Shown: piece by piece, positions 1 through 64,000 of the stretch
Layout: every line of letters starts with the position of its first letter
Position numbering within the stretch: position 1 is the stretch's first letter
From: Actinopolyspora biskrensis
GTDB lineage: Bacteria; Actinomycetota; Actinomycetes; Mycobacteriales; Pseudonocardiaceae
Length of the DNA stretch: 64,000 bases
Assembly (NCBI RefSeq): GCF_013408175.1
Contig: NZ_JACBYW010000006.1
Span: 248,001 to 312,000 of the forward strand
Reading direction: 5' to 3'
Position numbers and translations under genes: made by a program
The notes under the pieces: model-generated
What the model saw: the letters and a program-made list of their open reading frames with translations, nothing else
Databases searched by the model: none
Told to the model about the DNA's origin: nothing

Positions 1-1
1 C

Positions 2-871
2 GGCGACGACTACTACCCGCTCGTCTTCGGCACCACCCGCAACCTGGCCGCCGCGAAGCACCTCGACGACAGGCTGGCCGCGTTCATGCCGCTGGACGCG
101 GGCGGGACCCCGGAACCCACCAACCCGGTCGAACGGGGCCTGGCCGACCTGTGGCAGCGCACCGCGCGGCCGATGACCCGGCAGGCCAGGAGTCGCTTCC
201 GCACCGCGGTGCGGGAGATGACCTCCAGCTGGCTGTGGGAACTGGACAACCAGGCGGCCAACCGCATCCCCGATCCGGTGGACTACGTCGAGATGCGCCG
301 CAGGACCTTCGGCTCGGACATGACCATGAGCCTGTCCAGGCTGTCCCAGGGCGAAGCGGTACCGCCCGAGCTGCACCGGACGCGCACGTTGCGGGAGCTG
401 GAGACCTCCGCGCAGGACTACGCCTGCTTCCTCAACGACCTGTACTCCTACCGCAAGGAGATCGAGTTCGAGGGCGAGCTGCACAACATGGTCCTCGTGG
501 TGCGGAACTTCCTCGACCTCGGCCAGGACAGGGCGCTCGATGTCGTCGTCGACCTGGCGAACGCGCGGATGAGGCAGTTCGAGCACCTCGTGGCCAACGA
601 GATGCCCGAGCTCTACGAGCGGTTCGAGCTCGACGGGGCAGCGCGGGAGCAGCTCGACGGTCACGTGCTGGAGCTGCGGAACTGGATGTCCGGAATCCTG
701 GAGTGGCACCGCAGGTGCGTGCGCTACGAGGAGGCCGAGCTGCGCCGGCTCAGCGGCACCGGGGCGGTTCGCGGTTTCGCCGAGCGACCGACCGGACTGG
801 GCACCTCGGCGGCCGCGATCGCCGAGCGGCTGGGTGAGCGGTCCGGCCGGAGCGATCTCAGCGGCGTCTGA
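2..871 (+). CDS. geoA: Geosmin synthase (germacradienol/geosmin synthase), C-terminal domain, 5' partial
   Basis: The reading frame is open from the left edge, so the N-terminal part lies outside the window. About 289 residues are visible. The fragment opens with GDDYYPLVFG, followed by the FMPLD segment typical of the second domain of two-domain geosmin synthases. The metal-binding NSE motif is intact as NDLYSYRKE (bases 434-460), and the late helix WHRRCVRYEE carries the RY pair. In known geosmin synthases the N-terminal domain cyclises farnesyl diphosphate to germacradienol and the C-terminal domain completes geosmin by a retro-Prins reaction. The strong match to that C-terminal domain supports geosmin synthase over other bacterial class I terpene synthases such as 2-methylisoborneol synthase. 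Whether the N-terminal domain is intact cannot be seen. Confidence 0.88.
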   Translation, partial: GDDYYPLVFGTTRNLAAAKHLDDRLAAFMPLDAGGTPEPTNPVERGLADLWQRTARPMTRQARSRFRTAVREMTSSWLWELDNQAANRIPDPVDYVEMRRRTFGSDMTMSLSRLSQGEAVPPELHRTRTLRELETSAQDYACFLNDLYSYRKEIEFEGELHNMVLVVRNFLDLGQDRALDVVVDLANARMRQFEHLVANEMPELYERFELDGAAREQLDGHVLELRNWMSGILEWHRRCVRYEEAELRRLSGTGAVRGFAERPTGLGTSAAAIAERLGERSGRSDLSGV

Positions 872-975
872 TCGACGTTTTCGCGCGCCCCCGTGAGTGT
901 CGGGGGTCGGTGCCAACATCGGGTGTGCGGTTCCGGAGCGGGACCGCGCACCCGCCGACCGTGAGGAGATCACCC

Positions 976-1563
976 ATGTCACCGTTGCTGGCACGACAGG
1001 TCACCGACGACCGCGACGGTTTGCTGACCTTCCTGGAACAGCAGCGCGACGCGCTGCGAGCCGCCGCCCACGGGCTGGACGAGCAGCAGGCCCGGCAACG
1101 CACCACGACCAGCACGCTGAACATGGCGACCCTGCTCAAGCACGCCGTGCGCACCGAGCGGCGCTGGGTCGTCGTCCAGATCGGTCAGCGCGAGCTTCCC
1201 GGGCTGTGGCCCATTACGGATCTGGAGGAGGAGTTCCGGGTCGAGGCGCACGAGTCACTGTCCGGCTACCTGGAGGCCTACTCGGCCGTGCCCGCGGAGA
1301 CGGAGCGCACCGTGGCCGAGGTGAGCGATCTCGACGCCCCGCTGCCGCTGCCCCCCGAGATGCGTGATCGCACCGACATCGAACCGTTCTCGACCCGCTG
1401 GGTGCTGCTGCACCTGATCGAGGAAACCGCACGTCACGCGGGACACGCCGACATCATCCGCGAATCGCTGGACGGAAGGCTCGCGCACTCGCTGATGAGC
1501 GAGTTCGCGGCGAGCGCGCCCGCCGCGACCACGGAGGACGCGCCCACCCGCAGCGGCACGTGA
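976..1563 (+). CDS. DinB-superfamily protein (DUF664, mycothiol-transferase-like)
   Basis: This is a 195-residue protein. The ATG at 976 is preferred over upstream alternatives because GAGGAG lies about 7 bases before it. The family is a four-helix bundle that binds a metal through three histidines. Here the candidates are His56 (ATLLKHAV) and the C-terminal cluster HLIEETARHAGH (His146, His154, His157). The HLIEETARHAGH block is characteristic of actinobacterial DUF664 proteins, some of which are mycothiol-dependent S-transferases. The substrate cannot be read from the sequence. It follows the geosmin synthase gene by about 100 bp on the same strand, with no obvious functional link. A strong hairpin follows its stop codon. 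Confidence 0.8.
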   Translation: MSPLLARQVTDDRDGLLTFLEQQRDALRAAAHGLDEQQARQRTTTSTLNMATLLKHAVRTERRWVVVQIGQRELPGLWPITDLEEEFRVEAHESLSGYLEAYSAVPAETERTVAEVSDLDAPLPLPPEMRDRTDIEPFSTRWVLLHLIEETARHAGHADIIRESLDGRLAHSLMSEFAASAPAATTEDAPTRSGT

Positions 1564-1604
1564 CGGCCCTCCCAGTTATAGGCAAAATTGCGCCCCACCC
1601 ACCG

Positions 1605-1632
1605 AGCCCCCGTTCTGGTGAGAACGGGGGCT
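1605..1632. terminator. Hairpin between convergent genes, probable bidirectional terminator
   Basis: AGCCCCCGTTCT, a GGTG loop and AGAACGGGGGCT form a perfect 12-bp stem. It lies between the stop of the DinB gene and the stop of the convergent thiQ-like gene. There is no long T tract, as is usual for actinobacterial terminators. Confidence 0.7.
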
Positions 1633-1735
1633 GGGATCGGGCCTCTCCTCAGCACCTCGCCGCCGACCACCCGAGCAGGCGGCACCGCCGCTTTCCGCCG
1701 AGCAACCACCTGCGCAGAACGAGCCACCGACCTTC

Positions 1736-2830
1736 CTAACGTCCGAGCAGGGCCACTCCTGCCGGGTCGAGGGCCAACGCGACGTCCTCGCCCGGATCGG
1801 GGACATCGGTGTCGGCCACCACCGCCTCCAGCAGCTCCGCACCGGCGAGCTCCGGAACCGCCACGGTCAACCGCACGTGATCGTGGCGGTGCAACCGCCG
1901 CACCACTTCTCCCCGGCGGCCCGGATGCCGCTCCGTCCCCGACCGGTGGGCACGCACCCCGGTGGCGCGCAGCCCCAGCAGCACCTCGCCCGCGTGCTCC
2001 CCCGGGCACGGAACCGATCCGAGCGGGCACGAGGCGACCCCGTCCTCGATCCGCCCGCGCAGAAACGTCGTGCACCCGAGGAACCCGGCCACTTCCTCGT
2101 CCGCGGGCCGCGTCCACAACCTGCGCGGACGTTCCTCCTGCAACACGCGCCCCTCGGACAGCACAGCCACCCGGTCCGCCAGGGTGAACGCCTCGTCGAG
2201 GTCGTGGGTCACGACCACGGCGGTGGTGGCGCTGTCGGCCAGCAGCTCCGCGAGATCGACCGCGAGCCGTTCGCGCAGCATCCGGTCCAGCCCCGAAAGC
2301 GGTTCGTCGAGCAGCAGCAGCCGCGGCCGGGCCGCGAGAGCGCGGGCGAGCGCGACGCGCTGCGCCTGCCCTCCGGACAGTTCGCTCACCCTTCGCCGCT
2401 GGTACCCGGCCAGTCCGACCAGCTCCAGCAGCCGTGCCACCTCCCGGCTCCGTTCGCGCCTGCCGACCGAACGCATCCGCAGTCCGAACTCGACGTTGCC
2501 CGCGACGTCGCGGTGCCCGAACAGCTGCCCGTCCTGGAAGACCATCCCGAAACCACGGCGGTGCACCGGCACCCCGGATAGGTCCTCCCCGCCGAAACGA
2601 ACCGCTCCCCGCGAGGCGCCCTCCAGGCCGGCCACTGTGCGCAGCAGGGTCGACTTCCCTCCCCCGGAGGGACCGAGCACGGCCAGTACCTCGCCGCCGG
2701 GCGCGGAGAGATCGATCCCGGACAGCGCCGTCGTGCTTCCGTACCGGACCGTCACGTTCTCCAGGCGCAGCCCCTCGTCCCGCTGCCGCACACCGGGAAC
2801 CGCCACGTCGTCGACCTCGAAGGCGCGCAT
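1736..2830 (-). CDS. thiQ: Thiamine-type ABC transporter ATP-binding protein (ThiQ-like)
   Basis: A 364-residue ATPase that would power uptake of the ligand bound by the neighbouring ThiB-like lipoprotein. The Walker A motif is GPSGGGKST (residues 53-61), the signature is LSGGQAQ (151-157), the Walker B is LLLLDEP (171-177), and the H-loop lies in VVVTHDLDEA. About 120 residues after the ATPase core form a TOBE-like regulatory domain, making it longer than enterobacterial ThiQ and closer in size to FbpC/PotA-type ATPases. Its ATG overlaps the permease stop (TGATG), so the two are translationally coupled. The assignment to thiamine rather than iron or polyamines rests on the TPP riboswitch in front of the operon. 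Confidence 0.85.
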   Translation of the reverse strand: MRAFEVDDVAVPGVRQRDEGLRLENVTVRYGSTTALSGIDLSAPGGEVLAVLGPSGGGKSTLLRTVAGLEGASRGAVRFGGEDLSGVPVHRRGFGMVFQDGQLFGHRDVAGNVEFGLRMRSVGRRERSREVARLLELVGLAGYQRRRVSELSGGQAQRVALARALAARPRLLLLDEPLSGLDRMLRERLAVDLAELLADSATTAVVVTHDLDEAFTLADRVAVLSEGRVLQEERPRRLWTRPADEEVAGFLGCTTFLRGRIEDGVASCPLGSVPCPGEHAGEVLLGLRATGVRAHRSGTERHPGRRGEVVRRLHRHDHVRLTVAVPELAGAELLEAVVADTDVPDPGEDVALALDPAGVALLGR

Positions 2831-4476
2831 CAGAACTCCCCGACCGAATCCGTGCGGAGGCTTTCGATCACCAGCACCGCGCCCGCGGTAACGAGCATGA
2901 GCAGCGCGCAGGACGCGTAGGCCATCTGCGTGTTGAGCTCGCCGGGGCGGCTGATGAGCTCGCTGATGGCCACGGGCAGCGTCGGCGCCTCCGGACGGGC
3001 CAGGAACCCGGTGGCCCCGAACTCCCCCAGCGCGACGACGAACCCGAATCCCGCTGCGGTGCAGATCGCTCTGCCCGCCAACGGCAGGTCCACCTCACGG
3101 CGGACCCGCCACGGCCCGGCCCCCAGGGTCGCCGCCGCCTCCCGCAGCCGCTCGTCCACCGAGCGCAGGACGGGCAGCACCGTGCGCACGACGAGCGGGG
3201 TCACCACCAGCGCCTGCGCGAACGGCACCAGCAGCGGCGAGGTGCGCAGATCCCCGGGGAGCAGCTGCAGCGTGATCAGATAGCCGAACCCGACCGTCAC
3301 GGCCGACACCCCGAGCGGAAGCATCAGAGCGGTGTCCATCAGCTCGGCGGTCCAGCGCTTCCGCAGCGAGATCAGCACCAGACAGGCGAGCACTCCCAGC
3401 GACAAGGCCATCCAGGTGGCGTCGGTCGCCGTACGCAGCGAGTTCAGCGCCGCCTGCCACCCGGAGACGCCCAGCGCACCGTCCCCGGTTCCGGAGAGGG
3501 CGCGGTAGCCGGCGAGACTCCACCCGCTCCGCGAACTCACCGAGCGGACCAGCAGCGCCCCGATCGGCACCAGCAGCGCGGCCAGCACCGCACCACCGGC
3601 CGCGACGACCAGCCACTCGGCACCCCGCGGGTTTCGCGCCGGCCTCTCCGCGGCACGCACCCCTCCGGCGGACTCGCGGCGCCGTCTGGCCAGGGCCGCG
3701 ACGGCCAGGGCCGCCAGCACCGCGGCGAGCTGCAGCAGCGACAGCGCGGCCGCACCGGACAGGTCCAGCATCCGAACGGTGCGCAGGTAGATCTCCGTCT
3801 CCAGGGTCCGGTACCTGCCCGCGCCGAGCACCAGCACCACCCCGAAGCTCGTGGAGCAGAACAGGAAGACCACGGCGGTCGCCGACCACAGGGCCGGGCG
3901 CAGCGCGGGCAGGGTGACGGTGCCGAAGGTCCGCAGCGGCCCCGCACCGAGGCTGCGGGCCGCGTCCTCGGCCCGCCGGTCCAGCTGGGCCCACAGCCCA
4001 CCGACGGTGCGGGCGACCACGGCGACGTTGAAGAACGCGTTGGCCAGCACGATCGCCGACACGCTCGGTTCCGCGGTGCCGAGCAGCGCGCGAAAGGCCA
4101 TGCCCACCACCAGCGTGGGCAGCACGAACGGAACCGTGATCACCGCGCGAAGCAGCACCTTGCCCGGGATCCGCACCCTGGCGAGCAGGTAGGCCAGCGG
4201 CATCCCCGCCGCCAGGGCCAACGCGGTGGAGGCCGCGGCCTGTCCGAGGGTGAAGGCGACGATCCGCCACGTCCCGTGGTCGACCAGCACCAGCGCCGTT
4301 TCCGGGCGCAGCCCGCGGTGCAGGATGGCCAGCACCGGCCAGGCGAAGAAAACACCGAGGAAGCCGAGCACCGCGACGGCTCCGACGAACAGGAGCGGAC
4401 GGCGGGCCGCGGATCCGGCGGGCTTTCCGGGGGTGGTGACGGCTCCGGTGCGGCCGGAGCGCCGTGTCCGGAACAC
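2830..4476 (-). CDS. thiP: ABC transporter permease, ThiP-like fused double permease
   Basis: A 548-residue inner-membrane protein with about twelve hydrophobic segments in two binding-protein-dependent permease halves. Each half carries an EAA-type loop that docks to the ATPase: RAEDAARSLGAGP in the first and RLREAAATLGAGP in the second. This fused architecture is shared by ThiP and FbpB-type permeases. The start is the GTG at 4476, two bases after the ThiB-like stop codon, and the stop overlaps the ATPase start, so the three genes form one operon. It should form the translocation path for thiamine or a phosphorylated form. Confidence 0.86.
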   Translation of the reverse strand: MFRTRRSGRTGAVTTPGKPAGSAARRPLLFVGAVAVLGFLGVFFAWPVLAILHRGLRPETALVLVDHGTWRIVAFTLGQAAASTALALAAGMPLAYLLARVRIPGKVLLRAVITVPFVLPTLVVGMAFRALLGTAEPSVSAIVLANAFFNVAVVARTVGGLWAQLDRRAEDAARSLGAGPLRTFGTVTLPALRPALWSATAVVFLFCSTSFGVVLVLGAGRYRTLETEIYLRTVRMLDLSGAAALSLLQLAAVLAALAVAALARRRRESAGGVRAAERPARNPRGAEWLVVAAGGAVLAALLVPIGALLVRSVSSRSGWSLAGYRALSGTGDGALGVSGWQAALNSLRTATDATWMALSLGVLACLVLISLRKRWTAELMDTALMLPLGVSAVTVGFGYLITLQLLPGDLRTSPLLVPFAQALVVTPLVVRTVLPVLRSVDERLREAAATLGAGPWRVRREVDLPLAGRAICTAAGFGFVVALGEFGATGFLARPEAPTLPVAISELISRPGELNTQMAYASCALLMLVTAGAVLVIESLRTDSVGEF

Positions 4477-4478
4477 GA

Positions 4479-5534
4479 TCAGCTCCGAGTCAGCTCACGC
4501 CACTGACTCACCCACTGCTCACGGTTCTGCTCCACGACCTCCGGGTTCATCTCGGCGGGCTCCGGCGGCAACGGCGCCACGTCCTGCCAGTTCTCCGGGA
4601 GATCGACTCCCAGCACGGTCGGGTAGACGTACATCTGCTCGGAAACCTGGGACTGGAACTTCCACGACAGCAGGAAATCCATCAGCTCCCTGGCACGCTT
4701 CGGGTGCTCGGCTCCCGTGAGCACCCCGGCGTACTCGACCTGGCGGTAGCAGGTGTCCAGCAGGGCGCGGGTGCGGGACTCGCCGTCCTCACCCACCTCC
4801 GCGGCCGGGGAGGAGGCGTAGGAGAGCACGATGGGGCGCTGCCCGTTGCCCGCGGAACCGGAGAAGTCCTGGTTGTAGGCCTCCTGCCACCCCGAGGAGA
4901 TCCGGACGTCGTTGGACATCAGCTGGCGCCAGTAGTTCTTCCAGCCCTCCTGCCTGCCGAAACCGTCGATCGTGTTCAGCAGGAACGCCATCCCCGGCGA
5001 GGAGGTGGCCGGGCTGGGAACGGCGAACAGCCCGCGGTAGCGCGGTTCCGTCAGATCGGCCAGGTTCTCCGGCTCCGGAACGTCGTGCTGCGCGAACCAG
5101 CTCTTGTCGATGTTGACGCACACGTCGCCCGCGTCCACCGGGGTGAGTCTCGGGTCGACGACCGCGTACTTGACCGGGATGGAGCCGGAGCCCTGCGGGC
5201 GGTAGGGCTCGAAGACGTCGAAGTCGAGCGCGCGGGAGTAGAACGTGGAGTCCACTCCGAAGGCCACGTCCCCGACGGGGGCGTCCTTGGTGAGCACGAG
5301 TTCGTTGGTCAGCGCTCCGGCGTCGCCCATCTTGTTGACGCGCAGTTCGTAGCCGGACTCGCGTTCGAAGTGCCGCCGCGCCTCGTCGCTGATCGCGAAC
5401 GAGTCGTGGGTCACCAGGGTGACGGTCTCGCCCTCCGAACCGCCGTCGGTGCCGATCAGCGAACAACCCGCGACCAGCAGCACGGCGGCGGTCGCCACCG
5501 CGGCACGCATCCGGCGTGCGGTGTGTCGTTTCAA
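4479..5534 (-). CDS. thiB: Thiamine-type ABC transporter substrate-binding lipoprotein (ThiB-like)
   Basis: A 351-residue extracellular solute-binding lipoprotein. I place the start at the TTG at 5534, preceded at proper spacing by GGGAGG. Longer frames would begin inside the TPP riboswitch. The N-terminus is basic, then hydrophobic, and ends in a lipobox LLVAGC, so it should be a membrane-anchored lipoprotein. The body matches ThiB-type binding proteins: VTLVTHDSFAIS near the start, GDVAFGVDSTFYSRAL, and a C-terminal ELMDFLLSWKFQ-like segment. First gene of thiBPQ. Expression is probably repressed by thiamine pyrophosphate through the upstream riboswitch. Confidence 0.88.
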   Translation of the reverse strand: MKRHTARRMRAAVATAAVLLVAGCSLIGTDGGSEGETVTLVTHDSFAISDEARRHFERESGYELRVNKMGDAGALTNELVLTKDAPVGDVAFGVDSTFYSRALDFDVFEPYRPQGSGSIPVKYAVVDPRLTPVDAGDVCVNIDKSWFAQHDVPEPENLADLTEPRYRGLFAVPSPATSSPGMAFLLNTIDGFGRQEGWKNYWRQLMSNDVRISSGWQEAYNQDFSGSAGNGQRPIVLSYASSPAAEVGEDGESRTRALLDTCYRQVEYAGVLTGAEHPKRARELMDFLLSWKFQSQVSEQMYVYPTVLGVDLPENWQDVAPLPPEPAEMNPEVVEQNREQWVSQWRELTRS

Positions 5535-5583
5535 TGGTCCTCCCGAAGACACACCACGAGCAGTGCGACACCGAGCTGATCGC

Positions 5584-5673
5584 ACGCCTCCCTGCGCCGG
5601 CATTGTCCGGTTCAGGTGGACGGTCGAGGACCCCGTGCCCTCCTCTCAGCCCAGCGCACTGGACTCCCGTGGC
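5584..5673 (-). promoter_or_regulatory. TPP (THI element) riboswitch upstream of thiBPQ
   Basis: Read on the minus strand, the leader contains CACGGGAGTCC, then GGGCTGAGAGGAGGGC, and about 30 bases later CACCTGAACCGG, CAATGCCGGCG and CAGGGAGG. These are the conserved blocks of the TPP aptamer: the CUGAGA pyrimidine-sensor helix and the ACCUGA…AAUGCCNGCGNAGGGA pyrophosphate-sensor side. It ends roughly 50 bases before the TTG start of thiB, so control is likely by sequestering the ribosome-binding site. This element is the main reason for calling the transporter thiamine-specific. Confidence 0.93.
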
Positions 5674-5893
5674 GGCGGGCAGTCTACTCGACCCGCTCGC
5701 GGGCACGAGAGCCTGTCCGGGCGGTCACCATGCGGACACCCCTGTCGGCATCGCGCGGTTCACCGGCGCGCGGAGGCCTCCCGCCGAATTGCCAGTTGTT
5801 GGACCGGTTTTGCTTCGGCACGGGCAGCGCAGAAACACCGCCCCGCCCACCGACACCGCCGGGCTCCACCCGAGCAAGCCACGCGGGAACACG

Positions 5894-6865
5894 TCAGTCG
5901 TCGAGGTCGGCCAGCAACAGTCCGGCCGCCTCGTACGCACAACCCCAGGAAACCATGACCCCGCTGCCCCCGTGACCGTAGTCGTGCACGATGCGGGCTC
6001 CCTCGTAGTGCTCGGTGTGCAGCCGCACCGAGTCGCTCCGCGGGCGCAGCCCGACGAGCTCCTCCCGGACCCGCGCTTCGTGCAGCACGGGCTGTATGGC
6101 CCCGCAACGCCGGAGGATCCCCTCCGTCACCTGCGGATCGGGGGTGCGGTCCCAGTCGTGCTCGACCGCGGTGCCTCCCAGCACGAGTCGCTGCCCGTGC
6201 GGCATGTAGCTCGTCCACTCCCCGACGTCGCTGAGTTCGACGAAGAACTCCTCGAGTCCCGGGTTCTCCACGATCACGTGCTGCCCGGACACCGGACGCA
6301 CCCCGGGGTCGCCGACCAGTTCGCGCGCCCCGACACCGGCGCAGTTGACCACCAGCGAGCTCTCCGCGGCCGCCTCGGACAGGCTCTGCACCGTGCTGTG
6401 CACCAGTTCCCCGCCCGCGTTCAGGAACCGGTCGCTCAGGTACTCCATGTAGCGCGGCATGTCCACCAGCGGAAGCGTGGCCCGCAGCCCCACCGCGAAC
6501 CCGGGCGGTAGTTCCCCCGCTCCGCACGGTCGGACCCCGTCGAGCAGTCCCAGCGCACCCGGTGGGGATTCGGGGAACTCCGTTCTGCCGGCCACGATCC
6601 CCGACGCCGAGTGCACACCGGTGGCCGGGTCGGTCGCGAGTTCGAGGAAGACACCGTAGGTACGTTCCGCCCAGCGTCTGGCGCGCTCGACCGGCCACAG
6701 CGAGGTCGGGCCCCACACCGCTCCGGCGACGGCCGAGGTCGTCCCGGAGGGGTGTTCGCTGGTTCTGACGCGGACCCGGTGCCCCGCCTCGGCGAGGACC
6801 GTCGCGGTGCTCAATCCCTGGACACCGGCACCGATGACCAGCACGGAACGTGAGCGCTCATTCAC
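5894..6865 (-). CDS. D-amino-acid oxidase family FAD-dependent oxidoreductase
   Basis: A 323-residue single-domain flavoprotein. The N-terminal dinucleotide fold VLVIGAGVQGLSTA (from residue 8) binds FAD. VVNCAGVGARELVGD and the C-terminal VHDYGHGGSGVMVSWG are hallmark segments of D-amino-acid oxidases, and RPVSGQHVIVENPG also fits the family. Such enzymes oxidise D-amino acids to 2-oxo acids, releasing ammonia and hydrogen peroxide. The length equals that of known DAAOs. The GTG at 6865 gives the full fold, though no good ribosome-binding site precedes it. Glycine oxidase (ThiO) was considered because of the nearby thiamine transporter, but the C-terminus fits DAAO better. Confidence 0.85.
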   Translation of the reverse strand: MNERSRSVLVIGAGVQGLSTATVLAEAGHRVRVRTSEHPSGTTSAVAGAVWGPTSLWPVERARRWAERTYGVFLELATDPATGVHSASGIVAGRTEFPESPPGALGLLDGVRPCGAGELPPGFAVGLRATLPLVDMPRYMEYLSDRFLNAGGELVHSTVQSLSEAAAESSLVVNCAGVGARELVGDPGVRPVSGQHVIVENPGLEEFFVELSDVGEWTSYMPHGQRLVLGGTAVEHDWDRTPDPQVTEGILRRCGAIQPVLHEARVREELVGLRPRSDSVRLHTEHYEGARIVHDYGHGGSGVMVSWGCAYEAAGLLLADLDD

Positions 6866-6972
6866 CGGGAGGACGGTACCAACCCCGGGCGTGGCGACGC
6901 ACCCCTTTCGCCGGATTTAGCCGGAAAGGTGGAGAGTCGCCACGGTCCACCCGTCGGGCTCCCCGGTCGGGC

Positions 6973-7659
6973 TCATCCCGGCGCCCGCCACGTCCCGCCG
7001 AGCTCGGGGGCCAGCCAGCAACGCGCCCTGTCGCCGAAGCTCTCCCGGTCGTGGCCGGAGGCCTCCTCCTCGAGCGCCCCCAGCAGCGGAACCCCGGTGA
7101 TCCGGGGCAGGTCCACGAGATTGCACCTCTCGGCCGTGCCCGGCTCGTGTGGCCAGCTCCCGAACACGGTGCCGAGGCACCGCAGCCCGCGACGCAGCAC
7201 TTCCCGGACGGTCAGCGCCGTGGAGTTCAGCGTGCCGAGCCCGGACGGGCAGACCACGAGCACCGCCCCGGCCAGTCGCTCGGCCACGTCGAGCAGCGTG
7301 CCGCCCCGGTCGTCGTAGGGCACCAGCACTCCTCCCGCCCCCTCGACCAGGACCGTGCCGTAACCGGCCGGGAGCTCGGCGAGCTCGCGAACGATCCTCT
7401 CCGGGGTGACGGGTGGCTCGCCCGCGAGGCGCGCCGCAGTCGCGGGGGCGAGCGGATCCGGGTACCGCGCGAGTTCGAACACGTCCACGTCACCGGCCAG
7501 CCGCAGGACCTCGGCGCAGTCACCCCCTCCCCTGGTCCCCGTCTGCGCGGGTTTGACCACGGCCACCGGGCCGCGGGCCAGCGCGGCGACAGCTGCCGTG
7601 ACCACCGTCTTACCCACGTCGGTTCCGGTTCCCGTGACGAACAGCGGAGTCGGGGACAT
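6973..7659 (-). CDS. bioD: ATP-dependent dethiobiotin synthetase
   Basis: A 228-residue enzyme that carboxylates and cyclises 7,8-diaminopelargonate to dethiobiotin, the penultimate step of biotin synthesis. The N-terminal P-loop FVTGTGTDVGKT (residues 7-18) is diagnostic. VVKPAQTG and VLVEGAGGVLVPY are the other conserved substrate/nucleotide segments. The ATG lies three bases past the bioA stop, so the two genes form an operon. No bioB is present in this window, so the last step must be encoded elsewhere. Confidence 0.95.
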   Translation of the reverse strand: MSPTPLFVTGTGTDVGKTVVTAAVAALARGPVAVVKPAQTGTRGGGDCAEVLRLAGDVDVFELARYPDPLAPATAARLAGEPPVTPERIVRELAELPAGYGTVLVEGAGGVLVPYDDRGGTLLDVAERLAGAVLVVCPSGLGTLNSTALTVREVLRRGLRCLGTVFGSWPHEPGTAERCNLVDLPRITGVPLLGALEEEASGHDRESFGDRARCWLAPELGGTWRAPG

Positions 7660-7662
7660 CGT

Positions 7663-8976
7663 TCAACCGACCCGTGCCGCGGCCACGGCCGCGTCCGTCA
7701 CCCTGCCGAGGTCCTCGGCGTCGATCACGTACGGCGGCATCGTGTAGATCAGGTCCCGGAAGGGGCGCAGCCAGACGCCTCGTTCGATCGCCGCCGCGCT
7801 CGCGGCGGCGACGTCCACCTCGTGGTCGAGCTGGATCACCCCGATGGCGCCGAGCACCCGAACGTCCCGCACTCCGGCGATTTCCCGGGCCGGCGCCAGC
7901 CCGGTCTCCAGTCCGGCCGCTATCCCGTGGACCTTCGCCCTCCAGTCGTCCCGGAACAGCACCCGCAGCGACGCGTTGGCCACGGCCGCGGCCAGCGGGT
8001 TGCCCATGAACGTGGGGCCGTGCGCGAGCACCGGCACGTCTCCGCCCGCGATCCCCTCGGCCACCCGCTCCCCGCACACGGTCGCGGCCATCGTCAGGTA
8101 TCCGCCGGTGAGGGCCTTGCCCAGGCACATGACGTCCGGGGCCACCCCCGCGTGCCCGGCGGCGAACAGCTCGCCGGTGCGCCCGAAACCCGTGGCTATC
8201 TCGTCGAAGACGAGCAGCACGTCGTAACGGTCGGCGAGTTCGCGCAACCGGCGGAGGTACTCGGGCGCGTGGAAGCGCATCCCACCCGCGCCCTGCACCA
8301 CCGGTTCGACGACCACCGCGGCGAGTTCCTCCGCGTGTCGCCACAGCAGCCGTTCGAAACGCTCCAGGTAGGACTCGTCCACGTCCGCGCCGAACCCCAC
8401 CGGGGGCGCTTCGGCGAAGACCTGCTCGTTCAGCACCCCGCTCCAGAGGTGGTGCATGCCGCCTTCCGGGTCGCACACCGACATCGGATGCCACGTGTCC
8501 CCGTGGTAGCCGCCGCGCCAGGTCAGCAGCCGCCGCTTCTCCGGACGACCGAGCCCGCGCCAGTACTGCAGGCACATCTTGAGCGCGACCTCCACCGACA
8601 CCGACCCCGAGTCGGCGAGGAAGACGTGGTTCAGCGCTCCGGGGGTTATCTCGGCCAGTGTCGCGGCCAGCCGTACCGCGCTCTCGTTGGTGAGCCCGCC
8701 GAACATCACGTGGCTCATCCTGTCCACCTGCGCGTGGGCGGCCGCGTCCAGTTCGGGGTGCGCGTAACCGTGGACGGCCGCCCACCAGGAGGACATCCCG
8801 TCGACGAGTTCCTCCACCCCGTTCACCGGCCTGGCCAACCGCAGCCGGACCCCCGCGGCCGATTCGACCAGCAGCTGCCGGCTCCCGGTGGGAGACGTGG
8901 TGTAGGGGTGCCAGACACGACGACGGTCCAGTTCGGTCAGTTCCTCCGCGTTCAGCGGAGCATCGAGCGACAGCAC
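7663..8976 (-). CDS. bioA: Adenosylmethionine-8-amino-7-oxononanoate aminotransferase
   Basis: A 437-residue PLP-dependent class III aminotransferase that uses S-adenosylmethionine to aminate 8-amino-7-oxononanoate to diaminopelargonate. HPYTTSPTG near the N-terminus is the BioA substrate-binding region. [13 protein letters not shown] is the class III signature, and the PLP lysine lies in [30 protein letters not shown] is also typical of BioA. Start GTG at 8976. It diverges from bioF, with a 122-bp shared promoter region holding an inverted repeat, and is followed at once by bioD. Confidence 0.95.
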
Positions 8977-9021
8977 GCCCCGGACCCTGCCCGGTTCCGG
9001 GCCCCGGTTCCCATTCGTGCC

Positions 9022-9053
9022 ACGGACAAAACGGGCCCGCTTCGCTTGTCCGT
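9022..9053. promoter_or_regulatory. Inverted repeat in the bioA/bioF divergent promoter region
   Basis: ACGGACAA and TTGTCCGT are perfect 8-bp arms separated by 16 bp, about midway between the bioA start and the bioF start. The position fits an operator for a shared repressor, but the motif is not one I recognise as a BirA or BioQ site. A simple hairpin remains possible. Confidence 0.4.
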
Positions 9054-9098
9054 TCCGAACACTGTCGGAATCCGCCCCGGTCCGAACAGCATGGACTC

Positions 9099-10268
9099 AT
9101 GACGGCTAGTGGTTCCGCGAACGGCTGTTCCGCGGGTGAGGCGGTTTTCGACTGGGTCGATCGGCACGCGCGGCACCGGCGGGACAACGGGCTGCACAGA
9201 GTCGTCGAGCCACGCCGTTCCGCGGAGGACGTGCTGGACCTGGCGAGCAACGACTACCTGGGCTTCGCCCGGCATCCCACGGTCACGGAGGCCGCCGCCG
9301 CGGCCGCACGTCGCTGGGGCACCGGTTCCACCGGGTCCAGGCTCGTCACCGGAACGACCGAGTTGCACACGACCCTGGAAGCCGAACTGGCCGATTTGTA
9401 CGGCACCGAGGCGGCGCTGGTGTTCTCCTCCGGATACACCGCGAACCTGGCTCTGGTGACGACGCTGACCGGAGCGGACTCCACGATCGTCTCGGACAGC
9501 GGCAACCACGCCTCGCTGATCGACGGATGCAGGCTGTCCAGGGCACGGGTGCGGGTGGTGCCCCACGCAGATCCGGAAGCGGTCCGGAACGCCCTGGCGG
9601 AGAGCTCCCCTCCCCACGTGGTGCTGAGCGAGTCGGTGTTCTCCGTGGACGGGGACACCGCCGACCTCGACGGCCTGCTCGCGGTCTGCCGCGAGCACGG
9701 GGCCGGGCTGCTCGTCGACGACGCGCACGGCCTCGGTGTGCTCGGCGGAGGCGCCGGGGCGTTCTCCGCCTTCGGACTCGGGGCTCCCCACGACGCCCTG
9801 GCCGCCGTGACCCTGTCCAAGGCGCTGGGCGCGCAGGGCGGCGCGGTGCTGGGACCGCGGCGCGTGGTCGACCACATCGCGCAGGCGGCCCGCACTTTCG
9901 TGTTCGACACGGGGCTCGCCCCTCCCGCGGCCGCGGCCGCGCTCGCCGGGGTGCGCCTGCTGCGGGAGGAACCGCGGCGCGCGCAGCGGGTTCAGGAGGT
10001 GGCCCACGGGCTGCACGGGGCGCTGGCCGAACGCGGCGTCCCGGCCGGTTCCCCCGGCGCGGCCGTGCTCGGCGTTCCCGTCGGCGCGCCGCGTACCGCC
10101 GTCACCTGGGCGCGTTCCTGCCTGGAGCACGGGGTGCGCGTGGGGTGCTTCCGTCCTCCCTCCGTTCCGGACGGGGCGTCCCGACTGAGGCTGACGGCCC
10201 GGGCCGACCTGGACGACGACGATGTTCGGCGAGTGGCCCGGACGCTCGCCGAGACCGCACCGGGATGA
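9099..10268 (+). CDS. bioF: 8-amino-7-oxononanoate synthase
   Basis: A 389-residue PLP-dependent alpha-oxoamine synthase that condenses pimeloyl thioester with L-alanine. Conserved blocks in order are LDLASNDYLGFARHP (substrate entry), GTGSTGSRLVTG (glycine-rich), LVDDAHGLGVLG (PLP Asp/His), and TLSKALGAQGGAV containing the Schiff-base lysine. The start is the ATG at 9099. It is transcribed divergently from bioA-bioD and ends facing the methyltransferase gene, with two repeat elements in between. Length is normal for the family. Confidence 0.95.
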   Translation: MTASGSANGCSAGEAVFDWVDRHARHRRDNGLHRVVEPRRSAEDVLDLASNDYLGFARHPTVTEAAAAAARRWGTGSTGSRLVTGTTELHTTLEAELADLYGTEAALVFSSGYTANLALVTTLTGADSTIVSDSGNHASLIDGCRLSRARVRVVPHADPEAVRNALAESSPPHVVLSESVFSVDGDTADLDGLLAVCREHGAGLLVDDAHGLGVLGGGAGAFSAFGLGAPHDALAAVTLSKALGAQGGAVLGPRRVVDHIAQAARTFVFDTGLAPPAAAAALAGVRLLREEPRRAQRVQEVAHGLHGALAERGVPAGSPGAAVLGVPVGAPRTAVTWARSCLEHGVRVGCFRPPSVPDGASRLRLTARADLDDDDVRRVARTLAETAPG

Positions 10269-10307
10269 TGGAGGGTTCCCGGTGCCGGTTGCTCGGGTGG
10301 TTGCGTG

Positions 10308-10358
10308 GCGGAACCTCTCGCGGGCTCTCGCTCCGGCGCGGCCCGACATCGGGTAGCG
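10308..10358 (+). repeat. Family 2 interspersed repeat, truncated copy
   Basis: GCGGAACCTCTCGCGGGCTC through GACATCGGGTAGCG matches the left part of the copy at 63701. It stops before the second half of the stem and runs within 4 bp into a family 1 repeat. Confidence 0.7.
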
Positions 10359-10361
10359 GCC

Positions 10362-10478
10362 GTGCGTGAGTCGGATGCATCGCAAGGCGGCAGGGCACGT
10401 GGCCTAGGCCGCTACTCGAGAGCGGGCCCAACGCAGCGAGGCGCCGACTCGCGTGACGGCTACCCGACCACCCGGAGC
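10362..10478 (+). repeat. Family 1 interspersed palindromic repeat, copy A
   Basis: It begins GTGCGTGAGTCGGATGCATC and ends GCGCCGACTCGCGTGACGGC plus TACCCGACCACCCG. The outer arms GTGAGTCGG and CCGACTCGC pair with one mismatch, and GGCCGCTACTCGAGAGCGGGCC forms an inner hairpin. It lies between the convergent bioF and methyltransferase genes. Confidence 0.85.
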
Positions 10479-10495
10479 CGACGTTCTCCGTCCCA

Positions 10496-11335
10496 TCAGG
10501 GTTTGCGTCCCACCGCACCCACTATGCAGTTGGAGACTTCGGGCTGCTTCCGCAGCCTCGGGCCGTCGGGCCACCAGTCGCAGCACAGCACCAGGCCCGG
10601 TTCGATCAGCTCCAGCCCGGGGAACATGGCTTCGATCTGTGCTCGGGAGCGGAACAGCCCGCTTCCCATCGGGCTGTTGGTGAAGCTCTTCTCCATCCGC
10701 CGGGCCAGCCCGCTGTAGTAGTCGCCGTCCTCCGGGTCGTAGAAGTGGCTCAGCGCCACCAGGGAACCGGAGGGGAGCGCGTCCACGTACTCCCGCATCA
10801 GGTCGCCGGGGTCGCGGTCGCCGACGTGGTGGTGCAGTGTGCCGATCTGGAAGAGCGCGACCGGCTCGGAGAAGTCGAGGTACCTGTTCACCACCGGATC
10901 CTCGAGGACCTGGCGCGGCTCGAAGATGTCGGTCGGGCTGAAGTGCGTCTGCTCGTTCTCCTCAAGCAGCGCACGACCGTGGGCGAGCACCACGGGGTCG
11001 TTGTCCACGTAGACCACTTTGGCCTCGGGGTTGAGGCGTTGGGCCACCTGGTGGGTGTTCTCGGCGGTGGGGAGCCCGGACCCGCAGTCGAGGAACTGGC
11101 GCACTCCCGTCTGGTTGGCGACGAAGCGGGTCACCCGGATGAGGAACTCGCGGTTGTCCCACGCCAGATCGGCAGCCTCCGGGGTCACTCGCTTGACGTC
11201 CTCGAAGACTGCTCTGTCCACTTCGTAGTTGTCCTTGCCACCGAGGAAGGCATCGTAGACCCTGGCGATACTCGCCTTACCCGTGTCGATGTGGACCGGG
11301 GTGGCGCTCTCTACTAACGGGTTGACTTCGGTCAT
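10496..11335 (-). CDS. SAM-dependent methyltransferase of the actinobacterial DUF574 family
   Basis: A 279-residue protein with start ATG at 11335 (MTEVNPLVESATPVH). The family (PF04672, formerly DUF574) is greatly expanded in actinomycetes. Signature segments are ARVYDAFLGGKDNYEVDR near the N-terminus, the SAM-binding loop FLDCGSGLPTAENTH, VYVDNDPVVLAHGRALL (acidic loop contacting the ribose), and FQIGTLHHHV. The substrate is unknown for nearly all members. It is transcribed divergently from an XRE regulator gene with about 235 bp between them, an arrangement common near DUF397/XRE pairs. Its stop faces bioF across the family 1 repeat. Confidence 0.85.
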   Translation of the reverse strand: MTEVNPLVESATPVHIDTGKASIARVYDAFLGGKDNYEVDRAVFEDVKRVTPEAADLAWDNREFLIRVTRFVANQTGVRQFLDCGSGLPTAENTHQVAQRLNPEAKVVYVDNDPVVLAHGRALLEENEQTHFSPTDIFEPRQVLEDPVVNRYLDFSEPVALFQIGTLHHHVGDRDPGDLMREYVDALPSGSLVALSHFYDPEDGDYYSGLARRMEKSFTNSPMGSGLFRSRAQIEAMFPGLELIEPGLVLCCDWWPDGPRLRKQPEVSNCIVGAVGRKP

Positions 11336-11571
11336 CGAAACCTCACGTGAATGCCGGCGAGTACTCCACAATCGGACACGTGGCGTAAAAGAACCATCGC
11401 GTGCGGTAAATGCAAGCACAGGAAGGTAATCTCGCGAAACCGTACGACAGGACTCGAATCGGATCGGGAACGGCGCCGATGGGCCTTTTCGGACACCTTC
11501 GAGCCGAACCCCCTCCCGACGGCTCGGGCCCACCGCGGACCGGTGCCTACACCGAGGAAACAGGAGCGGCG

Positions 11572-12462
11572 ATGACCACTGTCGATTCCGGCGATCACCA
11601 CGAGCCACCCGAGGAGCACCCGAAGCCGACCGCACGGCGGATCGTGCTCGGGACGCAGCTGCGACGCCTGCGGGAGGCGGCCGAGATCACCAGGGCCGAG
11701 GCCGCCGAGTCCATACGCGGCTCCGAGTCGAAGATAAGTCGCATCGAACTGGCCAAGGTGAGCATCAAGGAGCGCGACATAGTCGACCTGCTGAAGTGCT
11801 ACGGAGTCGACGAGCAGCACCGGGAGCCGTTCCTGGACATGGCCCGCGAGTCCAACCAGCCCGGTTGGTGGAACCGCTACAGCGACCTGATGCCCGACTG
11901 GTTCCAGGACTTCGTGGGGCTGGAGGAGTCCGCCGCGCGGATCCAGACCTTCGAGCTTCAGTTCGTTCCCGGCCTGTTACAGATCGAGGACTACGCCAGG
12001 GCGATAGCCAGCCGGGGCCGACCGGAGCTGGCCGACGAGGACGTCCACCGCAGGGTCGCGCTGCGGATGCAGCGGCAGAAGCTGCTCAACCGTCCCGACG
12101 CCCCTCGGGTCTGGGCCGTGATCGACGAGTCCGTGCTGCACCGCCCCATCGGGGGGATACGGGTGATGCGTGCGCAGCTCGATCACCTGCTCGAGATGAC
12201 CAAGCGCTCCACGATCACTCTGCAGGTCGTGCCCTACCGGCTCAGCGGTTACGCGGCGGAGGGGTCGTTCAGCATGTTGCGGTTCGCCGAGCCGGAACTT
12301 CCGAACCTGGTCTACGTGGAGCACCTGGCCGGGGCGCTGCATCTGGACAAGCCGGACGAGATCGAGAAGTACGGAAGGGTTTTCGACCGCCTGACCGTGG
12401 ACGCGGAGACGCCGGAGGATTCCAGGCAACTGCTGCAGAAGATGCGGGCGAGCATCGACTGA
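11572..12462 (+). CDS. XRE-family regulator with DUF5753 (Scr1/WhiJ-like)
   Basis: A 296-residue protein; the start is the ATG at 11572, preceded by CAGGAGCG. The N-terminal helix-turn-helix spans about residues 23-80 (LGTQLRRLREAAEITRAEAA, then SESKISRIELAK). The C-terminal two thirds are a DUF5753 domain, recognisable from FVPGLLQIEDYARA and the IDESVLHRPIGG segment. Proteins of this WhiJ-like class are usually encoded next to a short DUF397 protein and control development or secondary metabolism in Streptomyces. A DUF397 gene follows 200 bp downstream, after two identical palindromes that could be binding sites. Confidence 0.87.
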   Translation: MTTVDSGDHHEPPEEHPKPTARRIVLGTQLRRLREAAEITRAEAAESIRGSESKISRIELAKVSIKERDIVDLLKCYGVDEQHREPFLDMARESNQPGWWNRYSDLMPDWFQDFVGLEESAARIQTFELQFVPGLLQIEDYARAIASRGRPELADEDVHRRVALRMQRQKLLNRPDAPRVWAVIDESVLHRPIGGIRVMRAQLDHLLEMTKRSTITLQVVPYRLSGYAAEGSFSMLRFAEPELPNLVYVEHLAGALHLDKPDEIEKYGRVFDRLTVDAETPEDSRQLLQKMRASID

Positions 12463-12567
12463 CCACTTCCGACAGCGCGGTTCGTCGTGACGCCGCGGGA
12501 CCACGAAAAGTGAATTCCCGGAGAACGAAGGGGTAACGAACTCCCACGATCGAGTGTCGTTTGCAGC

Positions 12568-12629
12568 TGCACGTGCATATGCATTGCCACCCCGAAAGCT
12601 CCCTTGGCAGGATCACCGTGCACGTGCAC
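12568..12629. promoter_or_regulatory. Two TGCACGTGCA palindromes before the DUF397 gene
   Basis: TGCACGTGCA occurs at 12568-12577 and again at 12619-12628, where it lies inside the longer palindrome GTGCACGTGCAC. The copies are 51 bp apart start to start and lie between the XRE gene and the DUF397 gene. They are plausible operators for the XRE protein; that link is inferred. Confidence 0.45.
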
Positions 12630-12659
12630 ATGCACACAACACACAGGAGGAGTGACCCC

Positions 12660-12899
12660 ATGCACGGAGAGACCCGCACCAGCACCTCGGCCGCCCGGCT
12701 CACCGGAGCGCAGTGGCGCAAGAGCAGGCACAGCGGGGCGGTCGGCAACTGTGTGGAGGTCGCCGCACTGGACGGGAACGAGGTGGCTATGCGCAACTCG
12801 CGCGATCCGCAGGGCCCCGCCCTGGTCTACACCCGTGCCGAGATCGCGGCGTTCGTGGCCGGCGCCAAGGACGGTGAGTTCGATGACTTCATCCGCTGA
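12660..12899 (+). CDS. DUF397 domain protein
   Basis: A 79-residue protein with ATG at 12660 preceded by AGGAGGAG. The conserved DUF397 core is visible: WRKSRHSGAVGNCVEVA (residues 21-37), VAMRNSRDPQGPALVYT and the terminal AAFVAGAKDGEFDD. DUF397 proteins are small partners of XRE/DUF5753 regulators in actinomycetes; some pairs act as antagonists or resemble toxin-antitoxin sets. No enzymatic motif is present. The stop overlaps the next gene by 17 bp, which suggests coupled translation. Confidence 0.88.
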   Translation: MHGETRTSTSAARLTGAQWRKSRHSGAVGNCVEVAALDGNEVAMRNSRDPQGPALVYTRAEIAAFVAGAKDGEFDDFIR

Positions 12900-13224
12900 C
12901 ACCGAAACGGAGTACGAAACCCGCCTGCTGCAACTCATCGCGCGTGGTTTCCAATTCGTCCAGTCCACGGACTCCGAAGGAGAACTGCAGTCCCTGGTCG
13001 GTTTCCGCGGACACGACAACGTCATCGACGTGATCCGGTTGGAATCCGAGGACCACGTGTTCGCCACCAGGATGCCCGGCTCGGAGGAGAACATCTACGC
13101 ACCGAGCACGGTCTGGTGGCGCTCCAGCGGAACCGTTTACGAAGTGATCGACCAACTGCTCGATCTCCCCGACGACCACACTCCCGGATCGTTGCTCGTC
13201 GCCACGAGCGGCACGACCTCGTAA
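12883..13224 (+). CDS. Hypothetical protein cotranscribed with DUF397
   Basis: A 113-residue acidic, soluble protein with ATG at 12883 inside the end of the DUF397 gene. I do not recognise a family. It has no signal peptide, membrane segment or cysteine. Visible features are VGFRGHDNVIDVIRLESEDH and a tryptophan pair in STVWWRSSGTVYEVIDQLL, giving an alpha/beta pattern over about 100 residues. Overlap with DUF397 and the shared promoter region suggest that it belongs to the same regulatory module. GC-rich third positions and the length argue that it is a real gene. Confidence 0.7.
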   Translation: MTSSADTETEYETRLLQLIARGFQFVQSTDSEGELQSLVGFRGHDNVIDVIRLESEDHVFATRMPGSEENIYAPSTVWWRSSGTVYEVIDQLLDLPDDHTPGSLLVATSGTTS

Positions 13225-13395
13225 CGGCTCCGCGGACGAGCGCACTGCCTCCCGATGCACGGCACGGAAGCTTCCGAACCGCGCCCCTTTTCTGGCGGAA
13301 GCATCCGTTCACAGCGGAGCCCGTCCGTACCGCCCCGTTCGCGCGGGTTCCGCTTACCGATGCCCTCCGGGCGTGTCGATGACCGACGTGGTGCT

Positions 13396-13548
13396 TTCGG
13401 CGCAGGCGGCGCCGAAGAATTCACCCGAGCAGCTCGCGCCGCCGCGGGTTCTCCCGTGGTGCTCTCGCGAGGACGGCCCCGACGTCGTGCGGAAACCGCC
13501 ACCCGATGTCGGGGCACCCGCTCACGAGACCGCGGGAGGTTCCGCTCA
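13396..13548 (-). repeat. Family 2 interspersed repeat with adjoining hairpin
   Basis: TTCGGCGC, 5 bp and GCGCCGAA form a perfect hairpin at 13396-13416. The family 2 body follows at 13441-13548: GCCGCGGGTTCTC…GGCCCCGACGTCGTG…CACCCGATGTCGGGGC…GAGGTTCCGC. The orientation is opposite to the 63701 copy. The whole 13225-13725 stretch shows no convincing gene; this repeat is its only recognisable content. Confidence 0.75.
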
Positions 13549-13725
13549 GCACCCCCACGGCAGGGGAAAGGAAAGTCTCGCCGGCGGGAGCCGCCTCGGA
13601 AAAACGTTCCGCTCGCACGCTCGAACGTTCCGGGCGGGCCCACCCGATCACGGAAGGCCTGTCCGGCCCACCCGCTGCCGGGTACCGTGTCCGTCGACGG
13701 ATCTTCCCCGCCAGAGGGTGCACGG

Positions 13726-14412
13726 ATGAACGAAACCGGAGCGCACGGTTCCTCCGCTGAACAGCTCGGATCGACGGGCGGCGAAACCACCGGGTTCACC
13801 GAGGTCACGGACGCGCAGGAGCTGCACGAGCTGATCGGCACACCGCTGCGGCGGACGCTGGACAAGGAAAGGTCCACGCTGCACGAGCTGGACAGACAGT
13901 GGCTGGCCCGCTCGCCGTTCTGCCTGGTCGCCACTTCCGACGAGCACGGCAACTGCGACGTCTCCCCCAAGGGCGATCCGCCCGGGTTCACGCTCGTGCT
14001 GGACGAGAGCACGATCGCGCTTCCGGAGCGGCCCGGCAACCGCCGCGCGGACGGGTTCCACAACGTCCTGCGCAATCCGCACGTCGGGTTGCTCTACATG
14101 ATCCCCGGACGCGGGGACACGCTCCGGATCAACGGACGGGCGCGCATCGCGACCGACGCACCGTTCTTCGAACGCATGGAGGTCGGTGGGCACCGCCCCG
14201 CGCTCGCCCTGGTCGTCGAGACCGAGCAGATCTTCCACCACTGCGCGAAGTCCTTCATGCGGGCCGACCTGTGGAACCCGGAAAGCTGGAACCCCGCAGC
14301 GGTGGACTCGCGACCGCGGATAGCCAAAACCCTGGAATCCCCGGAAAAGAGCCTCGCGGAGCTGGAGCAGTACTACGGGGAGTCCTACGCCGCGAAGCTG
14401 TACGGAGGATAA
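13726..14412 (+). CDS. Pyridoxamine 5'-phosphate oxidase family protein (MSMEG_1061-type)
   Basis: A 228-residue protein; start ATG at 13726. It contains the FMN-binding split-barrel of the pyridoxamine-phosphate-oxidase superfamily: SPFCLVATSDEHGNCDVSPKGD, TIALPERPGNRRADGFHNVLRN, VGLLYMIPGRGDTLRINGRARI and FHHCAKSFMRADLW. These blocks define the MSMEG_1061 subgroup, whose members are flavin- or F420-binding reductases of unsettled substrate rather than true PdxH. It stands alone, about 500 bp after the previous gene across a family 2 repeat. Confidence 0.83.
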   Translation: MNETGAHGSSAEQLGSTGGETTGFTEVTDAQELHELIGTPLRRTLDKERSTLHELDRQWLARSPFCLVATSDEHGNCDVSPKGDPPGFTLVLDESTIALPERPGNRRADGFHNVLRNPHVGLLYMIPGRGDTLRINGRARIATDAPFFERMEVGGHRPALALVVETEQIFHHCAKSFMRADLWNPESWNPAAVDSRPRIAKTLESPEKSLAELEQYYGESYAAKLYGG

Positions 14413-14474
14413 TCCTCCCGCGGAACCCACGGCCGGGACGGAACACGGACACCGAGTACGCGACGGGAAGAACG

Positions 14475-14903
14475 ATGGCCTCCACGGACCCGGGCACTCC
14501 GCGGCACGAACACCGGCCCCGGGAATCCTGCGGCAACGCACACCTCGGTGGCAGCTCATCCGTTCCACCCTGGAACTCCATGTCCCCGCGGGACCGGCTC
14601 CTGCTCATCGTCGGGTTCATCGCGCCCTCCACCACCGCGATGGTGCTCAACCTGACCGATCCCCCGCTCGGCGTTTCCGCGCCCTGCTTCCTCGCGGCCG
14701 TCATACTCGGGTTCCTGACGTACCGCCGCGTGCCGAAGAAACCGCAGGAGGCACAGCACTGGCGGCTCACCCCGCGGCGCTGGCGCTTCGGCCCGGACGA
14801 GTGGCGTTTCGGGCCGGAGAAGTGGTGGCTCGGCCTGCCGAGCAGGGCCACGTTGCGGCCGCGAGCGACCCGCTCCGGAACTCCAGCCCGTGGGCAGCGG
14901 TGA
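14475..14903 (+). CDS. Small membrane protein with tryptophan-rich repeats
   Basis: A 142-residue hypothetical protein beginning with the ATG at 14475 after GGGAAG. An internal ATG at 14580 (MSPRDRLLLIVGF) would give a shorter 107-residue form with the first membrane segment near its start. Two hydrophobic stretches (LLLIVGFIAPSTTAMVLNL and APCFLAAVILGFLTY) are followed by a basic, tryptophan-rich tail with a short repeat of the form WR-x-x-P: HWRLTPRRW, RFGPDEW, RFGPEKWW. I do not recognise a family. The start is uncertain. Confidence 0.5.
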   Translation: MASTDPGTPRHEHRPRESCGNAHLGGSSSVPPWNSMSPRDRLLLIVGFIAPSTTAMVLNLTDPPLGVSAPCFLAAVILGFLTYRRVPKKPQEAQHWRLTPRRWRFGPDEWRFGPEKWWLGLPSRATLRPRATRSGTPARGQR

Positions 14904-14972
14904 CTTTCCGGGCCGCCCCGCCCGCAGCGGTCCGCACGGCGACACCGATAATTCACTCGGACCAGGCCTCGA

Positions 14973-15248
14973 TTGAAAGCGAGCATCCCGGTGGCGCGTG
15001 ACCAGGGGAGTTCCCGCCCCAACCCCTCGTTTTTCGGCAGCGTCGATCCGTTCTGCTGGATCTTGGTGATTCCGCTGCTCCTCTTCGGCGTGTTCCTCGG
15101 GGTGGTGATCTCGGCTGCGTTGGGCGCCGGACTGGCCGTGCTGGCACTGCTCGTGCTGCTCGCGGACGCCTGGATCAACTGGCGCTGGCACCGCACCTGG
15201 GGGCGCAAGCCGGTTCCGCGGGAATCCCGGCGGGGACGGCGCAGGTAA
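14973..15248 (+). CDS. Small membrane protein, hypothetical
   Basis: Up to 91 residues from a TTG at 14973; a GTG at 14991 would give 85. Neither has a strong ribosome-binding site. The middle is a long hydrophobic region (ILVIPLLLFGVFLGVVISAA, then LAVLALLVLLADAWINW) that would form two membrane helices, and it ends in a basic RRGRRR tail. Its composition resembles the preceding small membrane protein, so the two may be functionally related. No family was recognised. Confidence 0.5.
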   Translation: MKASIPVARDQGSSRPNPSFFGSVDPFCWILVIPLLLFGVFLGVVISAALGAGLAVLALLVLLADAWINWRWHRTWGRKPVPRESRRGRRR

Positions 15249-15390
15249 CGCCGCCCCCGCGGTCGCACCTCGGTCGGTCCGGCCGTCAGTCAAGCGGCGC
15301 AGCCGCTTGTCACCACCTGCGCAGTAGGCGCCGCCGGGGGGTTCTCCCCGGCGCTGGTGCTTTGAGCCTACGCGGGGCACGGGGGATCCG

Positions 15391-15505
15391 GTGCGTGAGT
15401 CGGATGCATTGCAAGGCCGGGCCGCTCGCCGCGTAGGCCGCTACTCAAGAGCGGCCCAACGCAGCAAGGCGCCGACTCACGTGACGGCTAAGAAACCACC
15501 CGAGC
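15391..15505 (+). repeat. Family 1 interspersed palindromic repeat, copy B
   Basis: GTGCGTGAGTCGGATGCATT…GCGCCGACTCACGTGACGGC. Outer arms GTGAGTCGG and CCGACTCAC are perfect, and GGCCGCT…AGCGGCC forms the inner hairpin. It lies between the convergent 14973 gene and the molybdenum hydroxylase operon. Just before it are two further hairpins, CAAGCGGC/GCCGCTTG (15291-15309) and CCGGGG/CCCCGG (about 15334-15351). Confidence 0.87.
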
Positions 15506-15523
15506 AAAGCTCCGCCATGGAAT

Positions 15524-17608
15524 CTAAATGAGGAACTTCTCCGGGGTCAGGGGCAGCTCACGGACCCGGATCCCGGTGGCGTGCCGGGCCGCGTTCCCGA
15601 TGGCCGCGGCCACCCCGACGATGCCGATCTCGCCGATCCCCTTGATCCCCATGGGGTTGACGTGCGGGTCGTGCTCGTCGAGCCAGCTCACCTCCACCGA
15701 ACCCACATCGGCGTTGCCGGCTACGTGGTACCCGGCGAGGTCGTGGTTGACGACGTGCCCGAACCGCCCGTCGAGGACGCCGTGCTCGTGCAGCGCCATC
15801 GACAGGCCCATGGTCATCCCGCCGAGGAACTGCGAACGCGCGGTGCGCGCGTTGACGATGCGTCCCGCGGCGAAAACACCCAGCATGCGCGGCACGCGGA
15901 TCTCCCCGGAGTCGGCGTTCACCGCGACCTCGGCGAACTGCGCCCCGTAGGCGTTCATCGCGTACTCACCGGCGGCGGGGTTGGCCGCGGCCTCCGCCGT
16001 GGTCTCGGCGCCCTCCGCAGGTTCCGCGCCGTGCTCGGCGCGGAACTCGCGCGCGGCCTGGACGATCGTCGAGCCCCAGGAGGCCGTTCCCGAGGATCCC
16101 CCCGCGATGCTCGCCCGCGGCTGCTCGGTGCTGCCCAGGTGCAGCCGCACCGCCTCCACGGGCACTTCCAGCGCCTCGGCGGCGATCTGGCTCAGCGCCG
16201 TGCGGGAGCCCGTGCCGAGATCCACTGCCCCGATCTCCACCCGGTAGTACCCGCCGGGTTCGTAACCGATGGTGGCCTTCGAGCCGGGGATGCTGAAGCT
16301 CGGGAAGGTCGCCGCGGCCACACCGGTTCCGGACAGCCAGCCGTTCTCCCGCCGGACGCCCGGTTCGGGGTCGCGATCGTTCCAGCCGAACATCTCGGCC
16401 CCCTGACGCAGGCAGGAGACCAGGTTGCGGCTGGAGAACGGCAGCCCCGACTCCGGGGCGCGCTCGGGTTCGTTGCGGACGCGGAACTCGACGGGGTCCA
16501 CACCGCAGGTCAGGGCCATCTCGTCCATGGCCGTCTCCAGCGCGTACATCCCACCGGCCTCACCGGGGGCGCGCATCCACGTGGGCACGGGCACGTCCAG
16601 CACGGCCAGCTCGTTGGTGATGCGGCGGTTGGCCGAGACGTACATGTTCCGCGCCGCGCTGGCGCTCTGCTCCGCGTACTCCTTGACCCGCGCGGTCTGC
16701 TCGAGCGCCGAGTGCTCGGTCGCGGTCAGCCTGCCCGCGGAGTCCGCTCCCAGCCGAACCCGCTGCCTGGTTGGCGGCCGGTACCCCACGAGGGAGAACA
16801 TCTGCCTGCGGGACAACGCGCACTTGACCGGTCGTCCCTCCAACTTCCTGGCGGCCAGCGCCGCCAGCATCACGTGCGCGTGGGGGACCCCCTTGGAGCC
16901 GAAACCACCGCCGACGTGCGGGGCGAAGACGTGCACCCGCTGCGGATCCATCCCGAGCGTCGGGGCGATCATGTCCCGCACGGTGTAGGACCCCTGGTTC
17001 GAGTCGTACAGGGTCAGCTCCGCGCTCTCCCACACCGCGATGGTCGCGTGCGGCTCCATCGGGTTGTTGTACTCCGCCGGGGTGGTGTACGTGGCGTCCA
17101 CCGCGTACTCGGCAGCGGCCAGCGCCTCGTCCACATCGCCCCGGTCGAGGTCCTCGCCGATCATCGGGTTGGAACCGTCCGGGGTGTAGACGATCTCGTC
17201 GTCGGAGCGGAACACGGTGTCGTGGGGGTGCCGTTCGTAGGTGACCTCGACGAGGCCCGCGGCGTGCGCCGCGATCTCCTGGGTGTCGGCGACCACGGCA
17301 CCGATCACCTGTCCCCGGTAGCCGATCTCGGGGGACTGCAGGACGGCCAGTTCGACGTCGACCCGGGAGCTCAGGGACTCCGCGTTCTCGTGGGTCAGCA
17401 CGGTGTGGACCCCGCTCAGGGCCTCGGCCGGGCTCGTGTCGATCCTGACGACCCTTCCCCGCGCGATGTCGGCCTGCAGCGGATGCAGGTAGAGGGGATC
17501 GTCCACGGGCTGTTCGAAGGCGTACCTGGCCGTTCCCGTGACCTTGGCCGGCCCGTCGAGACGTTCCAGCGGTTCTCCGAGCTTGCCGGAGTTCGACACG
17601 TCGGTCAC
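15524..17608 (-). CDS. paoC: Molybdopterin-binding subunit of a PaoABC-type aldehyde/xanthine oxidoreductase
   Basis: A 694-residue catalytic subunit carrying the molybdenum cofactor. The GTG at 17608 overlaps the stop of the FAD-subunit gene (GTGA). Family segments include GEPLERLDGPAKVTGTARY at the N-terminus, PHVGGGFGSKG (cofactor loop), and near the C-terminus GIKGIGEIGIVGVAAAIGNA, whose GEIG glutamate is the expected active-site base. The partner FAD subunit has the extra iron-sulfur motif of E. coli PaoB, so aldehyde oxidation is more likely than xanthine. The symbol is given by analogy. Confidence 0.83.
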   Translation of the reverse strand: MTDVSNSGKLGEPLERLDGPAKVTGTARYAFEQPVDDPLYLHPLQADIARGRVVRIDTSPAEALSGVHTVLTHENAESLSSRVDVELAVLQSPEIGYRGQVIGAVVADTQEIAAHAAGLVEVTYERHPHDTVFRSDDEIVYTPDGSNPMIGEDLDRGDVDEALAAAEYAVDATYTTPAEYNNPMEPHATIAVWESAELTLYDSNQGSYTVRDMIAPTLGMDPQRVHVFAPHVGGGFGSKGVPHAHVMLAALAARKLEGRPVKCALSRRQMFSLVGYRPPTRQRVRLGADSAGRLTATEHSALEQTARVKEYAEQSASAARNMYVSANRRITNELAVLDVPVPTWMRAPGEAGGMYALETAMDEMALTCGVDPVEFRVRNEPERAPESGLPFSSRNLVSCLRQGAEMFGWNDRDPEPGVRRENGWLSGTGVAAATFPSFSIPGSKATIGYEPGGYYRVEIGAVDLGTGSRTALSQIAAEALEVPVEAVRLHLGSTEQPRASIAGGSSGTASWGSTIVQAAREFRAEHGAEPAEGAETTAEAAANPAAGEYAMNAYGAQFAEVAVNADSGEIRVPRMLGVFAAGRIVNARTARSQFLGGMTMGLSMALHEHGVLDGRFGHVVNHDLAGYHVAGNADVGSVEVSWLDEHDPHVNPMGIKGIGEIGIVGVAAAIGNAARHATGIRVRELPLTPEKFLI

Positions 17609-18597
17609 GCTCCCTCCTGCCTGGTGAGCTCGCGCAGCACCGCGCTGAGGGTGTTGCGGGTCATGGGGATCTTGAACGCGTTGTCGCGCAGTGCCCGCGC
17701 TTCGGCCAGCTCCGCCTCGGCCGCGTTCCGGAAGGTCTCCTCGGTGGCCGGGGCGCCGCGCAGTGCCTCCTCGGCGGCGGTGGCCCGCCACGGTTTGTGC
17801 GCCAGTCCACCGAGGGCGATGCGGGCGTGGCTGATCGCGCCTTCGGAGACCTCGACGACGGCGGCCACCGAGACCAGGGCGAACGCGTAGGAGGCGCGGT
17901 CCCTGACCTTGCGGTAGGTGGAGCGGGAGCTCTCGGAGGGAGCGGGCAGCTCGACGGCGGTGATCAGCTCACCGTGCTCGAGCACGGTCTCGCGCTCCGG
18001 TTCGTCGCCCGGGAGCCGGTGCAGCTCGGTCACCGGGATGCGGCGCTGTCCCTCCTGCCCCCGGACCAGCACGGTGGCGTCGAGCGCGGCCAGGGCCACG
18101 GCCATGTCGGAGGGGTTGGTCGCCACGCAGTGCTCGGAGGCCCCGAGGACCGCGTGGTAGCGGTTCCAGCCCTCCAGGGCCGAGCACCCGGTTCCCGGTT
18201 CGCGCTTGTTGCACGGCGTGCTCGTGTCCTGGAAGTAGGAGCAGCGGGTGCGCTGGAGCAGGTTTCCCCCGGTCGTGGCGAGGTTGCGCAGTTGCCCGGA
18301 GGCCCCTGCCAGCAGCGCCTGGGCCAGCACCGGGTAGCGCTGGCGGATCACGTGGGAAGCCGCGAGGTCGCTGTTGCGCACCGTGGCGCCGATGCGCACC
18401 CCGCCGCCGGGCAGCGCCTCGACGGAGTCGTACGGCAACCGGGTGATGTCGACCAGCTTCCCCGGTTCGGTGATCCCCAGTTTCATGTGGTCGACGAGAT
18501 TGGTCCCGCCGCCGATGTACCTCGCCTCGGGATCACCGCTGACGGTCGCGATCGCGCTGTCCGCGTCGTCCGCGCGTTGGTAGTCGAATGGTTTCAC
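17605..18597 (-). CDS. paoB: FAD-binding subunit with additional iron-sulfur motif (PaoB-like)
   Basis: A 330-residue subunit of the molybdenum hydroxylase that passes electrons from the iron-sulfur subunit to the acceptor. FAD-binding motifs are YIGGGTNLVDHMK and LATTGGNLLQRTRC. Four clustered cysteines (TRCSYF, TPCNKREPGTGC and EHCVATN) match the [4Fe-4S] site characteristic of PaoB/YagS. This separates it from ordinary xanthine dehydrogenase FAD subunits. Start GTG at 18597, overlapping the stop of the 2Fe-2S gene by GTGA; its own stop overlaps the large-subunit start. Confidence 0.85.
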   Translation of the reverse strand: MKPFDYQRADDADSAIATVSGDPEARYIGGGTNLVDHMKLGITEPGKLVDITRLPYDSVEALPGGGVRIGATVRNSDLAASHVIRQRYPVLAQALLAGASGQLRNLATTGGNLLQRTRCSYFQDTSTPCNKREPGTGCSALEGWNRYHAVLGASEHCVATNPSDMAVALAALDATVLVRGQEGQRRIPVTELHRLPGDEPERETVLEHGELITAVELPAPSESSRSTYRKVRDRASYAFALVSVAAVVEVSEGAISHARIALGGLAHKPWRATAAEEALRGAPATEETFRNAAEAELAEARALRDNAFKIPMTRNTLSAVLRELTRQEGA

Positions 18598-19097
18598 TCG
18601 GCGGCCTCTCGGATGGCTGAGACGATGTTGGCGTAGGCACCGCAGCGGCAGAGGTTGCCGCTCATCCTTTCCCTGATCTCCTCGTCGTCCAGTTCGGGCG
18701 GTTCGTCGAGGTCCTCGGTCACGTGGCTGGGCCAGCCCGCCTTGACCTCGTCGAGCATCCCGACGGCCGAGCAGATCTGGCCCGGGGTGCAGTACCCGCA
18801 CTGGAAACCGTCGTTGTCGAGGAAGGCCTGTTGCACCGGGTGCGGTCGTTCGTCCTCGGCCAACCCCTCGGCCGTCACGACCTCGCTGTCGTCGTTGGCG
18901 ACGGCGAAGGTCAGGCAGCTGGTCGCCCGGCGGCCGTCGAGCAGCACCGTGCACGCGCCGCACTGCCCGTGGTCGCACCCCTTCTTCGGCGAGGTCACCC
19001 CCATTCTCTCCCGCAGCGCGTCCAGCAAAGTGGTCCGGGTGTCCACGGACAGCGTCCGCCGCTGCCCGTCCACCCGCAGCGTTATCTCCGCGTCCAT
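18594..19097 (-). CDS. paoA: 2Fe-2S subunit of molybdenum hydroxylase (PaoA-like)
   Basis: A 167-residue protein with two [2Fe-2S] sites. The N-terminal plant-ferredoxin-type cluster is GCDHGQCGACTVLLDG with a later cysteine in TSCLTF; the C-terminal helical cluster is FQCGYCTPGQ and LCRCGAY. The ATG at 19097 (MDAEITLRVDG) is chosen because the hydroxylase domain starts right there. E. coli PaoA has a Tat leader; none is seen here, so the complex is probably cytoplasmic. First gene of the three-gene operon. Confidence 0.86.
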   Translation of the reverse strand: MDAEITLRVDGQRRTLSVDTRTTLLDALRERMGVTSPKKGCDHGQCGACTVLLDGRRATSCLTFAVANDDSEVVTAEGLAEDERPHPVQQAFLDNDGFQCGYCTPGQICSAVGMLDEVKAGWPSHVTEDLDEPPELDDEEIRERMSGNLCRCGAYANIVSAIREAAE

Positions 19098-19340
19098 CCG
19101 ACGGGCGCCTCTCCTCGCGTACTGGTGGTGCTGGATGACAACGCCCCCCGCCAGGGGGCGTCTTTTGATCATCCTACGCGGACCGGCGAGTTCGGAACCA
19201 CGATTCGTCGTGCGGAAACGAGCACCGCAGGGCTCGTTCTAACCCGATCGGAGGCATCCGACACGAGAGCCGCACGGCGGAAAGGGGGCGGAATGTTTTC
19301 CGCCCCCGTGCCCGTCGGAAACGAACCGGCACCGTACGAA

Positions 19341-20204
19341 TCAGCTCTCGTGCTCGACGGGTATCCAGAGCTCGCAGGACATCTCGGTTCCGTCCGCGGA
19401 GAGCTCGGTGCGCAGGATCTCCGGTCCCGCGACGCTGCGGTGGGGATTGGACGGGAACCATTCGGTGAACACGTCCCGCCAGAGGTACTGCGCGGCTTCC
19501 GGCGCCTTGCCACTGGTGGGGAACACGGCCCACTTGCCCGCGGGAACGAGTCGTTCGGCCAAGCCTTCCGTCGCGGGGGACGCGGACACGACCCCGTGCA
19601 GGTAGTCCACGCTGCTGCCTTCCGCCCGGGAGGCGTCCAGCGGTTCCACGGCGGAGACGATGCCGCGCGGCTCCTGGTCCGAGAACGCTTCCAGGAGCTT
19701 CAGCTCCGCGGCGCCGATTCCCGAGACGAAGTCGGCTATGGCACTGTTGTGTCCTTCGTGGACCATCGGGACCTCGGTGCGGTGGCCGATGAGCCGGAAG
19801 GCCTCCTTCTCCACGATCCGGTGTTCCATCGGTGTGCTCCCTTCGACCGTCAGGTGAAACGTCATCCGTGGTTGGGATCGGAGGGCGGCACCGCGACTCC
19901 TCGCCTCGGACGGCCCGACGCCGTGCACGGAGCGGAACGCACGGGCGAACGCCTCGTTGGAGCCGTAACCGTGCTCGACGGCGATGTCGAGCAGGGACCG
20001 TTCACCGGAGAGCACGGCTCCCGCGGCCAGGGTCATCCTGCGCCTGCGCACGTACTCCGACAGCGGGATCCCCGCCAGGGCGGAGAACATCCTGCGGAAG
20101 TGGTGCTCCGAGGTGCGCGCGATCCGGGCCGGTTCCCGGACGTCGATCTCCTCGGTGAGGTGACGTTCGATGTGTTCCATGGCCTCGTTGAGGTGTTCGA
20201 GCAC
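19341..20204 (-). CDS. AraC-family regulator with GyrI-like effector domain
   Basis: A 287-residue regulator. The N-terminal double helix-turn-helix covers about residues 1-105, with DIAVEHGYGSNEAFARAFRS and a terminal GPSEARSRG. The C-terminal half is a GyrI-like small-molecule binding domain (MEHRIVEKEAFRLIGHRTEV, SVDYLHGVVSAS and the terminal CELWIPVE). Proteins of this layout, such as Rob and SoxS-like sensors, respond to hydrophobic or cationic compounds. It is about 240 bp upstream of the PaoABC-type operon on the same strand, so control of that operon is possible but unproven. The gap 19098-19340 has no gene that I can see. Confidence 0.85.
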   Translation of the reverse strand: MLEHLNEAMEHIERHLTEEIDVREPARIARTSEHHFRRMFSALAGIPLSEYVRRRRMTLAAGAVLSGERSLLDIAVEHGYGSNEAFARAFRSVHGVGPSEARSRGAALRSQPRMTFHLTVEGSTPMEHRIVEKEAFRLIGHRTEVPMVHEGHNSAIADFVSGIGAAELKLLEAFSDQEPRGIVSAVEPLDASRAEGSSVDYLHGVVSASPATEGLAERLVPAGKWAVFPTSGKAPEAAQYLWRDVFTEWFPSNPHRSVAGPEILRTELSADGTEMSCELWIPVEHES

Positions 20205-20315
20205 GGTGGCCTCCCTCCCCGACTTCGAAGCTAGGCGCTGCCCGGGCCTTCCGACCCGACGATCCGTGTCCGTTGCGATCGGCCCGCTCCGGACGTCGGC
20301 GGCGGACCACCGGGC

Positions 20316-20618
20316 TCACGGGGTGTCGGCGCGCTCGAGTTCGGCCCTGGTGCTCTCCGGGGTCCGGTGTCCGGAGTCGTACGGGCAGCCCGCGCAGGTG
20401 CTCTCCGGTTCGGAAGGTTGTTCCAGCAGGACGTTCCAGCAGTACCAGCAGGTGGGGCACTGGATCCAGTCCATCTCGCTGGGGGTCGCCAGCGGAAGCG
20501 CCGAGCCGCACGCGCTCTCCAGCACGGGCGAGCCGTCCCACCGCCTGCCCCGGAAGGCGTGGCGCCTGCCCTCGGGCGCGGGCACCGGCATCCAGAAGTG
20601 CGGGCGCTCGAAATCCAT
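20316..20618 (-). CDS. Small cysteine-rich, probable zinc-binding protein
   Basis: A 100-residue protein with ATG at 20618 and a strong GGAGG five bases upstream. Cysteines occur as CPTCWYC and later as CAGC, a pattern suited to a zinc ribbon; the central ALPLATPSEMDWIQCPTC is followed by an acidic tail. I do not recognise a named family. It is divergent from a BldC-like regulator, and the 118-bp shared region contains two direct repeats, which suggests coordinated control. A role as a zinc-ribbon partner or regulator is inference. Confidence 0.7.
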   Translation of the reverse strand: MDFERPHFWMPVPAPEGRRHAFRGRRWDGSPVLESACGSALPLATPSEMDWIQCPTCWYCWNVLLEQPSEPESTCAGCPYDSGHRTPESTRAELERADTP

Positions 20619-20644
20619 CGGACCTCCTCATAAAAATGCTCAAT

Positions 20645-20706
20645 CTGCTAAAAGTGCTAACAAGCGAATCTTAACCGAACTGCTAAAACCGCTAAAGCGA
20701 CAAGCG
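20645..20706. promoter_or_regulatory. Two direct repeats between the zinc-ribbon gene and the BldC-like gene
   Basis: CTGCTAAAAGTGCTAA starts at 20645 and CTGCTAAAACCGCTAA at 20680, 35 bp apart, each followed by CAAGCG. Within each unit GCTAA-type half-sites are also repeated head to tail. The region is strikingly AT-rich for this genome. Direct rather than inverted repeats suit a BldC-type protein, which binds DNA head to tail. Confidence 0.6.
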
Positions 20707-20736
20707 TCGACCGATCGAGCGAATTACCTTCGGGGC

Positions 20737-20928
20737 ATGTCCGATCGACTGCTGACGAGCGGGGAGCTGGCACGAGCCCTCGGGATCTCCCACCAGTCGA
20801 TCACGCACTACGCCCGCACCGGCCAGCTGGAACCCGCGCTGACGACACCGGGCGGTCACTACCGCTGGGAGCTCGACGACGTGAAGCGCCAGCTCCGCGA
20901 GCTCAACGAGCGCCGCCGCAGGGGCTAG
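20737..20928 (+). CDS. BldC-like single-domain MerR-type DNA-binding protein
   Basis: A 63-residue protein consisting almost only of a winged helix-turn-helix: LLTSGELARALGISHQSITH, then YARTGQL and TPGGHYRWELDDVKRQL. The GGHYRW wing is characteristic of MerR/excisionase-type domains. There is no effector domain or dimerisation coiled coil, as in Streptomyces BldC. ATG at 20737. It is divergent from the zinc-ribbon gene, with direct repeats in between. It may also be viewed as an excisionase-like protein, but no integrase is nearby. Confidence 0.78.
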   Translation: MSDRLLTSGELARALGISHQSITHYARTGQLEPALTTPGGHYRWELDDVKRQLRELNERRRRG

Positions 20929-21065
20929 GGACGCTGATCCCTGAAGAGAGCGCGCTCTCCTTGTGATCAAGAACACTTCCTGCGCTGTTCACCGTGGACG
21001 TGAACCCGTTCCGGTCGTGACTAACCTGTTCCGGACCGTTGCTGCCGTGCTGGTGTGAGGTACGG

Positions 21066-21440
21066 ATGGGAAGCGTTTCCGTCGGTGGTGAAGTAGCCGA
21101 GGCCGCGCGGCGACTGCACGCCGATGAGTGCTCACTGGCGGAGTTCCTTCCGGTGTTCGCCGCCGGGTTCTTCTACACGCGCACGTCCGCCGAGTCGCCG
21201 AAGTTGTTCGTAGCCGATGTGTCCAGCCAGGGATGTTGGGCGTGCGTGTTCACCACCAAGCAACGCCTGGCCTCGCATGCCGGAGAGTGCGATTACCTGG
21301 GGTTGAGCGGTGGGGAGTTCGCACGTTTCGTTCCTGCCGATGTGGGCTTGGTGATCGATGTGGAGGACGAACACGCGGTGTCGTTACCTCCATCGGTGCT
21401 GGCCGAGGTCGCGACCATGCCGCTCGCGGAAGAGGAGTGA
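21066..21440 (+). CDS. SseB-like N-terminal domain protein, first gene of the type VII cassette
   Basis: A 124-residue protein with ATG at 21066. Segments LAEFLPVFAAGFFYTRTS, CVFTTKQRLASH and FVPADVGLVIDVEDEHAVSL follow the pattern of SseB-family domains (reporting of VFTSxxRL and VGLVVNPGxxHxV-type blocks in that family is from memory). The biochemical role of such domains is unclear; they often occur next to type VII secretion substrates in actinomycetes. It is followed after 6 bp by a WXG-like gene, then the toxin gene, so the four genes are likely one transcript. Confidence 0.6.
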   Translation: MGSVSVGGEVAEAARRLHADECSLAEFLPVFAAGFFYTRTSAESPKLFVADVSSQGCWACVFTTKQRLASHAGECDYLGLSGGEFARFVPADVGLVIDVEDEHAVSLPPSVLAEVATMPLAEEE

Positions 21441-21446
21441 CCGGGT

Positions 21447-21740
21447 GTGAGTGATGTGCGGGTGACGATGCGGGCTCTGCTGGATGCCTCCGGCGGAGTG
21501 GACGCGGCGATCGAGCAGGCGAACGAGGCGAACGTGGGCGGACTCGGCGAGGAGTCGTCCATCTACGGACACGAACGGCTGGCCCGGTCAGTAGCCGGAT
21601 TCGGCGATGCGTGGAAGTACGGGGTCTCGGTGCTGCTGCGCGATGCCACCGGCCTGCGCGATGCGCTGTCCGACAGCGCGAAGACGTACGCGGAGACGGA
21701 GAACGTCAACGTCGATCGTCTGATGTCGTCCGGGGAGTGA
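21447..21740 (+). CDS. Small WXG100/ESX-like protein of the toxin cassette
   Basis: A 97-residue, largely helical protein starting with GTG at 21447, preceded by AGAGGAG. Its size and a central FGDAWKYGVSVLLRD turn fit helical-hairpin proteins of type VII systems, although a strict WXG is not seen. It sits 6 bp before the toxin gene. Such partners are needed for export of substrates carrying a type VII signal domain, or act as their chaperones. Family assignment relies mainly on size, helix pattern and context. Confidence 0.6.
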   Translation: MSDVRVTMRALLDASGGVDAAIEQANEANVGGLGEESSIYGHERLARSVAGFGDAWKYGVSVLLRDATGLRDALSDSAKTYAETENVNVDRLMSSGE

Positions 21741-21746
21741 GCGACC

Positions 21747-22934
21747 GTGGCCGAATTGGGCAGCACCACGGACCCCCGTGCTCTGGTTCCAGGCAAGCCG
21801 GACGCCGTCCGGGAGGAAATCGCCCAGTGCAACAGAACGAGCGCCGCCTATCTGCGAGCCGGGGACGGACTCAAGCACCTGGATACCGCCGACTGGGAGG
21901 GCAAGGCAGCCGACGCGTTCCACGAAGCCTTCGACGGCCATCCGAGCGCCTGGATCAAAGCCGGGGACGCGTTCCTGGATGCGGCGAACGCGCTGACCGA
22001 GTACGTCGAAACTCTGGAGTGGGCCCAGCAGCGGGCGGGTGAGGCGATCGCGGTGTGGCGGGAGGGGCAGCAGGCAGGCGAGCAGGCGCGCGCCCAACAC
22101 GAAGCCGCTGTTCAGCAGGCCCAGCAGGCAGGCGAGTCACCACCGGAGTTCACCGATCCGGGGGCGGAGAAACGGCAGCAGGCCCAAGACCTGTTGCATC
22201 GAGCCCGTGGGCAGCTGAACGAGGCCGGGGAACGCGCCGCCGACGCTCTCGACGACGCACGTGATCGCGCCCCGGACAAACCCGGTTTCTGGGGAAGCGT
22301 CGGTTCCGGGGTGTCCCAGTTCTTCCAGGGGGTGGGCGACTGGGCCGGCGACATCGGCGACATCGTCACCAATCTGGACCAGATACCGGCCAGCGTGCGC
22401 TCGGCTTTCGCTCATCCGGTCGAGTTCGCCAAGGGTATGGTCTCCTGGGACCAGTTCCACACCAATCCCACCCGGGCGGCTGGCCACGTACTGCCCGACG
22501 CGATCCTGAGTGCCCTCGGCGGAGCCGGAGCCGCCAAGAAGGGCGGCGATGTCCTCTCCGGCGTGAACACCGCCCTGAAGTCCGCCAAGAGCCAACGTAT
22601 CCTCGACAAGGCCACCTACAACGGCAAGAACATCGCCGACCACGTAGCCAATCGGGGCACCGACATCGGTCACGAACCCCCAAAGAAGAAAAAGACGCCG
22701 ATGCGACACGTTGATAGTGCTGAGGACATAAACGAAGCCTGGGAAAATCTTTCCCGAGGTGGAACGCCGATAGAACGCCCCGGTTATGACAAGATCGTCA
22801 TGCTTCCCGACGGAAGCACGGTTGGATATCGCACCAAAAGCGGACAAGGACCGGAGAGCACGGTACTGGACTTACGAGATCCGACCAAGAACGAACTCAA
22901 GATTCACATCGATCCGAAACAAGGAGGAAAATAA
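21747..22934 (+). CDS. Polymorphic toxin with N-terminal type VII secretion signal domain
   Basis: A 395-residue protein starting with GTG at 21747. The first 130 or so residues match the actinobacterial T7SS signal domain: TDPRALVPGKPDAVRE, DTADWEGKAADAFHEAFDG and TLEWAQQRAGEAIAVW. A helical linker and a glycine-rich hydrophobic part (LSALGGAGAAKKGGD) follow. The last 80 residues after PPKKKKT are a small domain with KIVMLPDGSTVGYRT and a terminal LKIHIDP, like the C-terminal nuclease domains of polymorphic toxins; an RNase of the BECR group is my guess. Bases 22680-22930 are less GC-rich than the N-terminal part, a sign of module exchange. The next gene should encode immunity. Confidence 0.72.
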   Translation: MAELGSTTDPRALVPGKPDAVREEIAQCNRTSAAYLRAGDGLKHLDTADWEGKAADAFHEAFDGHPSAWIKAGDAFLDAANALTEYVETLEWAQQRAGEAIAVWREGQQAGEQARAQHEAAVQQAQQAGESPPEFTDPGAEKRQQAQDLLHRARGQLNEAGERAADALDDARDRAPDKPGFWGSVGSGVSQFFQGVGDWAGDIGDIVTNLDQIPASVRSAFAHPVEFAKGMVSWDQFHTNPTRAAGHVLPDAILSALGGAGAAKKGGDVLSGVNTALKSAKSQRILDKATYNGKNIADHVANRGTDIGHEPPKKKKTPMRHVDSAEDINEAWENLSRGGTPIERPGYDKIVMLPDGSTVGYRTKSGQGPESTVLDLRDPTKNELKIHIDPKQGGK

Positions 22935-22936
22935 CG

Positions 22937-23281
22937 GTGGAACTTCCACAGGAATTTATTGACGATGTTCTCGATCTCGGCGAGGACGACGATGTTCAGT
23001 TTATAGACCTGGCTTACCTCCTCAAGGAGGACACCGGAGAGGAAGCGAACCTCGTCGAGCGGACGGTGGATTCCGCTATCATTCTCATGGATCGTGGATA
23101 TCTGTACCCAGGAGATATCGTCGACAACATGTTCCACCGCTGGAAGGCCCCTCGCGAGGAGATCATCGAACGTTTCCGCCAAGGCCAGCAAGAAGTGATG
23201 CGAGGCGAGGGACAGTTCAACTTCGGGGACATCTGCTGGTTTCACACCTCCAGCTACAGCGGCCCTGGCGAGGCCAGCTGA
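22937..23281 (+). CDS. Probable immunity protein
   Basis: A 114-residue, strongly acidic protein starting with GTG at 22937, two bases after the toxin stop, with AGGAGG just before it. It is rich in Asp and Glu (FIDDVLDLGEDDDVQFIDL) and predicted helical, with ERTVDSAIILMDRGYLYPGD in the middle. It has no signal peptide or recognised enzymatic motif. Position, size and charge fit a cytoplasmic immunity protein that masks the basic toxin tip. The family was not recognised. Base composition is AT-richer than the flanks, like the toxin C-terminus. Confidence 0.68.
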   Translation: MELPQEFIDDVLDLGEDDDVQFIDLAYLLKEDTGEEANLVERTVDSAIILMDRGYLYPGDIVDNMFHRWKAPREEIIERFRQGQQEVMRGEGQFNFGDICWFHTSSYSGPGEAS

Positions 23282-23392
23282 ACCGCGACGCGGCCGGATG
23301 GGCCCGGCTAACTCCGGAGTCACAACACTCTCGCGGGATGCGGCAGTTACAGTTTGCGCCGTAGCAGCAGTCGTCAGTGGTGAGGATTCGTC

Positions 23393-25339
23393 ATGCCGAG
23401 GTCACGAACCTGGGTTGTGGTCGCGTCCCTGTCGGCGTCAGTGGGCGTCAGCATCCTGATCATCGGTACGGCTGTCACCGAGGGGCTGGGAACCGGCAAC
23501 GACCTCGCGGGCATCGTCGCCGCTGTCGCCACGCTCATTCCGCTGGCGTGGACAGTCATCTCGGCGACGAGATCGGGGGCGGACACGGAAGACCCGGCAG
23601 AGCTGCTCGCGGCCGCGGTGAGCGAACAGTGGGAGAAGGCCGCGCGGGAACGAGGACTCGTGCGACCACACCCACTTCCGGTGTGGTGGCGTCGTTCGAA
23701 GTCACCGGTGGCCGGACCGGTAACCGCCGCCACTGAGACCACACCATCAGGAGCCCGCTTCGATCCGCTCCCGGGGCTGGACACCGTGGACCGCGAACAC
23801 CTCGAGGAAGGGGACGCGGCAGCGCTCCACACGGTGTACGGCGGATTGGCCTCGGGACGACTGCTGCTGCTCGGTCCCGCCGGTTCCGGTAAGAGTTCGG
23901 CGGCGATCCTGCTGCTGTGCGAGGCGCTGCGCTTCCGCGAGCACGCACCGGAAGGGGATCGGGCACGAATCCCCGTACCGGTGATGTTCACCCTGCACGG
24001 TTGGACTCACGAAACCGCAGTCACCGACTGGCTGACCGACAAGCTCGTCGAGAACTACCCGATGTTTCGCGGCCGTCGCGAGCACGCCGCCAAGCTACTG
24101 GTCACCGGCCGGGTGGCGGTGTTCCTAGACGGACTCGACGAGATGCCCGAATACCTGCGCTCCAGCGCGCTCACGGCACTGGCCGACGCCCCGTTCCGGC
24201 TGGTAATCACCAGCCGCATCGACGAAGCCCTGACCACAGCCAAGACAACGATCCTGACCGGGGCCGTCGCCCTCGAAATCCAACCCGTTCCCTCGGACAC
24301 TGCGGCCAAGTACCTACTCGAACCACTGGTCGACCCGCCGCCACCCTCCTGGAAAGTACTCGTTGAGCACCTCACCGGCAGCTCGGACAGCGCTGTCGGC
24401 GACGCACTGGACAACCCGCTCACGCTCAGCCTTCTGCGCGACGTCTACGGGGCAACCGAACCCGTCGACGAACTCCTCGACACCACCCGCTTTCCCACCT
24501 CAACCGACATCGACAACCACCTGCTCGACCACGCGATCCACGCCGCCTACCGCCTCCGCCCGGGGCGACCACCACCGCCCTACACCGCCGAAGCAGCCCA
24601 CCGCACCCTGCGATACCTCGCCTCCCGCATGACCGCCGCAGGAACCCGCGACCTCGCCTGGTGGCAGTTGCCCAGACTGGCCAGTGAGAACCCCACAGCC
24701 GCAACTCCCCTGTCCCCCAAACAGCTGAGGTTGGCCCCGAGCGCGCTCAGATACGGGCTTATGCACGGACTCCCGGCCGGGCCTGCAACCGGGCTCGCGA
24801 TCTGGCTCAAGACTGGCCCCACGGCTGGACTCGTAGCGCTCGTTACTGCGCTCGCAGTCGGTCTCATAGGCGGCGGGCTTTTCGGCCTCGTACTCGGACT
24901 CGTGAGCTCGGCTCAGGATTCGAAGGAAGTCGAACGGGAAGTCCGAGGCCCTGTGGAGATCTGGGTTCAAGACCGGAGGGCTGGGCTCACGTACGGGATC
25001 ACGATGGGGCTCGCAGGCAGCCTCTCAACCGGCCTCCTCACTGGCTACACGGTCGGGTTCGCAGCCGGGGCCACGGTTGGGATCGTCGTCGGGCTCGGCC
25101 TTGGGACTTTAACAACCTTCAGCGGTTTCGCATCTAGCTCAACCACGGCATCCTTTGCTCGACTCTCGATCGCACACCGCACCCCGCCACGAATGATCCT
25201 CTTCCTCGAGGACGCCCGTGCACGGAACCTGCTCCGGACGGTCGGACCCCTCTACCAGTTCCGCCACGCCGAGATTCAGGACAGACTCGCCTCCACATCG
25301 ACCGAGCAGCCTGCACGCGAAGCCGGGGCTCCCGACTGA
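23393..25339 (+). CDS. Membrane-associated NACHT NTPase
   Basis: A 648-residue protein. Two hydrophobic segments at residues 8-27 and about 37-58 should anchor the N-terminus. The NACHT NTPase follows: Walker A GPAGSGKSSA (161-170), Walker B VAVFLDGLDEM (241-251) with the small residues and acidic pair typical of NACHT, and a sensor-like LVITSRI. After about residue 450 there is a hydrophobic part with GL/GxxxG repeats that could form several membrane helices, then a short basic tail. Bacterial NACHT proteins include antiphage defence sensors, but related membrane forms are common in actinomycetes with unknown role. It starts 111 bp after the immunity gene. Confidence 0.82.
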   Translation: MPRSRTWVVVASLSASVGVSILIIGTAVTEGLGTGNDLAGIVAAVATLIPLAWTVISATRSGADTEDPAELLAAAVSEQWEKAARERGLVRPHPLPVWWRRSKSPVAGPVTAATETTPSGARFDPLPGLDTVDREHLEEGDAAALHTVYGGLASGRLLLLGPAGSGKSSAAILLLCEALRFREHAPEGDRARIPVPVMFTLHGWTHETAVTDWLTDKLVENYPMFRGRREHAAKLLVTGRVAVFLDGLDEMPEYLRSSALTALADAPFRLVITSRIDEALTTAKTTILTGAVALEIQPVPSDTAAKYLLEPLVDPPPPSWKVLVEHLTGSSDSAVGDALDNPLTLSLLRDVYGATEPVDELLDTTRFPTSTDIDNHLLDHAIHAAYRLRPGRPPPPYTAEAAHRTLRYLASRMTAAGTRDLAWWQLPRLASENPTAATPLSPKQLRLAPSALRYGLMHGLPAGPATGLAIWLKTGPTAGLVALVTALAVGLIGGGLFGLVLGLVSSAQDSKEVEREVRGPVEIWVQDRRAGLTYGITMGLAGSLSTGLLTGYTVGFAAGATVGIVVGLGLGTLTTFSGFASSSTTASFARLSIAHRTPPRMILFLEDARARNLLRTVGPLYQFRHAEIQDRLASTSTEQPAREAGAPD

Positions 25340-25846
25340 TCAGCCGGTCACACCGCCGAGGGCCTCGGCCAGCAGGTCCAGCGCACCGGTGACCTGCTCG
25401 CGCTGCCGCGCGGTGAGCGAGCTCAGCACCCGGCCCTCGAGCACCAGCTGCCGGGGGAACACCTCGTCTATCCGCTGGCAGCCGAGCTCGGTGATGCGCA
25501 CCAGGACAGCGCGCCGGTCGGCCGGGTTGGGCTCCCGCGCGACCAGTCCACGGTCGTCCAGCTTGGACAGGATGCGCCCTATCGCGGCCCGCGAGCACCC
25601 GCGCAGCCTGGCGAGCTCGCGCGCGATGATGGGTTCCTCCAGGTGCCGCAGCAGCACCAGCACGTCCACTTCCGGCGGGGAAAGCGACGCTCCGGAGAAG
25701 GCCGGTTCCACCGCGGTCTCGTGCAGGGCCTGGATCAGCTTGAGCCGCCCGAAGACCTCCATCGAGGAAATGTCCAGGTCCGGACGCGCCCGCCGCCACG
25801 CGTCGTGAATGTCTCCCAGGGTGTCAGCGCACACGTGCACTCCCAA
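25340..25846 (-). CDS. MarR-family transcriptional regulator
   Basis: About 168 residues from TTG at 25846; a GTG at 25840 is equally possible. The winged helix-turn-helix is seen in ELARLRGCSRAAIGRILSKL followed by the wing DDRGLVAREPNPADRRAVLV, then the C-terminal dimer helix with LTARQREQVTGALDLL. MarR proteins usually repress a divergent exporter gene and are released by the exported drug. Here the divergent neighbour is a Bcr/CflA-type drug exporter, and an 18-bp palindrome abuts this start, so autorepression and exporter control are likely. Its stop touches the NACHT gene stop. Confidence 0.9.
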   Translation of the reverse strand: MGVHVCADTLGDIHDAWRRARPDLDISSMEVFGRLKLIQALHETAVEPAFSGASLSPPEVDVLVLLRHLEEPIIARELARLRGCSRAAIGRILSKLDDRGLVAREPNPADRRAVLVRITELGCQRIDEVFPRQLVLEGRVLSSLTARQREQVTGALDLLAEALGGVTG

Positions 25847-25847
25847 T

Positions 25848-25865
25848 TAGTAAACATGTATACTA
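25848..25865. promoter_or_regulatory. Probable MarR operator
   Basis: TAGTAAACATGTATACTA is an 18-bp palindrome with a single mismatched pair, two bases from the MarR start and 83 bp before the exporter start. It sits in a short AT-rich patch, as expected for an operator overlapping both promoters. Confidence 0.65.
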
Positions 25866-25947
25866 TTTGTATCTCATCTTCGGTCCGGCCGCTCTTGTCC
25901 CGGACTCGTCCACGCCGTCAACCGCACCGGAAGGAGCAGCTCGTACT

Positions 25948-27198
25948 GTGCACCCTGCCGAGACCCGCGGCCCACACGTGGAGCCGCCCCGCACCCAACC
26001 ACCCCGGCACACCGGTGTCCTGATCACGGTGCTGGCGGCGCTGAGCGCCGTCTCGCCACTGGCCACGGACATGTACGTTCCCGGATTCCCGCAGCTGTCC
26101 GCGGAGCTGAACATCAGCAGCGCGGGCACCCAGCTGTCGCTGACGATGTTCCTGCTCGGACTCGTCGTGGGCCAGCTGTTCGCGGGCCCGCTGAGCGACG
26201 GCCTGGGCCGACGGCGCCCGCTGCTGGTCGGCAGCGCCCTGTTCGCGGCCTGCTCGGCCGTGTGCGCGCTGGCCCAGAACGCGCTCACCCTGGACGTCGC
26301 ACGACTGCTGGAGGGCTTCACCGGCGCGGTGGGCATGGTGATCGCACGCGCCGTCATCAGCGACTGGTACAGCGGCCCGGCCGCGGCCCGCCACTTCTCC
26401 GTGCTCTCCGTCCTCCTCGGGATCGCCCCGGTCGCCGCCCCCGTGCTCGGCGGCGTGCTGGTCGACCGGTCCTCCTGGCGCGTCGTGTTCTGGTGCCTGA
26501 CGGGAATCGGGATCGCCCTGCTGCTGGCCGTGTGGAGCGCCGTCCCCGAGTCGCTGCCACCGCAACGGCGACGCCGCGGAGGGTTGGCCGCCTCGTTCGC
26601 GTCCATGCGCGGCCTGCTGACCGACCGGACGTTCATGGGCTACGTGGCCACGCTCTCGTGCGCGTTCGCCGCCATGTTCACCTACATCTCCGGCTCGAGC
26701 TTCGTCTTCCAGGACCTGTACGGCGTCTCCCCGACGCGGTACAGCCTGATCTTCGGCGTCAACGCCCTGGCGATGCTGGTCTCCAGCGGTTCCTTCGGCG
26801 CGCTCACCCGCCGCGTGCGGATGAACACCGTGCTCACCGCCGGGGTGGCGCTGGGACTCGTGGCCACTCTCGCCCAGCTGATCACCGACCTGCTCATCGG
26901 TGGCGGCCTGATCACCACGTGGATCTTCCTGTTCGTGACCATGCTGGGCATGGGGGCGGTGCTTCCCGGGGTCATGGCCATCGGCCAGTCCCTGGTGCCG
27001 CACGCCCCCGGAAGCGCCTCGGCACTCATCGGGGCGGGCCAGTTCCTGCTCGCCGCCGTGTTCTCCCCGTTGGTGGGAGCCACGGGAGGCAGCGCGCTGC
27101 CCATGGCGACCCTGATGCTCGCCGGTTTCTGCTGCGCCGCGCTCGCCCTGCTCCTGCTGGCGCGGCCGTGGCGGGGAGCCGGGGAGCACCTCGGCTGA
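25948..27198 (+). CDS. Bcr/CflA-type multidrug MFS exporter
   Basis: A 416-residue, twelve-helix transporter. The GTG at 25948 is preferred because AAGGAG lies 11 bases upstream; a TTG at 25867 would add 27 residues that do not look family-like. Family marks are ALSAVSPLATDMYVPGFPQL in helix 1, the GPLSDGLGRRRPLLVG motif between helices 2 and 3, and LEGFTGAVGMVIARAVISD. The DMY/PGFP sequence is typical of Bcr/CflA proton-drug antiporters (bicyclomycin, chloramphenicol type). Divergent MarR control suggests inducible drug efflux; the substrate is unknown. Confidence 0.9.
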   Translation: MHPAETRGPHVEPPRTQPPRHTGVLITVLAALSAVSPLATDMYVPGFPQLSAELNISSAGTQLSLTMFLLGLVVGQLFAGPLSDGLGRRRPLLVGSALFAACSAVCALAQNALTLDVARLLEGFTGAVGMVIARAVISDWYSGPAAARHFSVLSVLLGIAPVAAPVLGGVLVDRSSWRVVFWCLTGIGIALLLAVWSAVPESLPPQRRRRGGLAASFASMRGLLTDRTFMGYVATLSCAFAAMFTYISGSSFVFQDLYGVSPTRYSLIFGVNALAMLVSSGSFGALTRRVRMNTVLTAGVALGLVATLAQLITDLLIGGGLITTWIFLFVTMLGMGAVLPGVMAIGQSLVPHAPGSASALIGAGQFLLAAVFSPLVGATGGSALPMATLMLAGFCCAALALLLLARPWRGAGEHLG

Positions 27199-27287
27199 CA
27201 GCCGGTCGTGTGACCGCGGTGGGCGTTTCGCGCGTTTCGGAAGCGGAGCGGGACCGGGTCGCCGCCGCCCGGCACTGCCATCGGCGT

Positions 27288-27767
27288 TCACGGTGAGCTG
27301 GCGCCGGTCAGGGAGATGCCGGTGGCGGCGGCGATCGCCGCAACGATGCTCCAGGCGACCGTGCCCGCCCCGATCCAGGCGAACGTGGCCCGCGGTGTGA
27401 TGCCGATGCCACCGGCTACGAGCGCGGAGAGCTGAGTGCCCAGCCCGATCGGTCCGAGCACGGCCAGTGCGGGCAGGCCCCAGCGTCGCACCAGCCGCTC
27501 GACCCGCTGCCTGCGCCGGCCGGCATCCGGTCGGCCGCCGGCCTCCGCGCGCGTCCCGCGGCGCGCCACCCACCACGCGCGAACGCGTTCACCGAACCAC
27601 GCCGCGACCGCGACCGTCGCCAGGTTGCCCACCAGTCCGGCGACCACGACAGGTACCGGGTGCACTCCGGCGAGGATGCCCCCGGGGATCACGACGACGG
27701 CCTCCAGCCACGGCGCTGCCCCGCCTACGAGAACGCCGAGCAGGATCGCGATGTTCGTGCCGGTCAT
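27288..27767 (-). CDS. Small multidrug-export-type membrane protein (COG2426-like)
   Basis: A 159-residue protein with ATG at 27767, preceded by GGTGGAG, overlapping the TetR stop as ATGA. There are about four membrane segments: IAILLGVLVGGAAPWLEAVV, PVVVAGLVGNLATVAVAAW, then ALAVLGPIGLGTQLSALVAG and TVAWSIVAAIAAATG, with a basic cytoplasmic loop in between. The EAVVVIPGGILAG and GPIGLGTQLSALVAG motifs fit the 'small multi-drug export protein' group, whose transport role is only annotated by analogy. It is cotranscribed with its TetR regulator. Confidence 0.72.
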   Translation of the reverse strand: MTGTNIAILLGVLVGGAAPWLEAVVVIPGGILAGVHPVPVVVAGLVGNLATVAVAAWFGERVRAWWVARRGTRAEAGGRPDAGRRRQRVERLVRRWGLPALAVLGPIGLGTQLSALVAGGIGITPRATFAWIGAGTVAWSIVAAIAAATGISLTGASSP

Positions 27768-28318
27768 CGCTCCACCTTCGTCTCCGGCGGAGGATCGGCT
27801 TCCTCCGCCGCCAACGTCGTCATTCGCGTGAGCACGGCCGCTCGTTCGGACGGCTCGAGCACGTCCAGGCCGACGAGCTCGGCCAGCCACAAGCCGTCAC
27901 ACGCCAGCCGCAGGAGAGTGCCCAGCGTCGGGTCCGCGTTCGATTCCCTGCTCACTCGTTGAAACTCCGCGAAGGCCCGGCGGAACGGAGCAACTGCCTC
28001 CGGGTACTCGAACGCGGCGGCCATCAGCGCGGTGTCGAGGTGCGTGTCGGGTGCCGCGTCGAGGGAGGCGATGTAACCGGCGACCGGGCCGTGATCCCGG
28101 TTCTGCTCGCGATGGCGCTCCATCGCCGAGCGGATCTCGGCGACCCGGGCCTCGGCCATCGCCTCGACGAGCGCGTGCTTGCTCGGGAAGTGGTACAGCA
28201 GACCACCCTTGCTGACACCTGCGGCGCGCGCGACCGACTCCAGGGTCAGCGCCCGTACACCACCCCGGTGAATGACTTCTCCGGCCACTCGCAGCAACCG
28301 GTCCCGAGTCTCGCCCAT
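27764..28318 (-). CDS. TetR-family transcriptional regulator
   Basis: A 184-residue repressor. The DNA-binding domain spans about residues 4-50: LLRVAGEVIHRGGVRALTLE, then SVARAAGVSKGGLLYHFPSKHALV, the classic TetR helix-turn-helix. The C-terminal ligand domain is all helical with GTLLRLACDGLWLAELVGL, close to the TetR_C group that includes BetI-like and drug-sensing members. It is the first gene of a two-gene operon with the small exporter. A 22-bp near-perfect palindrome sits just upstream and is the probable autoregulatory operator. Confidence 0.9.
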   Translation of the reverse strand: MGETRDRLLRVAGEVIHRGGVRALTLESVARAAGVSKGGLLYHFPSKHALVEAMAEARVAEIRSAMERHREQNRDHGPVAGYIASLDAAPDTHLDTALMAAAFEYPEAVAPFRRAFAEFQRVSRESNADPTLGTLLRLACDGLWLAELVGLDVLEPSERAAVLTRMTTLAAEEADPPPETKVER

Positions 28319-28325
28319 GCCTCTA

Positions 28326-28347
28326 CTGTACCGTCCGGACGGTGCAG
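28326..28347. promoter_or_regulatory. Probable TetR operator
   Basis: ACCGTCCGGACGGT (28330-28343) is a perfect 14-bp palindrome, extended by CTGT and GCAG to 22 bp with one mismatch. It lies 8 bases upstream of the TetR start. This is the usual place for a TetR autorepression site. Confidence 0.7.
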
Positions 28348-29203
28348 TGGAATGGGCTCGCGGGGTCGTTCCAGCAGCCCCTCCGGCCCGAGGCGCTCCC
28401 CGGAACGTCCGAGCAGGTCACCCTGGCGATACCACTGCGGTGCCCACCACCCCGCACGCCACGACGTCCGCGCGGGAGCGAATCCAGCGGAACGACCGGT
28501 GCTCCACCCCCTCAGCCGACGCAGAGGACGCGCTCCCGCTGCCCGGCAGGGCTACCAGTGGTTCGATCGCCAGGAAGCCTCGTGCGTTGAACCGGGGGAA
28601 TCGCCGACCGATCTCCGGTTCACGACAGAAGAGCGTCCTCCCGGCGCGGCACTCTTCGTCGACGGATGCCCCGGGGCCGTTTCACTCCCGGGGACTTCAC
28701 TCCCGGGGACCGGACCTGGCAGCACCGCGAGGATCGATCACCCACCGGCCGGGAGGGCGTCGACACGCCCCGCAACACGGACGGGAAGCTCATGGCGCTC
28801 ATCGCCGTTCTCGCACCGCTGTCGGTCGTCTTCGGCCTCGAGGAGCTGTGGCCTGCCTTCGTCGCCGCCTCGGCGTGATCGGGGCCATCGCGTGGATGGG
28901 GGCGCTGTGGGCCCGGTCCCGGTCACGATGACCGACGTGGCCGCCCGTCGCTCGTGGCCCCGGCGGCCCGGCCCTGCAACGTAACCACACTTCCCCGACG
29001 GGCTCCCCGCGGCTCGGCCACGGAGAGCCCGCGCGTCGACCGGGGACGTTGTCGGCGGATCCGGCGAACTTCTTTCCCCGTCGCCGAGCCCCGGCACCTC
29101 CTCGGCATATCGACGCACGAGGACCATCGGTCGACTCCTCCCCCTCTCACACACCGCCACACCACAGGAATTGGTTCCGACCGAATAATCCACCTCGAAC
29201 TGT
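28348..29203. other. Long gap without a convincing gene
   Basis: I see no full gene here. A short hydrophobic peptide (LMALIAVLAPLSVVFGLEEL, around 28786-28878) continues in another frame as GVIGAIAWMGALWARSRSR, which could be a frameshifted remnant of a tiny membrane protein, but this is weak. Two near-identical TTCACTCCCGGGGAC units occur at about 28680-28710. The stretch separates the TetR operon from the nucleoside-type cluster. Confidence 0.4.
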
Positions 29204-29285
29204 GTCCCACGTCACAAAATTTTTCGTCTTTTCGTGGGACCGATTAGATTTCTTGTTGACCCTCGTTCTTCCGGCTTGGTAAACC
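29204..29285 (+). promoter_or_regulatory. AT-rich leader with inverted repeat and candidate promoter of the nucleoside-type cluster
   Basis: GTCCCACG (29204-29211) and CGTGGGAC (29233-29240) are perfect arms around a 21-bp T-rich spacer. Fifteen bp later TTGACC (29256-29261) and TAAACC (29280-29285), 18 bp apart, resemble a housekeeping-sigma promoter. The first cluster gene starts 145 bp downstream. Operator and promoter roles are inferred. Confidence 0.4.
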
Positions 29286-29429
29286 TATGGTGACCAGAAG
29301 GGACATCCGAAGTCCCCCTACAGCCTGTGAACGCGAGCAAAAGCGAGGGTACGACCGATCCCGCAGTAATATTTACGCACTCCGACGAAACTGCGGAAAC
29401 CCACTTCGTCCGTCTCCTGAAGGTGTCAA

Positions 29430-30158
29430 GTGACGAATATTGGAAACACCGATCCCCTGCAGATCGAACAGCACCGATCACCCTCTATTTCCGGACGCAG
29501 CAAGAAACTGTGGCACGTCGACGAGGAAACCTGTTTCGTACGCCTGGTCGAAAGCCTCACCAGTTATACCCATGAACGGCACGAGCTCGTTTCGGGAACG
29601 GGTCCGCTCCGTCTCGACTTCTATGAGATGGCGGCGAGCAGGCTCCGCGAGGAGGGCATTCCGTGCGCGTTTCTGCGTCGAGTCGATCAGACCGGTTACC
29701 TCGCTAAGTACTACAAAGTCTCTCCCCCGGTCGAAGTCATAGTAAAAAACCGTGCTGTTGGTTCCACACTGCGCAAGTACCCAGGCCTGTTCGCCGAGGA
29801 AGAAGTCCTTCCGCGCCCGGTCGTCAAGTTCGACTACCGGTGCGACCCCGAGGACCAACCCATAGGAGAGGACTACTTGCGCGCTCTCGGGATTCCGGTG
29901 GAAAAAATGTACAAAACCGCCTTGACGGTCAACGAACTGCTTTGCGAATGGCTCGATCCCATACAGTTATGGGACTTCTGCTTGATCTTCGGGATCGACA
30001 GCGAGGGAGATCCGAGCATAATCTCCGAAGTTTCACCGGACTGCATGCGCCTCCGCGCGGAGGACGGCAGCATGCTCGACAAGGACATTTTTCGGAACGG
30101 CGGGGAGCACACCGAGATAACGACGGCGTGGAAGGAACTCATTGAGCACGTCAGCTAA
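29430..30158 (+). CDS. SAICAR-synthetase-like (PurC-family) enzyme
   Basis: A 242-residue protein with GTG at 29430 after GAAGGTG. The ATP-grasp-like PurC fold is recognisable from SGRSKKLWHVDEE (21-33), corresponding to the PurC glycine loop; DFYEMAASRLREEGIPCAFL; and VEVIVKNRAVGSTLRKYPG (101-119), which matches the PurC signature EVVVRNxAAGS. PurC ligates aspartate to CAIR in purine synthesis. This copy is too divergent and wrongly placed for the housekeeping enzyme: it heads a run of nucleoside-related genes. PurC paralogues with an SDR partner act in pentostatin/coformycin synthesis (PenC/PenB), so a specialised carboxamide- or ring-forming step is likely. Confidence 0.78.
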   Translation: MTNIGNTDPLQIEQHRSPSISGRSKKLWHVDEETCFVRLVESLTSYTHERHELVSGTGPLRLDFYEMAASRLREEGIPCAFLRRVDQTGYLAKYYKVSPPVEVIVKNRAVGSTLRKYPGLFAEEEVLPRPVVKFDYRCDPEDQPIGEDYLRALGIPVEKMYKTALTVNELLCEWLDPIQLWDFCLIFGIDSEGDPSIISEVSPDCMRLRAEDGSMLDKDIFRNGGEHTEITTAWKELIEHVS

Positions 30159-30849
30159 ACGGCGGGTGGCTGTCGTAACAGGGACGAACCGCGCCACTGG
30201 GAACGCTATCGCGCACAGTCTGCACGAACAGGACTGGAGCATCGTCTCGGTAAACCGAACTTTGTCCAGCGAAGACTGGATGCAACAGCACAAATGCGAA
30301 TTCACCGACGCCGATGAGGTCGTTTCCACGGCGCGCAGAATTTCCACGGAGAACGATGAGATCCACACATTCATCGCAACCGCGGTCTCGCGCAACTTGG
30401 CGCCTATCGCTGATATCACGGCCGATCAGTACCACGAATCAGTGATGGTCAACCTTACTTCCGTCGTTCTCACCATTCGCGAGCTCCTTCCATCCATCCG
30501 GCGTGCCCGCGGACACATCGTCGTCATCGGGAGCCATGCCGGGTCGCGGTGCTTCGAGGGCGGCACGGCGTACAGCACCACCAAGGCGGCCCTGAAAGCT
30601 CTCGTCGAGACCCTGCTTCTGGAGGAAAGGCAAAACGGTGTCACGACGACCCTCGTCTCCCCCGGAGCGATCGCGAACTTCGATCACGACCACTCCCCGT
30701 ACAAGATGACTACCGAGTCCGTGGCGCACTGCGTGCGCACATTGATCACCAGCACTCCCGAGGATGTCGCCGTCGGGGAGGTCGAGGTTCGTCCGGCGAA
30801 CATTCCTCCTCCGGAAGTATCCGGACTTGATCGATTGAATTTTGTCTGA
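30142..30849 (+). CDS. Short-chain dehydrogenase/reductase of the nucleoside-type cluster
   Basis: A 235-residue SDR. The TTG at 30142 overlaps the PurC-like stop and follows AAGGAA, so translation is coupled. The nucleotide-binding motif is TGTNRATG (13-20). Catalytic residues are Asn104, Ser131 (VVIGSHAG), Tyr144 and Lys148 (AYSTTKAALKAL). This places it among classical NAD(P)-dependent SDRs. By analogy with PenB, which reduces the keto group of the diazepine ring in pentostatin synthesis, it may carry out a late ketoreduction; that role is inferred only from pairing with a PurC paralogue. Confidence 0.85.
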   Translation: MSTSAKRRVAVVTGTNRATGNAIAHSLHEQDWSIVSVNRTLSSEDWMQQHKCEFTDADEVVSTARRISTENDEIHTFIATAVSRNLAPIADITADQYHESVMVNLTSVVLTIRELLPSIRRARGHIVVIGSHAGSRCFEGGTAYSTTKAALKALVETLLLEERQNGVTTTLVSPGAIANFDHDHSPYKMTTESVAHCVRTLITSTPEDVAVGEVEVRPANIPPPEVSGLDRLNFV

Positions 30850-30890
30850 CAGGACCACCGCAAAACCCCACAGCCCGATCAACAGGAGTA

Positions 30891-31301
30891 GTGTTCGGAT
30901 GGTCGGACGCGGTGCTCGGAGCAACGGGGCATCGCTCCTTTACGGCTGATGACGTGGAACACGTCCGCGACGGGGCGGTACTCGCCGGTGGCAGCCCGAA
31001 CAAAGTTGAGTTCGATGTCGAGGGGATACGGTCCAATTGTGCAAGCAAGCGCGAAGACGACATTGTTTCAGAACTCATGCTGGACGGTAACACCGTTTAC
31101 GTCCTGAACGACGGGGAGCCGATAAACTTCTTGGAACAAAGCGCTCTCGGCAACGCGCTCGAGCTGATCCGTTCCGAGCTGTGCATGTGCATGTGGGCTC
31201 TCGCGACACAACGACACCGAAATGGAATCCACCGCTTGGCCCCGGAGCTGCAGCAGTGGTTGGCCGATACGTGGCGATGCGCTCATCGGAACACCCCGTG
31301 A
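30891..31301 (+). CDS. Partial adenosylhomocysteinase-like NAD-domain protein
   Basis: A 136-residue protein starting with GTG at 30891, only two bases after GGAG. ATGHRSFTADDVEHVRDGAV (11-30), KVEFDVEGI and VYVLNDGEPINFLEQ follow the second half of the adenosylhomocysteinase cofactor domain and the stretch after it. The substrate domain and the GxGxxG half are missing, so it is either a truncated relic or a small stand-alone partner. Its stop overlaps the HD-protein GTG (GTGA), and the frame is intact, which argues that it is expressed. Adenosylhomocysteinase uses bound NAD to oxidise the ribose 3' position, which would suit nucleoside chemistry, but this half cannot do that alone. Confidence 0.6.
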   Translation: MFGWSDAVLGATGHRSFTADDVEHVRDGAVLAGGSPNKVEFDVEGIRSNCASKREDDIVSELMLDGNTVYVLNDGEPINFLEQSALGNALELIRSELCMCMWALATQRHRNGIHRLAPELQQWLADTWRCAHRNTP

Positions 31302-31963
31302 ACAACCGACGATACCTGGTAGAGCGCGTGCGTGAGGCTGTGGAGGAGGACTTCGGTCACCTCGACCGAGTCGCTCGGCTGAGCCGGACACTCGACGCGG
31401 AGGGGGGCGCCGATCCCGAAGTCACGGCTGTCGCCGCTTATGTCCACGACCACCACCGTCTTCCGGAACACGAGCGGGGTCGCGGAGCGAGTTCCGCCGA
31501 GTCCCTTCCGGAGGTGCGACGCACCCTGATGAGAGCGGGCGCTGGTCCCCATCTCCGACGTGGTGCCGAAGCGGCGGTTGCCATTACTGACACGTTTACG
31601 TTCGCCGGTGCGTCAGCCGATTCCGTTGACGCAGTGGCAGCGTGCTCGCGCGATGCCGACATGCTCGACGAGATCGGAGCGATCGGAATTGCCCGCGCTT
31701 TTATGTACGGCGGTAGCACGGGTGAGCCGATGCGGGTTGCGACGGAACAGCTTCAAACGGTTTACCCCGGGGGCCGGACCAGTTCCGTCGTCCTACGCTT
31801 CCATGAGAAGCCGCTTCGTCTGCGCGAGGAGACGAGCACGTCCTCGGGCAAGCGCGAAGCCGAGCGTCGGCATCAACCGGTGCTACGGTTCCCTCAATTT
31901 CTGCACGAGGAGCACGGAGATCTGGACACCGCCCCGGCACACCGATTTGAAGACGCATTATGA
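31298..31963 (+). CDS. HD-domain phosphohydrolase
   Basis: About 221 residues from GTG at 31298, which overlaps the previous stop; an ATG at 31277 is an alternative. The HD signature is seen as GHLDRVARLSRTL (first metal His), YVHDHHRL (His-Asp pair), and DADMLDEIGAIGIARAFMYGG, the YedJ-type distal Asp motif. HD proteins hydrolyse phosphate esters, often of nucleotides. In fungal cordycepin synthesis an HD protein (Cns2) dephosphorylates the nucleotide intermediate, so a similar nucleotide-phosphatase step is reasonable here. The stop overlaps the next start as ATGA. Confidence 0.78.
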   Translation: MNNRRYLVERVREAVEEDFGHLDRVARLSRTLDAEGGADPEVTAVAAYVHDHHRLPEHERGRGASSAESLPEVRRTLMRAGAGPHLRRGAEAAVAITDTFTFAGASADSVDAVAACSRDADMLDEIGAIGIARAFMYGGSTGEPMRVATEQLQTVYPGGRTSSVVLRFHEKPLRLREETSTSSGKREAERRHQPVLRFPQFLHEEHGDLDTAPAHRFEDAL

Positions 31964-32340
31964 GATATACGGTACAAGTTGCTCGTTCCTCGGCCACCGT
32001 CGATGTCGACCCATCTGAGCTCTCCCTTTGCGTTCAGGGATCTCCCGTGGCCGGACACGGTATCGAACGATCCTGCGTGTCGGCCGTGTTCGAGCTGGGC
32101 GAGTCTGGGGGGCTACTCGGTGTCGAGTTGTTCGACCTTCCGGAACACTCGGTGCAAACACTGCGCCCGATGTCCTCGAGGAAAACCCTGAAAAATGCGG
32201 ACAGATTCATTTCTCTCGATTACGAGGCCGGACGCCTGCTGGTCCTCCTCGGCAGGGGGTTTTACCGGACTCCGATAACGCGGACCGTAGAGTTGCTGGT
32301 GGACGCCGATCGCCAAATGTGCCGGATCGCGTCACGGTGA
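31960..32340 (+). CDS. Unknown protein of the nucleoside-type cluster
   Basis: A 126-residue protein with ATG at 31960 overlapping the HD-protein stop. I do not recognise it. It has no signal peptide or membrane helix. The pattern is mostly beta strands (MRYTVQVARSSATVDVD, SAVFELGE, LLGVELFDLP, RLLVLLGRGFY), suggesting a small barrel or sandwich. Tight coupling on the left and the exporter 40 bp to the right make it an integral part of the operon. It could be a small-molecule binding or structural partner protein. Confidence 0.65.
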   Translation: MRYTVQVARSSATVDVDPSELSLCVQGSPVAGHGIERSCVSAVFELGESGGLLGVELFDLPEHSVQTLRPMSSRKTLKNADRFISLDYEAGRLLVLLGRGFYRTPITRTVELLVDADRQMCRIASR

Positions 32341-32380
32341 GCTCACGACTGGGCAGGAAACGAACCAAAGGGAAGAAGGC

Positions 32381-33589
32381 GTGAAACTTTACGGTGAGTT
32401 GTTCCGGCAGCAGTACGTCAAAAAACTGCTGCCAAGTAACGTCGTCGGGCGGCTCCCGGAGGGCATGGGGCCGCTCGTCGTCGCTCTGTTCCTGCGCGAG
32501 CAAGGATTCGAGTACAGCCTGGTCGGTGTGCTCGCTGCGTTGTACGGAATCTCCGCCGCCGTGGGCACACCGGTCCTGGGCCGATGCGTCGACCTCTACG
32601 GCCAAGTGCGCGTGCTCGCTGTGTGCATGCTGGCCTCCACGGCCGGGTTCCTGGCCCTCTCGATCACCCCGTCGGACCAGGTTCTGCTCGCCGGTATGAG
32701 CATCGTGGCGGCCGGGCTGTTCACCCCACCGCTCGAACCTTGCCTCAGGAGCCTGTGGCCGCGGGTGCTGACGGGAGAACGCACGATCAAGACCGCCTAC
32801 GCCCTCGACGCCACTCTGCAGGAGCTCGTTTTCGTTTCGGGGCCGCTGCTGGTGGTCATCGCGGTGGAGGCGATGGGGCCGGCCGGTGCCCTGGTCACCA
32901 CGGGGCTGCTCGGTTTGCTGGGGACCATCACGTTCATCACCACCCCACCCGTGCGGCGGTGGCAGGCCGAACATCGCCAGGCGGACTGGGCCGGACCGTT
33001 GCGTTCGGCGACGCTGCGTCAGATCCTGATGAGCCTGGTATTCGCGGGAGCGACGATCGGGCTGCTGAACATCTCGGTCATCGCCTACAGCGAAGCCAAC
33101 CATGCGAATGAACTCTCGGGGATCATCCTCGCGACGAACGCCTTCGGGGCGCTGATCGGCGGGCTCGTCTACGGTAGCCGCAGTTGGCCTGGCAGTTCAT
33201 ACCGGCACTTCCAGTTCCTGATGTTCACGCTCGCCGTCGGATACGTACCGCTCGCGTTCGCCCCGCCGCCGGTAGTGCTGATCCCGTGCGCGGCTCTCAG
33301 CGGGATTTCGCTGGCACCGGCTCTGGCGAGCGCGTTCGCCGTGGTCGGCAGCAGCGTACCTTCAGGAACGAGTACCGAGGCGTTCGCATGGCTGGTCACC
33401 ATTTTCATGGCGGGCAACGCAGCCGGGTCGACCCTCGCCGGAACGTTGCTGCAGCACATCGGGCTGCACGCCGCCTTCTGGGCACCACCGACGAGCGCGC
33501 TGTGCGGATTCCTCGTGTTCACGGGGCTGTCGGCCGCACGACGTGCGAAGCACCGGCGACGGAGCGGTGAGTACGAAGTTGCGCGCTGA
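32381..33589 (+). CDS. MFS transporter of the nucleoside-type cluster
   Basis: A 402-residue membrane protein with GTG at 32381 after GGGAAGAAGG. About twelve hydrophobic segments are present; GVLAALYGISAAVGTPVLGR then CVDLYGQVRVL forms the loop between helices 2 and 3. FTPPLEPCLRSLWPRVL and the helix-rich C-terminal half resemble drug-efflux MFS proteins from actinomycete gene clusters. It would export the product or give self-resistance. The C-terminus overlaps the HAD gene start by 23 bp. Confidence 0.85.
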   Translation: MKLYGELFRQQYVKKLLPSNVVGRLPEGMGPLVVALFLREQGFEYSLVGVLAALYGISAAVGTPVLGRCVDLYGQVRVLAVCMLASTAGFLALSITPSDQVLLAGMSIVAAGLFTPPLEPCLRSLWPRVLTGERTIKTAYALDATLQELVFVSGPLLVVIAVEAMGPAGALVTTGLLGLLGTITFITTPPVRRWQAEHRQADWAGPLRSATLRQILMSLVFAGATIGLLNISVIAYSEANHANELSGIILATNAFGALIGGLVYGSRSWPGSSYRHFQFLMFTLAVGYVPLAFAPPPVVLIPCAALSGISLAPALASAFAVVGSSVPSGTSTEAFAWLVTIFMAGNAAGSTLAGTLLQHIGLHAAFWAPPTSALCGFLVFTGLSAARRAKHRRRSGEYEVAR

Positions 33590-34385
33590 CGAAGTGACAG
33601 TCGTGGCGACCGATCTCGACGGCACTCTGTTGAACTCGCAGGGGACGCTGTCCGCGTACAGTCGCAGCACTCTCGGAGCACTGGACGAGGCCGGGTTCGC
33701 GGTGACCATAATGACCGCCCGTCCGCTCCGGGACGTCGTGACGCTCGACGGTCTCCCGGACCGCGCGCTTCTTGCATGCGGTAATGGCACGCTGATCCAC
33801 GACCGGTTTTCCGGTGTCGATCTGCATCGGAACTACATGCCTGCGCGAGACGTGGAGATGATAATCGACATTCTGCGCCGGATCGCACCAGAAGTACGAC
33901 TCGGCGGAGAACTAAATCCCGAGCTCTTCTTGGAGGACGGGTTCCTGTTGCCGGACTCGGCGGAGCCGCCAACAGAAACAGCGCAGCACCTCGAGACCGT
34001 GCTCGGCGGCCCCGGCCTGGCCAAGCTGATCGTCCAATTGCCCGGGCGCGCGACCGATTACCTCCGAACGCTGTGCTCCCGGCTGCCGACGAAATTCGAA
34101 GTCACCTGCTCCTCCGAATGGTTCTGCGAGATCACGGCGTCGGGTGCGAACAAGGCCGAAGCGCTCGAGCTCGTTTCCCTGACACGGGGGTGTACCGCCC
34201 GCAACGTAATCGCATTCGGCGACATGCCGAACGACATACCGATGCTGAGGTGGGCGGGAACCTCGGTGGCTGTCGCCAACGCACATGCTTCCCTGCTCGC
34301 GGTGGCAGACCACATAACCTCGTCAAATGACGATGACGGTGTCGCGAGTTTCCTCGATGAAAAATTGATCAACCACTCTGCGTGA
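33567..34385 (+). CDS. Cof-type HAD-IIB phosphatase
   Basis: About 272 residues from GTG at 33567, with GGAG just upstream, overlapping the exporter gene end. HAD motif I is VATDLDGTLLN (nucleophile Asp16, acid Asp18), motif II lies in VTIMTARPLRDV, and motif IV is AFGDMPNDIPMLRWAG. The type IIB cap lies between residues about 85 and 190. Cof-type enzymes hydrolyse sugar phosphates and nucleotides such as pyridoxal phosphate or FMN. In this operon a 5'-phosphate removal from a nucleotide intermediate is plausible, in parallel with the HD protein. Confidence 0.87.
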   Translation: MSTKLRADEVTVVATDLDGTLLNSQGTLSAYSRSTLGALDEAGFAVTIMTARPLRDVVTLDGLPDRALLACGNGTLIHDRFSGVDLHRNYMPARDVEMIIDILRRIAPEVRLGGELNPELFLEDGFLLPDSAEPPTETAQHLETVLGGPGLAKLIVQLPGRATDYLRTLCSRLPTKFEVTCSSEWFCEITASGANKAEALELVSLTRGCTARNVIAFGDMPNDIPMLRWAGTSVAVANAHASLLAVADHITSSNDDDGVASFLDEKLINHSA

Positions 34386-34404
34386 CCACATGAAGGTGTT
34401 GGTT

Positions 34405-35154
34405 ATGAACCATCAGAAATTAGCTGAAGCAGGCCCCGCCGGAACTGCCGCACCCGACTACACCGATTGTCCCGAGCGTGGCCTCGCCATATACAGCGAA
34501 GCCTTTCAGAAAGTGTTCGAGTATCTGTACACGAACCAGATCCCGGGAGACGTGGCAGAGTTCGGCACTTATCGGGGCTTCACCGCCGGTGTCATCGCAA
34601 AAATGATGCGTTTTTTCAATGGTCGACCACGTTTTTCCGCGCAGCGTGGGCGGCGTCTGCTGTGCTACGACTCCTTCGAGGCGTTCCCGGAAAGCGACTC
34701 GCCGGTGGACCGGGTGTCCTACGAGGTCAATCATACGCAATCGTGGGCCCCGGGAACCGGAGCAGCGCCAGCCGGAACACAGGACGAGGTGAGAGATTTT
34801 CTGGCCACGATCCTTCCGGAGGAGGGGTTTGCGATCGTACCCGGATTCTACGAACAGACCCTGCTCACATGTCCGCCGGACCACGACGTGGCACTCGTCC
34901 ACCTGGACTGTGACCTCTACGCTTCCACGAAGCTCGTGCTGGACCACCTCGTTTCACGGGGCGCTCTCCAGGACGGATCAGTGATCATGTGTGACGACTA
35001 CAACTGCAATCGAGCACGGGACGACTTCGGAGAGCGTCGCGCGATGCAGGAGACGTTCGCATGTTCGGAGTCGCTTTACAGCTGCACTGAATTTTTCTCG
35101 TACGGCTGGCACGGACGTGCCTTCTTCGTCCACGAAAAGAGTCAGACAGGATAG
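34405..35154 (+). CDS. TylF/MycF-family methyltransferase-like protein
   Basis: About 249 residues from ATG at 34405, chosen because AAGGTG precedes it at good spacing; an ATG at 34390 would add five residues. VAEFGTYRGFTAGVIAKMM is the SAM-binding loop, LLCYDSFEAFPES the acidic loop, and HLDCDLYASTKLVLDHL plus MCDDYNCNRARDDFGERRA hold the metal ligands of macrocin-O-methyltransferase (TylF/MycF) proteins. These are Mg-dependent sugar O-methyltransferases. In a nucleoside pathway it could methylate a ribose hydroxyl; that substrate is a guess. Confidence 0.82.
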   Translation: MNHQKLAEAGPAGTAAPDYTDCPERGLAIYSEAFQKVFEYLYTNQIPGDVAEFGTYRGFTAGVIAKMMRFFNGRPRFSAQRGRRLLCYDSFEAFPESDSPVDRVSYEVNHTQSWAPGTGAAPAGTQDEVRDFLATILPEEGFAIVPGFYEQTLLTCPPDHDVALVHLDCDLYASTKLVLDHLVSRGALQDGSVIMCDDYNCNRARDDFGERRAMQETFACSESLYSCTEFFSYGWHGRAFFVHEKSQTG

Positions 35155-35370
35155 CGGGAAACTGTCCCGACGAACGATCCGAGCCTATCACTCGAAGGAA
35201 CCGAGCAGTTGAGATCGGCTCGTCCGCTTTCCGGTTCGCCCCGGCCGCAGGACCAAACCGCCTGCACCTGTCATGGCCCGTGCTCCCCGAGAACGCCGTC
35301 ACGACCGATCGTCACGACCGTGTCCCGTGTTTCCACCGGAATTTTTCGACGTACGAAAGAGAGGGCAACC

Positions 35371-36093
35371 ATGCCGATGCCGATCAGCGGCCTCCCCGAG
35401 TCCGACACCCCGGAGGCGGCCGTGGTAGTGGGGTCCCCCGAACGGGCTCGGAACATATCCGCGCTCCTTGAGGACTCTCATCTAGTCGCTCAAAACCGTG
35501 AATTTGTTTCTTTCACCGGTGCGTGGCGGGGCACCCGGGTCCTCGTCTCCTCCCACGGCGTGGGAGGCCCCGGCGCTGTCTGCCTGTTCAGGGAAATCGC
35601 ACAGGCCGGGGTAGGCAAGGTCATACGACTCGGTACTGCCGGCTCCCTGACTGAAGACCTCTCCCGTGGCGATTTGTTCATCCCCGAATGCGCGATTCGG
35701 GACGACGGGGTGAGCGACCAGCTCGTTCCTATGTCTTTTCCGGCGACGGCCGCTCCCGAGACGGTGTTTTCTTTGCAGCGCGCCGCTGAGAGTCATTCGG
35801 AGCCTGCTGACCGTGGAATCGTCTGGACACGCGCCGCTTTCGCTCCCGAAGTGCTCTCACTGCCCGTTGAAGAATATCGTGGCGCCGGGGCGAAGGCACT
35901 TGAGATGGAAGTCGCGACGCTCTTGGTGTTCGCCGCGATCCGCCGGATGCGGGCCGGGGCACTGCTCGTCATCGACAACGACGCACGCGTGGACGACCCT
36001 GACGTATTCTCCTATCAACCGAACACGAGGGAGGTGACGGACGGCCTTGCGAAGGCGTCGAGGATCGCGCTGGATGCACTCGTTCACCAATGA
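35371..36093 (+). CDS. Nucleoside phosphorylase (PNP/uridine-phosphorylase family)
   Basis: A 240-residue enzyme with ATG at 35371 following AAGAGAGGG. Family blocks: AVVVGSPERARNISALL (phosphate loop region), LVSSHGVGGPGAVCLFREI, VIRLGTAGSLTEDLSRGDLF, and KALEMEVATLLVFAAIRRM with the conserved ribose-binding EMEVA. The last stretch ALLVIDNDARV fits the base-binding region. These hexameric enzymes reversibly split nucleosides with phosphate. It ends the candidate cluster after a 216-bp gap and may exchange a base, recycle a by-product or remove toxic nucleosides. It may also be an independent salvage gene. Confidence 0.85.
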   Translation: MPMPISGLPESDTPEAAVVVGSPERARNISALLEDSHLVAQNREFVSFTGAWRGTRVLVSSHGVGGPGAVCLFREIAQAGVGKVIRLGTAGSLTEDLSRGDLFIPECAIRDDGVSDQLVPMSFPATAAPETVFSLQRAAESHSEPADRGIVWTRAAFAPEVLSLPVEEYRGAGAKALEMEVATLLVFAAIRRMRAGALLVIDNDARVDDPDVFSYQPNTREVTDGLAKASRIALDALVHQ

Positions 36094-36311
36094 CGAGAGA
36101 GGGGAACCAAGCCCTTTCCGAACTCGGGGTTCCTCACGGAATGACCTGCTCGGAGGGTCGACGGCCGCAACAAGCCGTCCGGGGTGAAGCGACGGATACA
36201 AGTCCGGTGTGCCGGAGAGCTTCTGCTCACCTTCCGTTGATCTCGGGTGAGCTGTGTCCGTCGCACGGCTCGGCCGCGATCAGGGGGATCGCTTCCGCAC
36301 GTGTCCACCGG

Positions 36312-36339
36312 CCCCGGAGGGCGTCGCTTCCCTCCGGGG
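36312..36339. terminator. Strong hairpin after the nucleoside-type cluster
   Basis: CCCCGGAGGG, an 8-base loop and CCCTCCGGGG form a perfect 10-bp stem, in the 370-bp gap between the phosphorylase gene and the arr gene. It is a likely terminator for the cluster. Nothing else in 36094-36463 looks like a gene. Confidence 0.55.
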
Positions 36340-36463
36340 AAGAGGCATGATACAGTTCGGTCCAACGTTGCGGCGGGACGTGCTACCACGGTAATCGTGA
36401 TGCCGACCACGTTCCGCAACCGAATAACGTCTGCGCTCGGCACACTCATGCAACAATGACGCG

Positions 36464-36876
36464 GTGACAACGACGCAGCCCGTCGATGACGGACCCTTCT
36501 ACCACGGCACGAAGGCGGATCTCCGAGCCGGAGATCACCTCGCTGCCGGGTTCCGGTCGAACTACCACCCCGACGTCGTGATGAACCACATCTACTTCAC
36601 CGCGCTGCCGGACAGCGCGGGGCTCGCCGCCGAACTCGCGCCGGGCGACCGGGAACCGCGCGTGTACCTCGTCGAACCCACCGGGCCGTTCGAGGACGAT
36701 CCGAATCTCACCGACAAGAGGTTCCCCGGCAACCCCACCCGGTCATACCGCAGCAGCGGTCCGCTCAAGATCGTGCGTGAGGTGACCGACTGGACGCGCC
36801 TGACCCCGGAAGAGCTGCAGGATTGGCGGGAGCGCCTCGCCGCGCTCCTCGAGAGCGGCGAGGCCGTGATCATCAA

Positions 36877-36880
<4 letters not shown>
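36464..36880 (+). CDS. arr: Rifamycin ADP-ribosyltransferase
   Basis: A 138-residue enzyme starting with GTG at 36464. It inactivates rifamycins by transferring ADP-ribose from NAD to the ansa-chain C23 hydroxyl. Nearly the whole Arr core is conserved: GPFYHGTKADLRAGDHL (10-26), MNHIYFTAL, VYLVEPTGPFEDDPN and the Lys-rich LTDKRFPGNPTRSYRS. These match the compact Arr family found in mycobacteria and integrons. Length is normal. Its last bases overlap the convergent ychF gene by 4 bp. It protects against rifamycins made by neighbours; no rifamycin genes are in the window. Confidence 0.95.
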
Positions 36881-37956
<1,076 letters not shown>

Positions 37957-38038
37957 AGCTGTCCAAGTCTAGGAGCCCCTCCACGATCTCGGTCAGACGG
38001 TCGGGCAATCGCGTGCCGCCTGCGAGCCGGGCGACCGC

Positions 38039-38212
38039 TCAGTAGCCGCCGTCGTCCTCCTCCTGCTGGTCACCGTCCTGTTCCTGTTCTCGCTCCTGCT
38101 CCTGCTGGTCGCCGCCCCCACCGCCGGTGTCCTCGCAGGCGGCCCCGAGCAGCAACGTCAAAGCGGCCAGCACGGCCCCCGCCACTCGTCTCGCGCGCAG
38201 TCCCCGAGTCAT
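38039..38212 (-). CDS. Small lipoprotein with acidic low-complexity tail
   Basis: A 57-residue protein with ATG at 38212. The N-terminus (MTRGLRARRVAGAVLAALTL) is basic then hydrophobic and ends in a lipobox LLGAAC, so the mature part is a lipid-anchored peptide of about 30 residues. That part is nearly all Gly, Gln, Glu and Asp (GGGGGDQQEQEREQEQDG). The function is unknown. Its intact signal sequence, rather than the tail, supports it as a real gene. It may extend cell-surface charge, which is plausible in a salt-adapted actinomycete, but this is speculative. Confidence 0.62.
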   Translation of the reverse strand: MTRGLRARRVAGAVLAALTLLLGAACEDTGGGGGDQQEQEREQEQDGDQQEEDDGGY

Positions 38213-38377
38213 GCTCCGAAGGTAAGCCGCCTCGCCCGCGGACGCAGCGCGGTCCACCACCGCCGGAACGAACGAGCACGGCCCCGCACGGAGCTCCCCG
38301 CCTCCTCGAAGGCCCGGCAACAGCCGTGTCCGATTTCCGCCGGTACTTCGCCCCCCGCAAGTGGCAGTATCGGGTTC

Positions 38378-39886
38378 ATGCTGGTCAGCGAAGAACGAGC
38401 CTATCGAGCGGTCGCCTCCCGCGACACCAGGTTCGACGGCTGCTTCGTCACCGGCGTCCGCAGCACCGGCATCTACTGCAGGCCCTCCTGCCCGGCACGC
38501 ACCCCCAAGGCCGGAAACGTCGAGTTCTTCCCGACCGCGGCCGCGGCGCAGCAGGCGGGTTACCGGTCCTGCAGACGCTGCCTGCCCGACGCCGTCCCCG
38601 GATCCCCCGAGTGGGACCTGCGGGCCGACCTGGCGGGAAGGGCCATGCGCCTGGTCGACGACGGAACCGTGGACCGGGAAGGCGTCTCCGGCCTGGCGGC
38701 CCGCCTCGGCTACTCCACCAGGCACCTGACCAGAGTGCTCACCGCGGAGCTCGGGGCCGGACCGCTCGCACTCGCCCGCGCCCACCGGGCACACACCGCC
38801 CGGCTGCTGATCGAAACCACCGGACTCGAATTCATCGAAGTGGCCCACGCCGCCGGTTTCGCGAGCCTGCGGCAGTTCAACGACACCGTGCGCGAAGTCT
38901 TCGCCACCACCCCCACGGCGCTGCGCGACCGAGCCACCCGCCGCACCGCCCCGGCGAAGCTCCCGACGGGCACACTGCGGCTGCGGCTGCCGCTGCGGCT
39001 GCCCTTCGACGCGGCGGGGACGCTGAACTTCCTGCTGGCGGAGGCCGTCCCCGGCGTCGAGTGGGGATCGAGCACGCACTACGGCAGAACGCTGCGGCTG
39101 CCCCACGGAACGGGCACCGCCGAACTCACCCCGCGGCGGCAGCACATCGCGGCCACGCTGCGGCTGACCGACCTGCGCGACCTCGGCAGCGCGGTCACCC
39201 GGCTGCGCCGGTTGCTGGACCTGGACTGCGACCCGGTCGCCGTCGACGAGGCACTCGGCAACGACCCCGCCCTCTCCGGGGCCGTACGCCGCGCACCGGG
39301 AATCCGGTTCCCCGGCAGCGTCGACGGCCCCGAGACCGCGCTCCGCGCGGTGCTGTCCCGCGGACTCCCGCGGGAAGCGGCCACGAGACGCACCGCGGCC
39401 CTCGCCGACGAGCTGGGCGAGCCGGTACGCGGGATCACGGAGAACACCCGGGCGAGGCTGTTCCCCCGTCCGGAAGCCGTGGCGGAGCACGCCGCGCGGG
39501 TGCTGCCACGCCCGTCCGAAGGCAGCGCGGCGGTCCGTGCGCTCGCGGAGAGGATCGCGGAGGACGACATCCGGGTCGACGCGGGCAGGGACGACGCCGA
39601 ACTGCGGAGCGAACTGCGCGACATCGGCGGCCTGGACCCCGCCACCGCCGAACACGTCACCGCCAGGGTGCTCGGCGAACCGGACTCCCTCACGCCCACC
39701 GATCCGGTGCTGCTGCGCGGCGCGGCACGACTCGGGCTCGCCCCGGAACGAGCCGAGCTGACCCGGCACGCCCGCGGATGGTCGCCCTGGCGCTCCTACG
39801 CTGCGATGCACCTGCGGCGGATCGGTGCGCAACAACCCCACACCGGCTCGGAAGAGCCCCCGGACACGGAAGAAGGACGAGAATGA
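38378..39886 (+). CDS. Ada/AlkA fusion: methylphosphotriester sensor, AraC regulator and 3-methyladenine glycosylase
   Basis: A 502-residue three-part protein. Residues 1-75 are the Ada zinc domain, with the methyl-accepting cysteine in DGCFVTGVRSTGIYCRPSCP and the partner CRRCLP. About residues 85-185 form an AraC helix-turn-helix (VSGLAARLGYSTRHLTRVLT). From about 195 comes an AlkA-type glycosylase with the RGLPREAATRR and GLDPATAEHVTARVLG helix-hairpin-helix region and the terminal GWSPWRSYAAMHLRR. It should sense DNA methyl damage and induce itself and ogt, while removing alkylated purines. The ogt gene overlaps by 4 bp. Confidence 0.92.
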   Translation: MLVSEERAYRAVASRDTRFDGCFVTGVRSTGIYCRPSCPARTPKAGNVEFFPTAAAAQQAGYRSCRRCLPDAVPGSPEWDLRADLAGRAMRLVDDGTVDREGVSGLAARLGYSTRHLTRVLTAELGAGPLALARAHRAHTARLLIETTGLEFIEVAHAAGFASLRQFNDTVREVFATTPTALRDRATRRTAPAKLPTGTLRLRLPLRLPFDAAGTLNFLLAEAVPGVEWGSSTHYGRTLRLPHGTGTAELTPRRQHIAATLRLTDLRDLGSAVTRLRRLLDLDCDPVAVDEALGNDPALSGAVRRAPGIRFPGSVDGPETALRAVLSRGLPREAATRRTAALADELGEPVRGITENTRARLFPRPEAVAEHAARVLPRPSEGSAAVRALAERIAEDDIRVDAGRDDAELRSELRDIGGLDPATAEHVTARVLGEPDSLTPTDPVLLRGAARLGLAPERAELTRHARGWSPWRSYAAMHLRRIGAQQPHTGSEEPPDTEEGRE

Positions 39887-40380
39887 TCGCCCACTGCTCC
39901 ACCACGGACACCCACCTCGGCCCGTTCACCACCGTCGTCGACGCGGACGGGGCGGTGCTCGCCTCCGGATGGACCGCGGAGGTGGCCGAACTGCTGCCCC
40001 TGATAGCCGCATCGCTGCGCCCCACCGAGACGAGGAAGGCACTCGACCTCGGCGCGGTGGACAAGGCGGTCGAGCGCTACCACGCGGGCGAGCTGGACGC
40101 CGTCGACGAGGTTCCCGTGCGGCAGCGTTCCGGCCCCTTCCGGGAGCACACCTGGGCAGCGCTGCGCACGGTCCCGGCGGGTGACCCCGTCACCTACCGG
40201 GAGTGCGCCGCGCTGGCGGGGCGCCCGCAAGCCGCGCGGGCCGCCGCGGCGGCCTGCGCCAACAACGCGGCGGCGCTGTTCGTGCCCTGCCACAGGGTGC
40301 TGCGCGGGGACGGCACGCTCGGCGGGTTCCGCTGGGGAACCGGACTCAAGGCCAGGCTGCTCGAGCACGAGAAGGGGTGA
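39883..40380 (+). CDS. ogt: Methylated-DNA-protein-cysteine methyltransferase
   Basis: A 165-residue suicide repair protein that takes methyl groups from O6-methylguanine. The active-site motif PCHRVLRGDGTLGGF contains the acceptor cysteine, preceded by ANNAAALFV; TWAALRTVPAGDPVTYRECA is the DNA-binding helix. Its ATG overlaps the Ada/AlkA stop (ATGA), so the two genes are coexpressed as an alkylation-response operon. Length matches Ogt. The region after its stop up to 40897 is occupied by repeats. Confidence 0.95.
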   Translation: MIAHCSTTDTHLGPFTTVVDADGAVLASGWTAEVAELLPLIAASLRPTETRKALDLGAVDKAVERYHAGELDAVDEVPVRQRSGPFREHTWAALRTVPAGDPVTYRECAALAGRPQAARAAAAACANNAAALFVPCHRVLRGDGTLGGFRWGTGLKARLLEHEKG

Positions 40381-40570
40381 CCGCTCCCGTATCCCCGCCA
40401 GTGAGGGGAGGACCTCCACGTGGAACGTCCCGAATTCCCTGGCTCCCCTCCGGTGCCGGGCGGCGAAACACCACGCGAACACCCCGCACCGCCGGAGGCC
40501 TTGCCCGGAACTTCCAGCGAAAGGGCTCCGCTCGGCGCAAGCGCTTCGAGCCTACGCAGGCGGCACCGCC

Positions 40571-40672
40571 ACGGGTTCTCTCGCGGGGCTCTCGCGAGGA
40601 AGTCCCGACGTCGTGTAGACCGCTACCCGATGTCGGGGCACCCGCAGCCGGGCGCCGACCGAGGTTCCGCTC
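40571..40672 (-). repeat. Family 2 interspersed repeat
   Basis: ACGGGTTCTCTCGCGGGGCT…AGTCCCGACGTCGTGTAGACC…GCTACCCGATGTCGGGGCAC…GAGGTTCCGC. Same orientation as the 13396 copy. The core arms are CCCGACGT and ATGTCGGG with one G-T pair. It lies in the convergent gap 40381-40897, 88 bp from a family 1 repeat, and no gene is seen there. Confidence 0.8.
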
Positions 40673-40759
40673 ATCAGACCCCACTACGCGAACCGCCCCG
40701 CCGCAAAATCCTCCGCTCCGACGCAGGCGCTCTGAGCCTGCGCAAGACGAGAACATCCG

Positions 40760-40875
40760 GTGCGTGAGTCGGATGCATCGCAAGGCCGGGCCGCTCGCCG
40801 CGTAGGCCGCTACTCAAGAGCGCGCCCAACGCAGCGAGGCGCCGACTCACGTGCCGGCTAACCAACCATCCGAGC
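40760..40875 (+). repeat. Family 1 interspersed palindromic repeat, copy C
   Basis: GTGCGTGAGTCGGATGCATC…GGCCGCTACTCAAGAGCG…GCGCCGACTCACGTGCCGGC. Outer arms GTGAGTCGG and CCGACTCAC are perfect. It lies between the convergent ogt and DUF2252 genes. Confidence 0.87.
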
Positions 40876-40897
40876 AAGCCGGTCCGCACCCGGACGC

Positions 40898-42244
40898 TCA
40901 GGTGCGGGTGGAAGCAACCCCACCGATCTCCCCGTTCCGGAAGGCCTCGACGAACAGCCGGTAGTCGTCGCGCACCACGTTGGCGTACTCCATCGCGAAG
41001 TCGCACAGCCAGTTCGCGAACTCCTCCTCGTGACCTCCCACCACGTTCAGGATCGCGTCCTCGGTCTGGAAGGGGACCAGCGTCTGGTCGGAGTCGGAGT
41101 CCGACACGCAGTGCACCTTGGCCACGGCCCGCCCCAGGTAGTCCACCACGGGCAGGATGTCCTCCGGCTCGGTCAGCTCACTCCAGTCCAGGTCCGAGAC
41201 GTAGGGCGAGACCTCCGAGACCACGTAGCCGACTCCGTCGATCTCGGTGTAGCCGAGCAGCGCGTCGGAGTGCGCCTGCAGCGCCCGCTGGGAGAGGGCG
41301 GTGCGCTGACCGTGGTGCAGGAAGTAGTTCCTGATCCGCTCGTCGGGCACCACAGCGGCGGGGGCGGCCACGTTGGCCTGCTTCATGGACAGGATCAGGT
41401 CGTTCTCCAGCGCCTCGTTCTCGCCCTCGAGCAGCAGGCTGTACGCGGGCAGGCCGGCACTGCCGATACCGAAACCGCTGCGTCCCACCACGTCCTTGAC
41501 CCCGTAGGCGATGTCGCTCATCTTCTTGTCCTGCGGGATCGTCTCCAGGTAGCGATCGTAGGCCTCGAGGACGCGCTTGTACTCCTGCTCGCCGAGCCTG
41601 CGCACGCCGGGGCCCTGCCGGAACCGGCGGTCGAAGCCCTCGGTCTCGGTGTCCCGGTCCAGCAGGCCTCCCCTGCTGTACAACCGCGCATGTCGCAGCA
41701 CCTCGTGGATCGCGCCGTCGGTGTTGCGCAGGTTCAGCGAGAAGGCCGCGTCGTTACCGCCCTCGACGAAACGACGTACCTGGTCGATGTAGGAGCGCGT
41801 GGCGTCCTTCACGAACCTCTCGATCTCCTCGTCCGGCAGCGCCTTGCTCCAGCCGAGCAGGGCGATGCTGGCGGCGAACCGCTGCAGATCCCAGGTGAAG
41901 TGCCCCACGTAGGCCTCGTCGAAGTCGTTGACGTCGAAGATCAGCACGCCTTCGCTGTCCATGTAGGTGCCGAAGTTCTCCGCGTGCAGATCCCCCTGGA
42001 TCCAGACCCTGCCGGTGCGCTCGTCGGCCCACGGATCCCTGATCCGGGCGACGTCGGAGTAGAACAGGCTGGCACTGCCCCGGTAGAAGGCGAACGGGGA
42101 GGCGGCCATCTTGCGGAACTTGGTGCGGAACGCAGCGGGCTTGTCCCGCATCAGTTCCGAGAACGTGTCGACGAGCGTGTTCACGATGTGCTCGCGACGA
42201 GCGTCCGAATCGTGAACCTCCAGCATGTTGGACAGCTCGGACAT
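40898..42244 (-). CDS. DUF2252 family protein
   Basis: A 448-residue soluble protein. The conserved DUF2252 blocks are MAASPFAFYRGSASLFYSD (47-65), IQGDLHAENFGTY, IFDVNDFDEAYVGHFTWDLQR and the late VVDYLGRAVAKVHCVSD. HAENFG and DVNDFD look like the HxxN and D-containing metal loops of aminoglycoside-kinase-like proteins, which suggests a kinase-like fold. No member has a settled function. ATG at 42244. Its stop faces ogt over a repeat-filled gap. Confidence 0.88.
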   Translation of the reverse strand: MSELSNMLEVHDSDARREHIVNTLVDTFSELMRDKPAAFRTKFRKMAASPFAFYRGSASLFYSDVARIRDPWADERTGRVWIQGDLHAENFGTYMDSEGVLIFDVNDFDEAYVGHFTWDLQRFAASIALLGWSKALPDEEIERFVKDATRSYIDQVRRFVEGGNDAAFSLNLRNTDGAIHEVLRHARLYSRGGLLDRDTETEGFDRRFRQGPGVRRLGEQEYKRVLEAYDRYLETIPQDKKMSDIAYGVKDVVGRSGFGIGSAGLPAYSLLLEGENEALENDLILSMKQANVAAPAAVVPDERIRNYFLHHGQRTALSQRALQAHSDALLGYTEIDGVGYVVSEVSPYVSDLDWSELTEPEDILPVVDYLGRAVAKVHCVSDSDSDQTLVPFQTEDAILNVVGGHEEEFANWLCDFAMEYANVVRDDYRLFVEAFRNGEIGGVASTRT

Positions 42245-42335
42245 GTGTCGACCTTTCCCGACCCTGGGGGCCGCGCTTTTCGCTTCCCTCGATCACCGAG
42301 GTTTTCCGTTCGGGTTTCCGTAGTGATTGCTCGGT

Positions 42336-42473
42336 GGGAACCTCCCGCCGCGAGGCCCTTACGCGCGTAGCGCCCCGCGTCTCGCCGGGGCCGTCCGCGC
42401 GAGAGCACGACGTGGAAGAGGTCGCGGCTGCGCCGACTGCTCAGGGGGTCGTTTCGGCACTACCCGCACCGAA
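42336..42473 (+). repeat. Decayed family 2 repeat
   Basis: GGGAACCTCCCGCCGCGAGG…GGGGCCGTCCGCGCGAGAGC and then GTTTCGGCACTACCCGCACC, GAAGGA parallel the 63701 copy block by block but with many changes, and the core stem is lost. It fills the 42245-42566 gap between the DUF2252 and sbcC genes, where no gene is seen. Confidence 0.5.
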
Positions 42474-42566
42474 GGACACCGACCTCGAGCGACCGGACGG
42501 ACAGCACCCTGCGGAGCACCGTCGGCTCCCACTCCCCGGCCGTCGGACGGACAGCGGACGGCACGG

Positions 42567-45521
42567 TCACGACTCGATCGCCAACGACGAACCGCCGCGC
42601 GACTTGCGCACCCGCAGACGTACCGGAATCCGCTGCCGCAGCTCGTCGACGTGGGAAACCAGCCCGACGACCCGGCCACCGGCGCGCAACTCGTCCAACG
42701 CGTCCATCACCAGGTCGAGTGTATCCCCGTCCAGGGTGCCGAACCCCTCGTCGATGAACAGAGTGTCCAACATCGCGCCCCCCGCCTCCGCGCTCACCAC
42801 GTCGGCGAGCCCGAGCGCCAGCGCGAGCGAGGCCAGAAAGGTCTCGCCCCCGGACAGGGTCTTGGTCGACCGAGTGCGGCCCGAGTAGTCGTCGACCACC
42901 CGCAGGTCGAGCCCGCCCCGCTTGCCGTGCGGTCCCTGCTCGTCGGAGTGCACGAAGGAGTAGCGCCCGTCGCTCATGTGCCCGAGCCGCTGGGTGGCCG
43001 CCTCGGCGACCTCCTCCAGCCGCGCGGCGAGCACGTAGGAACGCAGGGTCATCCTGCGTGCGTTCTGCCCCTGTCCGTTGATCACATCGGTCAGCGCGTC
43101 CAGCTCGGCGAACTCCGCCTCGACCGGTTCCAGCTCCTTCCAGGACTCGCGCAGCTGCCGCCCGAGCTCGGTGATCTCGTCGACGCGCCGGTCGAGGTCG
43201 GCCGCCGTGGTGGCCGCCTCCTGGGCCGCCTCCCTGGCCCGATCGGCCGCCTCCGCCGCTGCCGCCACGTCCACTTCGGCCCCGACCGGCACGTCGGCCA
43301 GTTCCCGCAGCGTCGCCCGCGCCGCCGCCTCCCGACGGTCCACCTCGGCCAGCCACTCCTCGAGCTCCTCGACACGCCGCCGTTCCCGCCGCGCGGCCAG
43401 GGCCTGCTCGGGGGTCTCGAACCCGTTGTCCGCGGCGGTGCGGGCCAGCTCCGCGCGCTGTTCGGACTCCCGGGCCGACGCCCGGTCGTGGTCTCCCTCG
43501 GCGGCGGCGAGCCGGTCGATCCGTTCCGCACGCTCCACCAGGTACCGCCTGCGGGCGGTGACCGTGTCGAACTCGCCGCGGGACTCGCTCAACCGCTGCT
43601 CCCGCTCCCGCACCTGCTCGGCGAGCGAGTCGCGGGAGGAACGAGCGGTGGCGAGCCGCTCGGCCAGTTCGGAACGCCGCTCACCGAGCCGCTCGCTTCG
43701 GGTCTCCAGCTCGGCCAGCCGCGCTGCCCTGGTCTCGCGCTGCGCGACCAGCTCGCTCAGCCGGTCCCGCTCGGAGGTGGCCCTGTCCAGTTCGGACCGC
43801 AGCCACTGCTCGGTGCGCTCGCCCACCTGCTCGCGCAGCCGCGCGCACTCCCGTTCGGCCTCCTCCGCCAGGCCACGCTGCTCGTCGCGCCACCGCTGGA
43901 GCTCCGCCTCCTTCTCGCGGGCCAGCCGCTCGTCCTCGGCACCGACGGTTCGCTCGTGCGGCTCGGCCGGTTCGGGATGCCGCGTGCCGCCGCACACCGG
44001 ACAGGCCGTTCCCTCGTCCAGCTCCGCGGCCAGCTCGGCGGCCATCCCGGCCAACCTGAGCTCCCGAACCCGCTGCAGCTCGGCACGCGCGCCCTGGTGA
44101 TCGTCCACGGCGCGGCGCTCGCGGTCCCGCGCCTCGACGCTCCGGGTTTCCGCCGCGGGAAGTTCCCGCGCGGCGCGCAACGCCGCGTCCAGCTCCTCCC
44201 GGTTCCTGCGCACCACCTCGAGTCGTTCGGGGGCCTGCTCGGCCTCGTGCACCTCCGCGCGGGCCCGCTCGACGGCCGCGGGCAGCTGCCCCACCCGCTC
44301 GGCCAGGTCCGCGTCCGCGGCCGCGTCGGCCGCGATCCGTTCGTCCAGCTCGGTGATCCGTTCCCGGTCCCCGCGCTGCTGCTCGGCCTCGGGCTCCAGG
44401 CTCTCCAGCACGGCGGCCCGCTCCCGGTACCGCACGGCCAGCGCCCGCAGTTCCTCCGGGTCCGCCGGGGAGTCGGTGTCCACATCGGGGCAGGCCGCCC
44501 GGGCCTCCCGCAGTTCCGCCTCGGATTCCCGCAGCGCTGCCGTGGCCCTGTCCACGGTCCTGCCGACGTCGACCACCGAGGTGGCGCGCCGCGCCGCCTC
44601 CAGCTCGGCCCTGGCCGCGCCGTGCTGTTCGGACTCGGCAGCCAGCTCGTCGAGCTCCGAACGTGCCGTGCGGACCCTGCCGACCCGGTCGGCGAGTTCC
44701 CGCTGCTTGGCCAGGGTGTCGTCGGCCTGTTCGCGCTGCCGCCGCAGCCGGTCGAGTTCGCCGCGCGCGCGTTCGCTCTCCCGGGTGAAGCTCTTCTCGA
44801 CTCCCTCCAGCCAGGCGGCCCGGTCCTCCTCCTCGAGGGGTTCGCTGCCCACCACCTGGGCGAGCCGGGCCAGCAGCCGATCGGCCTCCCCGCGCCGCTG
44901 CTCCAGTTCCCGGCCACGTTCGTGGCGGGTGTCCCTGAACCACTTCTCCACTGCGGAGAACCGCCGCGTCCCGAACAACCGCTCCAGCAGGTCGCCCCGT
45001 TCCTTGGCGTCGGCACGCAGGAAGCGGGCGAAGTCCCCCTGCGGCAGCAGCGCGACGTGGCAGAACTGCTTGGCGTCCACACCGAGCAGTCGCTCGATCG
45101 TGGGCCGCACCTCGGCCGGCCGGGTGATCCCTTCGCGCATCTCACCGGAGGGGGGCTCGTTCAACCAGGTCAGCGAGGCCTTGGCCTTCTCGGTCGTTGA
45201 CCCCTGGCCGGACTTCTTCGGACGCTCGTACTCCGGGTTGCGCTCCACGCGCAGCCGGTGCCCCTGCACGCTCAGCTCCAACGAGACCCGGGTGGGGGTC
45301 GCCGGGTCGGACGTGTCGCAACGCAGTGCCTTGATCTGATTGCGCGCCCCGGGGACCTCGCCGTACAGGGCGAACACGATCGCGTCCAGCACGGTGGTCT
45401 TTCCCGCGCCGGTGTCGCCGTGCAGCAGGAACAACCCGTCGCCGCTCAGCTCGTCGAAATCCACCAGCTGGCGGTCCCGGAACGGTCCGAAGGCCGACAT
45501 CTCCAGCCGATGCAGTCTCAT
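42567..45521 (-). CDS. sbcC: SbcC-like SMC-family exonuclease subunit
   Basis: A 984-residue ATPase of the Rad50/SbcC type. The N-terminal half ATPase carries the Walker A GDTGAGKTTVLDAI (35-48). A very long Glu/Arg-rich coiled coil follows, broken near the middle by the zinc hook CPVCGGTRHPEP. The C-terminal half holds the ABC signature LSGGETFLASLALALGLADV and Walker B MLDTLFIDEGFGTLD. It pairs with SbcD to open hairpins and trim protein-blocked DNA ends. The start overlaps the sbcD stop as ATGA. Confidence 0.95.
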   Translation of the reverse strand: MRLHRLEMSAFGPFRDRQLVDFDELSGDGLFLLHGDTGAGKTTVLDAIVFALYGEVPGARNQIKALRCDTSDPATPTRVSLELSVQGHRLRVERNPEYERPKKSGQGSTTEKAKASLTWLNEPPSGEMREGITRPAEVRPTIERLLGVDAKQFCHVALLPQGDFARFLRADAKERGDLLERLFGTRRFSAVEKWFRDTRHERGRELEQRRGEADRLLARLAQVVGSEPLEEEDRAAWLEGVEKSFTRESERARGELDRLRRQREQADDTLAKQRELADRVGRVRTARSELDELAAESEQHGAARAELEAARRATSVVDVGRTVDRATAALRESEAELREARAACPDVDTDSPADPEELRALAVRYRERAAVLESLEPEAEQQRGDRERITELDERIAADAAADADLAERVGQLPAAVERARAEVHEAEQAPERLEVVRRNREELDAALRAARELPAAETRSVEARDRERRAVDDHQGARAELQRVRELRLAGMAAELAAELDEGTACPVCGGTRHPEPAEPHERTVGAEDERLAREKEAELQRWRDEQRGLAEEAERECARLREQVGERTEQWLRSELDRATSERDRLSELVAQRETRAARLAELETRSERLGERRSELAERLATARSSRDSLAEQVREREQRLSESRGEFDTVTARRRYLVERAERIDRLAAAEGDHDRASARESEQRAELARTAADNGFETPEQALAARRERRRVEELEEWLAEVDRREAAARATLRELADVPVGAEVDVAAAAEAADRAREAAQEAATTAADLDRRVDEITELGRQLRESWKELEPVEAEFAELDALTDVINGQGQNARRMTLRSYVLAARLEEVAEAATQRLGHMSDGRYSFVHSDEQGPHGKRGGLDLRVVDDYSGRTRSTKTLSGGETFLASLALALGLADVVSAEAGGAMLDTLFIDEGFGTLDGDTLDLVMDALDELRAGGRVVGLVSHVDELRQRIPVRLRVRKSRGGSSLAIES

Positions 45522-46696
45522 TCCCGCACCTCCGAGGCACGTACGTCGGTCAGGGCCCGGTCCAGCAGAGATCGCTCCGATTCGGACGGATCACCTCCGC
45601 GGCAGTTGGCCACGAAGTCCCGCACGATCTGCTGCTCGTCGCGACCGCGCACCGCCTCCGAGTAGCGCAGCGCCGCCCCGGCCCGTCCTTCGGCCGGCTG
45701 CCAGTCCATGTGCACCGCGTGGGGAAAGCGCCGTTGCAACCTGCGCATACCGTCCAACGGCCGCGTCTCGTCGGTGACCGTGGCGGAAACGTAGCAGTCC
45801 GTGAACGCCTCGTACTCCGGATCGTTCAGCAACCCCTCGAGCGTTCCCTCCACGGTGGCCAGCTCACGCGGGACGGGCAGCTCGTGCCGCCGCGCTTCGG
45901 AGAACCCGTCCGCGCCCAGCTCGACCAACCAGACCGACTTGCGCTGCCCGGCCTCGGAGAACGAGTAGGCCAGCGGACTGCCCGAATAGCGCACCCGCTC
46001 GGAAACGCGCTGCGGACCGTGCAGGTGCCCCAGCGCCGCGTAGTCGACCCCGTCGAACACCGCAGCGGGAACCCGGTCGACACCACCGACGGCGATGTTG
46101 CGCTCGGAATCGCTGCCCTCTGCCCCGGTGACGAACGCGTGGGCGAGCACCACCGACCTCGCCGCCGGTCTCTCGGCCAGCTCCGCACGCACCCGGTTCA
46201 TGGCCTCACCGAGCACGGAGGGGTGATCACGGCCGACGTCCTGTGCTGCGGCCCCCGGCGCGGGTGTGGAACGCAGCACCTGCCGCGCCGGGTCCGGCTC
46301 CAGGTACGGGATCCCGTAGAAGGCGACCGGGCCGTGCTCGTCCTCGAGCACCGTGGGCTCGTGCAGCCGGGAAGTCCTGGTGTGCAGGTGCAGTCCCCCC
46401 GCGGCCGCGAACTCCGCGAACGCGCCGACGCGCTGTGGCGAGTCGTGGTTGCCCGGAGTGACGACCAGCCGGGCTCCCGCGTCGCGGATCCGCTCCAGGA
46501 CGTCCACGCACAACCGCACCGCCTCGCCGGAGGGGACCGAGCGGTCGTAGAGATCACCGGAGACCAGCACGACGTCCACGCGTTCCGCGCGGACCAGCTC
46601 GGCCAGTTCGGACAACACGCGCCACTGATCGTCCAGCAGGTCGTGCCCGTGGAAGGTACGACCGATGTGCCAGTCGGAGGTGTGCAGCAGGCGCAT
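45518..46696 (-). CDS. sbcD: SbcD-like exonuclease subunit
   Basis: A 392-residue Mre11/SbcD-type nuclease. Phosphoesterase motifs are LHTSDWHIG (4-12), VSGDLYDRS, VTPGNHDSPQRV, VVLAHAFVTG and ALGHLHGPQR, which bind two manganese ions. The C-terminal part has the capping domain and the SbcC-binding region. The ATG at 46696 is at the first motif as usual. It precedes and overlaps sbcC, so the pair is translationally coupled. Confidence 0.95.
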   Translation of the reverse strand: MRLLHTSDWHIGRTFHGHDLLDDQWRVLSELAELVRAERVDVVLVSGDLYDRSVPSGEAVRLCVDVLERIRDAGARLVVTPGNHDSPQRVGAFAEFAAAGGLHLHTRTSRLHEPTVLEDEHGPVAFYGIPYLEPDPARQVLRSTPAPGAAAQDVGRDHPSVLGEAMNRVRAELAERPAARSVVLAHAFVTGAEGSDSERNIAVGGVDRVPAAVFDGVDYAALGHLHGPQRVSERVRYSGSPLAYSFSEAGQRKSVWLVELGADGFSEARRHELPVPRELATVEGTLEGLLNDPEYEAFTDCYVSATVTDETRPLDGMRRLQRRFPHAVHMDWQPAEGRAGAALRYSEAVRGRDEQQIVRDFVANCRGGDPSESERSLLDRALTDVRASEVRE

Positions 46697-46841
46697 GGGG
46701 AGCACGCTATCGACGGCCGGGGGAGGATCGGGCGACCGGTCGCCTGCTGCACCCGCGTGTCGGACTCGAACCCGCACACGTGACGCGGTAAGTCGAAGAT
46801 GATCGGCAGGAGGACCGGACGAGAGGCGGAAAGGAGCGTCC

Positions 46842-47771
46842 GTGGGATCGGGATTTCTCGGGGTGCTGGTCGTGGTGCTGATACTGCTGTTCGCGGGAGC
46901 CCTCACGATGATATGGCGGCTCTACACCGACAACGCGCGCCGCGCGGACGAAGCGCTGCGGATGCTGGACGAGGAGCGGTCCCGCAGCGCCAGGCAGCAG
47001 GCGGAACTGCGCCGCTACGAGGTCACCTTCGCCTCGACGAACGGGCGGGGTGAGCTGGGCGAGCAGGCGCTGGTGCGCACCGCCACCGCTCTCGGCCTGC
47101 GCGAAGGGGTGCACTTCACCCAGCAGACAGACATAGCGGGCGGCGGCGCGGCCCGGCCGGACCTGGTGCTCACCGTGGGCGGGGGACGGCGCGTGCCGGT
47201 GGACGCGAAAGCCAGCCTGGCGGTGTGGGCCGAGGCCGTGGAAACCGACGACCCCGAGGAGCGCCGCGAAGCGCTGCGGGTGCACGCCAAGAACATCAGG
47301 TCGCGGGCCAACGAGCTGGCGGGCAAGGACTACCGGCGCTGGGCCGACGCCATCTACGGGACCGTCATGTTCGTCCCCTCGGACTCGGCTGTGGTGTCCG
47401 CACTGGACGCGGACCCGAACCTGCTGACGTGGCTGTTGGACAAGCGGGTCTTCCTCTGTGGACCGACGGGATTCGCCGTACTGGCCTCGGCCGCGATGTT
47501 CGCGGCCACGGAACAGGCCATCTCCGAGGACATGGAACGGGTCCGCGCCCAGGCCGTGCGCGCTCAGCGCGCGGCGGGTTCCGCCGTGGAGGCCGTGAAC
47601 CTGTCGAGCACGCACCTGCAGCGGTTCGTGTCCGCGCGGCGCAGGGAACTGGACGCGCTGGAGAACTTCCGCGGCGCGGTCCAACCGCTGGCCGAACTGT
47701 CCGACACCACCGAGACCGGCCGGGTCGGCCGGGAAACGGAGTCCATCGCGGTGGACGGGGAGGGGAGTTGA
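46842..47771 (+). CDS. rmuC: RmuC-domain protein
   Basis: A 309-residue protein starting with GTG at 46842. One N-terminal membrane helix (GVLVVVLILLFAGALTMIW), a coiled coil to about residue 65 and an RmuC-type nuclease-fold domain (GRGELGEQALVRTATALGL, ARPDLVLTVGGGRRVPVDAK) are visible. The PVDAKASL motif belongs to the restriction-endonuclease-like fold. RmuC proteins limit DNA inversions and are shorter here than in E. coli (475 residues). It is divergent from sbcCD, which fits a DNA-structure maintenance theme. Confidence 0.87.
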   Translation: MGSGFLGVLVVVLILLFAGALTMIWRLYTDNARRADEALRMLDEERSRSARQQAELRRYEVTFASTNGRGELGEQALVRTATALGLREGVHFTQQTDIAGGGAARPDLVLTVGGGRRVPVDAKASLAVWAEAVETDDPEERREALRVHAKNIRSRANELAGKDYRRWADAIYGTVMFVPSDSAVVSALDADPNLLTWLLDKRVFLCGPTGFAVLASAAMFAATEQAISEDMERVRAQAVRAQRAAGSAVEAVNLSSTHLQRFVSARRRELDALENFRGAVQPLAELSDTTETGRVGRETESIAVDGEGS

Positions 47772-47859
47772 GTCACTCCCGGACGCACCGCGAAGAACCT
47801 CTGACGAAGGGGCCCGTTCGGCTCGGGGTGCTTCAGCCCGCGCAGGACGAGGAGATCCG

Positions 47860-47971
47860 GTGCGTGGGTCGGATGCGTTGCGAGGCCGGGCCGCCGCGCA
47901 GGTGGCCACTCAAGAGCGGCCCAACGTCGCAGGGCGCCGACTCACGCGACGGCTACCCGACCAGCCACGCG
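47860..47971 (+). repeat. Family 1 interspersed palindromic repeat, copy D
   Basis: GTGCGTGGGTCGGATGCGTT…GCGCCGACTCACGCGACGGC. It is the most diverged copy: the outer arms GTGGGTCGG and CCGACTCAC now contain one G-T pair, and the inner hairpin is GGCCACT…AGCGGCC. It lies between convergent rmuC and the sugar kinase gene. Confidence 0.8.
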
Positions 47972-48003
47972 AAGCTGTTGTAAGTGACACGGCGGTGTTC
48001 CGC

Positions 48004-49494
48004 TCATCCCGCGGAGCGCTGCTGCTCGGCGAGAAAGTGCGCGGTGTCGACGGTCCGTTCGTGGACGCTCCTGTAGTGCCGGTAGAAGGCGTCGTAGCGC
48101 TCCGCGTTGGCGACGTCGGGTTCCACCGTCTCCACCACCGGATTCCACCCGTCCGGATCGACGGCCACCCCCGTGGCCACCCCGGCGAGCAACGCGTCCC
48201 CGTAGCACGCGCCCACCGTCTCCTCCGGTACCGACTGGGGCATCCCGGTGACGTCGGAGACTATGCGCGTCCACAGTCCACCCGTGGTCCCCCCGCCGAC
48301 GGCCACCAGCCGCTCCACCTCCGCCCCGGAGTCCCGCATGGCCTCCAGGTTGTGCCGGACCCCGTAGGCGATCCCCTCCAGAGCGCAGCGGTAGACCTCG
48401 GCGCGTCCGTGCGAAGTGGTCAGCCCGAACAGCAGTCCCCTGGCGTCCGGGTCGAACACCGGGGTCCGCTCCCCCGCGAAGTACGGCAGCAGCAGCAACC
48501 CCCTGCTCCCGGCCGGAACCTCGGAGGCGGCCGCGACCAGTTCGGAGAACTCCGACCCGAACAGTCCGCGCAGCCAGTCGGTCACCGCGCCCGAGGTGGC
48601 CATCCCCGCGGCCAGCGTGTACGTGTCCGGGTAGGCACCGCAGGTGGCCCACAGCGCGGGGTGCGAAAGCGGCTCGCGCAGCACCTGCACGAAGAACATG
48701 GTGGTGCCGTACATCAGCATCACGTCGCCCGGATTCCGCACCCCCACACTGGCGGCCTCGGCCCACGCGTCCACGGTTCCCGTGGTCACGGGCAGCCCCT
48801 CCGGCAGACCGGTCTCGGCCGCGGCGGCACCGCCGACCCGTCCGACCACCTCGGTCGGCCAGGCGAGCTCGGGCAGTTCCAGCCCCGGAGCCACCCTGCT
48901 CGACCACTCGGGTGACCAGCGCTTGCCGTGCAGATCGTAGAGCGGGTCGCACTGGCTCGCGGAGTGGTGGTCGAGCACGTAGCGCCCCGTCAACCGGTGC
49001 ACCAGGTACGAAGAGCACATCAGCAGTTTCGCGGTGCGCCGGTACACCTCGGGCTCGTTGTTGACCAGCCAGCGGATCTTCGGCCCCACCGCCTGGCTGC
49101 TCAACGCCGAACCACCGTGGCGCACGATCTCCTCCGCGCCCAGCTCGTTCTCCAGCTCGGAGATCTCGGCCGTGGCCCTGGTGTCGACGCCGTACAGGAT
49201 CGCGGGGCGCAGCGCGGTGCCCCGCTCGTCGGCGGGAAGCAGCACCGGCCCGATGCCGCTCACCCCCAGGGCGGCCAGCTCGTACCCCTCAGCCGCGGGC
49301 AGCAGCTCGGCGACCAGCTCGCGGAAGTCGTTCCACCAGATCGCGTCCGGATCGTGCTCCACCCACCCCGGACGGGGGTACCGCGTCCGGTGGGCGCGTT
49401 CGGCCCTGGCGAGGATCTTCCCGTTCGCGGTGGTCAGCACACCCTTCGAACCTGATGTGCCGATGTCGATGCCCAGCAACGCCTCGTCCGCCAT
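48004..49494 (-). CDS. FGGY-family carbohydrate kinase
   Basis: A 496-residue kinase. Phosphate 1 is LGIDIGTSGSKGVLTTANGK (8-27), substrate loop residues lie in GWVEHDPDAIWWNDFRELV, and the adenosine motif is LVAVGGGTTGGLWTRIVSDV near the C-terminus with the conserved two-domain actin-like fold. Members phosphorylate xylulose, ribulose, fuculose or glycerol. The adjacent gene encodes a fucose/arabinose isomerase-type enzyme, so a ketose made by it (D-ribulose or L-fuculose) is the most likely substrate. The stop faces rmuC. Confidence 0.9.
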   Translation of the reverse strand: MADEALLGIDIGTSGSKGVLTTANGKILARAERAHRTRYPRPGWVEHDPDAIWWNDFRELVAELLPAAEGYELAALGVSGIGPVLLPADERGTALRPAILYGVDTRATAEISELENELGAEEIVRHGGSALSSQAVGPKIRWLVNNEPEVYRRTAKLLMCSSYLVHRLTGRYVLDHHSASQCDPLYDLHGKRWSPEWSSRVAPGLELPELAWPTEVVGRVGGAAAAETGLPEGLPVTTGTVDAWAEAASVGVRNPGDVMLMYGTTMFFVQVLREPLSHPALWATCGAYPDTYTLAAGMATSGAVTDWLRGLFGSEFSELVAAASEVPAGSRGLLLLPYFAGERTPVFDPDARGLLFGLTTSHGRAEVYRCALEGIAYGVRHNLEAMRDSGAEVERLVAVGGGTTGGLWTRIVSDVTGMPQSVPEETVGACYGDALLAGVATGVAVDPDGWNPVVETVEPDVANAERYDAFYRHYRSVHERTVDTAHFLAEQQRSAG

Positions 49495-49538
49495 CCCTGG
49501 CTCCGTTCAGTCAGCCGGTCGCCGCGGGCGACCACTGG

Positions 49539-50954
49539 TCACCCGCGGGTCCACTCCTCCAGCTCGATGTCGAGTTGTTCGGCGACCGCGCGCAACACCG
49601 CCCGGTGGTCGCCGGGGACGGCGTGGATGTGGTTCGCCCCGAAACGGGACAGGAAGGTATCGGCCGGGGCGTCCAACCTGGCGAAGGCGTGCGGCCACTC
49701 CGGAGTGGACCGGCGCACCAGGTCCTCCGTGGTGTCCGCGTCGAGATCGAGGAACTCGCCGAGCATCAGCTGCATGCGGTAGTGCCCGCCGGAGCGGGTG
49801 AGCCGCCCCAGCGTCATCGTCCCCGGGGCGGCCACGTGCTGCACCGAGGCCCCTCCAGCCGGGAAGAAGAACACCTCGGGACACAGGTGCACGTTCGCGA
49901 GGTTGGCCGCCGGATCGTCGCTGCGCCCCGCGAACCACGTGGCGTGCTGTCCCGAATTGCACAGGTCCCAGACGTCACGGTCGGCGTGGTAGTGCCGCAC
50001 GTCGGCGAACAGCGCGGGGGTTCCCGCCACGTCGCCGAACAGTCTCATGGTCAGCGCACCGTCCATATCGGCCTCGGTCGCGCAGACGTGCGGCCGCTTC
50101 GGCCCGTTCCAGTCGTAGGGGTCGTTGAGCAGCGCCTCGGTGATGTCCATCGTGGCGAAGTTCTCGGTCAGCTCCGGCTGGGCCTTGATCCCCGAGAAGT
50201 CCAGGTTCCGCTCCTCGATGATCTCGCGCGCGGCCAGGTAGGAGCGGATCTGGCGCTCCAACAGCTCCGGGGTCAGCTTGACGCCGTCGTAGTGCACCCC
50301 GGCCGCGTGCTGCTCGAACCACTCCCTGGCCTCGCGGGCCTCGCCTGCATCGGCTCGCTCGGCGCGCAGCACCAGCTCGTACTGGTCGATCTCCTCCACG
50401 TCGATGCCGAACAGCCGCTGCCACTGGTCCGTGTTGGCCACCGCGGTGTTCATCCCCATGGGGCGGCCGCCGAAACGGCCGAAGGTGCAGCCACGCAGCC
50501 CGGCCGTGGTCGCCGCCGCCGTCGCGCGGGAACCGATCCCCGCGGTCAGCTCCGGATCGTTCGGCTCTCCCCAGAGCCGGCTGTGCTCCCTGCCGATCTG
50601 GTCCAGGGCACCGCCTGCGGCCAGCATCCCCACCAGCCCGGGTTCGGTCGGGTCGGTGCTCGCCACCAGCGCGAGAGGCGTGTCGACCGCATCGGCGGCG
50701 AGCATCGTGAAGTGCGGGAAGGCCCAAACCGTGTAGTACAGCAGGGTCAGGTCCACCCCGGCGGCCGCCACCCGGCGCGCGGCCGTGGTGGCCTCCGCGT
50801 TCGACGCGATCGGCGCGGCCGGGTCGACCACCTCGTGCCCCGCGGCACGAAGCGATTCGACCAGCGCGTCCCGCTTCAGCCGGATGAATTCCACGTTCCT
50901 GGTGTGTACGTGCTGCCTTCCGTCCGAAATGCTGAGCACGCCGATACGAGCCAC
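49539..50954 (-). CDS. L-fucose/D-arabinose isomerase family protein
   Basis: A 471-residue protein; GTG at 50954 (VARIGVLSISDGR). The family blocks are ISDGRQHVHTRNVEFI, PEPGLVGMLAAGGALDQIGR-like TEPGLVGMLAAGGALDQ, GIGSRATAAATTAGLRGC and the metal-site stretch NFATMDITEALLNDPYDW. ATEADMDGALTMRLFGD carries the Glu/Asp pair expected of aldose-ketose isomerases. The next gene is a FGGY kinase 44 bp on, and a LacI regulator gene diverges 160 bp away. The sugar is not determined by sequence; D-arabinose or L-fucose are the best guesses. Confidence 0.83.
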   Translation of the reverse strand: MARIGVLSISDGRQHVHTRNVEFIRLKRDALVESLRAAGHEVVDPAAPIASNAEATTAARRVAAAGVDLTLLYYTVWAFPHFTMLAADAVDTPLALVASTDPTEPGLVGMLAAGGALDQIGREHSRLWGEPNDPELTAGIGSRATAAATTAGLRGCTFGRFGGRPMGMNTAVANTDQWQRLFGIDVEEIDQYELVLRAERADAGEAREAREWFEQHAAGVHYDGVKLTPELLERQIRSYLAAREIIEERNLDFSGIKAQPELTENFATMDITEALLNDPYDWNGPKRPHVCATEADMDGALTMRLFGDVAGTPALFADVRHYHADRDVWDLCNSGQHATWFAGRSDDPAANLANVHLCPEVFFFPAGGASVQHVAAPGTMTLGRLTRSGGHYRMQLMLGEFLDLDADTTEDLVRRSTPEWPHAFARLDAPADTFLSRFGANHIHAVPGDHRAVLRAVAEQLDIELEEWTRG

Positions 50955-51115
50955 GACAACCCCAAACTCCGGCCGGAAACGACCGGCTGTTCGACCGAGG
51001 AAAGCGAACGAATTCCGTTTCCCGGACGGCCACACACTCGAGTAATCGTTTTCTCAAAAGTTATTCTCGTGGGAGCGGAGGTGTCAACACGGCTCGCGGG
51101 AAGGAGAGAACGACT

Positions 51116-52123
51116 GTGGCGACGATCAACGAGGTGGCCGACCGGGCCGGTGTGTCCACAGCCACCGTGTCCCGGGCCCTGAACGGCAAGAACACTGTGG
51201 ACTCCGAACTGGCCGCACGGGTGCTCACCGCGGCCGAGGAACTCGGTTACCGGCCGAACGGGCCGGCGCGCAACCTGCGAAGACAGGAGACCCCCGTTCT
51301 CGCCCTGATCATCTCCGATGTGGAGAACCCGTTCTTCACCGCCATCTCCCGCGGCGTGGAGGACGTGGCACACGCGGCCGGGTACTCGGTGGTGCTGTGC
51401 AATTCCGACGACGACGCGGAGAAGGAGCGCTCCTACGTATCCGTGGCTCTGGAGGAGAGGGTCGCCGGTGTGCTGCTCTCCCCCACCGGTCGCACCTCGG
51501 GAGGTGAACTGCTGAGCGGCACCGGAACTCCCTTCGTGGCGCTGGACCGCCCGCTGCCCGGCATCTCCGGGGACACGGTGCTGGTGGACACCGGTTCCGC
51601 AGCAAGGGACGCCACGAAGTATCTCTCCGAACAGGGATATCGGCGACCGGGGTGCATAACCGGCCCCGCCGGAGTCCCCACCGCGGACGAACGACTCGCG
51701 GGATACCGCGACGGGCTGCGCGCGGCCGGGATACGCGGCTGCTCCTCGCTCGTGCGGCGGAGCGAGTTCAAAGCGGCGGGCGCCGGACGCGCCACGCGCT
51801 CGCTGCTGGAGCTGACGCAACCACCCGACTCGCTGCTCGTGGCCAACAACGCCATGGCCCTCGGAGTGCTGGAAACGCTGCGTGAGCTGGGATTGCGCGC
51901 CGGAAGCGACGTGGGGCTCGTGGCCTTCGACGACGCGCCGTGGGCACGGCTGCTCGATCCACCGCTCTCCGTGGTGGCCCAGCCCGCCTACGACATCGGC
52001 ACCGTGGGCGCACAGCTGCTGCTGAGCCGCATCGGGAACGAACGCGGCGAACCGACCACCACCACGCTGTCCGCGCACCTGGTTCCGCGGGCCAGCAGCG
52101 ACCCGCGTTGGAAGCCCTTTTGA
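51116..52123 (+). CDS. LacI-family transcriptional regulator
   Basis: A 335-residue repressor starting with GTG at 51116. The helix-turn-helix is TINEVADRAGVSTATVSRAL (3-22), then NGKNTVDSELAARVLTAAEE and YRPNGPARNLR. The periplasmic-binding-like effector domain runs from about 60, with VLALIISDVENPFFTAISRG and VALDRPLPG. It is divergent from the isomerase-kinase operon and most likely represses it until the sugar binds. The intergenic region has a weak half-matching CG-centred palindrome around 51040-51055. Confidence 0.9.
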   Translation: MATINEVADRAGVSTATVSRALNGKNTVDSELAARVLTAAEELGYRPNGPARNLRRQETPVLALIISDVENPFFTAISRGVEDVAHAAGYSVVLCNSDDDAEKERSYVSVALEERVAGVLLSPTGRTSGGELLSGTGTPFVALDRPLPGISGDTVLVDTGSAARDATKYLSEQGYRRPGCITGPAGVPTADERLAGYRDGLRAAGIRGCSSLVRRSEFKAAGAGRATRSLLELTQPPDSLLVANNAMALGVLETLRELGLRAGSDVGLVAFDDAPWARLLDPPLSVVAQPAYDIGTVGAQLLLSRIGNERGEPTTTTLSAHLVPRASSDPRWKPF

Positions 52124-52325
52124 AACTCCTTCCACCACCTCCCGCTCCCGGAACCGACGGAGAACCGCCCCCGGGACACCTCCGGAGTCCTCTTTCCGGG
52201 GTCGGAACCCGCGCGGTTCGGGCGTGCACTCGCTCGGCCGGATCGGCCGTCGTGCAAGCGGCGGATCCGCTCGCGGCCGCCCGGGCGGACCGGGCCCGCC
52301 GCCCCTCCGAATCCCGGGAAAACGT

Positions 52326-54947
52326 TCAGGGAGCCCACCGGGACAGTGCGGTGTACCGCGCGGCCGACCACGGCGGAGCTCCGTCCGCCGGGGTGAGCTC
52401 GATCCGGACCGAGCTCTTGCCCCTGGTCAGCTCGGGCGGGATGTCGAAGCCGTCCTCCAACCACCGGTGGCTCTCGTTGCCGAGGGGTTGTGCCCACGTA
52501 CCGGCCGGGCGCCCGTCCACGCGAACCGCGGCCCGCTGACCACTGTGGAACTGATCGCCGAGCCTGCGCAGCCGCACGCCGGAATTGTTCGGGTCGATCC
52601 GCAGGTGGAAACCGATCTCCCCGGTGGTCGACGTGGTGGAACGGGTGTGCGGCCCCGGATTCCTCTCCCCCTCGAAGGTGGCGGTCAGTTCCTCGGTCGT
52701 CTCACCCTCGGCCCGGTAGTGGTGCGCGGTCCTGCTCGCGCGGTCGTCGAGTTCGACACCGTCGGTGCGCTTCGTACGCGGAGCCAGTCCCCCGTACCAG
52801 TAAGCCGTCGAGCTGTACACGCCCGGCTCGTCGTTGGCGGGGCCGTGTTCTATCCCCGCCACCAGTTCCTCGGTGAACGGAACCGCGTCGGGGAACAGCA
52901 GCCGGTAGGCTCCCGTGCAGTCGTGGCGGCAACCGTCGCCGGAGTACTCGTGAGCGGGGCTCCCGGCCAGCGGCATGTTGAAAGTGGTTCCTCCCCGGAA
53001 GTACCAGCCCGATTCGTAGAAGTCCTCCGTGCCCGTTCCGTACCAGGCCGGACTGGACGAGCCGTCGACGTAGAACCGCTCGTCCCCCTCCAGGTAGTTG
53101 CGCTGATTGGCACGCGGGGAGACCAGTGACCGGGGCTGTTCGTCGCCTTGCGCGCCCGCCCGCGGAATCCTGCCGCGCATGGTGTGCGTGACCCCGTAGA
53201 AAGTGCCGCTCCCCCGCGCGGAGAGGAATTCCCAGTCCGCGCCCGGTTCGGTGTGGCCCTCGTGGTGCGTGGCGTGGAAGTACCCGGACTTCTTGCCGGG
53301 CTCACTCCCGTCCGGGGCCGTGGAGACGTGGAGCGTGCCCTCGTCGATGGGCACCGGACCGTCGTTGACCAGTTCGACCGTCGCGTCGCGGCGGAACGGC
53401 ATCGGCCACCAGGAGGTGTACCACCCCTTCCCGGCGTCGATCGAACTCATCAACCGCCGGACGTCGTACTCGCCCAGCCCGGAGCCGAAGAACTCACCGA
53501 TCGGCGCGTCCACAGTGGTCCGTCCGTCGAAGCTGACGCGCAACCGCGTGTTCGTCAGGATCGAGTCCGACTCCGCGACCCGCTCGTCCGAGTGAGGCAG
53601 CCGCGCGCGGAGCTTCTCGCGCTGGAACACCTCGTGGTCGATGCGGTAGTCGTGCGCCCGCTCCTCCCCCGGATGGGCCGGGCCCAGGTCCAGCACGTCC
53701 GTACGGACCCATTCGCCGTCGAGCTTGCTGTGCACCTCGTAGCGGAACTCGTTGACGTCCACCTCCGCAGAGCGGAACGTACTGGAGATCCGGAGCTCGT
53801 CCTCGCCACCGGTCACCGACTCGTCGACCTCGATTCGCTGCGTCCCCCACTCCCCGGGGCGCGCTGGTCCGCTGCGCCAGGTTCCCACCGGGGAACCGTT
53901 CACCCGCAGCCGAGCGACCTGCGCACCGACGTTGGCGTCGTAGCGCCGGGTTATCCGCACCCCCTCGTTCTCGGGGGCCACCCGAGCCGTGAAGGAACTG
54001 CCGCCGTCGGCGCCGAAGGCCCGTCCGTCATCGACCACCCGCGGTGCCGCCACGACCCGCGGGATCCGCAACCGCAACTCGTCGATCATCCCCGGGCCGT
54101 GGAACGGATCCAGCCGCACGGTTTCCCCCGGAGCGAGCGAGAAGTCGCTCTTCCTGCTCTCCAGCGTCCCGGAGTCGGGTTTGGGGTCCGCCACACCGAA
54201 CCGGCGGAGTTCGCGGATCACGTCGCGCGCCGGATCCGTCGGATCGAACGTGTCGACCCCGTGCGCGTCGGCGAACGAGCGGTACCCCACGTGGTAGAAG
54301 TGCGGATTGTTGTCCACTGTCACGCGCATGGACTCCCGGTAGGGCATGGGAACCTTGATCACCGCGCCACCCGCGGTGTCCGCGGCGTTGCCCACGAGCG
54401 GCCACACGAAGGGCGCACCCAGCTCACCGTTGACCACATCCGCGAGCGGGGCGTCGAGCACGGTGCGGCCGTCCAGTTCGACGCGGATGTTTCCCGTCGC
54501 GGTGACGTCCCCCCAGGGCTGTCTCGTGAACCACATCGAGGTGATCTCACCCGCCCCGGCCCGTTCCGCGATGACGCACCCCTGCTCATCGGTGCGCAGG
54601 CAGGAGTAGCTCCCCTCGAAACCGTCGTCGTTGCTGCCGCTCCTGGAGAAGCTGGAGTACTGCCCGCTGTGCTGCGATTGCCTGATCGCACCGAGCCGGT
54701 CCAGTTCACGGTAGGTCTGCCAACCGACCGGCCCCTTGTCCCCGGGACCTCCGCTGCCCCCGGCCTCGTGGGAACGGACCGTCGCCCCCGGCTCGGCACG
54801 AGCGGAGCGGGCACCGACCTCGGGAACCGCGGCTGCCACGGTCGCGGCCACGGTGGCCACGGCGAGTGCCAGCATCCCCGGTGCGCGCCGGGGAGGCCGA
54901 CGGCGGACCGTCCCCGAACGCGTTGCCGCGACTGGTCCCGTTGCCAT
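52326..54947 (-). CDS. Secreted DUF2961 (GH172) glycoside hydrolase
   Basis: An 873-residue protein with ATG at 54947 following GGGGAGGGG. A signal sequence is visible: a run of arginines, then MLALAVATVAATVAAAVPEV and an AxA site near ARSARA. The catalytic DUF2961 region covers about residues 40-330, with SGSNDDGFEGSYSCL, GAGEITSMWFT and SVDNNPHFYHVGYRS-like TVDNNPHFYHVGYRSF; NYLEGDERFYVDGSSSPAWY and GTGTEDFYESGWYF lie in the later half. DUF2961 founded GH172, whose members include alpha-D-arabinofuranosidases and difructose-anhydride enzymes. Nearby isomerase and kinase suggest arabinan as substrate. Confidence 0.85.
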   Translation of the reverse strand: MATGPVAATRSGTVRRRPPRRAPGMLALAVATVAATVAAAVPEVGARSARAEPGATVRSHEAGGSGGPGDKGPVGWQTYRELDRLGAIRQSQHSGQYSSFSRSGSNDDGFEGSYSCLRTDEQGCVIAERAGAGEITSMWFTRQPWGDVTATGNIRVELDGRTVLDAPLADVVNGELGAPFVWPLVGNAADTAGGAVIKVPMPYRESMRVTVDNNPHFYHVGYRSFADAHGVDTFDPTDPARDVIRELRRFGVADPKPDSGTLESRKSDFSLAPGETVRLDPFHGPGMIDELRLRIPRVVAAPRVVDDGRAFGADGGSSFTARVAPENEGVRITRRYDANVGAQVARLRVNGSPVGTWRSGPARPGEWGTQRIEVDESVTGGEDELRISSTFRSAEVDVNEFRYEVHSKLDGEWVRTDVLDLGPAHPGEERAHDYRIDHEVFQREKLRARLPHSDERVAESDSILTNTRLRVSFDGRTTVDAPIGEFFGSGLGEYDVRRLMSSIDAGKGWYTSWWPMPFRRDATVELVNDGPVPIDEGTLHVSTAPDGSEPGKKSGYFHATHHEGHTEPGADWEFLSARGSGTFYGVTHTMRGRIPRAGAQGDEQPRSLVSPRANQRNYLEGDERFYVDGSSSPAWYGTGTEDFYESGWYFRGGTTFNMPLAGSPAHEYSGDGCRHDCTGAYRLLFPDAVPFTEELVAGIEHGPANDEPGVYSSTAYWYGGLAPRTKRTDGVELDDRASRTAHHYRAEGETTEELTATFEGERNPGPHTRSTTSTTGEIGFHLRIDPNNSGVRLRRLGDQFHSGQRAAVRVDGRPAGTWAQPLGNESHRWLEDGFDIPPELTRGKSSVRIELTPADGAPPWSAARYTALSRWAP

Positions 54948-55370
54948 CTGTTCCCCTCCCCGGACCGGACCTTCCCGGTCGTCGTCACGGCGCACCGTCG
55001 AGAACCGGCTCGTTTCCGAAGGGATTGTCATACGAAGATTGCCGGTTTCGCACCGAAGGTCACATCGTCCGTTCAGGGGTAATTCGGAGTCCCGAGAAGG
55101 CCGGACCGATTCTTCGTGAAGAACGTTCGCCGCGCGGGCGCGGCGCGCCGAGCGGGAAACCTCGAGGGCCGCCGCGCGGTGTCAAGGATCACAAATCGCG
55201 CGGAGGGGGCGCGCGTCCCACCGGGGCCGGCCCCATGTTCCGCCGGTGATAACGAAGAGGTCACAAAGGGGGGCATGCCCTCCGTTCCTCTCGCCCGGTA
55301 CCGCCTCCGCACGGGGGCCTCGACTGTGGACGTGTCGTTGCCCCCTCGAACGGCAGTTACGGTGACAACT

Positions 55371-56465
55371 GTGACCGCGACATCCGAGCGCAAGATCCAC
55401 ACCGCCGAGGGATCCTCGAACCAGTGGGCGGAACGGTCCGCCTTCGGCACCACACGCAGTGCCCCGTGGTGGGCAGCGAGCTTGCTCCCCCTCGTGCTGA
55501 CGAGCGTGTGCATCGTGATCGACCTCTTGGTCCAGTCGAAACCGGGCCTCCTGTTCGTCGCGGGCTACGTCGTGAGCAGCCTGCTCGCGGTCGCTCTGGT
55601 GCGTCGTGGCAGCCTCTTCGGCCCGATGGTGCAGCCGCCCCTGGTCATCGCGGTCACCATTCCCACGCTCGTCATGGTCACGGGCACCGGGTTCGACTCG
55701 GGGGACAGCGGACGCAACGTGATGCTGTCCGTCATAACCCCCCTGATCAACAGTTTCCCCGCCATGGCGACAGCCACCGTGCTGGTGCTCGTCGCGGGCC
55801 TGCTGCGCATGCACGTGCTCGAACGCGCCAGGGGTGGTGAAGCGGCTTCGGAACCGGGGAGGCAGCAGCCCGCGCGGAGCGAATCGGCGGGTGCTCCGAA
55901 GGCGAGGGGACGCGGGAACGCGCGGCCGGACGGGGGCCGGCGCGGGGAGGAGTCCCCGGAGAGGACCGCGCGGAAAACCGGTGGCCCCTCCCAGCGGCGT
56001 GAGCGGGGCCGACAACGTGAATCGGCCGAGAAACGGGCCGGCTCGGCGAGCAAGCCTGCCGCCCGGAGCACGCGGGATTCCGCCGGACGGGACTCCGGGG
56101 GGGAGACCCCCCGGGAGCAGGCTGGTGAGCAGCGCAGGAGCGCCCGTCCGGGACGCGGTGCGCGTCAGGGACAGCGCCCCGCGGAGGGGGAGCGCAACCG
56201 GTCCGGCACCTCCGAGGAGGGCGGAAACGGGCGCGGCGAACGCCCCCGGCAACAACCTGGCGGCGGCAAGAACGCCCCGAATCCGGCACGCGGCGGCGAG
56301 GGCAAGACCCCACCGGGCCGGGAGAAGCGCCCGGCCCCTCCGGGAAGGGCCGCCCCGGGGCAGTCACCCCGAGACGGCGGAGGGGGCGCGGCGAAACCGC
56401 CGCAACACGGCGGCCGTTCCGAGCCCCCGGGCCGCCCCCGGCGTCCACGTCGCGACGAGGGCTGA
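55371..56465 (+). CDS. DUF6542 membrane protein with long basic disordered tail
   Basis: About 364 residues from GTG at 55371. Residues 30-155 hold four hydrophobic segments (WWAASLLPLVLTSVCIVIDL, LFVAGYVVSSLLAVALV, VIAVTIPTLVMVTGTG, ATATVLVLVAGLLRM), which is the DUF6542 layout. The last 200 residues are low-complexity, rich in Arg, Gly, Pro and Glu, and certainly disordered. DUF6542 proteins usually sit next to ispH in actinomycetes, as here, with no known function. The tail should lie in the cytoplasm and may bind nucleic acid or lipid head groups (inference). Confidence 0.75.
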   Translation: MTATSERKIHTAEGSSNQWAERSAFGTTRSAPWWAASLLPLVLTSVCIVIDLLVQSKPGLLFVAGYVVSSLLAVALVRRGSLFGPMVQPPLVIAVTIPTLVMVTGTGFDSGDSGRNVMLSVITPLINSFPAMATATVLVLVAGLLRMHVLERARGGEAASEPGRQQPARSESAGAPKARGRGNARPDGGRRGEESPERTARKTGGPSQRRERGRQRESAEKRAGSASKPAARSTRDSAGRDSGGETPREQAGEQRRSARPGRGARQGQRPAEGERNRSGTSEEGGNGRGERPRQQPGGGKNAPNPARGGEGKTPPGREKRPAPPGRAAPGQSPRDGGGGAAKPPQHGGRSEPPGRPRRPRRDEG

Positions 56466-56559
56466 CGGGTGCTTCCCGTTCAGGTCGTCGCAGGTGGCCT
56501 CAGGTCGCCGCAGGTGGTTCAACCAACCGAGCACCCGCGAAACCCGAGCGGAAACCCGA

Positions 56560-57588
56560 TCAGCGCACTCCCTGGGGGTTGTTCGGGTTCTCGTCGAGAT
56601 CCTTGCGCAGCTCCCGCGGCAGGGCGAAGGAAACCTTCTCGTTGGCCGTGGTGACCTCCTCGACGTCGCCCCAGCCACGTTCCTGCAGGTAATCCAACAC
56701 CTGGAAAACCAGCACGTCGGGGACGGAGGCACCGCTGGTCACGCCGACGGTCTCCACGCCTTCCAGCCACGAGTCGTCGACGTCGCTGGCGTAGTCGATC
56801 AGGTGAGCGGAACTGGCACCGGACTGGAGGGCGACCTCGACCAGCCGCTTGGAGTTCGAGGAGTTCTGCGAGCCGACCACGAGCACGAGATCGCACTCGG
56901 CCGCCATCGCCTTGACCGCCACCTGACGGTTCGAAGTCGCGTAGCAGATGTCGTCACTCGGGGGAGCCTGCATGTCGGGGAAGCGCTCCTGGAGCTGCTC
57001 GACCCGTTCCATCGTCTCGTCCACGCTGAGCGTGGTCTGGGACAGCCAGACCACCTTGGACGGATCGCGCACCTCGACCTGGTCCACGTCCTCCGGCTTG
57101 TCCACGAGCTGAACCCGTTCGGGGGACTCACCCGAGGTGCCTTCCACTTCCTCGTGGCCCTCGTGACCGATCAGCAGGATGTCGTAGTCCTTCCTGGCGA
57201 ACCGGTTCACCTCCTTGTGCACCTTCGTCACCAGCGGGCAGGTCGCGTCGATGGTGCGGAGGTTGCGCCGCTCCGCGGCCTCGCGGACGGCCGGTGAGAC
57301 GCCGTGGGCCGAGAACACCAGCAACGAGCCCTCGGGCACCTCCTCGGTGTCCTCGACGAAGACCACACCGCGCTCGCGGAGGTTGTGCACCACGTGCTGG
57401 TTGTGCACGATCTCCTTGCGGACGTACACGGGAGGGCCGTACTTGTCCAGCACCCGCTCCACGGTGTCCACGGCACGATCGACACCGGCACAGTACCCGC
57501 GGGGCTTGGCCAGCAGAATCCGCTTGTTCGTCGACGAGGATTCGGTGACGGTCTCGGTATGCTCGGAAGCCTGCGGCGAGGTGCTCAT
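56560..57588 (-). CDS. ispH: 4-hydroxy-3-methylbut-2-enyl diphosphate reductase
   Basis: A 342-residue [4Fe-4S] enzyme, the last step of the MEP pathway, making IPP and DMAPP. The three cluster cysteines are in [13 protein letters not shown] (near residue 32), [11 protein letters not shown] and [23 protein letters not shown] and [13 protein letters not shown] are the other active-site motifs. ATG at 57588. It is divergent from the lipid-droplet gene. It supplies isoprenoids, among others for the geosmin pathway at the left end. Confidence 0.95.
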
Positions 57589-57716
57589 ACCGCCCAGGGT
57601 ACGGACATCGATCCCACCGGTCAGCAGGCAGCTTCACCCTGGCGAGGGACATCACCGTGAGCCCCCTCCGCCGGAGGAGATGACGCCGGGTCCGCACGTG
57701 GGGCAAGCTTGAAGGT

Positions 57717-58265
57717 ATGCGATCGTTTCCCCTGCCGATTCGGGTGGCTGCCGGACTGGCCAGCACGGCCGTCGAACAGACCCGTCGCCTGCCGGACTGT
57801 CTGATCGGCCTTCCGGTCACGGTCACCAGTCAGGCGTTGCAACTGACCATGCGCGTGCAACAGCAGGTCACCGAACTCGCCATCAAGGGCGACGACCTGC
57901 TGGCGGAGTTCCGGCGAACCGAACAGCAGCCGGAGTGGGCCAGGTTCGACGAGGACGAGCAGGCCGGGCGGGCACAGCCCCCGGCTTCGTCCTCCGACCG
58001 CCCCACGGGTGGAACGGTCGACGCGGCCGGGAGCGGAGCGCGAAGCACCCCGCGCACCGGCGGGGACGACGACGTGTCGGACCTGCTGCCCGGTTACGAG
58101 GACATGACGCTGCCGCAGCTGCGCGGCAAGTTACGTCGCCTGAGCCTGACCGACCTGAACCGGCTGCTGCGGTACGAACGCGGGCACTCACGGCGCCCCG
58201 ACTTCCTCCAGATGCTCTCCAACCGGATCAACAACCTGGGGGGCTCGGACACCGCGGGCGAATGA
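57717..58265 (+). CDS. Lipid-droplet-associated protein (mycobacterial MLDS/Rv1109c-type)
   Basis: A 182-residue protein with ATG at 57717 after GAAGG. The N-terminus (FPLPIRVAAGLASTAVEQTR, then RLPDCLIGLPVTVTSQALQL) is amphipathic and helical, and the C-terminus (YEDMTLPQLRGKLRRLSLTD, LNRLLRYERGHSRRPDFLQM) is conserved. It occupies the syntenic position between ispH and xseA seen for this family in mycobacteria and rhodococci, where the protein coats triacylglycerol droplets. The middle is disordered and acidic. Confidence 0.78.
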   Translation: MRSFPLPIRVAAGLASTAVEQTRRLPDCLIGLPVTVTSQALQLTMRVQQQVTELAIKGDDLLAEFRRTEQQPEWARFDEDEQAGRAQPPASSSDRPTGGTVDAAGSGARSTPRTGGDDDVSDLLPGYEDMTLPQLRGKLRRLSLTDLNRLLRYERGHSRRPDFLQMLSNRINNLGGSDTAGE

Positions 58266-58505
58266 CGCCCCCCGGGAGAGCGGTGCGTGTCCGGTGCGGC
58301 GGCGCCGCCCGTCGGCGGCGCCGGGTTCTCCCGCCTCGCGCTCGGGAGGACCCCACCCGAGACCGCGCGGCCGCCGTTCGAGCGCCCCGCGACGTGGCCG
58401 GGGCGCCGTTTCACGTGCCCGCTCCACGGTCCCGGGCAGTAGTGCTCTCCCCGGGGCCTCGCAGCGCACGTCACAGCGCACGTCGATTCCGAAGACTTCC
58501 GAGGA

Positions 58506-59738
58506 GTGAGTCCGCTGAATTCCCCCACAACCGCCGAAGAGCCCTGGCCGGTCCGCACCGTGGCCCGCAAGATCGCGGACTGGATCAACCGGCTCGGCAC
58601 CATCTGGGTCGAGGGACAGGTCACGCAGATCTCCGCCCGGTCCGGTGCCTCCACCGCCTTCATCACGCTGCGGGATCCTTCGGCGGACGTCTCGTTGACC
58701 CTGACCTGTCCGGCGAAGCTGCTTCGCGGGATGGATCCCCCGGTGACCGACGGAAGCCGGGTCGTGGTGCACGGCAAGCCGTCCTTCTACGTCGCCCGCG
58801 GCACGCTGAGCCTGCGGGTGGACGAGATCAGAGCGGTCGGGGTGGGCGAGCTGCTGGCCCGGATAGAGCGACTCCGCCGGCTGCTCAAGGGCGAGGGGCT
58901 CTTCGACGCGGAGCGGAAGCGACCGCTTCCGTTCCTGCCGACGCGAGTCGGCCTGATCACGGGCAGGGACTCTGCTGCCGAGCACGACGTGCTGAGCAAC
59001 GCGCGGCTGCGGTGGCCCGCGGTGCGGTTCGAGGTGCGCAACGTGGTCGTACAGGGGTCGACCGCCGTCCCGCAGATCCTGGAGGTCCTTTCCGAGCTGG
59101 ACAACGATCCGAACGTGGACGTGATCGTGATCGCCCGTGGCGGGGGCAGCGTCGAGGACCTGCTGCCCTTCTCGGACGAGACGTTGTGCCGCGCGGTGGC
59201 GGCCTGCACCACCCCGGTCGTGAGCGCTGTCGGCCACGAACCGGACTCCCCGCTGCTGGATCACGTCGCCGATGTGCGCAGCTCCACACCGACGGGTGCG
59301 GGCAAGCGGATCGTGCCGGACGTCGCCGAGCAGAGCCAGCACGTCGGCCAGCTCAGGGAGCGGGCCAGGAGGGCACTGCGCGGCTGGGTCGACCGGGAAC
59401 AACGAGTCCTGGACTCGCTGCGCACGAGGCCTTCGATCGCCGACCCGCACGCTCCGCTGCAGCGCCGGGAGGAGGAGGTCGACGCGCTCAGGCAGCGTTC
59501 CAGGAGGGCGGTGCTGGCGGTGCTGACCGGCGAGCAGCACGAGCTCGCGGCGACGAGATCACGCTTGACGGCGCTGGGACCGGCAGCCACGCTTGCTCGC
59601 GGTTACGCGATCGTGCAGCGCGTCGAAGACGCCGGCCCGTCCGTCCTGCACTCGACGGAACAGGTCGCTCCCGGGTCGCACCTGCGGATCCGTCTAACGG
59701 ACGGGGCCGTGCACGCCGTCGTCACCGACGACGAGTAA
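58506..59738 (+). CDS. xseA: Exodeoxyribonuclease VII large subunit
   Basis: A 410-residue nuclease subunit starting with GTG at 58506. The N-terminal OB-fold ([20 protein letters not shown]) binds single-stranded DNA. The central catalytic domain has [38 protein letters not shown] and [20 protein letters not shown], and the C-terminal coiled coil ends in [15 protein letters not shown]. It works with XseB. The GTG has GAGGAG right before it, so an alternative start slightly downstream is possible. Confidence 0.94.
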
Positions 59739-59855
59739 CCCGCTGTTCGTATCAGGCGGCACGACCGCCGCGAAGACAGGCGAGCAGGCCGCATCGCGGC
59801 GCGACGCGAATCGACGACGGCGCCCGAGCAGCTTGTGCTCCCATGGAGGTGTGCG

Positions 59856-60287
59856 GTGCTAAATCACGGGCGACAGCCCACTTTCCTCCCGCTCACCGTC
59901 GCCGTGACCGCCTCGGCGGGCGCCGCCTCGGAGACTTCTTCCGGGGAGAGCGCCCACGCGGTACGACGCAAGGCCGAGGAGGCCGACACGGCGGCGGCGG
60001 GGTGCTGGGCGGCGCTGCTGGGTGGTTGCCACCCACCCGAACGGCGTGCGCTGCCCGGTCGGCTCAGCGCCCTGGCCGAGGCGGCCGCGCGTTACGTGGG
60101 CCGCGGGTGGTGGGCCGCGCAGGGAAGCGGATACCGGCGTAGGGTCGCCGAAGCACAGCTGCGGATCAACGACGCGGTGCGCGAGGGCGACGGGGCGGAG
60201 TTCGCCGAAGCCTTCGTCGGCTACGACCAGGCCGTCGCCACCGCCGTGATGTCCGTGCGACGAGAGTTGGAAAGAACCGTCCGATGA
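59856..60287 (+). CDS. Hypothetical helical protein between xseA and xseB
   Basis: A 143-residue protein with GTG at 59856, seven bases after GGAGG. It is predicted helical and rich in Ala, Arg and Glu ([20 protein letters not shown], then [20 protein letters not shown]). No family is recognised and no membrane segment or signal is evident. It is 117 bp after xseA and 13 bp before xseB on the same strand, so it belongs to that operon. A role near exonuclease VII is only suggested by position. Confidence 0.65.
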
Positions 60288-60300
60288 AAGCAGCGAATCA

Positions 60301-60594
60301 GTGACCGACGAAGAGCGGGAAGAGCCCCGGGAGGAACCGGCCGCGGCGAACGAGGTCGACCCCGATTCCGATCACCCCGACGTTGCCGCCCTCGGTTACG
60401 AGCAGGCGCGGGAGGAGCTCGCCGAGGTGGTGCGCAAGCTGGAGGCCGGTGGGCTCTCCCTCGAGGACTCGCTCGCGCTGTGGGAGCGCGGAGAGGCCCT
60501 GGCCAATGCGTGCGAGCGGCAGCTGGCGGGCGCGCGCGAGCGGGTCGACCGCGCGCTGGCCTCGGTGCGGGAACCGGACTCCTCCGCGGAGTGA
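60301..60594 (+). CDS. xseB: Exodeoxyribonuclease VII small subunit
   Basis: A 97-residue protein starting with GTG at 60301. The family motif is [19 protein letters not shown] (35-53), followed by [20 protein letters not shown]. XseB wraps around XseA to form the multimeric nuclease. An acidic N-terminal extension of about 30 residues precedes the core. It ends facing the DUF4245 gene across a family 1 repeat. Confidence 0.93.
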
Positions 60595-60681
60595 CCAGCC
60601 GAACTTCCTACTAGGAACTTCCGGAAGCAGGGCTCCGTCCGACGCGAGTGCTTTGAGCACTACGCGGGACGAGGAGCTCCG

Positions 60682-60795
60682 GTGCGTGAGTCGGATGCAT
60701 CGCAAGGCCGGGCCGCTCGCGGCGTAGGTCGCTACTCGAGAGCGGCCCAACGTCGCAAGGCGCCGACTCACGTGACGGCTACCCGACCACCCGAG
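60682..60795 (+). repeat. Family 1 interspersed palindromic repeat, copy E
   Basis: GTGCGTGAGTCGGATGCATC…GGTCGCTACTCGAGAGCGGCC…GCGCCGACTCACGTGACGGC and TACCCGACCACCCGAG. Outer arms GTGAGTCGG and CCGACTCAC are perfect. It lies between convergent xseB and the DUF4245 gene; the 75 bp before it resemble the leader of copy C. Confidence 0.87.
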
Positions 60796-60815
60796 CGGCC
60801 GGCACCGCCGAACTC

Positions 60816-61436
60816 TCACTCAGAGTGAACCACCGGGGCATCGATCGCGGCCCGCGCCATCGTCCTGAACTCCTCCTCGGTCCCGTTCCCGGTGATCAGC
60901 AGCCGCACTCCGGAACGCTCGCCGACCCAGGCCAGCTCGGAGCGGATGCTCTCGTAGACCACCCACTGCGTTCCCGCCGCTTGAACGGTCCCGCGGGCAC
61001 GCGGCGGCTGTTCCGTCTCGAAGGAGACGAGCTCCGCCTCGGGGGCGCTGGACTGGGACAGCCGCACGTAGTGCGTCTCCCCGGTCAACCAGCCCACCCT
61101 CACGGCACTGTCCTGCGGGGTGACCCGCTTCGTGTCGGCCGAGTTGGCCCGCCACCCGTCCGGCGGATTCGGACGCACGACCGGAAAGTCCACTCCGGTG
61201 GCAGCCGATTCGAACTCCTGGGAGGCGTTGACGGTCGGAGCCGTGCCCACGTCGGCGGGGGAGCCGAGCGGGCTGACCGAGCAACGTCCCGTCAACCCCA
61301 CCACGCCCAGCGCCACGAGCACCAGCGGCAACATCGCGAACACCATGGCTCGAACGCTGCGCGGAGCCACACCCGGCGAACCTCCGGAACGGTCGTCATC
61401 CGACCCCTGGTTGCGCTGTTCAGCCACGCCTCGCAT
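60816..61436 (-). CDS. DUF4245 membrane-anchored protein
   Basis: A 206-residue protein with ATG at 61436. One membrane helix (AMVFAMLPLVLVALGVVGL, about 30-48) follows a short cytoplasmic part, and the rest is extracytoplasmic. The DUF4245 core is seen in VDFPVVRPNPPDGWRANSAD, VRVGWLTGETHYVRLSQS and GTQWVVYES. This family lies next to glpX in many actinobacteria, as here, and its function is unknown. It is divergent from glpX. Confidence 0.87.
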   Translation of the reverse strand: MRGVAEQRNQGSDDDRSGGSPGVAPRSVRAMVFAMLPLVLVALGVVGLTGRCSVSPLGSPADVGTAPTVNASQEFESAATGVDFPVVRPNPPDGWRANSADTKRVTPQDSAVRVGWLTGETHYVRLSQSSAPEAELVSFETEQPPRARGTVQAAGTQWVVYESIRSELAWVGERSGVRLLITGNGTEEEFRTMARAAIDAPVVHSE

Positions 61437-61655
61437 GCTCTCACCTAGCCTGGTGAACGGGTAACGCGCCCGCGCAACGGGCCTACGTCGTGGGCTGCGC
61501 CACTATTTCGGAACCGAAAGGATTCGGATCTGCGAAGATCCGCCCAACACCCGAAGTGGCGTGCTGTGCCCTCGGCCCAGCGCTCCGGGCCACCGCCACA
61601 TCGAATCACCGGACACGACCGAGGCAGCGAATCAGTCTCGCCTGCGGGAGGCGCC

Positions 61656-62717
61656 ATGAACACGTCCGAGACCGAAACGAGCGGAGCAACTCGCCGCCCC
61701 GAGGCTCCCGACCGCAACCTGGCAATGGACCTGGTGCGTGTGACCGAGGCCGCGGCCATGGCCGCGGGTCGCTGGGTGGGGCGCGGAGACAAGAACTCCG
61801 GTGACGGCGCGGCCGTCGAAGCCATGCGCAAACTGATCAGCACCGTGGCCATGCGCGGTGTCGTCGTGATCGGCGAGGGGGAGAAGGACGAGGCCCCCAT
61901 GCTGTTCAACGGCGAGGAGGTCGGCAACCACCACGGCCCCGACTGCGATGTGGCCGTCGACCCGATCGACGGGACCACGCTGCTGAGCAAGGGGATGCCC
62001 AACGCCCTGGCCGTGCTCGCCGTGGCCGAGCGCAACGCCATGTTCGACCCCTCGGCCGTGTTCTACATGGAAAAGCTCGCGGTCGGCCCCGAGGCCGCCG
62101 GGGTGGTCGACATCAGCGCTCCGGTTTCGGAGAACATCCGCCGAGTCGCCAAGGCCAAGCAGATCGAGGTCTCGGACGTCACCGTCTGCATCCTGGACCG
62201 CTCGCGCCACGACCAGCTGGTTTCCGAGGTCCGTGAGGCCGGGGCACGGATCCAGTTCATCTCGGACGGCGACGTGGCCGGCGCCATCGCGGCGGCGAGG
62301 CCGGACAGCGGCGTGGACATGCTGATGGGGATCGGCGGCACCCCGGAGGGGATCATCACCGCGTGCGCCCTGAAGTGCCTGGACGGTGAGCTGCAGACCA
62401 GGCTGTGGCCCAAGGACGACACCGAGCGCGAGCAGGTCCGCGCGGCAGGGCACGACCCGCAGCAGGTGCTCACCACTTCGGACCTGGTGCGCGGGGACAA
62501 CGTGTTCTTCTGCGCCACCGGGATCACCGACGGAGCACTGCTGCGCGGGGTGCACTACAGGGCGAACAGGTGCACCACGCAGTCGCTGATGATGCGCTCG
62601 AAGTCCGGCACGGTCCGCTCCATCGAGGGCTCGCACAAGCTGGGCAAACTCGGCGAGTACTCGGATCTGGACTTCACCAGCGGCGCACCCTCCCCCCGCT
62701 ACGGCCTGCTCCCCTGA
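61656..62717 (+). CDS. glpX: Class II fructose-1,6-bisphosphatase
   Basis: A 353-residue gluconeogenic phosphatase. The ATG at 61656 is preceded by GGGAGG. Metal-binding motifs are [14 protein letters not shown] and [32 protein letters not shown] and [13 protein letters not shown] are also typical of GlpX. In actinobacteria GlpX is usually the only fructose bisphosphatase. It is monocistronic as far as seen, and divergent from DUF4245. Confidence 0.95.
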
Positions 62718-62919
62718 CTGATCGAGGCCTTCCGGATCGAGTCGACGGTTGGGGCGGGGTGTTCGTCCGGCGCGGCGGCGCCGGAACGGGCGAGCCGCCC
62801 CAACCACACTTTCGTGCGAGTCCGGAGCCGTCCTTCGCCGGTACTCGCATCGGGTTCCGCTCCCTACGTTCGGCACCAGCCGGCACACGAAGCCGGACGT
62901 AACGGAAGGAACAGCGACG

Positions 62920-63660
62920 ATGCGTAAACGCTCTTGTCTGCTGGGCGCGTTCACCGCGTTGATCGGCGCGGTCGGACTCGCCGCCCCCGCGTCCGCCGAC
63001 GGCCCGGACACCATGATCGTCGGTGGGCACGACGCGACCGAGCAGTACTCGTTCATGGCCTCCCTGCAGTCGGGCGGCCGACATCTCTGCGGAGCCACGC
63101 TGATCGAGCCCGACGCCCTGGTAACAGCGGCGCACTGCGTGAGCGGTGGCGGCTCCTACACCGTGCGGGTGGGCAGCACCGACCATTCCGGCGGAGGCGA
63201 GCAGGCTTCCGTGACCGAGGTGTCCACCCACCCGAGCAGCGATCTCGCGGTGTTACGACTGGGCGGTTCCGTCCGGGCGGAGCCGATCGACATCGCCGCG
63301 GAGGCCGGATCGCCCGGCACGGCCACGCGGCTCCTCGGCTGGGGCCAGACCTGCCCGGAGCGGGGCGGGTGCGGTGCTCCGCGCACCCTGCAGGAACTGG
63401 ACACCTCGGTGGTCGCCGACAACGAGTGCTCCGGGATCGACGGGAGCACCGAGATCTGCACGGACAACCCCGGCGGTGATTCCGGTGCCTGCTACGGGGA
63501 CTCCGGAGGGCCCCAGATCAAGGGCACTACCGGGAGCTGGAAGTTGATCGGTGCCACCAGCCGTGCGGGCAACGACAGCCCGACGTGCGCCACCGCGCCC
63601 TCCATCTACACCGACGTCACCGCGCACTCCGACTGGATCGCGCAGCAGACGGCGAACTGA
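62920..63660 (+). CDS. Secreted trypsin-like serine protease (S1 family)
   Basis: A 246-residue precursor with ATG at 62920 after GGAAGGA. The signal peptide ends near AAPASA (about residue 26). Short pro-residues lead to the mature N-terminus IVGG (about 33-36). The catalytic triad is His in VTAAHCVS, Asp in SSDLAVLRL, and Ser in CYGDSGGPQ. Four to six cysteines would form disulfides. It is an extracellular peptidase. Trypsin-type specificity (Asp at the S1 base) is suggested by DSGACYGDSGGP, where the expected Asp lies six residues before the Ser. Confidence 0.92.
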   Translation: MRKRSCLLGAFTALIGAVGLAAPASADGPDTMIVGGHDATEQYSFMASLQSGGRHLCGATLIEPDALVTAAHCVSGGGSYTVRVGSTDHSGGGEQASVTEVSTHPSSDLAVLRLGGSVRAEPIDIAAEAGSPGTATRLLGWGQTCPERGGCGAPRTLQELDTSVVADNECSGIDGSTEICTDNPGGDSGACYGDSGGPQIKGTTGSWKLIGATSRAGNDSPTCATAPSIYTDVTAHSDWIAQQTAN

Positions 63661-63700
63661 CTGAAGTTTTCCGCTCTCCCCTGTCGTGGATGGTCGGTTG

Positions 63701-63847
63701 GCGGAACCTCTCGCGGGCTCTCGCCGCGGGTGCCCCGACATCGGGTAGCGACCACAACGTCGGGGCCGTCCTCGCGAGAGCACCACGAGAGAACCCGCGG
63801 TCGGGTCCGGCTGCGTGGGTGAGCGTTTCGGCGCTGCCCGCGCCGAA
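63701..63847 (+). repeat. Family 2 interspersed repeat with adjoining hairpin
   Basis: GCGGAACCTCTCGCGGGCTC…GTGCCCCGACATCGGGTAGC…ACAACGTCGGGGCC…CTCGCGAGAGCACC. Arms CCCCGAC and GTCGGGG are perfect. A second perfect hairpin, TTCGGCGC/GCGCCGAA, follows at 63827-63847. This is the best copy for defining the family. It lies downstream of the protease gene; no gene is seen in 63661-63975. Confidence 0.82.
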
Positions 63848-63920
63848 GGGTCCCCGAGCCGACCGACGACTCGACCGGAAAACATCGGTGAAGCGTTCTC
63901 CGCTTCTTCCTCCCGCGGAA

Positions 63921-63953
63921 CACCCCCGCGTCCGCTCACCGGGCGCGGGGGTG
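63921..63953. terminator. Hairpin, probable terminator
   Basis: CACCCCCGCG, a 13-base loop and CGCGGGGGTG form a perfect 10-bp stem. It stands just beyond the stop codon of a minus-strand frame entering from the right edge. Confidence 0.55.
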
Positions 63954-63975
63954 CCGACCGGGCGGAAGACCTCGT

Positions 63976-64000
63976 TCAACCCTTGTTGGTGGAGTGCCCG
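63976..64000 (-). CDS. C-terminal tip of a minus-strand gene entering from the right
   Basis: Only the last seven codons (GHSTNKG, then stop) could be seen. The strong hairpin right after the stop supports a gene end here. The product cannot be named from so little. Confidence 0.3.

Follow-up and report, generated by a model that had tools for sequence, protein, structure and literature searches.

A probable coformycin-type nucleoside gene cluster beside a presumed remnant of an arabinosyladenine module in Actinopolyspora biskrensis

Results

Gene content and layout of the cluster

The window analysed here, a stretch of 64,000 nucleotides from Actinopolyspora biskrensis, carries nine open reading frames (ORFs) at positions 29430-36093, all on the + strand. 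Their ORF maps and Pfam and NCBIfam profiles confirm the families that a preliminary description had assigned to them. The genes, and a hairpin beyond them, are as follows.

29430..30158, + strand: PurC-like protein, putative 8-keto-diazepine synthase of the CofB/PenC/AdeA type (SAICAR_synt, 2.9e-25; family of 43 loci)
30142..30849, + strand: SDR reductase of the CofA/PenB type (adh_short, 6.5e-28; GSHAG...YSTTK kept)
30891..31301, + strand: C-terminal third of an AHCY-like protein (NCBIfam; residues 251-379 of a 388-aa relative at locus L008)
31298..31963, + strand: HD phosphohydrolase, PenF-like (HD domain and PenF residue positions; alternative in-frame start 31271)
31960..32340, + strand: small protein, almost entirely beta, whose family has no Pfam model and is seen with the PurC-SDR cluster type
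32381..33589, + strand: predicted MFS exporter (MFS_1, 1.2e-21)
33543..34385, + strand: HAD (Cof-like) phosphatase, likely for 5'-dephosphorylation (Hydrolase_3, 5.3e-46; the start may be 33567)
34390..35154, + strand: TylF-like sugar O-methyltransferase (TylF, 5.2e-17; DLYxST and DDY motifs kept)
35374..36093, + strand: NP-I nucleoside phosphorylase (PNP_UDP_1, 2e-34; longer in-frame start possible at 35209)
36312-36339, no strand: hairpin with 10-bp perfect arms and an 8-nt loop

Most of the starts and stops had been described as overlapping. With the start codons that we picked, on which the count depends, overlaps occur at four of the eight junctions (PurC/SDR, AHCY/HD, HD/small beta protein, and MFS/HAD), while the remaining four are gaps of 41, 40, 4, and 219 bp. 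The 219-bp gap precedes the phosphorylase and makes its membership of the operon uncertain. The block is AT-richer than its flanks, as had been noted, with a GC content of 0.6155 against 0.6971 in the rest of the window. Moreover, no other part of the window is as rich in AT: among 6,664-bp stretches sampled at 200-bp steps, the five with the lowest GC started at 28801-29601. Two bounds had been proposed. On the left, no convincing gene was found in the gap at 28318-29430. The hairpin on the right exists, but it lies 219 bp beyond the last gene and lacks a T run, so that a bounding role does not follow from it. Terminator-like sites numbered 6 against 5.9 in shuffled sequences, and the promoter and terminator scan as a whole stayed at the shuffle level. 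An RNA element was rejected, with no Rfam match in 27500-38000.

A PurC-like and SDR core shared by 43 loci

The genome contains two SAICAR_synt genes. The ordinary purC is located elsewhere, and the gene in the window scores far under the NCBIfam purC equivalog cut-off; a housekeeping role as the only purC of the genome, which would have spoken against a cluster, is thereby rejected. The motif TKFEFG of the genome's own true PurC is replaced by DFC in the PurC-like family at all 43 loci, and the window protein retains the motifs conserved in the PurC family. The PurC-like family is rare. It was collected by scanning genome contigs with two short peptide patterns, by which relatives will have been missed, and the gene maps of the loci were built with our own profile cut-offs. 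The fetched flanks were 10 kb, shorter at contig ends (L018, L028, L029, and L046), and absences hold within these flanks.

All 43 loci carry the same SDR; in 40 it follows PurC directly, and in L009, L021, and L032 it lies farther off. This pairing supports the original proposal of a purine-type nucleoside cluster. It also shows that the neighbours do not vary freely as far as the core is concerned; outside it, gene content differs between loci. The pair presumably corresponds to CofB/CofA (PenC/PenB), the builders of the diazepine of coformycin and pentostatin, and its typing relies on the loci of named species (L027, L041, and L020) as stand-ins for the characterised sequences.

The nearest PurC-like protein, at 65% identity, is that of L008 from Saccharomonospora iraqiensis subsp. 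paurometabolica, a locus that to our knowledge is uncharacterised. In the PurC tree the window is sister to L008 (support 99/94), where L008 and some others form long branches. The gene order PurC-SDR-AHCY-HD-unknown-MFS-HAD is common to both; a search for the same order in other actinomycetes had been suggested in the first description. Unlike the window, L008 carries a full-length AHCY-like enzyme (388 aa), and neither TylF nor the phosphorylase was found there.

Absence of HisG and the type of pathway

A search for a hisG-like paralogue elsewhere in the genome, suggested by the preliminary description, returned a single HisG of full length (364 aa), which is not at the PurC-like locus, and none in the cluster. 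Genes of the HisA/HisF family are also present in the genome. Within the fetched flanks, HisG was not found at 32 of the 43 PurC-like loci, L027 and L041 among them.

A coformycin cluster, cof, is known from S. kaniharaensis. The PurC-like gene and SDR are common to the window, to cof, and to the mac cluster (L027). L027 is the locus of M. haikouensis DSM 45626; aristeromycin and coformycin are the reported products of the mac cluster of this strain (PMC12648386). Similar to the window, L027 has the small beta protein and HAD beside PurC-SDR and no HisG within its 10-kb flanks, which cover mac only in part since the cluster is given as 25.3 kb. In contrast to cof and mac, the window adds the pen-type AHCY/HD block, TylF, and the phosphorylase; L027 instead carries three AHCY genes and two genes of the MTA-phosphorylase type. 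L041 is linked by species name to S. resistomycificus, reported to make formycin and coformycin (PMC8724604). Additionally, HisG homologues are named for the ade, pentostatin, and pyrazomycin clusters and not for the coformycin cluster (PMC13055916). Collectively, the absence of HisG from loci of reported coformycin-making species indicates that its absence in the window points to coformycin rather than pentostatin, and the earlier view that the gene set matches no known pathway for lack of PenA does not hold. The presence of such genes has not always been matched by a product: no compound is known for the cof genes found in the pyrazofurin cluster (PMC8724604), and none could be detected from one ade-bearing strain of N. 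spiralis (PMC13055916). The pyrazofurin, formycin, and angustmycin clusters entered the comparison through their published descriptions.

A pentostatin (2'-deoxy) cluster with its PenA elsewhere in the genome is very improbable. The window and six other of the 32 HisG-less loci do share a branch of the PurC tree (93/99) with nine of the 11 HisG-bearing ones, as such a cluster might, yet the one HisG in the genome strongly disfavours a remote PenA, and we rejected it. The clusters for adechlorin and 2'-amino-2'-deoxyadenosine (ade/ada; L015 and L020 assigned by species, L024 by gene content) have PurC and SDR as in the window, and the small beta protein was found in L020 and L024 and not in L015. 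They carry HisG, aminotransferase, Gfo/Idh, and Nudix genes, which are absent from the nine ORFs of the window.

A probable, truncated arabinosyladenine module

The pen cluster of S. antibioticus encodes pentostatin and arabinosyladenine (Ara-A) (PMC12648386, PMC11592144). PurC, SDR, AHCY-like, PenF-like HD, and MFS genes are common to pen and the window. The order AHCY-HD-unknown-MFS is the same in L008, L038, and the pen-like L048, and the MFS protein is 61% identical to that of L008. The AHCY-HD-MFS block is probably the Ara-A (pen) module. However, the window differs from pen in several respects: PenA/HisG is missing, HD and the small beta protein occupy two genes, and HAD, TylF, and the phosphorylase are extra. 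Instead of two full-length AHCY-like enzymes (PenD and PenG) there is one truncated AHCY, and no match to the PenH-J oxidoreductases was found among the nine ORFs (Pfam).

The AHCY-like fragment has no Pfam match, and its best match covers positions 264-353 of 418 in the NCBIfam model. It lacks the first 250 of 388 residues, and with them the substrate domain and the NAD glycine motif. A frameshift in place of a truncation was rejected, because a tblastn search of the window with the L008 enzyme matched residues 251-379 only (others E>0.5), with no N-terminal remnant in the window. The reading frame stays open across 129 aligned codons, at 53% identity to L008, and lies behind AGGAG; the fragment may thus be translated and used.

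The HD protein falls under the cut-offs of both Pfam (E 0.0014; 19.3 bits against 22) and NCBIfam (PRK10119, 1.7e-13), and it matches structures of the YpgQ/YedJ type, with which PenF has been compared (PMC11592144). PenF residue numbers from that paper were transferred to L048 on the basis of residue spacing, and each of the eight named positions agrees with the L048 protein. On this basis, the window protein keeps H..HD..D and the residues aligned to PenF Arg140 and Lys178 and has Tyr at the Phe144 position. Unlike L008, L038, and L048, it has Arg at the His174 position and misses nine residues just before the first metal-binding His.

Since only the C-terminal third of the AHCY-like enzyme remains, Ara-A production has probably ceased, and together with the HD changes the truncation suggests a branch that is probably dead or remodelled. 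A working two-product cluster for coformycin and Ara-A, in which the AHCY fragment with another protein, or the housekeeping AHCY, performs the 2'-epimerisation, is quite unlikely: the open frame of the fragment and the retained HD residues would suit it, whereas the missing substrate domain and NAD motif, the nine-residue loss, and the Arg substitution argue against it.

A small beta protein associated with the cluster type

The small beta protein had no Pfam match at E<=0.5 and no NCBIfam match at E<=0.1, and Foldseek against the PDB gave no match under E 0.03, with TM <=0.28 among the best 50 of 1628. It is fused with HD into one ORF in L048, L038, and L026, and this link to a PenF-like HD offers a direct clue to what it does. 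It is also present in L041, L020, and L027, whose species are reported for coformycin, adechlorin, and aristeromycin, respectively. It is a conserved, cluster-associated protein that had been overlooked.

Additional enzymes and the history of the site

HAD is present at 38 of the 43 PurC-like loci. In contrast, TylF occurs at two of the 43, which bears out its earlier description as an oddity. The TylF match scores 62.4 bits against a cut-off of 23, and its DLYxST and DDY motifs align with NovP and with a structurally characterised O-methyltransferase; we take the Asp motifs to be metal binding. As a marker of the cluster type TylF was rejected, six further homologues (45-47% identity) lying in 19-20 kb stretches without a PurC match. 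The phosphorylase was likewise rejected as cluster-specific, since the four relatives examined adjoin nucleoside ABC-transporter and methionine-salvage genes. Both enzymes appear to be additions to the cluster; their likeliest substrates would be a sugar hydroxyl for TylF and an adenine nucleoside for the phosphorylase. We know of no place for either in the coformycin pathway.

The sister species G006 has a relic at the same site consisting of the exporter (91% identical to the window protein) and a truncated phosphatase only, and the PurC-like gene occurs in none of the nine other genomes of the genus. Taken with the AHCY truncation, this would fit a whole cluster that is dying in the same way and gives no product. 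Such decay is unlikely, as PurC, SDR, MFS, HAD, TylF, and phosphorylase are all full-length by family comparison and the PurC-family motifs are intact.

Discussion

Based on these observations, the locus is probably a pen/cof-family cluster for a 1,3-diazepine nucleoside of the coformycin type, beside a remnant of the Ara-A module. The reactions proposed here follow from the gene families and from coformycin enzymology as reportedly worked out by Ren et al. in 2020. The imidazole ribotide would come from housekeeping histidine enzymes (the single HisG and HisA). The PurC-like enzyme would close the seven-membered ring, without ATP chemistry, to give 8-ketocoformycin 5'-phosphate; the SDR would reduce the 8-ketone, HAD would remove the phosphate, and the MFS protein would export the adenosine deaminase inhibitor. 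The HD nucleotidase and small beta protein would represent a split PenF, left from the Ara-A (pen) module alongside the AHCY-like C-terminal third.

Most likely, then, the cluster belongs to a known family and combines a broken partner branch, two unusual extra enzymes, and an overlooked conserved protein. More tentatively, a coformycin/Ara-A pair might have been remodelled into a protector-only cluster. The Ara-A epimerase would have been lost, TylF could methylate the diazepine nucleoside at one of its ribose hydroxyls to give an undescribed O-methyl coformycin, and the beta protein split from PenF could be a new partner that gives the HAD and HD nucleotidases their choice of substrate.

Adenosine deaminase inhibitors of the coformycin type serve as drugs, and protector and protege pairs have been reported for the clusters that make them. 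Here the partner branch is visibly broken and tailoring genes have been added, which makes the order of loss and gain testable. Moreover, PurC-SDR loci also occur outside actinomycetes, five Flavobacteriaceae among them, and widen the range of organisms in which such inhibitors may be made.

The PurC-like protein and its relatives

The window shows the nine ORFs of the preliminary description, with the families assigned there, and likewise the reduced GC content and the flanking hairpin. The GC fraction is 0.6155 in the block and 0.6971 in the remainder of the window, and four of the eight gene junctions overlap; because a 219-bp gap precedes the phosphorylase gene, the last of the nine, it is the least certain operon member. 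The genome holds two SAICAR_synt genes, of which that on contig 3 (259 bits; window copy, 90 bits) is the ordinary purC. Thus, the objection that the window gene could be the only purC of the genome does not hold.

PurC-like homologues (E<=1e-10) were found in 3 of 150 relatives, namely, the own genome, G019 and G022, and in none of the nine other genomes of the genus; at E<=1e-40, 394 genomes sampled from the class gave a single match, the own genome. A two-peptide-pattern scan of a species-genome collection yielded 41 PurC-like loci, which with L007 (from G022) and the window form the 43-locus set underlying all counts; G019 and L013, judging by length and position, are one record and were entered once. 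In the alignment, all 43 proteins carry DFC at the position of TKFEFG in the own true PurC, and 34 (strict pattern) carry SE[IV]SPD where the latter reads ADEV. In a maximum likelihood tree of the 43 proteins, the window protein is sister to that of L008 (support 99/94), and both lie inside a 16-member branch (93/99) with 9 of the 11 HisG-bearing loci; long-branch warnings apply to L008, L038, L042, and L046.

Coformycin is reportedly derived from an intermediate shared with the histidine pathway (Ren et al. 2020, PNAS). In the same work, CofB, a SAICAR synthetase homologue, is said to form 8-ketocoformycin 5'-phosphate without a phosphorylated or adenylated intermediate, after which reduction by the dehydrogenase CofA and then dephosphorylation reportedly follow. 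The two family motifs fit this CofB chemistry, and the PurC-like protein is placed in the CofB type on the basis of gene pairing and named species.

Gene content and comparison with described clusters

Based on profile searches, PurC and SDR genes occur in all 43 loci, and in 40 of them, the SDR begins no more than 200 bp downstream of PurC. It lies upstream in L032 and approximately 8 kb away in L009 and L021, and these three loci carry the same SDR as the others (E below 1e-97, GSHA motif). HAD was found in 38 loci (missing from L009, L018, L022, L042, and L048), the small protein in 28, MFS in 20, AHCY in 11 (counting the window's fragment), HisG in 11 (weaker matches, approximately 5 kb away, in L043 and L047), and HD in 6.

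HisG was not found within the flanks of the other 32 loci. These include L027 (M. haikouensis DSM 45626) and L041 (S. resistomycificus). Aristeromycin and coformycin are reported for the 25.3-kb mac cluster of this M. haikouensis strain (PMC12648386), and the flanks of L027 may miss part of a cluster of this size. For S. resistomycificus, joint production of formycin and coformycin is reported at species level (PMC8724604). PMC13055916 describes an Ade cluster family with the PurC-like AdeA as a core gene, includes strains of Microbispora triticiradicis and Nonomuraea spiralis (the species of L020 and L015), and names HisG homologues for the ade, pentostatin, and pyrazomycin clusters. In that work, however, the N. 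spiralis strain yielded no product, and according to PMC8724604, the coformycin genes within the pyrazofurin cluster are without known product; possession of cluster genes thus does not prove production. A search of the own genome for a hisG-like paralogue revealed none: the genome has a single HisG (364 aa) and several HisA/HisF-family genes.

PurC-SDR loci also occur outside actinomycetes (L025, L031, L039, L042, L044, L045, and L046; about 8000-14000), with HAD in five Flavobacteriaceae and Fodinibius and without it in Roseospira. Two upstream ORFs are common to the loci of Flavobacteriaceae and Fodinibius (L039: 8010-8417 and 8526-9989; no Pfam match at E<=0.01). Kitasatospora griseola and S. 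cinnamoneus (L010 and L011; ~8.5-18 kb) share PurC-SDR-AHCY-unknown-MFS-HAD, an MTA-phosphorylase-type gene, and a conserved upstream ORF (L010 8479-9282; no Pfam match at E<=0.01).

Putative Ara-A module

The gene order sought in other actinomycetes was recovered in part. AHCY-HD-unknown-MFS recurs in L008 (Saccharomonospora iraqiensis subsp. paurometabolica), L038 (Nonomuraea jabiensis), and L048 (Streptomyces sp. L-9-10), and the order did not extend to TylF (2 of 43 loci) or the window's phosphorylase type (1 of 43). L048 resembles the described pen cluster in having a second AHCY and HisG. Within pen, PenF and two AHCY-like proteins, PenD and PenG, are attributed to arabinosyladenine formation (PMC12648386). 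As stated in PMC11592144, PenF dephosphorylates Ara-AMP, its deletion abolishes Ara-A, and one relative named there comes from N. jabiensis.

The window AHCY corresponds to residues 251-379 of the 388-residue L008 protein (53% identity) and lacks the substrate domain and the NAD glycine motif; no N-terminal remnant was found elsewhere in the window. The PenF residues named in PMC11592144 were placed by spacing, and all eight fit L048. The window HD retains six (H27, H56, D57, D128, R140, and K178), with Arg at the His174 position and Tyr at the Phe144 position, the latter likewise in L008 and L038, and has lost nine residues immediately ahead of the first His. Given the truncated AHCY and altered HD sequences, we read the Ara-A branch in the window as dead or remodelled. 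Two Streptomycetaceae HD proteins (L026 6468-7646 and L028 80-505, both minus strand) have lost the metal motif, with Tyr-His for His-Asp, perhaps indicating non-catalytic use; that of L026 still carries the fused small domain.

Small beta protein

The small protein is encoded by 28 of the 36 actinomycete loci and by none of the remaining 7. It forms one ORF with HD in L048, L038, and L026 and has a gene of its own next to HD in the window and L008; the measured PenF mass of 42-45 kDa would fit such a fusion. Among 397 genomes of the order, strong matches came only from the own genome and from G022, which both carry PurC-like genes, and three further matches were weak (E 7.5e-5 to 2.9e-4). No match was obtained in Pfam (E<=0.5) or NCBIfam (E<=0.1), and six relatives searched against Pfam (E<=1) gave five blanks and one chance-level hit (0.049). 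The structure model (pLDDT 85, pTM 0.80) is predicted to be all beta except one short helix, and Foldseek against PDB returned nothing convincing (best E 0.03). The small protein and the TylF variant are apparently undescribed, judging by searches of Pfam, NCBIfam, and PDB (Foldseek) and by open-access literature queries not directed at the small protein itself.

TylF and phosphorylase

The window TylF is 49% identical to that of L007, where one run (4965-14321) reads aminotransferase III-Gfo/Idh-Nudix-TylF-unknown-PurC-SDR-HAD and, by gene content, resembles an amino-deoxyadenosine plus coformycin cluster. Beside this run, on the opposite strand, lie an adenosine deaminase gene (Pfam 2.5e-78) and, by eye, a shorter deaminase-like ORF. 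TylF matches occur in 8 of 397 genomes of the order, these two included. The clusters around the six other homologues (45-47% identity) contain, by reading, radical-SAM-like and aminotransferase genes and, in L060, a DHQ-synthase-family gene (Pfam); these neighbours suggest sugar or cyclitol O-methylation.

Phosphorylase relatives were found at 50-56% identity in 14 of 199 other family genomes searched and more weakly (36-38%) in 3. All four examined adjoin nucleoside ABC-transporter and methionine-salvage genes, which were assigned by Pfam for L084 and by homology for the remaining three loci.

History of the cluster site

In G006, a species of the same genus, a relic (L072 4819-7520) adjoins the same ychF gene in the same orientation as in the window. 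Its exporter is retained (91% protein identity), and its phosphatase matches over the first 218 residues only and adjoins a transposase gene (Pfam DDE). Since the relic occupies the same site and its DNA identity (87%) equals that of ychF (87%), the cluster was probably there before these species split.

In the sister species genome G005, approximately 4 kb of other genes (L070 12376-16435) take the place of window 27813-36159 between flanks of 90-97% identity, suggesting that this may be a variable hotspot. By reading, the replacement ORFs are methyltransferase-like, SnoaL-like, and SDR. Nearly all of a TetR-family gene left of the cluster (27764-28318, minus strand), a possible regulator, falls within the segment missing from G005. 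A rifampin ADP-ribosyltransferase (Arr) gene (36464-36880) adjoins the right edge of the cluster.
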